DNA of 64,000 nt from Spinacia oleracea (taxonomy: Eukaryota > Streptophyta > Magnoliopsida > Caryophyllales > Amaranthaceae), in NCBI RefSeq assembly GCF_020520425.1, contig NC_079489.1:94468810-94532809 (forward strand), given 5' to 3'. The notes beneath the pieces are model-generated. The model worked only from the letters and a program-made list of their open reading frames with translations. It was not told where the DNA came from and searched no databases. This document shows positions 1 through 64,000 of this stretch, piece after piece. The stretch's first letter is position 1, and each line of letters starts with the position of its first letter. The position numbers and the translations under genes were made by a program.

Positions 1-589
1 CTCGCTGCAACTCCTAGGAGTGTAGATGGGAATACTTTGCACCACATGGCATCAGAATCAGTGTACAGCATCATGTGCTGTTCGAATGTGGTGCAGTGAT
101 CCTCCGGATCCGTCGTCCCATCGTATCTCCCTGTCGGGATTTTTATCCTTTCCATCCTTTCTTCTAGGATCTCTCGGCACAGAGGAGAATCCTTTGGCTG
201 GATTGTCTGCCGTCTAGCTATCTGTAGAACCGGCGCTCTTCGTTCATATTCCGCGATGGGGACTTGCTCTGTTTCAGGCCATTCTGTTTCCGCCAGATCC
301 GAGCGCTTTCTTTTTCTGGGGTGTTTTCTTGATTCAGGGCGATTAGGAGATCCCTAACAGGTAACTGGGGAACTGCCGACCTGGTCTTTCTTAGACTGTC
401 GACTGACCCTAGCTGCGGCGAGGCTGGTAGCTCTGACAAAGCGGCCATCACCGCTGACAGTGTTTTCAATTGCTCTCCCGTGAATACTTCCGATAGAGGA
501 GACAGACGCTCCTGCAGCGTCTGCTCCAGCGGAGTTTTCGGTTGCTCTCTGGCAGGGCTTTCTATTTCTAACTCATCATCGTCCTCCAC
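1..589 (-). pseudogene. Tat-type Ty3/gypsy gag, 5' part, frameshifted
   Basis: Minus-strand reading from an ATG at 589 gives an acidic start (MEDDDELEIES) and an open frame to a stop at 218. From about 290 down to the window edge the gag continues in another frame, through a motif typical of the plant retrotransposon gag domain (YDGTTDPEDH, then MWCKVFPSTLLG near 20). A one-base shift near 280-300 therefore separates the two parts. Gag would form the particle around the element's RNA. The LTR and PBS lie just upstream on the same strand (808-1336), so this is the 5' end of an element whose pol lies left of the window. It is probably non-functional as read. The family is judged from the gag motif and the neighbouring PBS. 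Confidence 0.75.
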
Positions 590-807
590 TGTAAATTCCC
601 TTTGTGCCGGTATCGAGGTGTTTTTTGTTGCTGGGCTTATAACTGATTGTGCTTATGACGGATGGGCGGGGTTTAGAAGTGAGGGTTGGAACTTGGAGAT
701 TGTCGCCGGTTGCAGGGTTGTTGCCTTTTCTTGACTTTTCTTTGATTTTTTACCGTCTTTCTGTGAGAAATCCATGTTGACTGTTCTACCGTTTCAAGGG
801 ATAAGGT

Positions 808-825
808 CCTCTCCTTCTAGCGCCA
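808..825 (-). promoter_or_regulatory. Primer binding site of the left-edge Tat element
   Basis: Directly after the LTR end (GGAACA), the minus strand reads ATTGGCGCTAGAAGGAGAGG. TGGCGC followed by a purine-rich stretch just inside an LTR is the usual place for a tRNA-primed minus-strand DNA start. It differs from the TGGCGCCGTCTGTGGGGA type in the three other Tat-like elements here, so this element belongs to another subfamily. Confidence 0.6.
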
Positions 826-827
826 AT

Positions 828-1336
828 TGTTCCGAGTGTGGAATGAGAACAGCTGACTGTGGGATACTGGACTCCTGTCGAGATTGCCGGTTGATATCTG
901 CACAACAGAATGGATTAACTAGCCTCGGGGGTGGTTCGAGGATCCCCCCTCCGATGCTTAAGTAAGATTACTGAGAGATTAAGAGATGATTAAGAGATGA
1001 TTAGGAGATGATTAGAGAGTAAGAAAGAAGTGTGTTTAAGTGTTTGTGTACCTCATAGCAATAAATGAGGTGCTCCTTATATAGACCAATCCAAGGTTAC
1101 GATCTGGTAGGTCCCTTGTGGTTAGATAGCGACCTGTTGATAGTGACCCTTGGTTGGTTGTCTTCATGATAATGCCGGTATGGGGTCTGGCAAATAATGC
1201 CGGTTGAGGATATTTACCTAAGATGACCAGATTACCTGCAGGTTGAGTTTACATACGGGGAGTTCTGCCGGTACCAGGTGGTGCCGGTAGGACACCCCGT
1301 ACAACTAGCCCCCTTAGAGTAAGCGCATATATGACA
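828..1336 (-). mobile_element. 5' LTR of the left-edge Tat-type element
   Basis: On the minus strand the LTR ends ...CACTCGGAACA at 828, next to the PBS. Its start is either TGTACGGGG (1303) or TGTCATATATGC (1336). Both are TG and the partner LTR is outside the window, so the border is uncertain by about 33 bp. A TATATAAGG box sits at 1075-1083. The stretch at 1317-1352 forms an imperfect hairpin across the outer border. Confidence 0.65.
1075..1083 (-). promoter_or_regulatory. LTR promoter TATA box
   Basis: Minus-strand TATATAAGG inside the LTR, about 250 bp before the LTR end. This position fits the U3/R promoter of a plant LTR retrotransposon. Confidence 0.5.
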
Positions 1337-1939
1337 ATTATTGCGCTTGCTCTGAGTTTAATGGGAAAAAATAAGTATTATTTTGATACCTGGTGGTACA
1401 CTAATAGTGTACTGAGGGTCTGTTTGGTTGAGATTACACATAACTTTTCTTTTTTCAGTTTTTGGCCTCTTATATACTAATATACAGTACATCTTTCTTG
1501 CAGGGCTTTTCTTGGAAGTGTTAGCAACTATTGCATTAATAATGCAAAGTGTCCTGTTCTTGTTGTAAGGCAACAAGTTTGAAGGACATCTTTGATTTCT
1601 GGTTATGTATTGATGTTATTTTAAGTATGCTGCTATTTTATACCAGCACGTTATGGTAAAATATTGTGCTGGAGTTGTTCTATTAAATTGAGGATAAAAC
1701 TAGATCAGTCAAGCTCCATAGTACAAGGGTTGGCATTTTATCGCAGGAGACAAAACTTTGCAATGATGCTTTCTTCATATTGTCAAGTGTGAACACGCCA
1801 CACCATCAATTAAATAAGCATTTGTGTAATGTCTAAACAAGAACAACAATGCGGGTGCCAGAATCACAAAATCTAAGTATAATTGTTTGATTTGCAGCCT
1901 TCTAATTTTGTGACAATGTTGCAAACAACGGCAAGTTTG
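1337..1939. other. Intergenic, 3' side of the S1/P1 nuclease gene
   Basis: No coding region or repeat is recognised. It will contain the 3' UTR and poly(A) site of the nuclease gene (minus strand, stop at 1940-1942). No single poly(A) signal stands out in this AT-rich stretch. Confidence 0.5.
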
Positions 1940-4900
1940 TTAGAAAAACAGACGATTGAGTGTGGCAGCAAGTCGTACTCCCGCTTGTGCTAATCGTAGA
2001 TTAACTATTGGTAAACGAGAAATGAAGTAATCATCTGCAATAATTGAATAGATTTGATGTCAATTAATTAGGTAGTAGCTAGATGGACATAACTTCCATA
2101 GTTCCATATAGGTATTGTTAATTGTTAGAACAATTATGAGTTACTCACCTTCTAGTGTTGAACCTTCATCTGCATCTTTGTATGCCCAACTGCAAGCTGC
2201 CTCTATGCTTTCTGATGCATATCTATGGAACAAAATATTCCACTTTTATATATATAATAAATTGTAACTATCTGATTGATTATAAGAAGTGAACTTAACT
2301 ATTTGATTATAAAGTATAACTATACATTACCTCTGTTTCAAAATGATCTTTACCCTTTACGTTTTAGTCTGATTTATAGTGTTCTTTACACTTCGCTTTA
2401 TTCTATTTCTGGATATCAAAAATCATTAATTTTCTTACCCCTCCTACCCCACAACATTAAAAAAAATTTCACTCACTTTTTTTTTTTTTTTTTTCTTATA
2501 ACCACCCATATTTTTACACATTTCTCTTACTTTACCCATACTTTAATATATTCAATCAACTTTCCCATTTTTTATTTAGTAACCGTAAAGATCTTTATGA
2601 AACAGAGGTAGTAGTAAGAATTTTATCTTCTATATAAATCCGTCATATACTTCGTACAGGTTTTGGATTATGTGTACGTATGTACGGAGTATTGTTTAGA
2701 AATCTAACTGTAATCTATATTTTTCCTATATTAGGGGATGATACGATTTGGGGAGTTTTTAAACGACGCCCCCATTTTTCTAAAAACGCCCGCATATAGT
2801 GCAGAAAAATACGATTTTGCCCTTTAAAAATTCACCCCAGCTAATAATAATAATAATAATAACAATAATAATAATTTTTATTATAATTTTTATCATCATC
2901 ATTATTATTATTATTATTATTATGAATTATTATTTTATTGGAGGGGTTGAACAATTAAAGGACAAATCCGTATTTTTCTACTTTAAATACGGGCGTTTTT
3001 AAAAAACGTTGACGTCGATTAATATTACACTATAATTTTCCATGTATTTCAAGTTAATATACGACGTATAAAAAGTTAAAGAAGAAACAAAAAGTAGGTT
3101 AGTAGATCGTACATGTTTGGACATGTTGGTTCGTCATGAGCGCAATTTTCCCACTCTGGAACTTGATCAGCCCATTCTTTCTATGTTTGCATATTTAAAT
3201 TTAGTAAGAGAAAATGTATGTTAATTAATTGTTAGATTAAGATAGAAAATTAGTAAAGACTAATGGCAAAACCGTAATATTCTGCTGAATGGCGTGAATA
3301 AGGTCACCCAAATTTGAATGGTAGAAGCTTTGTTCTTCTGTTTCCATAATGCTGTCATCCCAAACCTGGATTCATTCAATTATTAATTTTTAATTTTTAA
3401 TTTGTCTCAAGTGCAAGACCATAAGTATTAAGATTGACAAAAATGAACAAACCGCAAAAGAATATTCAAACCACAACATATGAATAGCTAATGTACTTAA
3501 AAAGTCAAAATATGTCAATTAAATAACCGAGGAAGTATGAAGTAAAACAATAAACTTACATGATGAAGATTTGTCTTTCTTGTGTACCAGTGCACATCTA
3601 TGGTATTTCCTCCCTTGTCGGAAGCATGACTTACATGCAATGGCTAACCCGGCGACATAATTAAATGAATAGGATTAGTAATTATGAGGTCGTAGAAATA
3701 CTGTTTGTTTCAATAAATGTGTTTTTCTCTAAAAAATAATAATTTTGGGTTGTTATAGGCTTAAATTAATTACAGGAACGTACATACCTGGTGAATGTCT
3801 CCCATGAAATGAGATAGGAAAAGAAGTGCTTCCGTGCCATTATCTGTTGTGATATACAAGTATTTAAATATAACACATTAGTATTGAGGTCGAGTCATTA
3901 ATATAATAAATATAATATAATACTTCGGCCCTGTTCTTCTACTCTTTTTTTGGCTCAATAGTAATGAATTGAGATGAATTGAGATGAATGAATAGTAAAT
4001 AAATAATATATCGTATAATAATAAATAATACTATTTCCGTTCCTAAATGATATTTACGCTTACTGTTTGCACGATAATTAAGGAACTTTGTTGACCATGC
4101 TATGGTGGAGGTAACAACTAACAAGTGAAAAAATAAGTTGCTATAAATTATCCAACAATGTGAGTGGATGAAAAGTAATTATATTAAAGTATTGTGAGTG
4201 GGTAAGTTATAGTGGACTCTCATGATAAAATATTGGAAGTTGTATGTTGTGATGGGCTAAATGAGAGTATAAATATTCTATGCCAAAAATGGAATAAACT
4301 ATAGTGTAAAGAAATTTCAGGAACGGATGTAGTAAGTAATAAATAATTAATAACTTATAATAATAAATAATAAAAAATAAAAAAAATAATAATAATAATA
4401 ATAATAACAATAATAATAAAAGATGAACAACGCAATATAATAATAGTTATTTTTAACAATATAATAATAAATAAAATAATAAAATAAGATTGAAATGAGT
4501 ATAACGTCGTTCTTTTTAACTGAATTGAATGCAATTGAATGAACCTGAGCTGAACTAAACTGAATGTAACTGAAATTAAGTCCAAAAGAACATGACCTTC
4601 CTCACTGCATTCTTTTTTAAATACTGAGTACACAATTTGATTTTTGACATTATTCATATAATTTACTTTGACTATCAATTGTGATTTATACTTTCTTTTT
4701 GTTTTTGTTTCTTTGTTTTCTACTGCTGCTCTTGTTAATTAACTTCTGCTTTTATTGTATTCAGGGGCTCTACCTCTCAATTTCAACAAAAAAAATAATC
4801 ACGTAGTCTTGTTATAATTGTCTCATTGTATAGATTTATATTATCAAGAATTTATAATTTTTACTCTTTGATAATTAAATATAAAATGATTGAAATATTG

Positions 4901-7900
4901 TATTGAGAAACTTGATAAAAAAAATTATGTCAACTAAAAAAAGGAGTATGAAATTGGCTAGTGCAATTAGGGCTGTCAAATCGGGTTATCGAATCGGTTA
5001 TAAACGGTTCGGGTCACGTCGAAATAGGTTAATGTCGGGTCAATATTTCTATTCGGGTAGATTCCGATAACTTCAGCCTCAGTGAGGTCTGGTTATAAAT
5101 TTTTTCGGATTAAACTCGGTTTCGGACCTAGCAACCTTGGTTCCGATCAACCTCGGGTTCCATTGGAACTGGTTTGGGTTTAAAACAATTTTGTATCGAT
5201 TTGATTTGGTTCAGATTGTGTTTGGTTCGGGTGTATGTCGAATTCGGGGACAATTTGACCGATTTACTTCGGATACAGGTCATGTCTGGATCGACTAACT
5301 CTCGAATTCAGGCCGAATATGGATCGGTGAGTCTCGGTTTTCAGGTCGAGTTCGGATAAGACGTATCTTGGATTAGTTACGGATTGGGTTTGCGGTTCAA
5401 GTTTATATCAAGTTTAGTTTGTAATCTTGTGTTCTAATAATCGAGTGACTCTCGAATGTGTGATAAAAATAAGGTCACTTATTATTCTATGACTTCATGG
5501 AAAATAAAGATTTTTAAAAAATACTATTACTGTATCTCCAAATTATTTAATAAAATAGAATTTAGAATAATTTTTTATATTTAAGTTGGATTTACAAAAT
5601 TTATAGTTCAATCCGGTTAACTTGAGTTACATAAATGACGAGTAAATTGAATAGGATTCGGGTAAAAGCGGGTGTTAATTTTTATTTTTTTATTCATCTC
5701 GGGTGAATTTCTTTTATCGGGTAAATTAGAGTCAGGTTATTTTCGGATGTCGAATTTAACCCGGTCGGATTAGCAACAATCTAACTTGACGAAAAGCTGA
5801 GTTGCCAAAAACAAAACTTGTGAAAAAGGAAAAAGAGTAAAAACAAAAGAACAAGCCCACAGGCCACAATCCATACCCCTTATCAATAAGCCTAGGCCGC
5901 CCGACAACATATCTCATTCATAGAGTGGTTTCGAGTTTTACCTAGAATTGGGTACGGGCTGGGCCAGCAAACAGGTTGCCTAAGACGGGCATGCATGACA
6001 CGAGAGAAAGACAATGGGTTACATGGCCGTCTTCAAAAGTTTAGGGTCCTATGCCAATTATGAATGTATGAATTATTTGAAGATTTATCAATTTTTTTAG
6101 GATATACTTCTTCCGTTCCGCAATAGATGCATCATTTCTCTTGATTTTGGTATCTTAGACAATGTTAAGTAAGTCTTACATTGATTAGATAGAGTAAGTA
6201 GATTGTTATTCTTGTGGGCAAGAAGCTGAGTAGTGTAATTGTTGATTGCCCCGGCAACGCAATTGTCCTTGACGCCATCTTCATCCTTGCAATCCCCTTT
6301 TGAAAATTTTAGACCTTTTAAGCTGAGTACCGTTGATGATTAAGAATAAGGGGTAAAAAAAACAAGCATAAAGAAGGGCGTACTGTTATATTGGAAAGTG
6401 CATAGAGAATCAGGGACGTTAATGTAATGGAGGGATGAAGACCATTGATAATGGAACTTGACATGGTCTGCCCATGAACATACACTCCCCAAGTCCCCTT
6501 CCGCGTAATCTGGTAACAACCTCATTACTGCTTCATTTGCTCCTTCATTTAACCGCGACTGCCCTCAATTGTAACCAAAACCATTTAACAATGTCAAAGA
6601 CGGACTATATTAAAACATACACCATAAATGACGCGTATTATTTTCTGGTATATAAGCCATTTATGTATGGAAAGAAAAAATAGAATTATAGAATATGATA
6701 GTATTAGACGGTTTTGGTAACATTTTAGTCAAATCTTTTATATCAATAATAGAAAATATATCATGCTCCATATTTTGGTCAAATTAACATATTAAACATA
6801 TCGAATATTTTGGTCAAATTATCATATTAAACATACAAAATATATAATACGTAGTAGTACAAAAATTGCTTATTATTAGATGAATAAATGAGTGTGTTTA
6901 AGGCCCTCTTCGTAAAAATTAGCGGCAACGGATAGCGGTTAGCGGTTAGAGTAGCGGGTAGCAGTGAATAGTAGCGGGTCACGGTTAGCTGTCAAAGTAG
7001 CGGGTAACTAACATGAGAGTTTGCTAAAAGTAACAGTTGATATTGTAAAATTTGTCAAACGCTACCCACTACCTTAAAAGGTACACATTTTAACGGTTAA
7101 CAAAAGCTATCCAACCGCTACCTCTATTGCTAACCGCAACCTAAACCGCTACCTTGCCAAACACTCACAAATTTACAAATAGTGTCTTGAAAAAGTCAAA
7201 ACGCTACCCGCTACCTATAAATTTACCGTTGAACACGCCCTAAGATTTACTCTCTCCGTCCCGGAATACTCAAACCAATTTAACCGGCACAGATTTTAAT
7301 GCAATGTAATAGACTTAATATTAATTGGATGGTACTCCCTCCGTATTTATTTAAGAGATACACTTGGACGGGCACAGGTATTAAGAAGAAAAATTGAATG
7401 AAATAAAATAATAAAGCAAGTGGAGTTGGATAGATATTTTAATAATTAAACAAATGGGGACCATGTCATTTTGGTGGGTGGGATGTGAGGTGGGTTTATG
7501 AAATTATTTGTTTAATAGGATGGTGGGTCATAGAATAAATTAGATGTATTATTTAATTAGATGGTGGGGTTGATAAGTTACTAAAAATGGCAAGTGTATC
7601 TCTTAAATAAATACGGCCGGAAAAGGCAAGTGTATCCCTTAAATAAATAAGGAGGGAGTAGTTGATAGTGAGTATTTTTTTAATATAGATAGTGAGAATT
7701 GTGTCAACTTTTTAAAAGAATAGTGGAAAATGACTCACTTTTAATGTTTTTAAGGAGTAGAGATATAAGTGGGTCCATGGGTAAGTATAATACTCCCCCC
7801 TTACTTATTTAAGGATACACTTGCCTTTTTCGGCCGTATTTATTTAAGAGATATACTTGTCATTTTTATCAACCCCCCATCTAATTAAATAATACATTTA

Positions 7901-8665
7901 ATTTACCCTATGATCCACCATCCTATTAAACAAATAATTTTATAAACTCACCCCACCTCCCACCCCCAAAATGACATGGTCCCTACTTGTTTATTTATTA
8001 AAATATCTACCTAACCCTACTTGCTTTATTATTTTATTTCATTCAATTTTTCTTCTTAATACCCGTGCTCGGCCAAGTGTATCTCTTGAATAAATACAGA
8101 GGGAGTATCAATAAAATTTTGCCATTTATAAAAATAGTGCGAGTAATTCGAGGCGATTTTATTAGGAAAGCAGTGCAAGTATTCTGGGACGGGGGGAGTA
8201 TTGATTATGGATTAGTTTTAAATAATGTAAATATTTCAGTTAAATTTTTTTTTTTTAAAGATGGAATAATTTTCAAATATTCATGTGTGCACGGAATTTA
8301 ATCTAATATATAATACAAGTAGTACTCCGTACATCACAACTACACAACAACAATAACAAGTTAACAACCTTTATAATACACATACCATCAGTCTTATCGA
8401 ATAAACAAAGATATCATTAGTTGCTTCACACTAATTATGGTCGTGACATAACATAAACCAATTTAGAATTCACCGAATTGTTAAAGTTTAAACTGACTTG
8501 AAATGATCCAAACAAAATATTATAGTGAAAAATTTGCTGGTAAAGTAATAAATTAACCTGAGCAATCCTGCAAACAGCGGTATGACCATCAGTGCCCCAG
8601 CAATGAACATCTGAGAAGAAAAGTGCAAGCAAGAGGAAACCCAAGCTTAATTTCACACTTGTCAT
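1940..8665 (-). CDS. S1/P1-type nuclease (plant bifunctional endonuclease family), nine exons
   Basis: Exons on the minus strand: 8665-8558, 6558-6384, 6296-6180, 3843-3788, 3643-3560, 3365-3273, 3180-3113, 2222-2149, 2034-1940. All junctions are GT/AG and phases agree, giving 870 bp and 289 residues with no internal stop. Residues 1-22 are a signal peptide (hydrophobic LGFLLLALFF). The mature protein starts at Trp23, whose free amino group binds zinc in this family. Other expected ligands are present: His28 (WGTDGH), Asp67 (CSWAD), His80 (LHYIN), His145 and Asp149 (SHFMGDIHQ), His155 (PLH), His179 and Asp183 (LHHVWD). The family cleaves single-stranded DNA and RNA in secretory or vacuolar space, often during senescence, xylem formation or programmed cell death. 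Length and nine-exon structure match plant homologues. Introns 1 and 3 (2.0 and 2.3 kb) are swollen by transposons. It looks functional. Confidence 0.93.
2330..2608. mobile_element. Stowaway-like MITE in intron 7 of the nuclease gene
   Basis: Terminal inverted repeats CCTCTGTTTCA / TGAAACAGAGG extend into matching TAAAGATCTTT-type arms, flanked by TA on both sides. The size (279 bp) and TA duplication fit Tc1/mariner-derived Stowaway elements. No coding capacity. Confidence 0.7.
2757..3011. mobile_element. Fold-back MITE with (TAA)n core, intron 7 of the nuclease gene
   Basis: Long arms match in reverse complement: AAAAACGCCCGCATAT and GAAAAATACGATTTTGCCC on the left pair with the GGACAAATCCGTATTTTTC and ATACGGGCGTTTTT arm on the right. 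The centre is a TAA/TTA microsatellite (about 2843-2935) that is itself nearly self-complementary. The whole can fold into one long hairpin. Superfamily and target duplication were not determined. Confidence 0.6.
3928..4598. mobile_element. MITE with GGCCCTGTTCTT termini, intron 3, interrupted by a second MITE
   Basis: Left end GGCCCTGTTCTT and right end AAGAACATGACC are inverted repeats (10 of 12 matching), and subterminal TGAATTGA-type motifs recur. The interior is AT-rich TAA/TTA sequence. A complete Stowaway-like MITE (4031-4332) is nested inside. The termini resemble hAT-like MITEs of plants. The target duplication is unclear. Confidence 0.5.
4031..4332. mobile_element. Stowaway-like MITE nested in the 3928-4598 MITE
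   Basis: Ends CTATTTCCGTTCCTAAATGA and TTTCAGGAACGGATGTAG are inverted repeats bounded by TA on both sides, 302 bp, non-coding. Confidence 0.65.
4960..5790. repeat. Degenerate GGTTCGGGT-rich sequence in intron 3 of the nuclease gene
   Basis: The motif TCGGGT/GGTTCGG and variants recur irregularly between about 4980 and 5400, and again near 5650-5770. No gene is recognised, and the 61-residue frame at 5174-5359 is not convincing. Probably a decayed transposon; type unknown. Confidence 0.35.
5791..6179. other. Remaining intron 3 sequence with a one-ended MITE
   Basis: Mostly unremarkable sequence. Near 6106-6125 there is a Stowaway-type end (ATACTTCTTCCGTTCCGC) directed toward exon 3, but I find no matching opposite end. 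It is likely a truncated MITE ending beside the exon 3 donor. Confidence 0.35.
6900..7242. mobile_element. Fold-back element rich in TAGCGGTTAGCGG, intron 1 of the nuclease gene
   Basis: The left half repeats TAGCGGTTAGCGG/TAGCGGGTA. The right half carries the reverse complement (CGCTACCCGCTACC, AACCGCTACC). Outer ends AAGGCCCTCTTCG and TTGAACACGCCCTA are roughly inverted. About 340 bp, able to form a hairpin, non-coding. Superfamily not assigned. Confidence 0.5.
7335..7658. mobile_element. Stowaway-like MITE nested in the 7250-8198 MITE (copy 1)
   Basis: Ends CTCCCTCCGTATTTATTTAA and TTAAATAAATAAGGAGGGAG, flanked by TA, 324 bp. Same family as 7793-8105 but in opposite orientation. Both share the internal stretch ending AAATACGGCCG and AAAGGCAAGTGTATCC. 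Confidence 0.75.
7793..8105. mobile_element. Stowaway-like MITE nested in the 7250-8198 MITE (copy 2, inverted)
   Basis: Ends CTCCCCCCCTTACTTATTTA and AATAAATACAGAGGGAG, flanked by TA, 313 bp. It is the reverse orientation of 7335-7658, so the pair makes a large inverted repeat inside intron 1. Confidence 0.75.
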
Positions 8666-8723
8666 TTTCTTTTGAATGAGAGATGATTTTATGATGCAAT
8701 GTTCCTATGAATTGTGCAATATT

Positions 8724-8740
8724 CTTATATATATATATTA
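8724..8740 (-). promoter_or_regulatory. Probable TATA box of the S1/P1 nuclease gene
   Basis: Minus-strand TAATATATATATATAAG lies about 60-75 bp upstream of the ATG at 8665. This predicts a transcription start near 8695 and a short 5' UTR of about 30 bases. A Stowaway-like MITE (8885-9141) ends 145 bp further upstream. Confidence 0.55.
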
Positions 8741-8884
8741 ATGGGAAAAGGTCCCAAAAAGGAAGAAAAATATCACATAATAAAGTCCAAGTGTGAATGC
8801 TTTGATTCTGCGTAAAAAAGTGTGACATTTTGTGCTATATTCAGTAGCATATCTTTTGTTTTTATTTGTGTATCAAATCATATA

Positions 8885-9141
8885 CTTTCTCTGTTTCGAA
8901 AAAATTCCTAACGCTTTGACTAACTAATACGTTTGTAAAAATTCAACTTTGACCATAATTATATCTAATTATAATTTTTTATGAATAATTTAATATTACG
9001 AAAGTATATAATAAAATCAATTCAACGATGTTTAATTTGATAACATTTTCTTATAATAAATTAACAAAAATACATGGTCAAAGTTGTTGTATGAATAGTG
9101 GAAAAACTAAAAGTGTTACAATTTGTTTGAAACGGAGGAAG
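8885..9141. mobile_element. Stowaway-like MITE upstream of the nuclease gene
   Basis: Ends CTTTCTCTGTTTCGAAA and TTGAAACGGAGGAAG with TA on each side, 257 bp, non-coding. It lies about 145 bp upstream of the TATA box, so it could affect the promoter. Confidence 0.7.
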
Positions 9142-9154
9142 TATTTTGTTGGAT

Positions 9155-9395
9155 AATTACCACTTACCTCTCTAGCTCTCGATATATGTGCCTAACATTT
9201 TAGGTAAGAATGAGCGGTAAGGAATTACAAATGTTTGAAAAAGGGGATAGATTTTGTGAAACTTCGTGAATTAGAGTGATTTCATTGATCTTATATATAT
9301 ATAGTGGGTTATAACATTAGTCTGTATTAGAAAATCTAATGCGACTAGAAGTCTATTGTACATAAAATATTTTAAGAAATTCTATCTCTATCACA
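9155..9395 (-). mobile_element. 3' LTR (probable) of the split copia element
   Basis: On the minus strand, a polypurine-like AGCGGGGGTG is followed by TGTGATAGAGATAG, the normal layout of a copia PPT and 3' LTR start. A TATATATATATAAG box lies near 9292-9305. The far end cannot be fixed because no second LTR is present. Confidence 0.4.
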
Positions 9396-10028
9396 CCCCC
9401 GCTGTCTTAGCGGGAAAAGGTCGTACGCATGTCGTAGTGGGAAATGTAATTCTAGAAGTAGATTACAAGGCCAACATGCTTCATCAACGACATTAGCGAC
9501 GCCGCGGTATTCCGCCTCCGCACTTGATCTGGACAGTGTAGGCTGACGGTTAGAATACAAGGAAATGAGATTGTCCCATAAAAAACAACAATATCCTAAA
9601 GTTGAGCAACGAGTGCCTGGACACACTCCCCAATCTGCATTAGTATAAGTAATCAAGTACGTAGTGGTGGTAGGATATAAATGTAACCCATGATCAATGG
9701 TACTCTGAATGTAACGCATGATGCACTTTAATGCATTGAAGTGAGACCTTTGTGGATCACTTATAAAGAGGGAAACCTATTGTACCGCATAAGAAATATC
9801 AGAGCGAGTGAAGGTGAGGTACTAAAAAGCACCTGCTAAACTGCGGTTAAGAGTAGATATGTTACTGAAGGATCGGAATCTGCACTAAGTTTGAGTTAGT
9901 GTCCACAGGAGTAGCGGCAGGCTTACAAGTCCCCATGCTTGCACACTCCAAAATTTCCCATGCATACTGCTTCTATAAAGAAAGAAGCATAAAAGAAGGA
10001 GTACGAGGGACAAAAAATCCAGAAAATA
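9372..10028 (-). pseudogene. Ty1/copia pol, connection region and RNase H, degraded (part downstream of the CACTA insertion)
   Basis: Minus-strand reading shows the copia RNase H core: YTNADWGVCPGTR, then SRSSAEAEYRGVANVV, then LLLELHFP. Further upstream (10000-9890) an EILECASMG segment of the RT/RNase H connection appears. Frameshifts follow LELHFPLR and lie near 9760-9890, so it cannot make a full enzyme. Reading resumes at 15231 across the CACTA element: removing the insert and one ATA copy rejoins a continuous GPLNYFL codon run, proving both halves were one element. Confidence 0.85.
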
Positions 10029-10044
10029 CACTACTACATTTCTT

Positions 10045-10440
10045 ATCAGATGCAACGCCTAAAAACGTTGCATTAGGCATCAAAATCCGTCGCATTAGAC
10101 CTAATGCGACGACAAATGACCCTTACATCCGGTGGCGTTGCATTAGGCCTAATGCGACGATCAGTGACCTAATGCAACGGGAAAATTAATACCGTCGCAT
10201 TAGATAAACATCTAATGCGACGGTCCTTAGATGGGTGTCGCATTAGTTCTTTAGCTAATGCGACGAACATTTAAGCTAATGCGACGGTTATTTTAGCTAA
10301 TGCGACGGTTATTTTAGCTAATGTGACGGATATCTACATTGGCTTAAAAGAATAATGCAACACGTTTTAGCCTAATGCAACGGTAATTTATTGTCAAAAT
10401 AAATCGATATGTTGAGCACCTAATGCAACGGGTTCATTTA
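10045..10440. repeat. Left subterminal array of the CACTA element
   Basis: More than a dozen copies of CTAATGCGACGG or its complement (with CAACGG variants), spaced 10-40 bp in direct and inverted orientation. Such arrays bind transposase in CACTA elements. Confidence 0.8.
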
Positions 10441-12520
10441 TTCATAATAATAAATAATAATAATTAAAATTATTATTCTAAATTAAGAAAGGATGTCAAT
10501 AATAAAAGATTTTCATTGACTTAAAGAGTAATATTACAATATTAGTGCCCATAGGACACATGCATTACAAAATAATCGTTCACTAATTAATTTAGTGTTT
10601 TTAATGACAAAATGCATAAAATTAAAATCCACATAAACAAATTCAACGTACATTACTAGAAATCATAAAATGACTCAAAAACAAACAAGAGCCTCCACCA
10701 TGTCATTGCTAGATCTACATTTCTTCTCCATTTAGCTCACCATGCTCCTGCAAGTTTAAATCACGAATGGCCACAAGTTAGAGATGGTGCACTAGCTAAA
10801 ACACGATAAATTAAATAATTTAATAAACTTCATATTTATTCAAATAAAGCATGAAATTTCAGACCCTAAACTTACTATGAGATGAGATGATGAATCTGTG
10901 CAGCAAACAATTCTATGAGATGATATATATTGGCAAAACCATTCTATGAGATGATGATTGTCAGAAATGTAGACAATATATATATGTCCAGCAAACAATA
11001 TATATTTATTCATAAGTGGATTACTGCAGAACCACTCAAAATAAACTGTAATTGAATCTAATATAACCAACCAAATCAATTTCAGACCCTCAAACCATGT
11101 GAGTCTAGGTCTGCAAGGAGCAAAATCAGTAGTTAACTATTTTACCAGCATATCAACTTACAGAGGATTTAAAAAATAAATGAAACACAATGAGGATTTA
11201 AAAGTAAATTATAAAAGAAATAGATATGAAGTAGTAAATTATAAAAGTAACATTTCAAGCAACTCAATAATCAGTTGCCTGTAAATTGAATTTCTATTCA
11301 AATTATACTCACCAAAAAAAAGGACAAAATTTGAGAAACCCCTAGAAAATTAAACCCTTCGTTTTTTGGGAAACAAAAATCAGTATCCAACTACAAAATA
11401 GTATAACAGTTTTGCGTGTCACCACCTCCCATCTATCCAGAAATAGTATACATAGCATAAGCAGAAACATTAAGCATCCCAGAAGGAACAATGCAAAACC
11501 GGAAGAAGAGCAGAACAATAACATCAGCAGGGGAAGAACATAAGCAGGAGGTGGAGGACAACCTTAGCAGATCAGAATAGACAAGCAGCACCAAAACTGG
11601 TTAGAAGAATAGAATCTCAAATAAGCAAGCAACAAAAGCAGTCTGAAGCAGGTACAACAACTAAGAAAACAACAGCAACACTTTCCTAATGTGCAGCAAA
11701 CAGCCAAGCACAACATCAAAATTCAATATTAGTCAGCTAAAGTAAAAAAACTCAAAACTCCAATCTGTATCATGTGCAACCGCTATGAATGTAGATCATT
11801 TCTTAAATTTTGGAATCGAACAGTAGCATAGTCCATAGTTTTCCCCATCTCAAGAAATAAACATTGCATACATTAGTCCATAGTTGTCCACTTCTTTTTA
11901 GAAGTTCAGAAGACAAAAAAAAAATAGAAAAGAAGGGAGACAGAAATCAGATTTTGTATTACAGAATGAGAAAATACAACATAATATAATGCCAAAACAA
12001 ATATATTACCTGGTTAATTGTCCTACTTGTCCCCCCAGACTACCCGTTTTGCTCACTAACATGCGGCGACTAGATGCATCCTTTGGAATCGCTTTCACTA
12101 GCTGAAACACTACCGAGCATATATATATGACTTTCCAAATATGAAGGAAAAAAATAGATCGGAACAAAAAAATTCTAGTTAGTATACATGATCATTTGTA
12201 TACTTGGTGAATTTAAGCAAATTGAAAACTCTAACTTTTGGATACATGATCATTTTAGAAACTGCAGTTTTGAATGACAATTGGCTTCAGACTGTAGACA
12301 ATCCAAATCGAAGAAGTATTACCTAACAATAGAGAAAAGGAGTGAGTAGACCTAAAGAACAAGACGGCAAGGTCATTCTAAGCACAGAAAAGATACTGCA
12401 TTTCCTTTTTCACTGTCATAAAAAACCAAACTAATTGTCCCTAGTTGAAATAGCCAAAACCAGGATCATGATAACTTTCAAGCCAATGTAAAAGGTAATC
12501 TTCAGGAGATCAACTTTCAA
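10441..12520. other. CACTA interior without recognisable coding
   Basis: AT-rich sequence with A-rich stretches. Short open frames at 10840-11079 and 11342-11524 show no family motif. It may contain host introns or UTR acquired with the HSP70 fragment, which I cannot show. Confidence 0.4.
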
Positions 12521-12688
12521 GCCATGCAAAATGACAACCTTGAGGAGATCAAAGCAAAGACTGATGCTGCAAACAAAGCCGTGTCAAAGATCGGGGAACA
12601 TATGTCTGGCGGTCAAGGTGGTAGTTCAGGTGGTACTGGTACTGGTGACCAGACCCCTGAAGCCGAGTATGAAGAGGCCAAGAAGTAG
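12521..12688 (+). pseudogene. Captured 3' end of a mitochondrial-type HSP70 gene
   Basis: Plus-strand reading gives IKAKTDAANKAVSKIGEHM, then a Gly/Ser-rich spacer (SGGQGGSSGGTGTG), then DQTPEAEYEEAKK and a stop at 12686-12688. This is the C-terminal lid end and tail of plant mitochondrial HSP70, where PEAEYEEVKK or similar closes the protein. HSP70 would be a mitochondrial matrix chaperone. Only about 55 residues remain and no start or ATPase domain is present, so this is a gene fragment picked up by the CACTA transposon. About 40 bases upstream, CTTCAGGAGATCAACTTTCAAGCC partly repeats the same coding stretch. The following bases may be the gene's 3' UTR. Confidence 0.85.
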
Positions 12689-13489
12689 ACTGACTAACAG
12701 TCTGTGTTTTTAAAGTGCATATTATAAACATAAGTACATCACTTCAATTTTGTTTACTGTCCTGATTATGTGCAATATTTGTTGAATGTTGTGCTTCTCA
12801 GTGATTCTGAAACTTCGTTTTTCTTTTTCATGTTCTTCAGCAGACTCGTTTTTCAGGTTGTTTTTATTGCTATTATCTTTGAATAAACTTGTCCCTTTTC
12901 TTTGAGTTTCAGTGTGATCCAATTCTGCGCTACTTATATTATGCCCAAGCAACTGCTGCTGGTGAAATATATGGCCACACTAATAATTGAAGCAATGCCA
13001 ATAACAGAGAGATAAGATGCAGAAAAGAGAAAGGTAACCAAGTAAGCAAAACATATCAATACAAGTAAAAATAACACTTCCGCTATATTTCTGTAACCAT
13101 CTTAAGAAACGAAAACTCCAAAATGGTTTGGATTCAGAAGGCGTAAATTAGCAGGAAAAACGCAAAGTAATACAACCGTTCTCCAAGAAGAAACCTATGA
13201 AAGCTAAAAAATGAATGCATTGCACCAGGCATTTATGGAACAAGAACTGTTTACATGTCATACGACTCATATTGCCAAGTGCCAAAACTCTAAAATTTTC
13301 ATTAATGTTTTTTCCAGAGTTGTAGTGAGCATAACTTTTTCCAGAATATGTTACAGGTGAGTCTCATGAAAACCAGCATAGATAGCAGCATATAAATAGC
13401 AGCATAGACAACATAATCTAAGACTTCAGCAAATAAATAGTAGTTTCAACTTTTTTACCTTTTTGTATGACAAGTGAAATTTTTAATTA
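12689..13489. other. CACTA interior downstream of the HSP70 fragment
   Basis: No coding features recognised. The first 100-300 bases could be acquired HSP70 3' UTR. Confidence 0.35.
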
Positions 13490-13753
13490 TCATGTTGCTA
13501 GTATTTTCATCCTCATTACCGCCTCCATCATACTCGAGTCATCATTTCGTTCTTCCACCTGGTTATTGTGATTTCCATTTGGAAAACCCGAACCATAAGT
13601 TTTTTCTTGTAGTATTTTCTTGGCTAAGAGCCCAACACCTTTAGCATTCGTTCTTTTTACATTCATTTTCAAATTCTCCATCCACATTCTTTCATATTCT
13701 TGAACTCTAACCTGATTGTGTAGACCAGAAAAGTTGGCCTTATTGGCTTTCAT
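13490..13753 (-). pseudogene. Exon-like frame of unknown origin in the CACTA element
   Basis: On the minus strand a splice-acceptor-like TTTGCAG precedes an open frame starting MKANKANFSGLHNQ, running about 87 residues to a stop at 13490. It contains EYERMWMENLKMN followed by VGLLAKKIL, a basic helical pattern of the kind seen in DNA-associated proteins carried by plant transposons. No known domain is recognised. It may be a captured host exon or a remnant of a CACTA accessory protein. Confidence 0.4.
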
Positions 13754-13786
13754 CTGCAAATGCCAAAAACCAGAAAAGCATGTCAA

Positions 13787-15034
13787 AAGGGAAAATCATG
13801 TACCTATAGTCCTATATGTCAAAACGAGATATGAAAGACATTAAAGAGTAAAAATAAGTTAGAATATGAATAAAAATTTCCAGTAATTTCAATACCAGGC
13901 ACTCAAACTAAAGCAACAGCAGCAAAACAAAAAGAACACGCCCAAAAAACAACAAGAAGTCATCCAACTGAAATACTAGCAGAAAGCAGATCACAACAAA
14001 AACACCACCTAGATGGCTACTGCTTCCTAGAGGCACAGAGAAACTAACGGACTAACTACAACACCCACCATACACAACACTTAAAACCATCTCGAATTAT
14101 GTCTTATCACTCTTCCTATAAGGGTGGCAGATATTCATTTTTCCAGTCTAACAAACCAGCACAAATCACTCTAAAACCTAAATATTCTTCCAATAAAACA
14201 CAGAATGAATGGCAAGTATCAAAAGAAAATGAAATATCAACCTTGTCATGTCAGCATTCCATGTAAAAGATTGAAACAGTGGAATAATATGAATTACTTT
14301 TCGTCTCACATTGTCATATGTTAACGACCAAAAAAATCATTATATTACTTGCTAAATGCTCAAAATTCATGTAAGTAATGTTCTGTACATTTAACAAATT
14401 TTCCCAAATATAACACAATTGAAAGTTATAGGCTAGAAACTCAGGACTGTATTCATCTTTCAACTATTAGACCTTCCATCATCAAAATTTAGTAAAACTA
14501 AATCAAATCTTTCAAATTTACAGAATATCATTCAATATTAAACTTTGAGAATTTTGACAAATGTGTAAAAAAGGGGAAAAAAAACAATATCGAACCAAAC
14601 CCTCAAAAAATTATCCAAATTCATACAATTAATACACAAACCTGAATTGTGAATCAATTACTTACCGTGAATTACTCGGCTGGTTTAAGGAGAATTTGTT
14701 CTCGTAAGTTGCTCCAATTCAACCCTGTGACTCGATTAAGCGACGTGAGAGAGAGAATTTTCGCAACCAATGGCTAGACCTTGCAAGAAATTCGATTAAG
14801 CCTCGGACCAAATTGTGAATTGCAGATCAAATCACATTTCGAAACCCTAACTTTGTAAACGCTCTCAGTCTCTCTCCTCTCTATTTCTTCGGTGGAGTAG
14901 AAAGTGTTTGCGTTTTTCCTAATTTCTGTTTTCCATTTTTTTTTCTTTTTTTGGAAAATAATTTGTGGGAATAATTTAGGTGCGCGTGATTTGAAATTTT
15001 TGGAAATAATGGGAGGGAATAAATTGAAATCCAT
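13787..15034. other. CACTA interior, right part
   Basis: No recognised gene. The minus-strand frames at 14774-15066 are open but of low complexity (Lys/Phe-rich) and show no motif. Confidence 0.35.
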
Positions 15035-15210
15035 AACTGTTGCATTAGCCTAAAAAGGCATTGCATTAGACAACCTATTGCGACGGTTTATCATAGCCGT
15101 TACATTAGCTCAACCTTATGATGTGTTATAGAGAAAACCGTCGCATTAGCCCTATCTAATGCAACGGTTCTATATAAGTGTATTATCCTTCTTTGAACCG
15201 TCGCATCTGA
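15035..15210. repeat. Right subterminal array of the CACTA element
   Basis: Copies of GCATTAGCC, CTAATGCAACGG and CCGTCGCATTAG mirror the left array, ending in the terminal inverted repeat at 15227. Confidence 0.75.
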
Positions 15211-15230
15211 TTAGAAATGTAGTAGTGATA

Positions 15231-15819
15231 ATTTAAGGGCCCCAAATCAGACATTGAAAATTTTGTCCTTAAATGGGTGATTATCCTGTCAAGTAGTGAG
15301 TCCGAAGAAGTGCATAAAATAATATCATCAACGTAAAGTATTGAGTATGTCATGTTATCACCTTGTTTAAAGGTGAATAAAGAAGTGTCACTCTTAGCAA
15401 TGCCAAAACTCATTTGTAATAAAAATTGAGCAAACCTTTGATATCACACACAAGGAGCCTGTTTGAGTCCATATAGAGCCTGCATGTCAACGAATCCTGG
15501 AGGTTGGTGCATGTACACAATCTCCTGTAGGTCACCATGAAGAAAAAAATTTTGACATCTAGTTGATGAATAAACCACTTCCGATCCATAGCCAAAGTCA
15601 CATGTCCTTGTATTAATTAAAGCAATATATTCATCTTGCATCGACGCATTCCAATTTCGGTAAGCCAAAGCTAATTTGTGATTTTTAGGAATGGGTGAAC
15701 TGGTGAGTGTGGGGCCACTAGCTAGGGAGAACGGTTAGAACATATTTTGGGTTGGGTTTTAAAATCCTGTGTTGACTCTGGGTGATCCGAGGTGAGGGCG
15801 GGGGTGGTGGAATTGGGTG
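15231..15819 (-). pseudogene. Ty1/copia pol, reverse transcriptase part, upstream half of the split element
   Basis: Minus-strand frames show copia RT landmarks: AYRNWNASMQDEYIALI, then LYGLKQAP, then the catalytic ILYVDDIILCTSS and FSMSDLGPLNY running into the CACTA border. Two frame changes (near 15410-15450 and 15570-15600) and missing bases show decay. It continues at 10028 beyond the CACTA element. The upstream end is cut near 15819, where a sequence starting TGTAACACCC begins. Confidence 0.85.
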
Positions 15820-17081
15820 TAACACCCTAAATTTTTGGACCGAAAAATTTTGTGCGTTTACGTGTAATGATTATTTTTATATAAAATTTTATATGTTTTA
15901 AGGTGCTAGTGCGATGATTTCTTGTAGTGTTAGGCATGGGTTTTGGGCTGCACGAGCCGTGTGGTACTCATGGGGTAATTAGGGTTTGGCTTTCTAGTGC
16001 ACGTTCATTCCCTCCTTCCCTCATGTTCTATAAGCATTCTCCTTCAGCATAACTGCACAATATCCATCCATTAATCCTCATTTAGTCTTCAAGGAATTAT
16101 TAAGCTTTATTCAAGGTGGGGATTTAGCAAGCATTCACGTAAGTTCATAATTCTCTTCCCTTAAGTTTTCAGATTCTTTTATGTACATTTTTTGTACATA
16201 ATCTAACAATTCATATTTAATTACGTCAAGGTTTTGAAGATCAATCAAGGGATTAATCTCCCTCCTTTCCTCCGTATTGTTTCCTTATGTCAATCTTGGA
16301 ATTCAAGGTAATTAGTACAATCCTAAACTCCAGAAATCATGCTATGCTTAGATAAAGATTAGATACGAAATTAGGTTTGATTTAAGGGATTATTTTTAGG
16401 TGAATTATGTTTTACTTTTTAATATATATACGTAATATATATTGCAAAGGCTTAAGGTTTCGACTTGTAATACTAAAGGATCATCTACTTACAAGGTACA
16501 CATGTGCATGTAATCTATATAAACATAAATGCTAATACTTTAGAATTGTAATCCAATTCAAATGACCCAATCCTAATTGATATATGCTTTCCGATGCTAA
16601 TACTCCTGCTAGGCATAAGTCAACGCAACATATAATCTAATACTCTTGGACTAATTCGTCACCATTAGAATTGTATGCTAATTCGAATTCCTTCCTGCAA
16701 CAAAATTAGCTTTCATTAGTAGGTTTAAGTTATAAGTTTATTCTGTTAATTAATCTTTGCCATTTAAATTCTATATTGTCTAAATGATTTTGCCCAATTT
16801 TTCATTTGTTCCGGCATGAATAGCTGCTATAAATCATGATGTTTTGTGTGTATAATTGGTTAAAAATACTTAGTATCATGTTAAGGTCAATAGGTAAAGT
16901 CATGGTTTAGGTTAGAACTAGGAAATAATTATGCTGTGAAATACTAGTGCGGGCGGCGAAATTCTGATAGCTTCTCGTATTTATTTTGATTAGATTACAT
17001 GTATTACTATTATGGTGATTAGCTGTCATGTTTATTTTTTTTATTAGATTACATGTATTAGCATTATAGTGATTATCTAAG
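15820..17081. mobile_element. Probable chromovirus-type LTR fragment starting TGTAACACCC
   Basis: It starts TGTAACACCCTAAATTTTTGG, the usual opening of Tekay-like chromovirus LTRs. No coding is recognised. The matching end and PBS are missing because a Tat-type LTR begins at 17082. A short internal direct repeat lies at 16978-17060 (ATTAGATTACATGTATTA twice). The tandem duplication unit begins inside this segment at about 16239, so only the part from there recurs (38999-39842). Confidence 0.4.
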
Positions 17082-17881
17082 TGTTTGGGCTCCCAATTGG
17101 ACACCGATTGGGCCAGCAAGTCCAAAGTCCAATGGCTCAAACACAACAACATCAAACCCTAATTGGCTATTCAGCCGCCAAACAAGGCCCAAGGCCCAAA
17201 ACAGCAATAAATGATCTAAGGGTACATTTATTACATCAAACACTATAAATTGGCCGTCAAGGCTCACACCTCAAGGTACGTCCAATTTATTGCCTTAAGA
17301 CTACTCTTTAGAGAACTCTCTCTAGGATCTGAGCATTGTTCTTAATTAGGCATCGGAGGGGCTTTCCTCGGAAACACCCCCGAGGCTAGTGACATTGTCA
17401 TTGTGCAGGTAAAATTCGGACACAACTCAATCAAGCAAGCAAGATCTTCAACACTAATGAAAAGGGTCTTCATATGAATCCCATTGTTTCAACACCAGAA
17501 CAATTTGGCGCCGTCTGTGGGGAGGAACACTTCAAAGCCTTGAAAAACTAACCGTTTTTGCTTCAAAAATGGATAACCCTAACAACGTCGTTCACAACGA
17601 TTTCATCGTTCACACGGATTCAGAATCCGACGCGGAGATGCAGCCGCGGTCAGAGGGGAGGTCACAGCCGAGCAGGGCTACGACCGCCGTGACCGCAAGG
17701 CCTCCTATTCCAACCCGGGAAGAGCTCACCGCGGCCATAACCATCATGCAAAACTTCCTTTTCAACGAGAAGGAGCAAGGTCTGGAAAATGACTGACGCG
17801 AGGAGAGGAGAACTAGGCGACGGCTGAACATGCACCCTAACGAAGAGGTTACTAGACCTGACCGAATATTTCCTCCCCTGT
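17082..17881 (+). pseudogene. Tat-type LTR, PBS and gag start, truncated (unit A)
   Basis: A 422-bp LTR (17082-17503, TGTTTGGGCTCCC to CACCAGAACA) carries TATAAATTGG near 17245 and is followed by TGGCGCC at 17507. The gag starts at 17569 (MDNPNNVVHNDF) and stops after 75 residues, apparently CGA to TGA, because the same frame goes on with REERRTRRRLNMHPNEE to about 17880. There the element ends abruptly at a copia fragment on the other strand. The PBS has lost one G compared with unit B. Non-functional. Confidence 0.75.
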
Positions 17882-19218
17882 CGGGAACTGTAGACACCTA
17901 AATCGTGTCTCCCCATTGGGATGATGACGATACCATTATCCTTGTTAGGTGGTTGGAACAACTCCGTATGGAAGTACCAATTGATGATACCATTATCCTT
18001 GTTTTCCCTTGTGGCTTTAATGGACTGCCCTTCCCCTTAAACTTATAAGAATCAAAGTTACCCTTAGGTTCAACAAGATTAGCTTTTGCAGAACCAGAAA
18101 ACACAGATTGGCCCTTATCCATAATACGGTTCTCCTCCTCAATTTTCAGGTGACCTACGACTACGAGTTCCTCTAAGGTAAGGTCTTTCTTCTTATGCAT
18201 TAATTGGTTTCTAAAATCCTTCCATGAAGGTGGCAGTTTCTCAATTAAAACAATAGCAAGGGTTATATCACAAATACCCAAACCCTCGACAGCCTTAGCA
18301 ATGCAAATATTCTCATAATCATTAATCTGATCAATAATTGGTTTATCATCCTCAACTTGAAAATCTAACCACTTACTAACACAATAACGTTTAGTACCAG
18401 CATCATCAGTTCCATACTTTTTAGCTAAACCATCCCAAATATCCCTAGCATGATTATAACCCATATAAATATCAAGCAAAGCATTCGACATGTGATGCAA
18501 CAATATTCCCTTATAGGTTCTATCATCCTTAGCAAACTTCACCTCAAAATCATGCAATTCAGATTCATCATCAAGTTTCACAACATCATAAATAACATAC
18601 GCAACATCAATTTGTTCCAAATAAAATTTCATCCTAACAGCCCAACGTTTATAATTCTTTCCATCCAGAGGTTCCAATTTTGACATGTTAGGAATAAGAA
18701 ATTTCAAATTCATAGCCATAATTAAATTTGTCCCTTAGATTGTTAGCTAAATAAATAATTGGAACAACTTAGCTGGATATTACGTGTACACAAACTGAAT
18801 AATTTTTTCGCGCCGTGGCCGAACCACTGCTCTAAAAGGCAATTCTGCGCTACCTCTGATGCAGTAGAACACTTGCGGTTGCCCTCCAGGGTTAACACGA
18901 CACCAAGGTTTGTGTGCAATCACATAATTAATTAAACCCACTTCTGACCAAAATGAATAACCCGACCCACAAAACCAACCCCACGCCCGCATTTGCCAAG
19001 TACCAAGTAGCAAGTACCAAGGCCCATGGCCCACGGCGCTCGCGCGTGTGTGTTGTTTATCCACCCATGCCACTCTCATGCCTTCTTAAACAAATGTTTC
19101 CCTCAAGTCCCCAAATATAAACATTGAAACTAGTTGGTGTTTTCCCATGTGGGACTTTTCATGTTCCCACTTTTTCCCACTCATTTTCTTTTGTATTCTC
19201 ACTAGGACTTCCAACACA
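17882..19218 (-). pseudogene. Ty1/copia 5' LTR and gag fragment (unit A)
   Basis: The LTR reads from 19216 (TGTTGGAAGTCC) down to about 18870, followed by a PBS-like CTGCATCAGAGG. The gag starts at 18719 and runs 273 residues: KLEPLDGKNYKRW, then YGTDDAGTKRYCVSKWLDFQ, then LIEKLPPSWKDFRNQL, typical of copia gag (UBN2 type). It lacks the CCHC knuckle and all of pol. The frame ends at 17898, just past a duplicated AAGGATAATGGTATC. No functional product is expected. Confidence 0.8.
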
Positions 19219-20180
19219 GGTTCAACCCCTTGACAATTATATGAATTTTGTCAATGTGGGCTAAATGAATCACTTAATAAACCTTGATTTTCAGGGTTTA
19301 TGTATCAATAATCAAAATCATGCAAATTGATGTGAATGTGGAAGTAAGGGGAAGAAATTTGTTGATGTATAAGTACAAATTAATTGTTTTTCTGTTGGTT
19401 TTATTTTTTGTCAAGGATTTTTGGTTTTGTTAAATTGGATTATACTCAGTGCAGGAAAGGTTCAAGTATTCAATTATGAAATTGGAATCCCATAATTTCC
19501 AAACAAAAAGTGAATTTGAAATGATCAATTTGAAATTTTTAGTTTTTCATAAAGAATGGGGAGGTTTCTTTCTCTCGACATGCAGTTGTTCTTCGCTTAG
19601 AACACTTCAGGTTGTCACCGGTATTCCACGAGACTCTGGGGTAGGGTGATGCCATGATGGTCGGGGCATCGGTGTTTCAAGGTGGGGAGATTGATGGTAG
19701 TCGGGTGGTTGTCCTTCTTTGTGATGTGGTGGTTGCGTTAATTTTAATTTAGAGACAAACATTTCCGCACTTTTTCATACTTGGTTAGGTTGTTTAATAT
19801 AATTTTGCTAAGTAAGGGCATAAAAGTTGTTTAACAACAGTAGAGTGCCAACTTAGAAAGCAACAAAAATAAGTTCCGCGGAGTAGAAAATCTCAAAACT
19901 TATTAACTCTTATCTTATTTGCGTTGAACTTATTCTTTTTTGTGATTTTTAGTAAGATAATTTAAGATAAGATAAATAAAATAAAATACAGGCCAGTAAG
20001 TTCACTAAAATATTATTTCTTTTAGTTGACAAGTATTCTTTTTGGGACTTTTTTTAGTTGACACGTTTTTATTTTTATATGATGCAATTCCAGATAGTGA
20101 AGGATCCACAAATTAAGTTTGTAATGGGATAAAAATTTAAGTACTTGTGAAAAATTATTTGACAGAAAGGTAAAAGTCAC
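19219..20180. other. Unassigned stretch of the duplicated unit (unit A)
   Basis: No gene or terminal structure recognised. The 66-residue frame at 19449-19649 has no family signature. Confidence 0.4.
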
Positions 20181-20306
20181 ATAAATTCAAAATCCAAAAT
20201 AACCGATTCGGTTGTAAGGAAAAAAGATACAATTCCACTTGCATGAACCCGGTCCACGCTATAATTAGCGTGGACCAGGGTAATTTCGTAAATAAGCTGT
20301 GATAGA

Positions 20307-20513
20307 TCATGAGTATTTCACGTGATCTCCATCTTCTCTCCTCCTGCACTTCTGCTCCAGCTTCTCTCTTCTCTCTCGTAAATAAGCAGGGCTGAAGCAA
20401 GTGTTGACTGAAAGTGGACCAGATCTTGCAACATCAACAGCAATTGTAAAATCATCGTCGGTGAGAAAATGAAAAGGAAGCCAGAACTCTCCGTCATCCA
20501 AATCTTCTGCCAT
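20307..20513 (-). pseudogene. Exon-like frame starting MAEDLDDGEFWLP (unit A)
   Basis: An ATG at 20513 opens MAEDLDDGEFWLPFHFLTDD and runs 68 residues to a stop at 20307. The acidic start with FWLP..FLTDDD resembles the N-terminus of an uncharacterised plant protein family, remembered only by pattern. After about 30 residues it turns into Arg/Lys/Glu-rich sequence, probably read-through beyond a captured first exon. Present and unbroken in both units. Likely captured gene sequence in the AT-rich element; function unknown. Confidence 0.4.
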
Positions 20514-22060
20514 GTTTTTCAATGAAGTAATGAAAAGATTGAGAAGGCGGCAAATGTTTTTGGCGGTTAAAAGAAAGGTGAGAGGAGAGAGAGAAAGAAG
20601 GAGTTGCTGATAGTTGAAGATATAATGATGGAAGAGCCGAAGAGGTTCAAAGAGGAGTGTCACGTTAGGAGATTATGGAAAGAAATAAGGAAGAGTGGGA
20701 GAAAGTTGGGTGCCACTGCTATTTCTAACTTGTAACCCCGTTTATGGGCCTCTCTGCTCTTACTTCAATATAGTTATTCTAATATTATTATAGTTACTCT
20801 AATAATCATATAGTAACTTTAAGTTTATAATTACTCCATATAAATATATGTGATATAGTTTCTACGTAGATCATATAGTAACTTTTATGTTCATATAGTT
20901 ATACATATATGTAATATAGTTACTGGAATAGTCATACAACAACTTCAAATTTATAACTATGAATATATGTGATATAGTTTCTGCATAGTTCATATAGTAA
21001 CTCTCATATTGATATAGTTATACTTATACGTAATATAGTTACTCCAACAGTCATAAAAGGCATACATAGTCTTACATATGTAATATAGTTAAAAAGAGTA
21101 ACTATATTATTTGGAGAGTAATTATAACATTTAAAGAATAACTATATATAAATTCTTGTTTTCCAAATCCTTCAAACACAAAGAGTATGTCTGCCGAAAA
21201 AACCCACAAAGAGGAAACTACGTATAATATACAAATTAACGATAACTATATTATTAAGAAACGTTATTATAACTTTGAAAGAGTAACTATATATATCCAA
21301 TATGATAAATATATACAAGCAACCATCAAATAAAAAATAAACACAAAAATTTTGATCCAAGAAACCAAACATTCAATTATTCACACCAAAAGAACAATTC
21401 TTTTAATTTTTTAAATTTTATAATAAGAATCCAATTACTTAATTATGCATATACGAAAATATTGATTGTTTTATATCATATAGTAAATACTTCTATCGTA
21501 CAGAAATAGTTTCTCTTCTATATCATATAGTAACTCTTTCTATTCTATAATTATTATATATCATATAGTTAATGTTATCAGAAAGAGTAACTATAAAAAA
21601 AATGAGAGTGATTATATATTAATTCTTGCAAACAAAAAGAGTAAATTATAGAAACTATATGTTCTGTAAAGTAACTATATCTTCATAATAGAAACTATGA
21701 AAATAATAATAATAAAGTCATTTCGATAAGAATAACTATTATATCAAAAGAGTAACTATATCATATAGAAAAGTAAATTTAACGATAGAACAATTACTAT
21801 ATTATAAAATAAACAATATGATATAGATGCTTTAGAGGTCATAGTAACTTTTTCTATTATATAGTTACAATTATATATCATATGATTACTGAAATAAAAA
21901 AAAGAGTAATTATTTCAAAAGTAAGAGTATTATAACTTTTGAACGATAATTAAGAAAAACATTAACTACATGGTTAGTCGTTTTTAACTACGACATTCTA
22001 ATTATTTGCATCTATTAAATAAATTACATTAAACTCAAATGTTTTTTGAACTAAAAAATA

Positions 22061-22234
22061 CTAATCGCCACGTTCACGTCCCTTCCTTCCACCAACACGT
22101 CCTCTCCTTCCTCTACCACGTCCTTGGTTTTCATTGTTGTCAAAATTTTATTCTTCTTCTTCTCCTGCTTTTGCTTTCCTTGTAGAAGTTATTCTTTGCA
22201 CGACTTCAATTCTGGATGCATCATCTTTGTATTT
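22061..22234 (-). pseudogene. Last exon with an Arg/Gly-rich tail, stop-interrupted in unit A
   Basis: A splice acceptor (TTGATTCAG) precedes KYKDDASRIEVVQRITSTRK, then an acidic run and a GRGRGRRGRVGGRKGR tail, with a stop at 22061-22063. RGG-type tails often bind nucleic acids. Unit A has a 3-bp insertion after the Glu run that creates an in-frame TAA. Unit B lacks it and is open to the end. Parent gene not recognised. The A copy is broken. Confidence 0.5.
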
Positions 22235-23944
22235 CTGAATCAATAATGTATAAACTAAGTTAATAATTTAACATTTAAATATGAAAAAATAACATAGTAA
22301 CCATGTAAAACATATAGTTTTTATTATGCGTATATAGTAACTCTTAGAATTAATGATGGTAAGATACTCGCAAAATTGCAGATATAATTATTGTTATTGT
22401 TGTAGTCATATAGTTACTATCATAATAATATAGTCACTTTTATTATTAATAACATATAGTAAAAAAAAGTACATAAAAAGAACATAATGATAATATAGTA
22501 ACTGTTAAAAACATATAGTTACTATTATACATGATATAGTATCTCTTAATATTAATGGTAGTCATATACGAGCAGGGTTGCAGATATATTTATTGTTATG
22601 ATCATAACATAGTAACTCTTATTACTAATAACATAGAGGACAATAAAGAGGCCAAACATAAAAATAACATTATAATATATATAAAAAACTATACCAAACA
22701 TATAGTTACTATAATACAAGATATATATAATACCTATAAATATTATTGATGGTCATTTAGTCACAAAGTTGCAGACATAGTTGGTGTGATAATAATATAG
22801 TAACTCGATCCATAATATAGTAACTACATCACTAAAAATATAGGATAAACATAAAAAACATGCACATAACATAATAAACTAACATAGTACCTATTTCAAA
22901 CATATAGTAACTATATAAAACATACAATAACTATTGAAGAAAATAAACATATGGTAACAAATCATGATAAAATAAACATACTACCTATTTCAAACATATA
23001 GTAACTATATAAATAATATAGTAACTATTGAAGATAATAAACATATGGTAACAAATCATGATAAAATAAACATTCTACGTATACCTATTTCAAACATATA
23101 CTACGTAGTAACTATATAAATAATATAGTAACTATTGAAGAAAATAAACATATGGTAACAAATCATGATAAAATAAACATAGTACCTATTTTAAATATAT
23201 AGTAACTATATAAACCATGTAGTAACTATATAAAATATATAATGACTATTATTATAATATAGTAACTATTGTACACATATAGTAACCATTATAATCATAT
23301 AGTCATTATCTAAGAAGCGGACAAAATCATACTCTAAATAACATAGTACATAATGTAATCGTATAGTAACTATTATTTATCAAAAAGTCACTATAAACTG
23401 TTCATAACATAATAACTATCTTAAACACATAGTTACTGTTTTAAACTTATAATAACTTTCTAAAAAATATAGTAACTATTTTAAACACATAGTTTCTCTT
23501 TTAAAGTTATAGTAACTTTTTAAAAAATATAGTTACTCTAAAAACTACTACTAACATAAACACAACGAACATTCCAGTGACTATTAAAAACACTAGCTAT
23601 TTCGCAACATAAATTAAAGGTAACTATATCATTTATATACTAACTATGTGAAACACTAACCCTAATGTCAACAAAGACAACAAACATTTCAAATCACTCA
23701 CAAAATAATAACTATTGTACACATATTGTAACTATTGTACACATATAGTAACCATTAAAATTACATAGTACCTCTTTAAACCATGTAGTTACTGTATTAC
23801 TCATATAGTTACTATTTGAAATCGTGAAGTCACTGATCGAATTCGCGAATTGAAAACGATATTTCGGTAAAACACAAACATTAATTTCTCCAAAACAACA
23901 AATATTTTTAATTTTAAATAAAAATAGACTTAAAATTCTTTAAA

Positions 23945-24085
23945 AAACAACAAACCGAGATGTTATCTCTAAAAATTCTTGCGAAGATTTGTAGACGAGC
24001 ACAAATTCTTTGATTCGTTTTCGGCAACGACGAACCTCCTTCTTGATCTACTACTTCCTCCAATTTTTCCTCATCTAACAGATCC
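23945..24085 (-). other. Open coding-like stretch in the AT-rich element (unit A)
   Basis: The minus strand is open for about 45 residues beginning DEEKLEEVVDQEGGSSLPKT, with less extreme base composition than the repeats around it. No start codon or clear splice sites. Possibly an upstream exon of the 22061-22234 gene. Low confidence. Confidence 0.25.
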
Positions 24086-24608
24086 AATTATAAAAATTAT
24101 AAGATAATTACGAAGAAAATCGAACAAAACATAGAAATTTGGGCTAAATTTTGAAAAGCATAGAGAGAAAATGAAGAGAGAAAAATAAAAGAGAAATGAA
24201 GAGAATGTAGATCTGAAATTTTGAAAAATAAAAAAGTTTAAAACATATATAAAGTGAGCTAGACACAAATCGCATTGAAACTCTATAGTAACTCTTTAAA
24301 ACACATAGTTACTGTAATACGCATATAGTTACTATTTACAATCACAAAATAACTGTCACGTGACAATTACATATGTTGCCCATATAAATTACTCCGTTGA
24401 CCAGGTTTATATTAGTGTAAATAAAAAACATATTGTCTTCGCCTTTTAATAGAAATACTTTGAAATACGTTTTCATGTTTTCTATGCATAATTCTATCTA
24501 TTACTATATCTAATTATACAAATACATGTAATACAGTAAAAGTTTTAACTCTATTAGATTTTATTTTATTTTTTAATTGAGACGATTCTAATAATATTAA
24601 TTTAATTT

Positions 24609-24962
24609 GGAAAATTTGGTAATATTAATCCAACATTTGGCCGATTTTCTTTTATTAATCCTACCTACGACATATTTTTTAATAATCCCACCTTTACCAC
24701 CCAACGACTTTTATTGGGCCCAACACATTATAAACCTATTGTAGGCGATAATATGTCCCTACGTGGAAGTACTCTCTCTCGATATATTCAGTCATCATCA
24801 TCAATTCATCACCATCTCGATGATTTTTTCACCGGTTATCGGTCACTTAAACCCAATAAAAGTCGTTGGGTAGTAAATGTGGGATTATTAAAAAAATATG
24901 TAGTAGGTGAGATTAATAAAAGAAAACCGGACAAATGTTGGATTAATATTACCAAATTTTCC
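24609..24962. mobile_element. Long-armed MITE (unit A)
   Basis: Arms of about 120 bp match in reverse complement: GGAAAATTTGGTAATATTAA, CCGATTTTCTTTTATTAATC and CCCAACGACTTTTATTGGG on the left recur inverted on the right. Short centre, 354 bp in all. The 84-residue frame inside is a by-product. Present at the same place in unit B. Confidence 0.7.
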
Positions 24963-25859
24963 TATTAATTTTTATTTTCGATAATAGAGGTCCATTTAGA
25001 TCCTATCAGTGTCTTCTAGATCCGTCCCTATTTCCAATATTACCCTTACTCACCCCACATTACTTCTCCCTCACACTACCTCGTTGTTTTCATAATTAGG
25101 GGTATTATGGTCTTTAAACTTTCTCATTCAACCCTATTTAATTTTGTGCTAAAATGTAATGTATCATCTAAATAAAAATACAGCAAATAATATCTTATGA
25201 ATTTATTAGCCTTTATTTTACTTTATTTTATATAATTAAACTTAAAATAAGTAAAAGTAATGAGGAGAAGAGAACCTAAATACTAGATGCACTTAGGTGC
25301 ACCTAATAATTTTCAACGAAAATAATATGGAGCGGAAATTTTTACGACTTATTTCATACTCCCTATGTTCCTTAATACTCTCACCGTTTTGATTTTTTGC
25401 ACTATTCACATAATTCACTCTGACCCCATTTTATTTCTAGTATATGAAAATAAATGTTAGTATACTTTCTCCGTTCCGCAAATATCGCACCATGTCGACT
25501 TTTGCACTATTCACGTTGTGCCTTTGACTATCTTTTGTAAAATATACGTAAAAAGCATGTAATCAAGTAGGATCTTATTAGATTCGTATCGATATATACT
25601 TTCTAAGTATAATTTTTTTTTAATAATTTTTACTTATACATAATTCAAGAGATAACGAGTCAAAGTCATGTGTTGGGAAGCGTGAAGTCAACATGGTGCA
25701 ATATTTCCGGAACGGAGGAAGTATAATATATTGTTGGCTTAATCTTAATACTTCCTTCGTTCCGGAAATATCGCACCATATTTTTTTTTTACACTATTCA
25801 CACTACGACTTTAACCATTTTTTGTGATTCGTACGTAAGGAAATTTTAGTCATGTGGGT

Positions 25860-26382
25860 TGTTGTGGGCAAAATTACCGTGCCTTCGTGTACCAATGAGG
25901 ATGTGACACATGGCACGTATTGCGCCCCCTAAAGCAGAAATCATACGAAGTCTACTCCGAGGCATGGGTATTAATCTAGGTATCTACAGTGTATGTATTT
26001 AAGTGTGTATAAATGTATGTATAAAACCTATACCTGGAAAGGGGCTTAATTAGTATGTACCCCAAGTGAATGACTAAGCACAATAGGCCCAAACAGCCCA
26101 CTATTGCCCAAAGAGGCCAGAGAATTGTAAGGAGAAAGGACACGTGTCCTCCTCCCATTCCCCAGCCAATCATGTAAGGGGAATATTAGGTCATTCCCCC
26201 AAAAACCTAGTACTATAAATATTCCCACTTCCCTAGAAAAAAGGGTCACAATCAATACATTCTAGAGCAATTACTGCTCTGCCTTCTCTCTACTTTCTCT
26301 CTCTATAAAAATACAATCTTGTTTAATCTGTAAAAGTTACCAAGAAACCTCCCAGGTATCTTACCGGAAAAACCCCACAACA
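25860..26382 (+). repeat. 5' LTR of the 12.2-kb Tat element
   Basis: TG...CA ends, 523 bp, TATAAATATTCCC near 26211. It contains CACGTG (26140-26145), a G-box core that could confer regulation. Its sequence is repeated at 37532-38054. Confidence 0.95.
26211..26220 (+). promoter_or_regulatory. LTR TATA box of the Tat element
   Basis: TACTATAAATATTCCC lies about 170 bp before the LTR end, and a second TATAAAAATAC occurs near 26304. The first is the likelier promoter for genomic RNA. Confidence 0.5.
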
Positions 26383-26384
26383 TT

Positions 26385-26402
26385 TGGCGCCGTCTGTGGG
26401 GA
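26385..26402 (+). promoter_or_regulatory. Primer binding site of the Tat element
   Basis: TGGCGCCGTCTGTGGGGA begins two bases after the LTR. TGGCGCCGT is complementary to the 3' end of plant tRNA-Asp from memory; the rest matches less well. The same block occurs at 40267 and 62209 and, one G shorter, at 17507. Confidence 0.7.
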
Positions 26403-26413
26403 GGTACGGTAAC

Positions 26414-29400
26414 ATGGAAGATCAACGACAGGACAACGATGCTGGGCGGCCTACACGCGTAGAGCGGCCACCCCTCGAAAGAGAAATGCCGACTGAACAT
26501 CATACGCCGGCCACAAGAATCACTGAAGATGCCGCACGTACATTTGCGGCCGGGCACACCCCTCGTCACACTGCCGAGGTAGAGGTGCTCAGCGAGGAGG
26601 ACGACCAGGCCAATCGCATCCCTCCTGGAGGACACCTGGATCCTCGGGTGGATACGGTAATAGAGGAGAACCCTGATATGCCTGTCTCTGTGGGTGCTCT
26701 TCGGGCTATTTTGGCCGAGTTCCAAGCTGATGTAGGGAAGACAGTTAATGCTGAGGTACAGAAGAGTATGCTGATTTACACCACTGCTGTGGCTGCAAAT
26801 CCTGAGAGGCCGGCAAGCAATAGGCCAACACTTTCTTTACGCCCCCCAAATGTCTGGACCAGGCTGACAGGCGAGGACCTAAGGAGACAGCCGCCAACAA
26901 GTCAGCCAAATCAGACCATGTCTTACCTACCACGCCGAATGCCACGGCGGCTGGTCGGAGAAACGTCCCGAGGACGTGAGCAGCCACGCGCAGAGCAGTT
27001 GCCCGACTCTGAGTCGGAACTTTCTGACACCGGGTCAACCCCCGTCATGCCGGATAGACCTCTCCCTCATCCAACTTATACGCATCTGAGCCAGGCACGC
27101 CCAGGGGCCACCCGTCCAACCCGTCAAACTCGCGGACGCGAGTCCTCCCTGCGGCTACCTTACTCCAGGCGTCAAGACCCTGTATATCACATTCAGGAGG
27201 GGGTGTCCAACATGGCATTAGGGCACACCACCCCTTTTGCAGACTCTATCATGAGAGCCCCGAGGGAACCCAAAGTCAAGCCGCCCAACATTGATGCTTA
27301 CGATGGTACCACAGATCCGGACATGCACCTCTTGGTTTACCGGCATCACATGTATGTCCAAGGAACAACTGACTCAACTTGGTGTAAGTATTTCCCGGGC
27401 ACACTCAAAGGAGTAGCCTCTAAGTGGTTCGAGAGACTTCCAGCCGGAACTATTCGCTCTTTTTCGGAGCTCGAGCTATTGTTCTCTACTCGGTTCATGG
27501 CTCACAAGGAAGAGAAGAAGACGAGCATGCATCTGAGTAGGATTCAGCAAGGGAAGGACGAGTCCCTGAGGAGTTATGTGAAGAGATTCAATCTAGAGGC
27601 AGGGCAAATTCCGGATTTGCCAGATGGTGTTGCATTCGATAACTTCATTCGAGGGCTTAAAAAGGGCTCTTTCAAGTTTGATCTGGTAAAGAAAAGCGTC
27701 CGAACAATGGCAGAAGTGCTGGATGAGGCGGAGGCCTTCATTCATGCAACAGAGATTTGCAGCGTCCCGAAAGACCCCAGAGGAAGTGATAACGCCGAGC
27801 TAGCGGCAAAAAAGGAGAAATTTGAAAAGAAGAACCGGCCTAACGGGACGTGGGCTATTGCAAAAGAATCAGACAGGGCCCCCGGAGCGGCAGGTCAGAA
27901 ACGGCCCAGAACTTATGATCGGGAGCGTTTCGAGTATAACACAGACATGTACACAATTCTGATGGACGTCGGGTCCAAATATGACATTGATCGTCCATTT
28001 CCCATGAAGTCGCCACCAGAGAGTAGGGACCCCAAACTGTACTGTCACTTTCACAGTGACATTGGGCATGACACCAATGAATGTAAGAGCTTGAAAAGGG
28101 CATTGGATGGCCTAGCCACCAAGGGGTTCTTAAAAAGTTATATCAGCAGGAACACGGGAGGTTCAGGCAAACCCTTCTACAAGAAAAACAAATCCCCCCC
28201 CTCGGAGGAAGATGGGAATCGTACCGACCCGGAGTGCGTGGCAGTCATCTCAGGAGGATTGGCCGCCGGCGGGCCGACCATGAGGGGCCAGAAGGATTAT
28301 GCCAAGCGACTGGGACAAGTGATGCTGTCCGGCAAGGCCACAGTTGACCCGTTTCCAAAAGTTGAAATCGGCGAGGCCGACCGTGGGAAAATCTCCACCC
28401 CGCATGACGATCCTTTGGTAATTGAGTTAAAAGTAGCTAACCTAAGGGTTAGGCGTATTTTGGTTGATACAGGAAGTTCGTCGGACATAATTAGTCTAGA
28501 GTGCTTGAATCGGCTGCAACATGATCCCTCAAAAATTGAGAAAATCCACTATCCCATTATAGGCTTCGGAGGTAGTGTCATCCACCCAGTCGGCATAATT
28601 ACCCTTCCTCTGAGGATGGGAAATAAAAAGGAATCTCGGCAAATGGATGTCCGTTTTCTCATAGTGAAAGATCTGACGGCATATAACATCATCTTGGGGC
28701 GTCCCACGTTGAACAGGGCAAAGGCTGTCATTGTGACTCATCTGATGCTTCTTAAGATCATTTGTGACGATGGGAGCGTCAGCACTATACATGGTGACCA
28801 GCAACAAGCTAGAGATTGCTACCTAACCACCTTGAGTCCAGAAGCATGGGGGACGGGTGAAGAGAAAGGGACGTCGAGCAACAAACGAAAATGTGGCGAC
28901 ACGCAACCCAAGGTCGTCAAAGAAACATTAACTATCTCAGCAGGGCACATGGAAGAGAGACGCCCAGAGCCTGTTGGGGCCCATTTCAATGTGGTTTTAA
29001 ACACAGACAAACCTGACAGAGTAGTGCCCATCGGGATTTCTCCTGACGACCCGCTGGCGGCAGAATTGGTCCACCTTTTGAGAGAATTTGAAGATATCTT
29101 TGCTTTCACGGTGGACGAAATGCCGGGTATTGACCCTGCTGTGGCCGTCCATAAGCTGAATGTGGACCCAAACTTTAAACCGGTTCGTCAGAAGAAAAGG
29201 AACCATGGGGAAGATAGAAATCAGGCGGCAGCCGCGGAAATACAGAAGTTGATGGAGGCTGGGTTCGTCAGGCCTAGTCAGTACCCCGACTGGGTTGCTA
29301 ATGTGGTCCTCGTCAAAAAACCTAATGGTACCTGGAGAATGTGTGTTGATTACACCAACCTCAATAGGGCATGTCCAAAGGACAGTTTCCCATTGCCCAA

Positions 29401-32176
29401 GATTGACCGGCTCGTCGACTCTACAGCGGGGCATGCCATGATGAGCTTTATGGATGCCTACTCAGGGTTTCACCAGATTCCGTTGTGGCCTGACGACCAG
29501 GAGAAAACGTCATTTGTTACTGAACAAGGCCTTTACTGCTACAAGGTGATGCCGTTTGGGTTAAAAAATGCACCGGCCACTTTTCAGCGTCTTATTAACA
29601 CTGTGTTCATTAAGCAGCTCGGCAGGAATATTGAAGCTTACATTGACGATATGATCGTAAAAAGTAAGCTGAGGGCGGCGCATATAACTGATCTCAGAGA
29701 GACATTTGAGACTATTCGAGCTTACAACATGAGGTTGAATCCTAAGAAGTGTGTGTTCGGGGTGACGGCAGGCAAATTCTTAGGTTTCTTGATTGATGAA
29801 AGAGGAATTGAAGCTAACCCAGACAAAATCCAGGCAGTAATTGATATGAGCTCACCAAAGACAGTGAAGGAGGTTCAGCGGCTCACAGGTTGCTTGGCCG
29901 CCCTGGGCAGATTCCTTTCCAGGGCTGGAGACAAGTGCCACTACTTTTTTAGATCTGTCAGAAAGAAGGCCAAGTTTGAATGGTCGGACGAGGCCGAGGC
30001 GGCATTGGTCAGATTAAAGGAGCACTTACACACCTTGCCTCGTCTTGTTAGTCCCTTGCTAGGAGAGACTTTGTACATGTATCTCGCCGTGTCCGAGCAC
30101 TCGTTGAGTGCCGTTCTACTGACAGAGAGGGAGGGAATACAGATGCCGGTATACTTTGTCAGTCATGTTCTTCAAAATGCTGAAGTTAGATATCCTACAG
30201 TGGAAAAGTTTGGCTTAGCTCTGTTCATGGCCAGCAAAAAGCTCCGTCCTTATTTCTTAGCTCACAAAATTGTGATCTACACCGATCAGCCGCTCAAACT
30301 GCCCTTCACAAAGCTGGAGGCGTCAGGACGAATGCTGAATTGGGCAATAGAGCTGAACGCCTTTGATATCACCTATGAGCCGAGGAAAGCTGTCAAGGGG
30401 CAGGCATGTGCCGACTTCATTGTTGAAATGACGAGGCCAGACTTTGCCAAGAATACAAGCACAGTGTGGACAGTGTATGTAGACGGCTCATCCACACAGA
30501 ATGGATGTGGAGCAGGGATAATCTGTCACTCCCCAGAAGGAGATACTTTTGAATATGCTATGCGATTTAACTTCCAGGCGTCAAATAATGAAGCCGAATA
30601 TGAAGCCCTGCTTTGTGGCATTAAAATGTGTAAGGCGGCAGGCGCCGAGGAGATTGTAGCACTATCTGACTCCCAACTGATTGTGAGCCAAGTTAATGGG
30701 ACCTACGAAGCTAGGGATCCGACTATGGTCAAATACATGCAGGCCGTCCATCAGGAAGTAGAGCCACTGAAAAGTTTTGAAGTAAGGCAAGTCCCTCGCT
30801 CGGAAAATAACCAAGCTGATGCCCTGTCAAAGTTGGCAAGTTCCGCGTCTTGTGATACCCCTCGGCACGTGTTCTGGGAGGTAAAAGAGCACAAAAGTGT
30901 TGAGCAAATGGAAGTGGAAACTCTTGACAGAACGTCCACATGGATGGATGACATAGTAAACTTCAAAATGAATGGAGTCTTGCCCGAAGACTCAAGGGAA
31001 GCGGCAAAACTTCAAAAGAAATGTTCTTGGTTTGAAATGTGGAACGGCACCCTCTACAAAAAGGCCTACTCCCGTCCTTTGTTAAGATGTGTAACACCTG
31101 AGAAGGGGCAGGAAATTTTAGAAGACCTTCATCAGGGGTTGTGCAGCTCGCATATTGGTGGAAGGGCTTTGGCTGAAAAGGCACTTCGAACCGGCTATTA
31201 CTGGCCGACCCTTAAGGAGGACGCAATCTCACTGGTCAAGAAGTGTGACAAATGTCAGCGCTTTTCTCACCTAATACATCAACCGGCACGAGTTCTGACG
31301 CCCATTATAAGCCCAATTCCATTTGCTAAATGGGGGATGGATCTCCTAGGCCCATTCACGACCGCACCAGGAGGAAGGCGTTATGTCATCGTTGCCGTAG
31401 ATTACTTCACCAAATGGGTGGAGGCAGAAGCGCTCAAAAACATAAAAACTGCTGATGTGAGAGCATTCATTTGGAAGAACATCATGACTCGCTTTGGGAT
31501 TCCACAGGCTATAGTCTTCGATAATGGGCCCCAGTTTGAGACGCCTAAGCTGAAAGAGTGGCTGGCAGATCACGGTATACACACCTGTTTTGCATCAGTC
31601 GGACGACCCCAAGCCAATGGTCAGGTTGAGGCGTTCAACAAAATTATCTCTGAAGGAATTAAAAAGAAGCTTGACGAAGCCAAAGGTCTATGGGCTGATG
31701 AGCTGCCAAATGTCTTATGGTCCATCCGCACCACGGCTAAGAATTCAACCGGTGAAACGCCCTTCTTGCTAGCCTATGGCGCCGAGGCTGTCCTACCCAT
31801 AGAAATGTGTGAGCCAACGTTGAGAGTCATGCTGTATGACGAAAATGCTAACTGGGAGACAATGAAAGCAGCCTTGGACTTTCTGCCCGAGGTTAGAGGA
31901 AATGCAGCGCTCAGGCAACAGCTGTACAAGATAAGGATGGCAAGAGAATACAACAAGAGAGTCTCTAATAGAGTGCTCAAAGTGGGAGATTTTGTCCTCA
32001 GAAAAATGGAGTCCACAGGACGAGCAAATGAACAAGGTAAGCTGACGCCCACTTGGGAGGGACCTTACGAGATCTATGATGAAGTTAGAGATGGAACCTA
32101 CCGCATTCAAGACATGCAAGGCCGCCCTATTTCACGCACTTGGAATGCCGACAACCTCAAGAAATATTTCTTCTAA
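26414..32176 (+). CDS. Gag-pol polyprotein of the Tat retrotransposon, intact, 1920 aa
   Basis: The start is the ATG at 26414 (MEDQRQDND), the first ATG after the PBS. Domains in order: disordered acidic/Arg-rich N-part (1-280); gag from YDGTTDPD at 296; a variant zinc knuckle CHFHSDIGHDTNEC at 544; aspartic protease with LVDTGSSSD (Asp685); reverse transcriptase about 930-1110 with YIDDM (Asp1078-Asp1079); a first RNase H about 1215-1330; a second, archaeal-like RNase H about 1352-1480 (YVDGSS, ASNNEAEYEALL); integrase zinc finger (HIGGRALAEK near 1578, CDKCQRF); and integrase core Asp1643, Asp1703, Glu1739, an exact D-35-E spacing. Two RNase H domains are a mark of the Tat clade. No frameshift or stop. 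It copies and inserts the element; particles form in the cytoplasm. Confidence 0.95.
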   Translation: MEDQRQDNDAGRPTRVERPPLEREMPTEHHTPATRITEDAARTFAAGHTPRHTAEVEVLSEEDDQANRIPPGGHLDPRVDTVIEENPDMPVSVGALRAILAEFQADVGKTVNAEVQKSMLIYTTAVAANPERPASNRPTLSLRPPNVWTRLTGEDLRRQPPTSQPNQTMSYLPRRMPRRLVGETSRGREQPRAEQLPDSESELSDTGSTPVMPDRPLPHPTYTHLSQARPGATRPTRQTRGRESSLRLPYSRRQDPVYHIQEGVSNMALGHTTPFADSIMRAPREPKVKPPNIDAYDGTTDPDMHLLVYRHHMYVQGTTDSTWCKYFPGTLKGVASKWFERLPAGTIRSFSELELLFSTRFMAHKEEKKTSMHLSRIQQGKDESLRSYVKRFNLEAGQIPDLPDGVAFDNFIRGLKKGSFKFDLVKKSVRTMAEVLDEAEAFIHATEICSVPKDPRGSDNAELAAKKEKFEKKNRPNGTWAIAKESDRAPGAAGQKRPRTYDRERFEYNTDMYTILMDVGSKYDIDRPFPMKSPPESRDPKLYCHFHSDIGHDTNECKSLKRALDGLATKGFLKSYISRNTGGSGKPFYKKNKSPPSEEDGNRTDPECVAVISGGLAAGGPTMRGQKDYAKRLGQVMLSGKATVDPFPKVEIGEADRGKISTPHDDPLVIELKVANLRVRRILVDTGSSSDIISLECLNRLQHDPSKIEKIHYPIIGFGGSVIHPVGIITLPLRMGNKKESRQMDVRFLIVKDLTAYNIILGRPTLNRAKAVIVTHLMLLKIICDDGSVSTIHGDQQQARDCYLTTLSPEAWGTGEEKGTSSNKRKCGDTQPKVVKETLTISAGHMEERRPEPVGAHFNVVLNTDKPDRVVPIGISPDDPLAAELVHLLREFEDIFAFTVDEMPGIDPAVAVHKLNVDPNFKPVRQKKRNHGEDRNQAAAAEIQKLMEAGFVRPSQYPDWVANVVLVKKPNGTWRMCVDYTNLNRACPKDSFPLPKIDRLVDSTAGHAMMSFMDAYSGFHQIPLWPDDQEKTSFVTEQGLYCYKVMPFGLKNAPATFQRLINTVFIKQLGRNIEAYIDDMIVKSKLRAAHITDLRETFETIRAYNMRLNPKKCVFGVTAGKFLGFLIDERGIEANPDKIQAVIDMSSPKTVKEVQRLTGCLAALGRFLSRAGDKCHYFFRSVRKKAKFEWSDEAEAALVRLKEHLHTLPRLVSPLLGETLYMYLAVSEHSLSAVLLTEREGIQMPVYFVSHVLQNAEVRYPTVEKFGLALFMASKKLRPYFLAHKIVIYTDQPLKLPFTKLEASGRMLNWAIELNAFDITYEPRKAVKGQACADFIVEMTRPDFAKNTSTVWTVYVDGSSTQNGCGAGIICHSPEGDTFEYAMRFNFQASNNEAEYEALLCGIKMCKAAGAEEIVALSDSQLIVSQVNGTYEARDPTMVKYMQAVHQEVEPLKSFEVRQVPRSENNQADALSKLASSASCDTPRHVFWEVKEHKSVEQMEVETLDRTSTWMDDIVNFKMNGVLPEDSREAAKLQKKCSWFEMWNGTLYKKAYSRPLLRCVTPEKGQEILEDLHQGLCSSHIGGRALAEKALRTGYYWPTLKEDAISLVKKCDKCQRFSHLIHQPARVLTPIISPIPFAKWGMDLLGPFTTAPGGRRYVIVAVDYFTKWVEAEALKNIKTADVRAFIWKNIMTRFGIPQAIVFDNGPQFETPKLKEWLADHGIHTCFASVGRPQANGQVEAFNKIISEGIKKKLDEAKGLWADELPNVLWSIRTTAKNSTGETPFLLAYGAEAVLPIEMCEPTLRVMLYDENANWETMKAALDFLPEVRGNAALRQQLYKIRMAREYNKRVSNRVLKVGDFVLRKMESTGRANEQGKLTPTWEGPYEIYDEVRDGTYRIQDMQGRPISRTWNADNLKKYFF

Positions 32177-32560
32177 GATATGTGCTAAGCCTTGTCTTAC
32201 TTACCACGATCCATTGCCCAAGGGGCGGCCTCTAATGGTCATAGTAGGGTAGTAATTACTTTTGTAACCGGCTAAATTCGCCTTGCAAAGTTATAAATAA
32301 TACTACTCTATTTGTTTCGTAATATTTATTGTTCGCACAATGAATATAAACATATACACTCCAATGCATAACCAAAGCCTAATTGTATGACGGCCTGAGA
32401 AGTGGCCCAGATTAGCAAAAACTCAGCAAGACTAATTGTTTGAAGCCTAAGTAGTGGCCCAGATTAGCACCAAGTTGTAGGCTGATCACCTATCCAACTA
32501 CCCTCCTAATATAAGCAAGCCGCTGGCCGACCATTACAGCATAATACGTGCCAGCGGCAC
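32177..32560. other. Spacer after gag-pol in the Tat element
   Basis: Non-coding. It carries two variants of a block, GCCTGAGAAGTGGCCCAGAT near 32393 and GCCTAAGTAGTGGCCCAGAT near 32446. The same block (GGCCTAAGGAGTGGCCTAGA) occurs in the non-autonomous element at 63372, linking the two families. Confidence 0.6.
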
Positions 32561-32564
32561 GATT

Positions 32565-32770
32565 AACTTTGAAACATAGGTTGTTCGCTCAAAAGCCCAG
32601 CGGCATGAACAACTTTGAAACATAGGTTGTTCGCTCAAAAGCCCAGCGGCATGAACAACTTTGAAACATAGGTTGTTCGCTCAAAAGCCCAGCGGCATGA
32701 ACAACTTTGAAACATAGGTTGTTCGCTCAAAAGCCCAGCGGCATGAACAAACTTTGAAACATAGGGTGTT
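32565..32770. repeat. 46-bp tandem repeat in the Tat element
   Basis: About 4.4 copies of a 46-bp unit starting AACTTTGAAACATAGG and containing GTTCGCTCAAAAGCCCAGCG. Starts at 32565, 32611, 32657, 32703 and about 32750. Nearly identical copies. Confidence 0.9.
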
Positions 32771-33440
32771 TGCTAAAAAGCGCGGCGGCACGAATGTTTG
32801 GCCGGCCAGTCCGTTTGACGAGCATGTCTAGCGGCAATCATACCTATTGATTGACTTGCGTCAATCAATATCGTCATAGACACGCTCGCCAAAGAAAGTG
32901 ACGACCAAAGTAGGGCCTAGCGCATGCTCAGTTGCCAGCGGCACCAAACACTTGGAAACAAAGGTTGTCCGCTCAAAAGTTCAGCGGCACGATTAACTTC
33001 GAAACAAAGGTTGCTTGCTAAAAAGCCCGGCGGCACGAATGTTTGGCCGGCCAGTCCGTTTGACGAGCATGTCTAGCGGCAATCATACCTATTGATTGAC
33101 TTGCGTCAATCAATATCGTCATAGACACGCTCGCCAAAGAAAGTGACGACCAAAGTAGGGCCTAGCGCATGCTCAGTTGCCAGCGGCACCAAACACTTGG
33201 AAACAAAGGTTGTCCGCTCAAAAGTTCAGCGGCACGATTAACTTCGAAACAAAGGTTGCTTGCTAAAAAGCGCGGCGGCACGAATGTTTGGCCGGCCAGT
33301 CCATTTGACGAGCATGTCTAGCGGCAATCATACCTATTGATTGACTTGCGCCAATCAATATCGTTATAGACACGCTCGCCAAAGAAAGTGACGACCAAAG
33401 TAGGGCCTAGCGCCTACTCAGTTGCCTGCGGCATTAACGT
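32771..33440. repeat. 245-bp tandem repeat with internal hairpin in the Tat element
   Basis: About 2.7 copies of a 245-bp unit, with GGCGGCACGAATG at 32784, 33029 and 33274. Each copy carries ATTGATTGAC-TTGC-GTCAATCAAT, a perfect 10-bp stem in copies 1 and 2 and one mismatch in copy 3. Part of each unit resembles the 46-bp repeat (GTCCGCTCAAAAGTTCAGCG). Confidence 0.9.
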
Positions 33441-33775
33441 GCTTAGTGTACTCTCGGATGCACCTTGGCAACCATACCTATTGATTAAGCCTATTAAGCC
33501 TATTGATCAAGGAATAATCAAACTATGAAGAGCAAGTAAATGCGAGATAGGAGAAACATCAAAAAACCTATTTACTTATAAAACAACGCCTGTAGAAAGG
33601 CGTGTGAAAGTAGCTCAGAATTCCTGACCAGGAAAAAGAAAGAGAATTGTTGTGTGCTCAGCAGGCACAATGATACAGACGCCATCAGCGCCAAAACTTT
33701 ACAACATAATTGTTTTTGCCCTTAGGCACTGGAACGCTTGAATAAAATTTTTAAAAAAATAGGAAAGGAAGCAAA

Positions 33776-36700
33776 TCAGGGGGCGGCCGCATCGTCCTCG
33801 TCATCAGATGATACAAACTCAGGGGGCGGCTGACCAAGACGTTCAGCAGCCAACACAGCGGCACTGTGCTCCATTCGCCGCTGGAACCACCCAAGATCAT
33901 ACTCTGACATGTGGCTCTCCCAGGCGTGCTTAACAGCGTCTTTGGTCGCTTGTTCCCCCTGATCATAGGATTCCAGAAGACGCTCACGCAAGGTGCGAAC
34001 TTGCGATCTGGCCGTCTCTAGCTCCCCACGAAGATGCTCGGCTTCCTCAGCCGCCTCTTTGACCTGAGGGTACTCCCGCAACTGGTCCTGAAGCGCCCGT
34101 ATTTCCGCCGCCGCTGTCTTGGCTTCCTCGACCATTGCCACCATGTCCTTGTCCTGCGCCAAGATCTTCTTAAGCAGCTCGGCCTTGTCAGATCTCAACG
34201 CAGCCACCTCCTTCGCTTGAAGGTCTATGGTCGTCTGCATCTGCAGGCGGACCTCTTCAATGGACTTGAACGCATAGTCACCATGGTGGGTGGACTCAGC
34301 CACCTGAGCTTTGAGCTCCTCAGCAGTGCGGGCCTTCCAGCTCTTGCAGAATTCCATGCGGCAGAACAACTGCAGAATAAGCTACATATTAGTAAATGAC
34401 TCTAAAAGGGAAGACAAGTACAAGCAAGTTGGAAATAGACTTACGTCGAGAAGAGTGGCCTGGATCGCACCAAACTGGGCGTCAGTCTTGCGGCCAGGAA
34501 GAGAAGCAACATACTCAGCGGGGACGGCCTTAAAAACCTTGCGGCATATAGCCACCCTATCCTTTGACGAATAGTGTGGAGTAGCAGGTACGTTCTCATC
34601 CTCGGCAGCAGCTGCATCCTTCCCTTTGTCTTTGGCTATAGGAAAAACAATGGCCTTAGGATGACGCGGAGAGTAAGAAGAACTGCCAGAGGAGGCTCGA
34701 TACGTCTGAACGACGTTCGAATAATACTTACCGCCCGAAGACCTAGCTCGGCGGGCCACCTCCGCCGGTATCTGAGAGCGGACGTCGGCCGGGATTCCCG
34801 AAAGAGGGTCCTCCACCAAGTCCACCACCAGAGACGGCTTGTCCACGCCCATCTCTTCGTCATCAGGGCATCCCCCCTCAGCAACCTTCGACTCGTCTTT
34901 CTTCACGAGACGGCGAGGTAGAGGCTTTGGCTTCTTGAAGGTACTCGGAGTCTCCGAGCCAGCCGGCACAGCTCTCTTCTTCAGCTGGGACAGAGTCGTC
35001 CCCTTCTTCTTCCCAGACGCCCTAGCCGCGTCCTTAGCTTGCTAAAAAAGAAAGGACAGTCAAATATTAGGCCTCGTCATCTATCACAAGCCACTCACAA
35101 GATAGTGGCTCGTCATTAAAAAGGACGACCGTCTTCAAAATGACGAGGCGTACCTCATCGATCACAAGCCACTCACAAGATAGTGGCTCGTCATTAAAAA
35201 GGACGCCCGTCTTCAAAATGACGAGGCGTACCTCATCGATCACAAGTCACTCACAAGATAGTGGCTCGTCATTAAAAAGGACGCCCGTTTTAAAAATGAC
35301 GAGGCGTACCTTATCAATCACAAGTCACTCACAAGATAGTGGCTCGTCATTAAAAAGGACGCCCGTCTTAAAAATGACGAGGCGTACCTCATTAATCACA
35401 AGTCACTCAATAAATAGTGGCTCGCCATTAAAAAGGACGCCCGCCTTAAAAATGACGAGGCGTACCTTATCAAGTGCAAGTCAATCGCAGAAAAGTGGCT
35501 CGTCATTAAAAAGGACGCCCGTCCCAAAAATGACGAGGCGTACCCTATCAATCACGAGTCACTTGAAAAAACGCTAACTAAGGGGCCCGTCAATAAAAAG
35601 TGACGAGGCCTACCTTAGCAAACACGGGTCAGATATCAGGATATCGGCTCGTCACTAAAAAGACGTCCACTATAGACGCTGGACGGGAGAAGTTCAACTT
35701 GCAAAAAAGAAAAAAAAAAAAAAAAAAAAAAAAACGACAACCTAAGAGAATACTCACCTTCTCCTCCAACTCGGCCTTGGCTTTCTGCATCTTGGCCTCA
35801 TAGATGTCCGCCATCCAATCGGTCATATCGCCCTTCCCAATATCCGCCGCCGATAGCTTGCTCATTCCTTCCTCTGTGAACAAAAGAAATCCAAAGTTAG
35901 AAAAAATTAATAGACCCACGCAGAACGGCACATAAATTGGCATACAACCTCGAGTCATGGAATATCCTAAGCCTACGGCCGCTAGAAAGGCCTCGTTCCG
36001 AAACTGGCTAATGTGCGGCAACCACTCGGCCGGCACATGGAAACTCTTATCCACTGTTAAGTGGTAAGTGTTGGCCCTGAACAGGACCATTATCTGATCC
36101 CACTCTTCGGCAGTAAGGGGGGGAAGGGGCTCGTCACGATCCATGAAGTTGGCGTCACAGTTCCAACGGCTCATTCTCTCATACATCTCCTGGTCGTCAG
36201 TGTAAAACACGACCCACCTCTTCCTCCACATATGCCACTTGCTGAGCTTGCCGACCACTGTCTGGTAGGTACCACGGCTGCTCAGATTAAACCACCCTTT
36301 GGCGGCACTGGGGGAACGAGAGAGGGAGACCAGATGCAGAAAGGCGTTGAAGGACGGCTCCACGTCGTTCAATGCACATTTGGCAATGTAGCCAAAGATA
36401 TCCGCCCATGAGTTGGGGGTCAGCTGGGCCACCCCAATATTGAAACCGTCTAACACCTCCACAACGAAGGGGTGTGGAGGGAATCTCATGCCGAGTTTGA
36501 TTGACGCTGCATACACAGGGAATTCTCCCTCGGCAAGCAGGCTGACGGTCGAGTCCAGACCGGCCGGCACGCGCATTTGGTACCCTTCCCCCACGCAGAG
36601 GTCATCCCTCATCTTGGCTCCGTGCCTGTCTAGCCACCGCATCCAGCCCACGTCTGGGTGAATCTCTGACGGAAGCAATTGGGCCTCCTCCCGTCCTCTG

Positions 36701-36972
36701 GGCCTAATAAGCTGGGGAGCAGCTTCTTGTTCCTCGGCGGCCGATGACAATGGAGCGACGCTTGGCTCCCCCACTGCCTGGCTCGCTGTACCCTCCGACG
36801 AGCTTGCCGCCTGCTCCCCCGCCTCGACGTACTCGTCGATCTCTTGAAAGAGTTCGGCAAATTCTTCGTCGACTGCCGAGGCGGTGGAAGAATATCTCTC
36901 CCTAGGAGGTGTCGATGCTTCTTCCCGCAAGCGCAGGCGCGTCGGATCTGCCGTTTGCTTGGTTCTAGCCAT
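33776..36972 (-). CDS. Antisense spliced gene of the Tat element (aORF), 776 aa, H3-tail-like N-terminus
   Basis: Exons on the minus strand: 36972-35949, 35873-35758, 35041-34445, 34369-33776. Junctions are GT/AG (donors GAG-GTTGTA, AAG-GTGAGT, GAC-GTAAGT; acceptors TTCACAG, TTTTTTAG, TTCTGCAG), phases agree, and the 2331 bp read without a stop. The protein begins M-ARTKQTA-DPTRLR. Residues 10-105 are disordered and acidic. About 150-262 resembles the plant 'putative gypsy type transposon' domain (FPPHPFVVEVLDGFNI, LTPNSWADIFGYI, KGWFNLSSRG). Residues 380-560 are basic and low-complexity. About 600-750 is a long Glu/Lys/Ala coiled coil. The acidic end is SSDDEDDAAAP. Antisense ORFs between pol and the 3' LTR are known in Tat elements; their function is unknown. 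The 75-bp first intron is in frame and stop-free, so retention adds 25 residues. Confidence 0.85.
35080..35600. repeat. 78-bp tandem repeat within an intron of the antisense gene
   Basis: About six copies of a 78-bp unit, with ATGACGAGGCGTACC at 35140 and 35218 and on to about 35530. They lie in the intron between 35758 and 35041. The unit length is a multiple of three, giving a spurious repetitive plus-strand frame (MTRRTSSITSHSQDSG). An A-tract of more than 20 bases lies nearby at 35711-35734. Confidence 0.9.
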
Positions 36973-36977
36973 GCCTT

Positions 36978-37177
36978 CTGCATAGTGAACGAAGCACGGC
37001 TTAGGGGTGACCAACAATGAAGAAAAAGACGCGATTGGACGTCCGCCCCGACAAAAGATGAACGGCGGAAAAATCTTAAATAAAACCTTTAAACCCTTAC
37101 CTAGTACTAAGAGGTCGGCCGCTAACAAAGGGAAAAATGACGAGAGGATAACAAAAACAAGAAAGGCGAAAACTAAC
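36978..37177 (-). other. Predicted 5'-UTR intron of the antisense gene
   Basis: Donor CAAG-GTTAGTTT at 37177 and acceptor CACTATGCAG at 36978, six bases before the ATG. The exonic leader between the TATA box and 37178 has no ATG on the minus strand. After splicing, the first ATG is therefore the one that starts M-ARTKQTA. If the intron is retained, an out-of-frame ATG at 36983 comes first. Confidence 0.6.
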
Positions 37178-37202
37178 CTTGAAAGATCTGCGAAGTACTT
37201 GG

Positions 37203-37270
37203 TGAAGAACAGGATGAGTTTCGCGAAGAACGAGATGAGTTTCGCGAAGAACGGGATGAGTGTGACGAGG
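37203..37270. repeat. Short 21-bp repeats in the antisense leader
   Basis: GAAGAACNNGATGAGTTTCGC occurs about three times in tandem in the presumed transcribed 5' leader of the antisense gene. Function unknown. Confidence 0.7.
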
Positions 37271-37390
37271 AAAAGGATGAGTCTCCTGGTGGCCGGAAAT
37301 CGCCTGATGGTGGTAGGAGCACGCCGGAAATCGCCTATGAAAGCTCTGTGAAAATGAAATGTAAAAAATGAAATTTACCCCCCCTCACCT

Positions 37391-37400
37391 CTATATATAG
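37391..37400 (-). promoter_or_regulatory. TATA box of the antisense gene
   Basis: CTATATATAG lies about 420 bp upstream of the ATG and about 215 bp upstream of the 5'-UTR intron donor. It is a perfect palindrome inside a larger inverted repeat (CCCCTCACCT ... AGGGAGGGG), so it could direct transcription either way. Toward plus it would run into the 3' LTR. Confidence 0.55.
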
Positions 37401-37519
37401 GGAGGGGCAAAATGGAGAAAGGTGACACGTGTCACCATCTCAACACCTGACCCAAAGACGAAGATGCAAAACAAGAGTCAAGAAGCGATACCCGGAATGT
37501 GTTTCCAGAAATGCCCTTC

Positions 37520-37531
37520 TTGAGGGGCAAA
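37520..37531 (+). promoter_or_regulatory. Polypurine tract of the Tat element
   Basis: TTGAGGGGCAAA directly precedes the 3' LTR, where plus-strand DNA synthesis starts. The same GAGGGGCAAA precedes the 3' LTR at 63936. Confidence 0.7.
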
Positions 37532-38054
37532 TGTTGTGGGCAAAATTACCGTGCCTTCGTGTACCAATGAGGATGTGACACATGGCACGTATTGCGCCCC
37601 CTAAAGCAGAAATCATACGAAGTCTACTCCGAGGCATGGGTATTAATCTAGGTATCTACAGTGTATGTATTTAAGTGTGTATAAATGTATGTATAAAACC
37701 TATACCTGGAAAGGGGCTTAATTAGTATGTACCCCAAGTGAATGACTAAGCACAATAGGCCCAAACAGCCCACTATTGCCCAAAGAGGCCAGAGAATTGT
37801 AAGGAGAAAGGACACGTGTCCTCCTCCCATTCCCCAGCCAATCATGTAAGGGGAATATTAGGTCATTCCCCCAAAAACCTAGTACTATAAATATTCCCAC
37901 TTCCCTAGAAAAAAGGGTCACAATCAATACATTCTAGAGCAATTACTGCTCTGCCTTCTCTCTACTTTCTCTCTCTATAAAAATACAATCTTGTTTAATC
38001 TGTAAAAGTTACCAAGAAACCTCCCAGGTATCTTACCGGAAAAACCCCACAACA
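37532..38054 (+). repeat. 3' LTR of the 12.2-kb Tat element
   Basis: 523 bp, read as identical to the 5' LTR. Followed by the TGGGT target duplication. Confidence 0.95.
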
Positions 38055-38423
38055 TGGGTCATGTTAGATTCGTATCGATATATATTTTCTAAATATTAAA
38101 TTTTTATAACTTGTACTTGCACACTATTTGAGATATTAAGAGTCAAAGTAGGGGTTGGAGGATTAAAAGTCAGCCATGGTGCGATATTTCCGGAACGGAG
38201 GAAGTATATATATTTTCAAAATAATAAAATTTTAAAAGTTTTTATAATATGTATAATGATGGTCAAAGTTATACATTGACATAAGTATTCAGTCAAAACG
38301 GTGTAAGTATTAAGACACGGAGGGAGTATCAAATATGGAGATAGATATGGGTTTATAGCTTTTATTACAACCTTCTTACCCGTACCCATAAGACATAAGC
38401 AAAACACCAACTTCCACGCCACA

Positions 38424-38998
38424 TCTATTACTATATACTAAAAGAGACACCAGGAATGACACGTGTCAATTCCTGGTGCGATTTTTTCCCGCCAAAAAAT
38501 TTCTTCTTTTTTTGCTTTTTTTTAATTCTCTTAAAAAAGTACTGCAATAAATTACTGAATAATGAATGGGCTGTCAGCGAGAGATTTTAGGGATTGATTA
38601 TCTAATTTTTGTTCCTTTATTTGATCTCTTAAAAAATTCCAAAAACAATTACTGAATATTGAATGGGATTTCAATTCAGCGAGATATTCTAGGGACTGAT
38701 TTCAGCGAAAGAATATTGAATGGGCTGAAAATATATCGACAAGATTTCAGCTATAGAATTAGGAAAGATTTCAGCAATTTGTTTCAATTTAGGGTCAAAC
38801 CAACGATTCTGAATGGGTATAATCAACGCCTTTGACCATAAATAAGATTTCAACATTACATAAATAATTAGATTACATAATATCCTAAAACGGAGAATCG
38901 TAATCTACGGAAAATTTATGGTAATTACCTGAGTCCGGATCCTCTAGAGTTTTAATAAAACTCTACAAGGTAGAGTTGTATCTAAACCATACATTTTA
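38424..38998 (+). mobile_element. Helitron 5' end, truncated by the duplication junction (unit A)
   Basis: Starts TCTATTACTATATACTAAAA after an A, as Helitron 5' ends do, and matches unit B from 48983. It stops at the tandem junction (38998), inside the MITE at 38931-38998, so no 3' end exists in this copy. Confidence 0.65.
38931..38998. mobile_element. Left part of a Mutator-like MITE cut at the duplication junction
   Basis: GAGTCCGGATCCTCTAGAGT and following bases match the left arm of the complete element at 49490-49698. The copy breaks off at CATTTTAA where unit B begins. Confidence 0.75.
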
Positions 38999-39842
38999 AG
39001 ATCAATCAAGGGATTAATCTCCCTCCTTTCCTCCGTATTGTTTCCTTATGTCAATCTTGGAATTCAAGGTAATTAGTACAATCCTAAACTCTAGAAATCA
39101 TGCTATGCTTAGATAAAGATTAGATACGAAATTAGGTTTGATTTAAGGGATTATTTTTAGGTGAATTATGTTTTACTTTTTAATATATATACGTAATATA
39201 TATTGCAAAGGCTTAAGGTTTCGACTTGTAATACTAAAGGATCATCTACTTACAAGGTACACATGTGCATGTAATCTATATAAACATAAATGCTAATACT
39301 TTAGAATTGTAATCCAATTCAAATGACCCAATCCTAATTGATATATGCTTTCCGATGCTAATACTCCTGCTAGGCATAAGTCAACGCAACATATAATCTA
39401 ATACTCTTGGACTAATTCGTCACCATTAGAATTGTATGCTAATTCGAATTCCTTCCTGCAACAAAATTAGCTTTCATTAGTAGGTTTAAGTTATAAGTTT
39501 ATTCTGTTAATTAATCTTTGCCATTTAAATTCTATATTGTCTAAATGATTTTGCCCAATTTTTCATTTGTTCCGGCATGAATAGCTGCTATAAATCATGA
39601 TGTTTTGTGTGTATAATTGGTTAAAAATACTTAGTATCATGTTAAGGTCAATAGGTAAAGTCATGGTTTAGGTTAGAACTAGGAAATAATTATGCTGTGA
39701 AATACTAGTGCGGGCGGCGAAATTCTGATAGCTTCTCGTATTTATTTTGATTAGATTACATGTATTACTATTATGGTGATTAGCTGTCATGTTTATTTTT
39801 TTTATTAGATTACATGTATTAGCATTATAGTGATTATCTAAG
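38999..39842. mobile_element. Probable chromovirus LTR fragment (unit B)
   Basis: Copy of 16239-17081. It lacks the TGTAACACCC start because the duplication began inside the LTR. Non-coding. Confidence 0.4.
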
Positions 39843-40642
39843 TGTTTGGGCTCCCAATTGGACACCGATTGGGCCAGCAAGTCCAAAGTCCAATGGCTCA
39901 AACACAACAACATCAAACCCTAATTGGCTATTCAGCCGCCAAACAAGGCCCAAGGCCCAAAACAGCAATAAATGATCTAAGGGTACATTTATTACATCAA
40001 ACACTATAAATTGGCCGTCAAGGCTCACACCTCAAGGTACGTCCAATTTATTGCCTTAAGACTACTCTTTAGAGAACTCTCTCTAGGATCTGAGCATTGT
40101 TCTTAATTAGGCATCGGAGGGGCTTTCCTCGGAAACACCCCCGAGGCTAGTGACATTGTCATTGTGCAGGTAAAATTCGGACACAACTCAATCAAGCAAG
40201 CAAGATCTTCAACACTAATGAAAAGGGTCTTCATATGAATCCCATTGTTTCAACACCAGAACAATTTGGCGCCGTCTGTGGGGAGGAACACTTCAAAGCC
40301 TTGAAAAACTAACCGTTTTTGCTTCAAAAATGGATAACCCTAACAACGTCGTTCACAACGATTTCATCGTTCACACGGATTCAGAATCCGACGCGGAGAT
40401 GCAGCCGCGGTCAGAGGGGAGGTCACAGCCGAGCAGGGCTACGACCGCCGTGACCGCAAGGCCTCCTATTCCAACCCGGGAAGAGCTCACCGCGGCCATA
40501 ACCATCATGCAAAACTTCCTTTTCAACGAGAAGGAGCAAGGTCTGGAAAATGACTGACGCGAGGAGAGGAGAACTAGGCGACGGCTGAACATGCACCCTA
40601 ACGAAGAGGTTACTAGACCTGACCGAATATTTCCTCCCCTGT
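39843..40642 (+). pseudogene. Tat-type LTR, PBS and gag start, truncated (unit B)
   Basis: Copy of 17082-17881. LTR 39843-40263, PBS TGGCGCCGTCTGTGGGGA at 40267 (full length here), gag ATG at 40330 with the same early TGA after 75 residues. The shared stop shows the gag was dead before the duplication. Confidence 0.75.
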
Positions 40643-41979
40643 CGGGAACTGTAGACACCTAAATCGTGTCTCCCCATTGGGATGATGACGATACCATTAT
40701 CCTTGTTAGGTGGTTGGAACAACTCCGTATGGAAGTACCAATTGATGATACCATTATCCTTGTTTTCCCTTGTGGCTTTAATGGACTGCCCTTCCCCTTA
40801 AACTTATAAGAATCAAAGTTACCCTTAGGTTCAACAAGATTAGCTTTTGCAGAACCAGAAAACACAGATTGGCCCTTATTCTTAATACGGTTCTCCTCCT
40901 CAATTTTCAGGTGACCTACGACTACGAGTTCCTCTAAGGTAAGGTCTTTCTTCTTATGCATTAATTGGTTTCTAAAATCCTTCCATGAAGGTGGCAGTTT
41001 CTCAATTAAAACAATAGCAAGGGTTATATCACAAATACCCAAACCCTCGACAGCCTTAGCAATGCAAATATTCTCATAATCATGAATCTGATCAATAATT
41101 GGTTTATCATCCTCAACTTGAAAATCTAACCACTTACTAACACAATAACGTTTAGTACCAGCATCATCAGTTCCATACTTTTTAGCTAAACCATCCCAAA
41201 TATCCCTAGCATGATTATAACCCATATAAATATCAAGCAAAGCATTCGACATGTGATGCAACAATATTCCCTTATAGGTTCTATCATCCTTAGCAAACTT
41301 CACCTCAAAATCATGCAATTCAGATTCATCATCAAGTTTCACAACATCATAAATAACATACGCAACATCAATTTGTTCCAAATAAAATTTCATCCTAACA
41401 GCCCAACGTTTATAATTCTTTCCATCCAGAGGTTCCAATTTTGACATGTTAGGAATAAGAAATTTCAAATTCATAGCCATAATTAAATTTGTCCCTTAGA
41501 TTGTTAGCTAAATAAATAATTGGAACAACTTAGCTGGATATTACGTGTACACAAACTGAATAATTTTTTCGCGCCGTGGCCGAACCACTGCTCTAAAAGG
41601 CAATTCTGCGCTACCTCTGATGCAGTAGAACACTTGCGGTTGCCCTCCAGGGTTAACACGACACCAAGGTTTGTGTGCAATCACATAATTAATTAAACCC
41701 ACTTCTGACCAAAATGAATAACCCGGCCCACAAAACCAACCCCACGCCCGCATTTGCCAAGTACCAAGTAGCAAGTACCAAGGCCCATGGCCCACGGCGC
41801 TCGCGCGTGTGTGTTGTTTATCCACCCATGCCACTCTCATGCCTTCTTAAACAAATGTTTCCCTCAAGTCCCCAAATATAAACATTGAAACTAGTTGGTG
41901 TTTTCCCATGTGGGACTTTTCATGTTCCCACTTTTTCCCACTCATTTTCTTTTGTATTCTCACTAGGACTTCCAACACA
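40643..41979 (-). pseudogene. Ty1/copia 5' LTR and gag fragment (unit B)
   Basis: Copy of 17882-19218. Gag ATG at 41480, 273 residues. It differs by a few residues (IHDYEN for INDYEN, RIKNKG for RIMDKG). LTR start near 41977. Confidence 0.8.
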
Positions 41980-42940
41980 GGTTCAACCCCTTGACAATTA
42001 TATGAATTTTGTCAATGTGGGCTAAATGAATCACTTAATAAACCTTGATTTTCAGGGTTTATGTATCAATAATCAAAATCATGCAAATTGATGTGAATGT
42101 GGAAGTAAGGGGAAGAAATTTGTTGATGTATAAGTACAAATTAATTGTTTTTCTGTTGGTTTTATTTTTTGTCAAGGATTTTTGGTTTTGTTAAATTGGA
42201 TTATACTCAGTGCAGGAAAGGTTCAAGTATTCAATTATGAAATTGGAATCCCATAATTTCCAAACAAAAAGTGAATTTGAAATGATCAATTTGAAATTTT
42301 TAGTTTTTCATAAAGAATGGGGAGGTTTCTTTCTCTCGACATGCAGTTGTTCTTCGCTTAGAACACTTCAGGTTGTCACCGGTATTCCACGAGACTCTGG
42401 GGTAGGGTGATGCCATGATGGTCGGGGCATCGGTGTTTCAAGGTGGGGAGATTGATGGTAGTCGGGTGGTTGTCCTTCTTTGTGATGTGGTGGTTGCGTT
42501 AATTTTAATTTAGAGACAAACATTTCCGCACTTTTTCATACTTGGTTAGGTTGTTTAATATAATTTTGCTAAGTAAGGGCATAAAAGTTGTTTAACAACA
42601 GTAGAGTGCCAACTTAGAAAGCAACAAAAATAAGTTCCGCGGAGTAGAAAATCTCAAAACTTATTAACTCTTATCTTATTTGCGTTGAACTTATTCTTTT
42701 TTGTGATTTTTAGTAAGATAATTTAAGATAAGATAAATAAAATAAAATACAGGCCAGTAAGTTCACTAAAATATTATTTCTTTTAGTTGACAAGTATTCT
42801 TTTTGGGACTTTTTTTAGTTGACACGTTTTTATTTTTATATGATGCAATTCCAGATAGTGAAGGATCCACAAATTAAGTTTGTAATGGGATAAAAATTTA
42901 AGTACTTGTGAAAAATTATTTGACAGAAAGGTAAAAGTCA
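41980..42940. other. Unassigned stretch of the duplicated unit (unit B)
   Basis: Copy of 19219-20180; nothing recognised. Confidence 0.4.
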
Positions 42941-43067
42941 CATAAATTCAAAATCCAAAATAACCGATTCGGTTGTAAGGAAAAAAGATACAATTCCACT
43001 TGCATGAACCCGGTCCACGCTATAATTAGCGTGGACCAGGGTAATTTCGTAAATAAGCTGTGATAGA

Positions 43068-43274
43068 TCATGAGTATTTCACGTGATCTCCATCTTCTCT
43101 CCTCCTGCACTTCTGCTCCAGCTTCTCTCTTCTCTCTCGTAAATAAGCAGGGCTGAAGCAAGTGTTGACTGAAAGTGGACCAGATCTTGCAACATCAACA
43201 GCAATTGTAAAATCATCGTCGGTGAGAAAATGAAAAGGAAGCCAGAACTCTCCGTCATCCAAATCTTCTGCCAT
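43068..43274 (-). pseudogene. Exon-like frame starting MAEDLDDGEFWLP (unit B)
   Basis: Same 68-residue frame as 20307-20513 with no change in the protein reading. Confidence 0.4.
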
Positions 43275-44821
43275 GTTTTTCAATGAAGTAATGAAAAGAT
43301 TGAGAAGGCGGCAAATGTTTTTGGCGGTTAAAAGAAAGGTGAGAGGAGAGAGAGAAAGAAGGAGTTGCTGATAGTTGAAGATATAATGATGGAAGAGCCG
43401 AAGAGGTTCAAAGAGGAGTGTCACGTTAGGAGATTATGGAAAGAAATAAGGAAGAGTGGGAGAAAGTTGGGTGCCACTGCTATTTCTAACTTGTAACCCC
43501 GTTTATGGGCCTCTCTGCTCTTACTTCAATATAGTTATTCTAATATTATTATAGTTACTCTAATAATCATATAGTAACTTTAAGTTTATAATTACTCCAT
43601 ATAAATATATGTGATATAGTTTCTACGTAGATCATATAGTAACTTTTATGTTCATATAGTTATACATATATGTAATATAGTTACTGGAATAGTCATACAA
43701 CAACTTCAAATTTATAACTATGAATATATGTGATATAGTTTCTGCATAGTTCATATAGTAACTCTCATATTGATATAGTTATACTTATACGTAATATAGT
43801 TACTCCAATAGTCATAAAAGGCATACATAGTCTTACATATGTAATATAGTTAAAAAGAGTAACTATATTATTTGGAGAGTAATTATAACATTTAAAGAAT
43901 AACTATATATAAATTCTTGTTTTCCAAATCCTTCAAACACAAAGAGTATGTCTGCCGAAAAAACCCACAAAGAGGAAACTACGTATAATATACAAATTAA
44001 CGATAACTATATTATTAAGAAACGTTATTATAACTTTGAAAGAGTAACTATATATATCCAATATGATAAATATATACAAGCAACCATCAAATAAAAAATA
44101 AACACAAAAATTTTGATCCAAGAAACCAAACATTCAATTATTCACACCAAAAGAACAATTCTTTTAATTTTTTAAATTTTATAATAAGAATCCAATTACT
44201 TAATTATGCATATACGAAAATATTGATTGTTTTATATCATATAGTAAATACTTCTATCGTACAGAAATAGTTTCTCTTCTATATCATATAGTAACTCTTT
44301 CTATTCTATAATTATTATATATCATATAGTTAATGTTATCAGAAAGAGTAACTATAAAAAAAATGAGAGTGATTATATATTAATTCTTGCAAACAAAAAG
44401 AGTAAATTATAGAAACTATATGTTCTGTAAAGTAACTATATCTTCATAATAGAAACTATGAAAATAATAATAATATAGTCATTTCGATAAGAATAACTAT
44501 TATATCAAAAGAGTAACTATATCATATAGAAAAGTAAATTTAACGATAGAACAATTACTATATTATAAAATAAACAATATGATATAGATGCTTTAGAGGT
44601 CATAGTAACCTTTTCTATTATATAGTTACTATTATATATCATATGATTACTGAAATAAAAAAAAGAGTAATTATATCAAAAGTAAGAGTATTATAACTTT
44701 TGAACGATAATTAAGAAAAATATTAACTACATGGTTAGTCGTTTTTAACTACGACATTCTAATTATTTGCATCTATTAAATAAATTACATTAAACTCAAA
44801 TGTTTTTTGAACTAAAAAATA

Positions 44822-44992
44822 CTAATCGCCACGTCCACGTCCCTTCCTTCCACCAACACGTCCTCTCCTTCCTCTACCACGTCCTTGGTTTTCATTGTTG
44901 TCAAAATTTTCTTCTTCTTCTCCTGCTTTTGCTTTCCTTGTAGAAGTTATTCTTTGCACGACTTCAATTCTGGATGCATCATCTTTGTATTT
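44822..44992 (-). other. Last exon with an Arg/Gly-rich tail, open in unit B
   Basis: Acceptor TTGATTCAG, then 56 residues from KYKDDASRIEVVQRITSTRK to GGRKGRGRGD and a stop at 44822-44824. Unlike unit A it has no internal stop, and it has Gly where A has Glu near the C-end. Upstream exons were not found, so the unit may not encode a full protein. Parent gene unknown. Confidence 0.45.
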
Positions 44993-46706
44993 CTGAATCA
45001 ATAATGTATAAACTAAGTTAATAATTTAACATTTAAATATGAAAAAATAACATAGTAACCATGTAAAACATATAGTTTTTATTATGCGTATATAGTAACT
45101 CTTAGAATTAATGATGGTAAGATACTCGCAAAATTGCAGATATAATTATTGTTATTGTTGTAGTCATATAGTTACTATCATAATAATATAGTCACTTTTA
45201 TTATTAATAACATATAGTAAAAAAAAAAGAACATAAAAAGAACATAATGATAATATAGTAACTGTTAAAAACATATAGTTACTATTATACATGATATAGT
45301 ATCTCTTAATATTAATGGTAGTCATATACGAGCAGGGTTGCAGATATATTTATCGTTATGATCATAACATAGTAACTCTTATTACTAATAACATAGAGGA
45401 CAATAAAGAGGCCAAACATAAAAATAACATTATAATATATATATAAAAAACTATACCAAACATATAGTTACTATAATACAAGATATATATAATACCTATA
45501 AATATTATTGATGGTCATTTAGTCACAAAGTTGCAGACATAGTTGGTGTGATAATAATATAGTAACTCGATCCATAATATAGTAACTACATCACTAAAAA
45601 TATAGGATAAACATAAAAAACATGCACATAACATAATAAACTAACATAGTACCTATTTCAAACATATAGTAACTATATAAAACATACAATAACTATTGAA
45701 GAAAATAAACATATGGTAACAAATCATGATAAAATAAACATACTACCTATTTCAAACATATAGTAACTATATAAATAATATAGTAACTATTGAAGATAAT
45801 AAACATATGGTAACAAATCATGATAAAATAAACATACTACGTATACCTATTTCAAACATATACTACGTAGTAACTATATAAATAATATAGTAACTATTGA
45901 AGAAAATAAACATATGGTAACAAATCATGATAAAATAAACATAGTACCTATTTTAAATATATAGTAACTATATAAACCATGTAGTAACTATATAAAATAT
46001 ATAATGACTATTATTATAATATAGTAACTATTGTACACATATAGTAACCATTATAATCATATAGTCATTATCTAAGAAGCGGACAAAATCATACTCTAAA
46101 TAACATAGTACATAATGTAATCGTATAGTAACTATTATTTATCAAAAAGTCACTATAAACTGTTCATAACATAATAACTATCTTAAACACATAGTTACTG
46201 TTTTAAACTTATAATAACTTTCTAAAAAATATAGTAACTATTTTAAACACATAGTTTCTCTTTTAAAGTTATAGTAACTTTTTAAAAAATATAGTTACTC
46301 TAAAAACTACTACTAACATAAACACAACGAACATTCCAGTGACTATTAAAAACACTAGCTATTTCGCAACATAAATTAAAGGTAACTATATCATTTATAT
46401 ACTAACTATGTGAAACACTAACCCTAATGTCAACAAAGACAACAAACATTTCAAATCACTCACAAAATAATAACTATTGTACACATATTGTAACTATTGT
46501 ACACATATAGTAACCATTAAAATTACATAGTACCTCTTTAAACCATGTAGTTACTGTATTACTCATATAGTTACTATTTGAAATCGTGAAGTCACTGATC
46601 GAATTCGCGAATTGAAAACGATATTTCGGTAAAACACAAACATTAATTTCTCCAAAACAACAAATATTTTTAATTTTAAATAAAAATAGACTTAAAATTC
46701 TTTAAA

Positions 46707-46847
46707 AAACAACAAACCGAGATGTTATCTCTAAAAATTCTTGCGAAGATTTGTAGACGAGCACAAATTCTTTGATTCGTTTTCGGCAACGACGAACCTC
46801 CTTCTTGATCTACTACTTCCTCCAATTTTTCCTCATCTAACAGATCC
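46707..46847 (-). other. Open coding-like stretch in the AT-rich element (unit B)
   Basis: Copy of 23945-24085 with the same reading, beginning DEEKLEEVVDQEGGSS. Low confidence. Confidence 0.25.
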
Positions 46848-47370
46848 AATTATAAAAATTATAAGATAATTACGAAGAAAATCGAACAAAACATAGAAAT
46901 TTGGGCTAAATTTTGAAAAGCATAGAGAGAAAATGAAGAGAGAAAAATAAAAGAGAAATGAAGAGAATGTAGATCTGAAATTTTGAAAAATAAAAAAGTT
47001 TAAAACATATATAAAGTGAGCTAGACACAAATCGCATTGAAACTCTATAGTAACTCTTTAAAACACACAGTTACTGTAATACGCATATAGTTACTATTTA
47101 CAATCACAAAATAACTGTCACGTGACAATTACATATGTTGCCCATATAAATTACTCCGTTGACCAGGTTTATATTAGTGTAAATAAAAAACATATTGTCT
47201 TCGCCTTTTAATAGAAATACTTTGAAATACGTTTTCATGTTTTCTATGCATAATTCTATCTATTACTATATCTAATTATACAAATACATGTAATACAGTA
47301 AAAGTTTTAACTCTATTAGATTTTATTTTATTTTTTAATTGAGACGATTCTAATAATATTAATTTAATTT

Positions 47371-47724
47371 GGAAAATTTGGTAATATTAATCCAACATTT
47401 GGCCGATTTTCTTTTATTAATCCTACCTACGACATATTTTTTAATAATCCCACCTTTACCACCCAACGACTTTTATTGGGCCCAACACATTATAAACCTA
47501 TTGTAGGCGATAATATGTCCCTACGTGGAAGTACTCTCTCTCGATATATTCAGTCATCATCATCAATTCATCACCATCTCGATGATTTTTTCACCGGTTA
47601 TCGGTCACTTAAACCCAATAAAAGTCGTTGGGTAGTAAATGTGGGATTATTAAAAAAATATGTAGTAGGTGAGATTAATAAAAGAAAACCGGACAAATGT
47701 TGGATTAATATTACCAAATTTTCC
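47371..47724. mobile_element. Long-armed MITE (unit B)
   Basis: Copy of 24609-24962 with the same inverted arms and centre. Confidence 0.7.
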
Positions 47725-48120
47725 TATTAATTTTTATTTTCGATAATAGAGGTCCATTTAGATCCTATCAGTGTCTTCTAGATCCGTCCCTATTTCCAAT
47801 ATTACCCTTACTCACCCCACATTACTTCTCCCTCACACTACCTCGTTGTTTTCATAATTAGGGGTATTATGGTCTTTAAACTTTCTCATTCAACCCTATT
47901 AAATTTTGTGCTAAAATGTAATGTATCATCTAAATAAAAATACAGCAAATAATATCTTATGAATTTATTAGCCTTTATTTTACTTTATTTTATCTAATTA
48001 AACTTAAAATAAGTAAAAGTAATGAGGAGAAGAGAACCTAAATACTAGATGCACTTAGGTGCACCTAATAATTTTCAACGAAAATAATATGGAGCGGAAA
48101 TTTTTACGACTTATTTCATA

Positions 48121-48885
48121 CTCCCTATGTTCCTTAATACTCTCACCGTTTTGATTTTTTGCATTCACATAATTCACTCTGACCCCATTTTATTTCTAGT
48201 ATATGAAAATAAATGTTAGTATACTTTCTCCGTTCCGCAAATATCGCACCATGTCGACTTTTGCACTATTCACGTTGTGCCTTTGACTATCTTTTGTAAA
48301 ATATACGTAAAAAGCATGTAATCAAGTAGGATCTTATTAGATTCGTATCGATATATACTTTCTAAGTATAATTTTTTTAAAATAATTTTTACTTATACAT
48401 AATTCAAGAGATAACGAGTCAAAGTCATGTGTTGGGAAGCGTGAAGTCAACATGGTGCAATATTTCCGGAACGGAGGAAGTATAATATATTGTTGGCTTA
48501 ATCTTAATACTTCCTTCGTTCCGGAAATATCGCACCATATTTTTTTTTTACACTATTCACACTACGACTTTAACCATTTTTTGTGATTCGTACGTAAGGA
48601 AATTTTAGTCATGTGGGTCATGTTAGATTCGTATCGATATATATTTTCTAAATATTAAATTTTTATAACTTGTACTTGCACACTATTTGAGATATTAAGA
48701 GTCAAAGTAGGGGTTGGAGGATTAAAAGTCAGCCATGGTGCGATATTTCCGGAACGGAGGAAGTATATATATTTTCAAAATAATAAAATTTTAAAAGTTT
48801 TTATAATATGTATAATGATGGTCAAAGTTATACATTGACATAAGTATTCAGTCAAAACGGTGTAAGTATTAAGACACGGAGGGAG
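48121..48885. mobile_element. Nested Stowaway-like MITEs (unit B, without Tat element)
   Basis: Outer MITE 48121-48885 contains two MITEs, 48224-48480 and 48510-48763, each bounded by TA. The inner pair are related (both end near CTTTCTCCGTTCC or CTTCCTTCGTTCC and GGAACGGAGGAAG). The second contains the single TGGGT that became the target duplication of the Tat element in unit A. Confidence 0.75.
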
Positions 48886-49489
48886 TATCAAATATGGAGA
48901 TAGATATGGGTTTATAGCTTTTATTACAACCTTCTTACCCGTACCCATAAGACATAAGCAAAACACCAACTTCCACGCCACATCTATTACTATATACTAA
49001 AAGAGACACCAGGAATGACACGTGTCAATTCCTGGTGCGATTTTTTCCCGCCAAAAAATTTCTTCTTTTTTTGCTTTTTTTTAATTCTCTTAAAAAAGTA
49101 CTGCAATAAATTACTGAATAATGAATGGGCTGTCAGCGAGAGATTTTAGGGATTGATTATCTAATTTTTGTTCCTTTATTTGATCTCTTAAAAAATTCCA
49201 AAAACAGTTACTGAATATTGAATGGGATTTCAATTCAGCGAGATATCTTAGGGACTGATTTCAGCGAAAGAATATTGAATGGGCTGAAAATATATCGACA
49301 AGATTTCAGCTATAGAATTAGGAAAGATTTCAGCAATTTGTTTCAATTTAGGGTCAAACCAACGATTCTGAATGGGTATAATCAACGCCTTTGACCATAA
49401 ATAAGATTTCAACATTACATAAATAATTAGATTACATAATATCCTAAAACGGAGAATCGTAATCTACGGAAAATTTATGGTAATTACCT

Positions 49490-49698
49490 GAGTCCGGATC
49501 CTCTATAGTTTTAATAAAACTCTACAAGGTAGAGTTGTATCTAAACCATACATTTTAAAATCAATGGCTCATATTGATGAGAAAAAATATGGAGAATTTT
49601 GGAAAGATAATATATGAACCATTGATTTTTATCCAATGTTTGATATGCTCAAACTCTACCTTGTAGAGTTATTTTGGAACTCTAGAGGATCCAAAACC
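49490..49698. mobile_element. Mutator-like MITE, 209 bp
   Basis: Inverted ends GAGTCCGGATCCTCTATAGT and AACTCTAGAGGATCCAAAAC continue into CTCTACAAGGTAGAGTT-type arms. The 9-bp duplication TAATTACCT flanks it exactly (49481-49489, 49699-49707), fitting Mutator-derived MITEs. The right end of the tandem duplication falls inside it, at 49557. Confidence 0.8.
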
Positions 49699-49889
49699 TA
49701 ATTACCTATATTACATAAGATATTTCCCGAATTATTATACATACAAAATCAAAGATCTTTGAATAATCAGCCGAAAATTCCTGGTGCGATTCCAAATCAA
49801 CGCCTGTCACTCTGTCAAGAATATCTTCGACCATTAAGGTCTAGGCCACTGATTGAATTAAGGCATGCCCTCCTTTTCTATCAAAACAG
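49699..49889. other. Helitron interior left of the copia insertion
   Basis: No coding. Ends in AACAG, the copia target duplication. It carries CCTGGTGCGATT near 49781, as does the Helitron 5' end. Confidence 0.5.
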
Positions 49890-51275
49890 TGTTAGGTTAT
49901 GATACATATGACAATTCATAAATCATGCGGAAAAACCATTTAGCCAGGAATACATATTATTTACACATAATCATATAGCATAGTTTAGATGCATACTCTT
50001 TGTTGCGTGCCTTCCCTAGCTGCGCCCGAACCGAACAAGAACAAGTCTTTAGGACTACAAGTGTCGTCCCTCCGTAGATAGTCCACAACACGTCCGGATC
50101 CGCCTTAAGATTGACCAACTAGAATCGCCCTTAAGGTACTAAAGATTTTCGGCATTTTAGTCAAGGAATGTGTCTGAATTTTCTCTCAAAAACTCACTTT
50201 GAATACTTGAATAATCTATGAAAATATGTGACCCTAGGCACCTATTTATAGAGTTATGGAAAGGGTTTTGAAATCTTATTAGGATACTAATTTATTTAAT
50301 TATAACCCTACTAGGACTCTAATTAAATAATCATTATCTAATAGTTTTAGGATTTAATCACACTTCGAATCCCGATTGCTTCAGGATTCCCGCACAAGCA
50401 TTGCACGAGTACCGTACACCCGCGCAAGCCTTGCGGCCCACGCTAGGCGCACAGCGCTCGGCCCACTGCTGTGCTCTCGCGCGCGCGCCCAAGGCTTTGG
50501 CTGGGCCTGGAGTTGCGCTGGGCCTGGTCGAGGCTTGGCGTGCGATAGTGCGCGTTGGCTCGCTGGGCGACGGCCTGGCTTCGTGCTGGGCCTTCGTCTA
50601 GCGGGCCTCGTCCGATGCTAATTCGTACAATACGCTTCCGATTAAATTCCCGATTCCGGAATTCATTTCCGATACGAACAATATTTAATATTTCCGATTC
50701 CGGAATCAATTTCCGTTTCGAACAAATATTTAATATTTCCGTTTCCGGAATTATTTTCCGATTCCGATAATATTTCCGATTCTGACAATATTTCCGTTTC
50801 CGGCAATATTTCCGATTCTGGCAATATTTCCATTTCCGATAATATTTTCCGATACGTACCATGTTTCCGTTTCCGTTTCCGGCAACATCTACGACTTGGA
50901 TAATATTTATATTTCCGATACGATCCATATTTCCGTTTCCGGCAATATCATCGTTTCCGGAGTATTCATTTCTTGCCTGTGACGATCTCAGCTCCCACTG
51001 AAACCAAGATCCGTCGATTCCGAATATCCATAGATGGAGTATTTAATGCCATTAAATACTTGATCCGTTTACGTACTATTTGTGTGACCCTACGGGTTCA
51101 GTCAAGAGTAATCTGTGGATTAATATCAATAATTCCACTTGAACTGAAGCGGCCTCTAGCTAGGCATTCAGCTCACTTGATCTCACTGAATTATTAACTT
51201 GTTAATTAATACTGAACCGCATTTATTAGACTTAACATAGAATGCATACTTGGACCAAGGGCATTATTTCCTTCA
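49890..51275 (-). repeat. 3' LTR of the copia element
   Basis: 1386 bp, ends TGAAGG...CTAACA on the minus strand. It contains a C+G-rich block (50400-50620) and an imperfect array of TTTCCGATTCCGG units (50625-50965). Open frames inside it are by-products. Confidence 0.92.
50625..50965. repeat. TTTCCGWTTCCGG array in the 3' LTR
   Basis: About 20 irregular copies of (AATA)TTTCCGTTTCCGG/TTTCCGATTCCG, period about 17-20 bp. The same array is in the 5' LTR at 59655-59995. Confidence 0.85.
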
Positions 51276-52141
51276 GTCTCCCACTTGTCCTTAGGGACAA
51301 GTGTGCATTTCCTAATTCCTTTGTCGCTCGATGCTTGCTCTTGAACATAAGGTAAGAGTTGTCATCCTTATTATGTCCATAGGTGTTCCTCGGTTTTAGA
51401 GTTCAACTGATCAAATAAACAGATAATCATAGCCTATGATTCATCCGAGCACGGCCATGCATTTCACAGTTTCTAGCTCTCCGAGTGGCCTTGTACAACT
51501 TTTAAGCATCTCATCCCGATTTATGGGAGGACAATCCCAATCTTGTGATCTTGAGATTAGACTTCGTTTGATAGGTGATTACTTGAGCGTTGCCTTTATA
51601 GCCTCCTTTTACGGTGCGACGGTTGGTCAACGTCAAAGCAACCAGTTCTCAAACAAGTAATCTCAAATCACTCAGGTATTGAGGATTTAGTGTCTAATAA
51701 TTTTAATGAAATTTACTTATGACAGATTTTCATCTCTTACAGTAAAGTTTCATAGGTCTTGTCCGATACTAGTCTTCCCAAAGTAAGTATCTATGCAAAC
51801 GATTATGACATTGCCATGTCCACATAGTTCAAGAAACAGAACTACTAGTCATCTTGCATTCGAATCGTCTAACGTTTTCTATGCGTCCAATTTTATTGAA
51901 AACTCCGACCAGGGACCCTTTTTCAACCTTTGACATTCAAGTTCACTTGATAGACATTTCTTAGTCACAGGACTGGTCCTGACAGTCTATCTTGAATATA
52001 TCGTCAAATTGAAGGGACTCATCATTTAATAAACCACAAATTAAATGAAAAAATGAATTCTTTTCATTTATTGTGAATGATTAACCAATAATGTTTTACA
52101 AAGATTTAAACTCTAAAACTTTAAAACATTAAACAGAGACA
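51276..52141 (-). promoter_or_regulatory. 3' untranslated part of the copia element with PPT
   Basis: GGACAAGTGGGAGAC on the minus strand abuts the 3' LTR and includes the polypurine tract (51276-51286). Overlapping it is a perfect 8-bp-stem hairpin, ACTTGTCC-TTAG-GGACAAGT (51283-51302). No other coding. Confidence 0.6.
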
Positions 52142-54370
52142 TCAAAGCCATTCTCCAATATGCTTGATTCCCATAGCTGCAGTGTGCGAGTTGTGCTTCG
52201 CTTGCGGCAGAGGTTTAGCCAATGGATCTGATATGTTGTCATCAGTTCCAATTTTGCTTATCTCGACTTCTTTTCTTTCAACGAACTCTCGTAGAAGGTG
52301 AAATCTACGAAGTACATGCTTGACTCTCTGGTGGTGTCTAGGCTCCTTTGCCTGTGCAATAGCTCCGTTATTGTCACAATACAGGGCTATTGGTCCTTTA
52401 ATGGAGGGGAATACACCAAGTTCACCTATGAACTTCCTTAGCCATATAGCTTCCTTTGCTGCTTCATGTGCAGCAATGTACTCCGCTTCAGTTGTAGAAT
52501 CCGCAATGGTGCTTTGCTTAGCACTTTTCCAACTTACTGCTCCTCCGTTGAGGCAGAAGACAAACCCAGACTGTGATCTGAAATCATCTTTGTCGGTTTG
52601 GAAACTTGCGTCCGTATAGCCTTTAACAATTAATTCATCATCTCCACCATAGACCAGGAAGTCATCTTTGTGCCTTTTCAGGTACTTCAGAATGTTCTTG
52701 GCAGCAGTCCAATGCGCCTCTCCTGGGTCTGACTGGTATCTGCTCGTAGCACTGAGTGCGTACGCAACATCCGGGCGTGTACATATCATAGCATACATTA
52801 TTGAACCAATCAATGATGCATATGGAATCCCATTCATTCGTCTACGCTCATCAAGTGTTTTTGGGCACTGAGTCTTGCTTAGAGTCATTCCATGAGACAT
52901 GGGTAGGTAGCCTCGCTTGGAGTCCGCCATCTTGAACCTATCAATCACCTTATTGATATAAGTGCTTTGACTAAGTCCAATCATCCTTTTAGATCTATCT
53001 CTGTAAATCTTGATGCCCAATATGTACTGTGCTTCTCCTAGATCTTTCATCGAAAAACATTTCCCAAGCCAAATCTTGACAGAGTTCAACATAGGAATGT
53101 CATTTCTGATAAGTAATATGTCGTCTACATATAATACTAGGAAAGCAATTTTGCTCCCACTGACCTTCTTGTATACACAAGATTCGTCTGCGTTCTTGAT
53201 GAAACCAAAGTCACTAACTGCTTCATCAAAACGTATATTCCAGCTCCTGGATGCCTGCTTCAATCCGTAGATTGACTTCTTTAGCTTGCATACCTTTTTA
53301 GCATTCTTTGGATCCTCAAAACCTTCAGGCTGTGTCATAAACACAGTTTCTGTTAAAACGCCGTTTAAGAAAGCAGTTTTGACATCCATCTGCCATATTT
53401 CGTAATCGTAATATGCAGCGATTGCTAATATTATCCGAATAGACTTTAGCATTGCAACTGGTGAAAAGGTTTCATCGTAATCCACACCGTGGACTTGCCT
53501 GTAACCTTTTGCAACCAATCTAGCTTTGAAAACTTCAAGTTTCCCATCCTTGTCCTTTTTCAGTTTGAAAACCCATTTGCTTCCAATGGCTTGGTAGCCA
53601 TCTGGCAAATCGACCAAATCCCATACTTGGTTTTCAGACATGGAGTCTAATTCAGATTGCATGGCTTCTTGCCACTGCTTGGAGCTAGGGCTCGTCATAG
53701 CTTGTTTGTAAGTCGCAGGTTCATCACTTTCAAGTAATAGAACGTCATAGCTCTCGTTCGTCAAAATACCTAAGTACCTTTCCGGTTGAGATCTATATCT
53801 TTGCGATCTACGCGGGGTAACATTTCTAGATTGACCATGATTCTCACTAGATTCTTCTAAAGATCTCTGAGTTTCATCCTGAATGTCATCTTGAGCATTC
53901 TCTAGAGTTTGTTGTTCGACTCGAATTTCTTCGAGGTCTACTTTTCTCCCACTTGTCATTTTGGAAATGTGATCTTTCTCCAAAAAGACACCATCTCGAG
54001 CAACAAACACCTTGTTCTCAGATGTATTGTAGAAGTAATACCCCTTTGTTTCCTTTGGATAGCCCACAAGGATACATTTGTCAGATTTTGGATGAAGTTT
54101 GTCTGAAATTAATCGTTTGACGTATACTTCACATCCCCAAATCTTAAGAAAAGACACATTTGGAGGCTTTCCAAACCATAATTCGTATGGAGTCTTTTCG
54201 ACAGCTTTAGACGGAGCTCTATTTATAGTGAGTGCAGCTGTATTTAGTGCATGTCCCCAAAATTCTAATGGAAGTTCGGCCTGACCCATCATTGACCTGA
54301 CCATGTCTAGCAAGGTTCTGTTCCTCCGTTCCGACACACCGTTCCATTGTGGTGTTCCTGGAGGAGTCAA
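52142..54370 (-). pseudogene. Copia pol: integrase C-part, reverse transcriptase, RNase H
   Basis: 742 residues open from 54370 (PPGTPQWNGVSERRNRTLLD, carrying the catalytic Glu of integrase). RT follows with KARLVAKGYRQVHGVDY, WQMDVKTAFLNG, YGLKQASRSW and the catalytic LVLYVDDILLIRND near 53115. RNase H follows with GYTDASFQTD, DSTTEAEYIAAHEAA and YCDNNGAI. It ends HIGEWL at 52142. The domains look complete. The frame is separated from gag by a stop near 54471 and a frameshift near 54770, so full gag-pol cannot be made as read. Confidence 0.93.
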
Positions 54371-54737
54371 TTCTGATAGAATTCCACATTCTTTCAGATG
54401 GTCATCAAATTCATAGCTCAGATATTCACCGCCTCTATCAGACCGCAGTGCCTTAATCTTCTTGCCTAATTAATTCTCTACTTCACTCTGAAATTCCTTG
54501 AATTTGTCAAAGGATTCAGACTTATGCTTCATTAGGTAGACATAACCATACCTACTGAAGTCATCAGTGAAAGTGATAAAGTAGCTGAAACCACCTCTAG
54601 CATTTGTACTCATTGGTCCACATACATCTGTATGGATTAAACCCAATAGTTCATTTGCTCTTTCTCCAACTTTAGAGAAAGGTTGCTTTGTCATTTTGCC
54701 AAGTAAACATGATTCGCATTTACCATAATCCTCTAAG
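54371..54737 (-). pseudogene. Copia integrase N-part, interrupted by stop and frameshift
   Basis: The frame at 54470-54694 carries IHTDVCGPMSTNARGGFSYF and FTDDFSRYGYVYL, with the first integrase Asp. It stops after EFQSEVEN, where CAA appears as TAA, then resumes with LGKKIKALRSDRGGEYLSYE, holding the second Asp. A one-base shift near 54770 separates it from the gag frame. Confidence 0.85.
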
Positions 54738-56108
54738 TCAAATGGTTCTAGAATTCCTTCCTTTTGAAGTCTTTTCTAAGCGTTTCAAGTTTATATGGCC
54801 TAATCGACAATGCCACAGATAGGTGAGATCTGAATCATCCTTTTTGGCCTTTTTGGTATTTATGTTATATACTTGTTTGTCGTGATCTAATAAATAAAGT
54901 CCATTGACTAATCTAGCAGATCCATAAAACATCTCTTTAAAATAAAACGAACAACTATTGTCTTTTATTAAAAAGGAAAATCCCTTAGCATCTAAGCAAG
55001 AAACTGAAATGATGTTTTTAGTAAGACTTGGAACATGGAAACATTCTTCCAGTTCCAAAACTAGCCCGGAGGGCAACGACAAATAGTAAGTTCCTACAGC
55101 TAATGCAGCAATCCGTGCTCCATTTCCCACTCGTAGGTCGACTTCACCCTTGCTTAACTTTCTACTTCTTCTTAGTCCCTGTGGATTGGAACATAAGTGT
55201 GAGCCACAACCTGTATCTAATACCCAAGAAGTTGAATTAGCAAGTATACAGTCTATAACGAAAATACCTGAAGATGGAACGACTGTTCCGTTCTTCTGAT
55301 CTTCCTTTAGCTTCAAGCAATCTCTCTTCCAATGCCCCTTCTTCTTGCAGTAGAAGCATTCGGATTCAGAAGTGGGTTGACTGACCTTCCTCTTTACAGA
55401 TTTGGCGCCAGTTTGCTTAGTTGGGCTGGCCTTGTTGCCACCTTTCTTAGCATTCCTCTTCTTTCCAGATTTCTTGAACTTGCCCCCACGCACCATAAGC
55501 ACATCCTGCTTATCACTTTTGAGCGTCTTTTCAGCGGTCTTCAGCATACCGTGAAGCTCAGTGAGCGTTTTGTCCAGACTATTCATACTGTAGTTCAGTT
55601 TGAACTGATCATACCCGCTATGAAGAGAATGGAGGATGGTGTCTATAGCCATTTCCTGAGAAAATTGCTGATCCAGCCGACTCATATTCTCAATGAGTCC
55701 AATCATTTTGAGAACATGTGGACTTACGGGCTCGCCTTTCTTAAGCTTGGTCTCAAGAATTTGCCTATGAGTCTCGAATCTTTCAACTCGAGCCAGATCT
55801 TGGAACATGTTCTTCAACTCACTGATGATTGTGAAAGCATCTGAGTTGATGAACGTTTTCTGCAGATCCGCACTCATGGTGGCGAGCATTAGACATTTCA
55901 TATCCTTGTTGGCATCAATCCAACGATTGAGGGCTGCCTGAGTGACCCCGTCGCCTGCGGCTTCGGGCATCGCCTCATCTAGGACATACTCCTTTTCTTC
56001 CTGCATAAGAACTATTTGCAAGTTCCTTTGCCAGTCAAGGAAGTTTTTCCCGTTCAACTTCTCCTTTTCGAGAATTAATCGAATGTTGAATGAATTGTTG
56101 TTTGCCAT
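54738..56108 (-). CDS. Copia gag, protease and pre-integrase region
   Basis: The start is the internal ATG at 56108 (MANNNSFNIRLILEKEKLNG). The 31 residues upstream are non-conserved leader. Gag runs with NFLDWQRNLQIVLMQEEKEY, then CCHC knuckle CFYCKKKGHWKRDC, protease WVLDTGCGSHLC, and GAG-pre-integrase LTYLWHCRLGHINLKRLEK. About 456 residues, ending by frameshift in TSKGRNSRTI. Gag should still be made if the element is transcribed. Confidence 0.88.
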   Translation of the reverse strand: MANNNSFNIRLILEKEKLNGKNFLDWQRNLQIVLMQEEKEYVLDEAMPEAAGDGVTQAALNRWIDANKDMKCLMLATMSADLQKTFINSDAFTIISELKNMFQDLARVERFETHRQILETKLKKGEPVSPHVLKMIGLIENMSRLDQQFSQEMAIDTILHSLHSGYDQFKLNYSMNSLDKTLTELHGMLKTAEKTLKSDKQDVLMVRGGKFKKSGKKRNAKKGGNKASPTKQTGAKSVKRKVSQPTSESECFYCKKKGHWKRDCLKLKEDQKNGTVVPSSGIFVIDCILANSTSWVLDTGCGSHLCSNPQGLRRSRKLSKGEVDLRVGNGARIAALAVGTYYLSLPSGLVLELEECFHVPSLTKNIISVSCLDAKGFSFLIKDNSCSFYFKEMFYGSARLVNGLYLLDHDKQVYNINTKKAKKDDSDLTYLWHCRLGHINLKRLEKTSKGRNSRTI

Positions 56109-57559
56109 ATTAAAAACTACAATTGAAAAGAATAAACAAATAAATAACCATTCACAGTTTCTCTTAATAAACTTAAATTCTAGCATACATGCATAATTCA
56201 ATGTTTATTAAGCATTTTATTCAAGTTATGTGTTCCGGCAGGTGTGAATAAAATGATTCCAAGATCCTAAAATCATTGAAGAACTAAGCACAGTTTGTCG
56301 ACTTAATCCTAAAACATCTTAGGTAAGCAAAAGCCTTTTGCTAATAGTCTAGAAACTATTCTTGGTTGATAGGTACGTCTAAGAACTTATTAGGTAAACC
56401 TATCGATTTTGCCACGACATAAAAGGACTCCTTACTTATATCGTTGAGTTTCACCAAAACTAACATGTACTCACAATTATTTGTGTACCTTGCCCCTTTA
56501 GGACCAATAAGTAACACCTTGCTGATCGAAAACTATGACTAGGTTGATGTAAAGGATATCCAAGCAAGTGTATATTTTGGCATGACACCTTTTAACTCAA
56601 TTTTTAAGTTTGGAACTTAAGGCTCTTACTATGTTGGTTAGATTTTAAGTGAACTAAAATCCTTAATCATGCAACATAATCAAGCCACAATCTCATGCAT
56701 AATTAAGACATATTTAAAGCAATAAATAACTTAAAGCATGCATAAGATAAATGTGATCTAGTATGGCCCGACTTCATCTTGAAGCTTTAACTTCAAAGTC
56801 CGTCTTGAAAATCTCCGTGGGAGGCACCATTTTCTTCAAATAGGATAAGCTATAATTAAAACTAATTACAACTATTTGATGGTACGCAGACCATATTTGA
56901 ATTGAAAAACAACTTTGGTACTTTAGACCAATTACATTCAAATTAATGGTACGCAGACCATATTTTCTATCCTATTTGGGCCATACTAGTCACTTCATAA
57001 CCTGCAAAACAGTACATATACAATATATACCATTCACCCATTCATTATCATGAATGGCCCACATAGCTGGTTAGTATAACACATTATGCATCACGTAAAC
57101 ATTTGCAGCAATTAATCAAGGGCACCAATAATCTACCAATTATTCAGTCCTTATTAATTCTAATCAAGTTGTTTTAACCTTAAGGATTCGTAGACCTAAT
57201 CAAGAGTTTATGACTAAAAAACGCTCCCACTTAAACCAATAAATTCATATGCTTTACTAATCTTAAACATAAAAATGTATTTCAAGTCTAACCGGAAACA
57301 TCCAAATTTAATTAAAATTTAAAGCCCATATAAATTTATAATTGAATCCAAAAATTTTAATTTGATTTCAGTCGTATTTAAATTAATTCATGATTTTAAT
57401 TTTAGTAAAATAATTAGAATAAATAAAATTTATTATAATTACAATATTCAAAATTAAAATCCAAGAAAATAATTTAAAATTATTAATTTTAAAATTAATT
57501 AAAATTACGTGAACTGAAAATTTCAAATTAAACATTCAAAACGATCTAATCGCAACGCA

Positions 57560-58130
57560 AACACCCTACGCATCGCACGCCCATGGGCCACACGCACACA
57601 GCCATCGCTGGCCATGTGCGCGCAGCCCATGCGCTCGTCGCATAGCTGCTGCATCTACCCATCGCAAGCCATCGCACAAGTTGGTGCTCGTTGCGCGCGC
57701 GCCAGCGCTCGATGCACGCGAGCCATCGCTCGCTGTGCGCGCTCGCCAGCGCTCGCTGCGCGCGCTCCAGCGCTCGATGCACGCGAGCCATCGCTCGCTG
57801 TGCGCGAGCCATCGCTCGCTGTGCGCGAGCAATTGCTCGCTGCTCGCGATCGACGCTGGGCGCAGCGCTCGTGGCACGCGAGCTTGCGCTCGCTGCGCGC
57901 GAGGCTGCGCGCGCTTGCGCGAGGCAGTGCGCGTTGTGGCGCAGCTCGCTTGCTGCCCACACGCGACTGCCGTGCCTTGCCTTCGCCCATGCCCATTCGT
58001 CCATAGCTCGTGGCCCACGACACAAGGCAGGGCTGCTGCCTTGTGCTCGTGCACCATGCCCTTGCTCATTGCATTCGTGCCGCACGGGCGACGAGCTCCC
58101 TTGCTCGTCGTCGCATGCCCGCACTATACA
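57560..58130. repeat. C+G-rich GCTCGCTGYGCGCGAGCCATC array in the copia leader
   Basis: Irregular tandem copies of CGAGCCATCGCTCGCTGTGCG and relatives. Many are self-complementary (CGCTCG/CGAGCG). Composition is strikingly different from the AT-rich surroundings. It produces long overlapping frames on both strands with no family motif. A similar C+G-rich block is in each LTR (50400-50620, 59430-59640), so the array may derive from LTR sequence. Confidence 0.75.
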
Positions 58131-58903
58131 ACACCCCTTAAGGGTAACACGTAGCGTCCATTGCTTTGTGCGTGCAAGTTATATGAACGAATCGCATAAA
58201 ATTTAAAAATTTATATTTAAAATTAATGACAAATTAATAAATTAATATTAATTTCATAATTTTAGGGCGAAAAATCAAAAATTTATTATTCAATTGATTT
58301 CCGATTAACATGGATTCAAGTTTAGGTCATAAAAATTTAAAATTTATCATAAATTTACAATTTTTATGGTGGTTTTTAATCATAGGTATCTAATTAAATT
58401 ATAATTAATTATGAAAATCAAATTAATTCTAAATTATTCTAATTTTCAACAAATTAATCATAATTACAAATTAGATTGCATAATTAACAAGGCTAGGCAT
58501 TCAAACTTGTTAAACATATACAGTAGGTCAATCAAAAATTCAAGATTTATCAACAAGAATCGCAAATATTTAACTTAACATCTTAAATTTACGAAATTTT
58601 GCATTCGAAAAACTAAAACTTTCGAAAAGTCATAGTTAGGCTTCGAATTTGAGAATTCTGGGTTCGGCAGAAAATTATTATTTTTGTCAAAATTTTAGAA
58701 TGCCTTTTACATGCGGAATTGACACAAAAATCACTCGATTTGGATGAGTAACGAAGAAACTGCCGAAAAACTGCGTACGTATAATTAAATAAACGCAATT
58801 TGCAATTAATTAACAATTACGAAAATTAATCACCCCTTTTAATTCTTGCAAATTTGTAATATTTAACCATGTTCATGCAATTTAGATTATGAAAATAATA
58901 AGA

Positions 58904-58917
58904 GGCTCGTGATACCA
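58904..58917 (-). promoter_or_regulatory. Copia primer binding site
   Basis: Minus-strand TGGTATCACGAGCC begins one base after the 5' LTR. It matches the usual copia initiator-tRNA-Met site TGGTATCAGAGC with a one-base insertion. Confidence 0.7.
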
Positions 58918-58918
58918 C

Positions 58919-60305
58919 TGTTAGGTTATGATACATATGACAATTCATAAATCATGCGGAAAAACCATTTAGCCAGGAATACATATTATTTACACATAAT
59001 CATATAGCATAGTTTAGATGCATACTCTTTGTTGCGTGCCTTCCCTAGCTGCGCCCGAACCGAACAAGAACAAGTCTTTAGGACTCCAAGTGTCGTCCCT
59101 CCGTAGATAGTCCACAGCACGTCCGGATCCGCCTTAAGATTGACCAACTAGAATCGCCCTTAAGGTACTAAAGATTTTCGGCACTTTTAGTCAAGGAATG
59201 TGTCTGAATTTTCTGTCAAAAACTCACTTTGAATACTTGAATAATCTATGAAAATATGTGACCCTAGGCACCTATTTATAGAGTTATGGAAATGGTTTTG
59301 GAATCCTATTAGGATACTAATTTATTTAATTATAACCCTACTAGGACTCTAATTAAATAATCATTATCTAATAGTTTTAGGATTTAATCACACTTCGAAT
59401 CCCGATTACTTCAGGATTCCCGCACAAGCATTGCACGAGTACCGTACACCCGCGCAAGCCTTGCGGCCCACGCTAGGCGCACAGCGCTCGGCCCACTGCT
59501 GTGCTCTCGCGCGCGCGCCCAAGGCTTTGGCTGGGCCTGGCCTTGCGCTGGGCCTGGTCGAGGCTTGGCGTGCGATGGTGTGCGTTGGCTCGCTGGGCGA
59601 CGGCCTGGCTTCGTGCTGGGCCTTCGTCTAGCGGGCCTCGTCCGATGCTAATTCGTACGATACGCTTCCGATTAAATTCCCGATTCCGGAATTCATTTCC
59701 GATACGAACAATATTTAATATTTCCGATTCCGGAATCAATTTCCGTTTCGAACAAATATTTAATATTTCCGTTTCCGGAATTATTTTCCGATTCCGATAA
59801 TATTTCCGATTCTGACAATATTTCCGTTTCCGGCAATATTTCCGATTCTGGCAATATTTCCATTTCCGATAATATTTTCCGATACGTACCATGTTTCCGT
59901 TTCCGTTTCCGGCAACATCTACGACTTGGATAATATTTATATTTCCGATACGATCCATATTTCCGTTTCCGGCAATATCATCGTTTCCGGAGTATTCATT
60001 TCTTGCCTGTGACGATCTCAGCTCCCACTGAAACCAAGATCCGTCGATTCCGAATATCCATAGATGGAGTATTTAATGCCATTAAATACTTGATCCGTTT
60101 ACGTACTATTTGTGTGACCCTACGGGTTCAGTCAAGAGTAAGCTGTGGATTAATATCATTAATTCCACTTGAACTGAAGCGGCCTCTAGCTAGGCATTCA
60201 GCTCACTTGATCTCACTGAATTATTAACTTGTTAATTAATACTGAACCGCATTTATTAGACTTAACATAGAATGCATACTTGGACCAAGGGCATTATTTC
60301 CTTCA
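58919..60305 (-). repeat. 5' LTR of the copia element
   Basis: 1387 bp, about 99 percent like the 3' LTR. Includes the TTTCCG array (59655-59995). Followed by the AACAG duplication. Confidence 0.92.
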
Positions 60306-60767
60306 AACAGGACATTAATAACTTGACGCATATTGGATCATCATGAATTTTCTTGGCAACTTAATTGATTTTAGTTGAAATTTGAGAGAAGATGAATTAA
60401 ATTTCTATGATCCATGGAGTGTTTGAGAATAATAGAAGATGAAGGGTAGGTGGAAAACACAGCGGAGACAACAATAAAGATTGAAGATGATGGTTTGATT
60501 AATGATGGCGGTGGAATTCCAAAAGTTAGCCCATTGTTTATTTTATTTTTACTTTTTTTTACGGCTAATATTTTTTGGTCTAAAAGTCCAAAACTTCACA
60601 TTTTTATTTATTTCCTTTTTAAGTTATTTAAAATAATTTATAATAATCTATTTAATATAATTAAGTTATGGATGCATCATAGTTTTGGTAGCAATTTACC
60701 ACGCACGTCTGTACGGGACCAAATTGGACGAAAGTACTACGGAATATCTATCTATATTTAATACATA
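60306..60767. other. Helitron interior right of the copia insertion
   Basis: No gene is supported. The 103-residue frame at 60450-60761 is Phe/Leu/Ile-rich from AT-rich DNA. Together with 49699-49889 it would be continuous Helitron sequence once the copia is removed. Confidence 0.4.
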
Positions 60768-61142
60768 CTCCCCCTGTCTCTTTTTGTTCTTTACATTTGG
60801 TATTTTTCACGCGTTTTAACGATTAATTAATTTGCATCGAGATTCCTCAATTTTTTTTTATTTAAACAAGATAAATTACGTTTATTTATAATGTTTTCAC
60901 TTTTATCAAAATTCTGATATTGGCAAATGAGAAAAATTTAATGTCCCAATGGAAAGTGTGAGAGATTAAATGACCTAATGAATTTAATTGGTTAAAATAA
61001 TAATTGGATACAAATTTTGATTTAGAACTAAACCTAGGTAATAGATACTAAGTCATTTATGTGATAATATAAAAGAAAATGTAAAGAACATTTTGAAATA
61101 CCCAAAAATAAAAACGTAAAAAACAAAAAGAGACGGAGGGAG
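60768..61142. mobile_element. Stowaway-like MITE in the Helitron
   Basis: Ends CTCCCCCTGTCTCTTTTTGT and ACAAAAAGAGACGGAGGGAG, TA on both sides, 375 bp. GTTCTTTACAT on the left recurs inverted as ATGTAAAGAAC on the right. Confidence 0.75.
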
Positions 61143-61280
61143 TAGATATTTTCTGCCACTTCATCCACTTTAGTTATATTTAAAAAGTTTAGTGGTATAG
61201 GAAAATATATTGTATTTTTTTATTGCATTATGGAATGAAAAAATATATTGTTAGATCATTATGTTCTCAATTATTTTAAA

Positions 61281-61310
61281 CTACCGTGCATGGCACGGGT
61301 CCTAAACTAA
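61281..61310 (+). other. Helitron 3' terminus
   Basis: CTACCGTGCATGGCACGGGT followed by CCTAAACTAA and T: stem CCGTGC/GCACGG with loop ATG, then CTAA. This is the classic plant Helitron terminator. Confidence 0.75.
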
Positions 61311-61739
61311 TTTCAGAATATTTTCTAGTGGATGTCCAAGTGGCCAAATCAGTAGTACTTGGAATACAATCAGACACCACTATCTATCCACGTTTCAGGG
61401 CTTGCGCGGATACACCGTCAACTAGTTGAATGCCACAAATTTGTTTTGGCTTATGTTCCGCCAATGCCACACCAGCATTATTATTTTGTTAACATCTCGA
61501 TCAATTTCTTATTTTATTTGTCAGCGTCACTCCCATATCTATCTTCTCCTAAAAGCGCGCTACTATTTCCCTTGTGTGGCAACTCTTTAATTATCTTTTT
61601 CCGTTTTGTTAATTATCCTTTATACTCTCGGATTATTCTTGAGTGGACCTGTTCCACAATAATATTAATGTGGACCCAAAATCAATAGTTTTCTCTAATA
61701 CTTTTTTTACACTCGTACTGACCTTTATTGTTTATATAG
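61311..61739. other. Host spacer between the Helitron and the last LTR element
   Basis: No gene or repeat identified; the 109-residue frame at 61359-61688 has no motif. The bases before 61740 (TATAG) would be the target duplication of the next element; the partner lies outside the window. Confidence 0.45.
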
Positions 61740-62206
61740 TGATGTGGCAAAAAATAATTGGACATCGTGTCCCAATGATAGCTTGACACATGTCCTCCAT
61801 AAATGGCACAAATGCCCAACTTGTTTGACAGGCCCAGTCCTAAAAAGGCACCTTAAATCCCTTTATTTCAAAACGCACCAGATAAGGACACATGTTTTCA
61901 TCTCTAAAGATCAGCCAGTCATATAACTAGGGTTTTTGGACACTTCCCAAAAACCCTAGCCCTTTATATAGTCCAATTCCCAAGGTATAAGGGGCATGCA
62001 ATTCATTCCCACCAACTATAAGCTATCTCTGCTCTGCCTTCTCTCTAAAATTACTTCTCTTTCTAGCCCATACTTACTTAGGCAACGGAGGGAATATTCC
62101 TACGGGAATATTCTTGTTTTGCAGGTTGCCAGAGGTTCGTGCCATCTCATACTTGATACCTCCGAGGAACGCGTGACACGTCATCACCGTAAAAGATCCC
62201 ACAACA
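61740..62206 (+). repeat. 5' LTR of the non-autonomous element
   Basis: 467 bp, TG...CA. TTATATAGTCC near 61972 is a likely TATA box. The last 15 bases resemble the Tat LTR end (CCCACAACA). Confidence 0.88.
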
Positions 62207-62208
62207 TT

Positions 62209-62226
62209 TGGCGCCGTCTGTGGGGA
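62209..62226 (+). promoter_or_regulatory. Primer binding site of the non-autonomous element
   Basis: TGGCGCCGTCTGTGGGGA, identical to that of the 12.2-kb element at 26385. Confidence 0.7.
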
Positions 62227-62237
62227 GGTATAGTATC

Positions 62238-63308
62238 ATGGCGGAACTGCAATCTAAGGAAAGAAGCCGGAGTGCCCTTCGACGCGTCAGCAAGCTCCCA
62301 GTCAGGACGCCTAGCCTTGCTCCCAGTCAGGACGCCTTGCTCCCAGTCAGGACGCCTAGCTCCCAGTCAGTACGCCTTGCTCCCGGTCAGGACGCCTTGC
62401 TCCCAGTCAGGACGCCTTCCTCCCAGTCAGGACGCCTTGCTCCCAGTCAGGACGCCTTGCTCCAGTCAGGACGCCTAGCTCCCAGTCAGGACGCCTTGCT
62501 CCTGGTCAGGACTTGCAAGCTCCCCTCAGGACATGCAAGCTCCCCATCAGGACTTGCTCTCATCAAGGCGCCTCATCAAGACTCCTCCTCAAGGCGCCTC
62601 ATCAAGGCGCCTTATCAAGACTCCTCGTCAAGGCGCCTTATCAAGGCCTCTCATCAAGGCGCCTCATCAAGGCCTCTCATCAAGGCGCCTCATCAAGACT
62701 CCTCGTCAAGGCGCCTCATCAAGGCCTCTCATCAAGGCGCCTCATCAAGACTCCTCGTCAAGGCGCCTCATCAAGGCCTCTCATCAAGGCGCCTCATCAA
62801 GGCCTCTCATCAAGGCGCCTCATCAAGACTCCTCGTCAAGGCGCCTCATCAAGGCCTCTCATCAAGGCCTCTCATCAAGGCGCCTCATCAAGACTCCTCG
62901 TCAAGGCGCCTCATCAAGGCCTCTCATCAAGGCGCCTCATCAAGGCCTCTCATCCAGGCGCCTCATCAAGTCCCCTCGTCAAGACTTCTCATCAGGACTC
63001 CCAAGCTCCCCATTAGGACTTGCAAGCTCCCCATCAGGACTCCTCGACGGGACTTCTCGTCAGGACCCCTTGTCAGAACCTATAAAACCGAACGGCTTAC
63101 TAAACGCCTACAAATATCGGGACTTACTCCCTCATGGACTTGCTCCCCATCGGGACTTGCTCCTCGTCAAGGCGCCTCATCAAGACGCCTTGTCAAAACT
63201 CCTTGTCAGGACTTGCAAGCTCCCCTCAAGACTTGCAAGCTCCCCATCGAACTTACTCCCTCATGGACTTGCTCCCCATCGGGACTTGCTCCCATCATGA
63301 CTCAATAA
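62238..63308 (+). CDS. Repetitive 356-aa frame in the gag position (doubtful protein)
   Basis: The ATG at 62238 follows the PBS with the same spacing as the gag start in the large element. It opens MAELQSKERSRSALRRVS. The rest is low-complexity: a 20-residue period (PVRTPSSQSGRLAPSQDALL) over 62295-62510 and a 13-residue period (SRRLIKAPHQGAS) over 62560-62990, rich in Ser, Arg, His, Pro and Gln. No gag domain. The other two forward frames are open over most of the same DNA and encode the same periods in other phases, so openness alone is not evidence for coding. It may be the remnant of a gag start feeding into non-coding repeats. Confidence 0.3.
   Translation: MAELQSKERSRSALRRVSKLPVRTPSLAPSQDALLPVRTPSSQSVRLAPGQDALLPVRTPSSQSGRLAPSQDALLQSGRLAPSQDALLLVRTCKLPSGHASSPSGLALIKAPHQDSSSRRLIKAPYQDSSSRRLIKASHQGASSRPLIKAPHQDSSSRRLIKASHQGASSRLLVKAPHQGLSSRRLIKASHQGASSRLLVKAPHQGLSSRPLIKAPHQDSSSRRLIKASHQGASSRPLIQAPHQVPSSRLLIRTPKLPIRTCKLPIRTPRRDFSSGPLVRTYKTERLTKRLQISGLTPSWTCSPSGLAPRQGASSRRLVKTPCQDLQAPLKTCKLPIELTPSWTCSPSGLAPIMTQ
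62295..62510. repeat. 20-bp tandem array CTCCCAGTCAGGACGCCTTG
   Basis: About 11 copies with little variation (CTTG/CTAG, AGTCAGG/GGTCAGG). Unit length is not a multiple of three and no frame contains a stop, so all forward frames remain open. Confidence 0.92.
62560..62990. repeat. 13-bp tandem array TCATCAAGGCGCC
   Basis: About 33 units of 13 bp in three main variants ending AAGGCGCC, AAGACTCC and AAGGCCTC, arranged in 26- and 39-bp higher-order groups. GGCGCC and AGGCCT are self-complementary. The array contains no stop in any forward frame. Confidence 0.92.
62991..63300. repeat. Degenerate GGACTTGCAAGCTCCCCATC repeats
   Basis: Diverged mixtures of GGACTTGCAAGCTCCCC and CTCATGGACTTGCTCCCCAT, including a near-exact pair at 63127-63165 and 63260-63295. 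Related to the 20-bp unit. Confidence 0.7.
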
Positions 63309-63935
63309 AGATAGTCAATCAATATCGACGCCTTCTCATAGATGGCGTCAGAAAAGACTAATCGGTTGACGGCCTAAGGAGTGGCCTAGATTAGCGCACC
63401 AAATTAGATTGATCACCTAAAACACTGGGATTACCGTCCACATATGGGCAAAAAAATTCATTTCAAAAAACCAGCATATGACTGAAAAGGGATGAATACA
63501 TAAAAAGTGCACAGAAGGCACAAAAATTCCTACATGCGCACACAACGCGAAAACCAAAATAAAGAGTGCCAAAAAGCACTAATGTTAATACAAAGCGCCG
63601 GCGCCGCGAAAACCAACAGTCAAAGAAAAGGTTAAGGACAAGGAGCGGTCAAACTACTATCCTGGACGTCCAGCTCGACGGAGGAATTCACTTCTTCCTC
63701 CACGTCTTCCTCCTCCCAATCAGGACTTGCAAGCTCCTATCATGACTTGCAAACTCCCATCATGACTCATGACTAGCCACATGTTAGAGCCCAAGTTTCT
63801 CTCTAAATGTGCCCCAAGTTGAGTCGCAACTGACAAAATGTTGCCTCCCGCCATAAGGTACTAGTTGAGTCGCTCATTAAATTTTCAAAGGTGACTTACC
63901 TTGTAAAAAAGATAAGACCCCCTTTGAGGGGCAAA
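63301..63935. other. 3' spacer of the non-autonomous element, PPT at its end
   Basis: Non-coding. GACGGCCTAAGGAGTGGCCT (63368) and GATTGATCACCT (63408) match the spacer of the 12.2-kb Tat element near 32390-32490. Ends CCCCCTTTGAGGGGCAAA before the 3' LTR. Confidence 0.65.
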
Positions 63936-64000
63936 TGATGTGGCAAAAAATAATTGGACATCGTGTCCCAATGATAGCTTGACACATGTCCTTCATAAAT
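63936..64000 (+). repeat. 3' LTR of the non-autonomous element, first 65 bp
   Basis: TGATGTGGCAAAAAATAATT onward matches 61740-61804 with one difference (CTTCAT for CTCCAT). Cut by the window end. Confidence 0.9.

Follow-up and report, generated by a model that had tools for sequence, protein, structure and literature searches.

A histone H3-like N-terminus kept in several families of antisense TRP28 proteins of spinach retrotransposons

Antisense TRP28 genes in retrotransposons are already known, as the accessible parts of two reports describe (PMC11963269; PMC7264820). According to the available part of the first (Vicient 2025, PMC11963269), Retand elements have LTRs of 315–1,194 bp, internal regions of 7,380–12,869 bp and a POL–3′LTR region of 2,933–6,566 bp, 97% of the Retand clusters with recent activity have an antisense TRP28 ORF, and the TRP28 protein of Grande is nuclear. 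The words histone, chromatin, mimic and N-terminal are absent from that available text. From a different field, the accessible part of PMC12612597 has SNAG domains mimicking H3 tails to recruit LSD1.

The window considered here, a 64-kb stretch of spinach (Spinacia oleracea) nuclear DNA, contains a Retand-type Ty3/gypsy element with an antisense TRP28 gene. Its two LTRs, each of 523 nt on the plus strand (25860..26382 and 37532..38054), are 100% identical (the BLAST alignment is of 524 nt, as one flanking T is included), and TGGGT both just precedes the 5′ LTR (25855–25859) and just follows the 3′ LTR (38055–38059); insertion was therefore recent. A single plus-strand gag-pol ORF (26384..32176, 1930 aa as listed from TTG) has Retrotrans_gag, RVT_1, RNase H and rve domains. 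The 5,355 bp from pol to the 3′ LTR contain repeat arrays, with 46-, 245- and 78-bp spacing, and the antisense gene. The 46-bp and 245-bp arrays are at 32551–33484, directly downstream of pol and before the end of the antisense gene. The 78-bp tandem array (35001..35624, minus strand) is wholly inside predicted intron 3 of that gene, so its length could vary with the protein untouched. The resemblance to Retand, as characterized in the accessible part of PMC11963269, is in an antisense PF04195 ORF between pol and 3′ LTR, in tandem arrays, and in sizes that are all within the Retand ranges (LTR 523, internal 11,149 and POL–3′LTR 5,355 bp). The Spinacia oleracea 1 cluster listed there has an LTR of 425 and an internal region of 10,719, as against 523 and 11,149 for the window element. 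Placement in Retand fits on lengths, tandem arrays and antisense TRP28, the reverse transcriptase being known here as a Pfam RVT_1 match.

Other repeats share the window. Near-identical copia-type gag ORFs of 273 aa, about 23 kb apart, flank the Retand-type element (17898–18719 and 40659–41480, minus strand), and a further copia-type element is present in two long minus-strand ORFs at 52142–56201 (gag to gag-pre-integrase, and integrase end to RT). Two near-identical repetitive ORFs of 161 aa, rich in Arg, Asn and Lys, are at 50443–50928 and 59473–59958 (minus strand). Long overlapping ORFs at 62208–63308, with a short SSRRLIKAPHQ-like repeated unit, probably come from a tandem repeat that is open in several frames. 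The tRNA-Pyl called by ARAGORN with the bacterial code at 49629–49722 (minus strand) is almost certainly a false hit, as this is a plant nuclear genome.

The antisense gene is predicted to have five exons on the minus strand (33776..37370), with GT-AG junctions and one clean frame of 776 aa. Exon 1 (37370–37178), whose start is assumed, is leader, and exons 2–5 are 36977–35949, 35873–35758, 35041–34445 and 34369–33776. Shifting the end of exon 2 by one base in either direction breaks the frame. A TATATA box at 37399 (minus strand) is upstream of the assumed transcription start at 37370 and provides a predicted promoter; splicing and promoter alike are predictions from this gene model. From the TATA box to the start there are only two ATGs, one at 36983, out of frame and inside the predicted 200-nt leader intron (36978..37177, minus strand, GTTAGT...TATGCAG), and the other at 36972, which is the first in-frame ATG of its minus-strand open frame. 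Removal of the intron takes out the former, and in the predicted spliced leader the AUG at 36972 would be the first, 198 nt from the assumed transcription start. The earlier note's claim that splicing makes this the first AUG thus holds on the five-exon model. It is limited to the window copy, as copies of the families termed B and C below have further upstream ATGs. In 8 copies checked, a TATATA box 419–431 nt upstream of the ATG was present in 4 (A, A2 and two C) and at that distance in 0 of the 4 B copies, which counts against a common promoter; a leader donor was found by simple pattern in 4 of the 8 (A, A2 and two B).

Read on the minus strand from 36972 in the 64-kb window translation, the protein begins MARTKQTADPTRLRLRE. 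The letters and coordinates given previously were exact: the start codon and seven codons at 36949..36972 specify MARTKQTA, which once Met is removed is residues 1–7 of histone H3, and the peptide with free N-terminus is ARTKQTADPTRLRLRE. By sequence and gene model, the H3 residues would be at the free N-terminus of the protein. The gypsy-type domain claimed for it is also real, and is the TRP28 (Transposase_28) domain PF04195, matched in the antisense frame with E 3.3e-11 and 43.7 bits against the Pfam cut-off of 26.2, at residues 154–217 of the window protein P0002 (36322..36513, minus strand, coordinates from residue numbers). Between it and the N-terminus is a linker (residues 18–95) rich in Glu, Ala, Ser and Pro, with a charge of −12. 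The coiled coil also claimed is at best suggested by weak, sub-cutoff Pfam matches in the last exon.

Is this start shared? The spinach assembly (894,210,420 bases) was searched, and every TRP28 family compared comes from this one genome. For the window's own family, A, the genome has 3571 candidates, of which 98 were scored; in every one of the 98 the alignment begins at residue 1, and the 20 fetched, that of the window included, all read MARTKQTADPTRLRLREEAS. As best-scoring copies, these say little on decay. A less biased set, defined by an upstream anchor plus intact ATG and terminal GC, gave 307 matches, and letters were obtained for 65 of the 100 listed. Among these 65 anchored copies, 61 have MARTKQTA, two MARTKQKA, one MARTKQMA and one MARTKKTA, with no amino acid change from Ala1 to Lys4. 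Their distinct codon changes are 5 synonymous and 3 nonsynonymous, where neutrality would give 24–29% synonymous, and this excess is a weak sign of selection within family A. (A binomial p of 0.118 is not counted as evidence, as it rests on a typed rate of 0.36, higher than the computed 0.24–0.29.) A close family, A2 (L097), 80% identical to A, reads MARTKQTAD.

More diverged relatives were found through the domain rather than the motif, at 50 loci (30 of 150 scored places and 20 more). Twelve of them have the family B start, most often ARIRQTAN and overall MARI(R/K)QTAN, and 8 that of family C, most often ARTKKTAN (MARTKKTAN); 16 belong to a motif-free family and in 14 the start was not found. 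Families B and C are 38–48% identical to A. Of H3 residues 1–7, A matches 7, C 6, B 5 or 6, and one further TRP28 family none. In these domain-found copies family C has Lys4 in 8 of 8 and also Lys5, while family B has Ile3 throughout (12 of 12) and Arg4 in all but one (11 of 12). At the 16 motif-free loci the open frame leading into the domain (MDNNSKPQLE..., MASDELAG...) has no such motif, though an upstream exon may exist. The check on mimicry proposed earlier, conservation of ARTKQTA, gives a mixed picture that leans in favour: two diverged families keep A-R-(T/I)-(K/R)-x-T-A-N at the N-terminus, and the open frame of one further family shows nothing of the kind. An H3K4-methylation epitope common to these proteins is not supported as such, given Ile3 and Arg4 in family B and the 16 of 50 loci with no motif in the open frame. 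In four B or C copies the frame breaks shortly past the start. Other C copies read ACG or AAG and then ATG GCG, but L068 reads ATG ACG GCG; with the usual start lost and a new one a codon earlier, its product is MTARTKNTAN, in which Ala1 would no longer be at the N-terminus.

The preservation is of peptide rather than of DNA, as far as sequence comparison can tell. Of the 8 residues of A at positions 2–9, 5 or 6 recur in each of families B and C. At residues 18–90, identity is 5/61 for A–B, 21/67 for A–C and 13/59 for B–C, and in the TRP28 domain it is 41 or 42 of 64 among the families. All three families are identical in 4 of 8 columns at residues 2–9 versus 4 of 81 at residues 10–90 (Fisher p 0.0017, from one representative per family and with the test chosen after the alignment was inspected). 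For codons 2–9, A versus A2 has 3 identical, 5 synonymous and 0 nonsynonymous; A versus C (L083) has 2 identical, 4 synonymous and 2 nonsynonymous; A versus B (L063) has 1 identical, 4 synonymous and 3 nonsynonymous; and B (L057) versus C (L083) has 6 synonymous and 2 nonsynonymous. With residues 2–9 alike and their codon differences mostly synonymous, and residues 18–90 aligning poorly, the N-terminus is a conserved short protein motif.

Genome-wide pattern searches, each with a reversed control, reveal where such starts are. The narrow pattern MA(R/S)TKQTA has 353 matches in the genome and 0 in reverse; each of the 100 listed has Arg rather than Ser, 94 of them with a retrotransposon spelling and 6 with that of H3. 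An accident in one copy is ruled out by these 353 matches and the copies aligning from residue 1. The broad pattern, M-A-(R/S)-(T/I/M)-(K/R-like)-x-T-A, is found 698 times versus 2 reversed, and the 100 listed comprise by spelling 94 retrotransposon, 2 H3, 3 H3-like fragments and 1 chance match. MARTKQTA accounts for 45 of them (43 with the retrotransposon spelling and 2 with that of H3), and the others are 32 MARIRQTA, 11 MARTKKTA, 6 MARIKQTA, 3 MARTKHTA, and one each of MARIRHTA, MARIRKTA and MASTSITA (chance). All of the first 30 listed, which were fetched, begin as family A, A2, B or C, and the one H3-spelled match fetched (L121) is H3. Because these very motifs served to build the patterns, the counts show confinement among the matches listed and are not an unbiased survey. 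MARTKHTA was considered as the start of another retrotransposon family and rejected when two of its three places, L119 and L120, were fetched and proved to be H3-like fragments, MARTKHTAKNSTG and then a stop. L119 and L120 have near-identical flanks, and are perhaps CENH3-like pseudogene copies.

Outside the plant genome, the DNA pattern (Arg or Ser allowed) occurs in 18 stretches of a prokaryotic contig collection: 8 are histone H3 or H3-like, 5 are MASTKQTA and the remaining 5 are MARTKQTA frames 15 to 100 codons long. No relatives were found in viral_contigs by the P0002 protein, by alignment A1 or by the motif pattern, and a search of PDB chains with the A1 profile gave no match with an E of 1 or below.

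What keeps the start as it is could in principle lie in the nucleic acid, as a DNA or RNA constraint on the acceptor (TATGCAG) and on the ATG with its context, since a TATGCAG acceptor is present a few bases upstream of the ATG in most A, B and C copies inspected. Third positions, however, vary freely under a constant peptide (A versus A2, 5 synonymous to 0 nonsynonymous), and the synonymous codon differences among families disfavour constraint at the DNA level alone, which is very unlikely. That an element took over the motif from the beginning of a host H3 gene is scarcely credible. Family A and genomic H3 (L121) do differ at only 4 of 24 nt over codons 1–8, all synonymous, but similarity beyond residue 7 was looked for and not found: after ARTKQTA the antisense protein has DPTRLRLRE where L121 has RKSTGGKAPR. 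Moreover, A2, B and C use other codons for the motif, which fits old shared descent and not a recent H3 copy.

The alternative of substance is that the motif is selected for another job, such as that of a small basic motif in nuclear import, DNA or RNA contact or binding of a partner other than an H3 reader, and that one subfamily matches H3 by coincidence, met with because so many sequences were examined. This is a real possibility. The changes T3I, K4R and Q5K/N preserve a basic Ala-Arg-x-basic-x-Thr-Ala pattern and not H3 itself, the basic stretch continues in A (RLRLR) and in C (DLRLR), and one TRP28 family lacks the motif. Against it stand the chance of an exact match, some 6e-9 per N-terminus (from rough typed residue frequencies, with Ala2 at 25%), and the broad-pattern counts, forward versus reversed and by class among the 100 listed. 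Mimicry of the H3 tail and an unrelated selected motif are about equally likely. Variation at Thr3, Lys4 and Gln5, Asp/Asn8 and the motif-free family argue against a simple H3K4me mimic, residue 8 being Arg in H3. Thr6-Ala7, not generally known as key reader contacts, are among the best kept positions of the motif, which also counts against mimicry.

H3-tail docking is nevertheless, from the sequences, the most specific hypothesis that can be put forward, given the identity in A, the 5 or 6 of 7 residues elsewhere, the N-terminal place and a protein class with a nuclear member. What the sequences show is the motif, its position, its recurrence in three diverged families from a single genome, and mostly synonymous change beneath it. 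In the mechanism envisaged, M-A-R-(T/I)-(K/R)-x-T-A-(D/N) is at the very N-terminus, followed by a variable acidic linker, which would expose it, and then the TRP28 domain. Removal of the initiator Met would leave a free Ala-Arg end that may dock in a host pocket for the H3 N-terminus, belonging either to a reader of PHD, ADD or WDR5 type or to an enzyme of LSD1 type, and docking would either bring that factor to element DNA or occupy it, so tuning the chromatin state of the element. That the selected motif docks in this way, and that the antisense protein tunes element chromatin, is a serious possibility falling a little short of an even chance. With either Lys or Arg at position 4, what the families have in common would be the reading of Ala1-Arg2, and Lys4 methylation could matter only in members with Lys at that position. 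Two further points weigh against docking: N-terminal acetylation could block it, and the PHD finger of ING3 is reported to bind unmodified H3 1–12 only at ~130–180 µM, versus 0.6–0.9 µM with K4me3, in the available part of PMC5000080. A fuller version, in which the antisense N-terminus is a maintained imitation of the H3 tail that recruits or titrates readers through Ala1-Arg2 and so protects or directs the element, with a methylatable Lys4 or a non-methylatable Arg4 as natural variants among subfamilies, is less likely than not but a fair possibility. The escape from silencing and choice of targets suggested in the earlier note are candidate roles.

The conserved H3-like N-terminus offers a concrete and cheap hypothesis for TRP28 proteins, and, if true, histone mimicry would extend to plant retrotransposons. 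The retrotransposon matches to MARTKQTA bear in any case on histone gene annotation, and on controls for antibodies to the H3 N-terminus.

The closest counterparts are SNAG domains, whose sequence is not identical to that of H3 and which are carried by host zinc-finger repressors; here, in contrast, the letters are those of H3 1–7 and the carrier is a retrotransposon protein. What is alike is that a short N-terminus is proposed as an H3-tail mimic, as for the SNAG of Snail1 and GFI1-type factors in the accessible part of PMC12612597. In titles and the starts of abstracts, no paper was found linking TRP28/PF04195 or retrotransposons with this motif or with mimicry; SNAG-type N-terminal mimicry and antisense TRP28 genes are each known, and nothing among those titles and abstract starts joins the two. 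The viral histone mimic influenza NS1 has its H3-tail-like peptide at its C-terminus. Like NS1, the spinach proteins have an H3-tail-like peptide on a protein encoded by a parasite, but here it is at a true N-terminus, and the parasite is a germline retrotransposon present in hundreds of copies.
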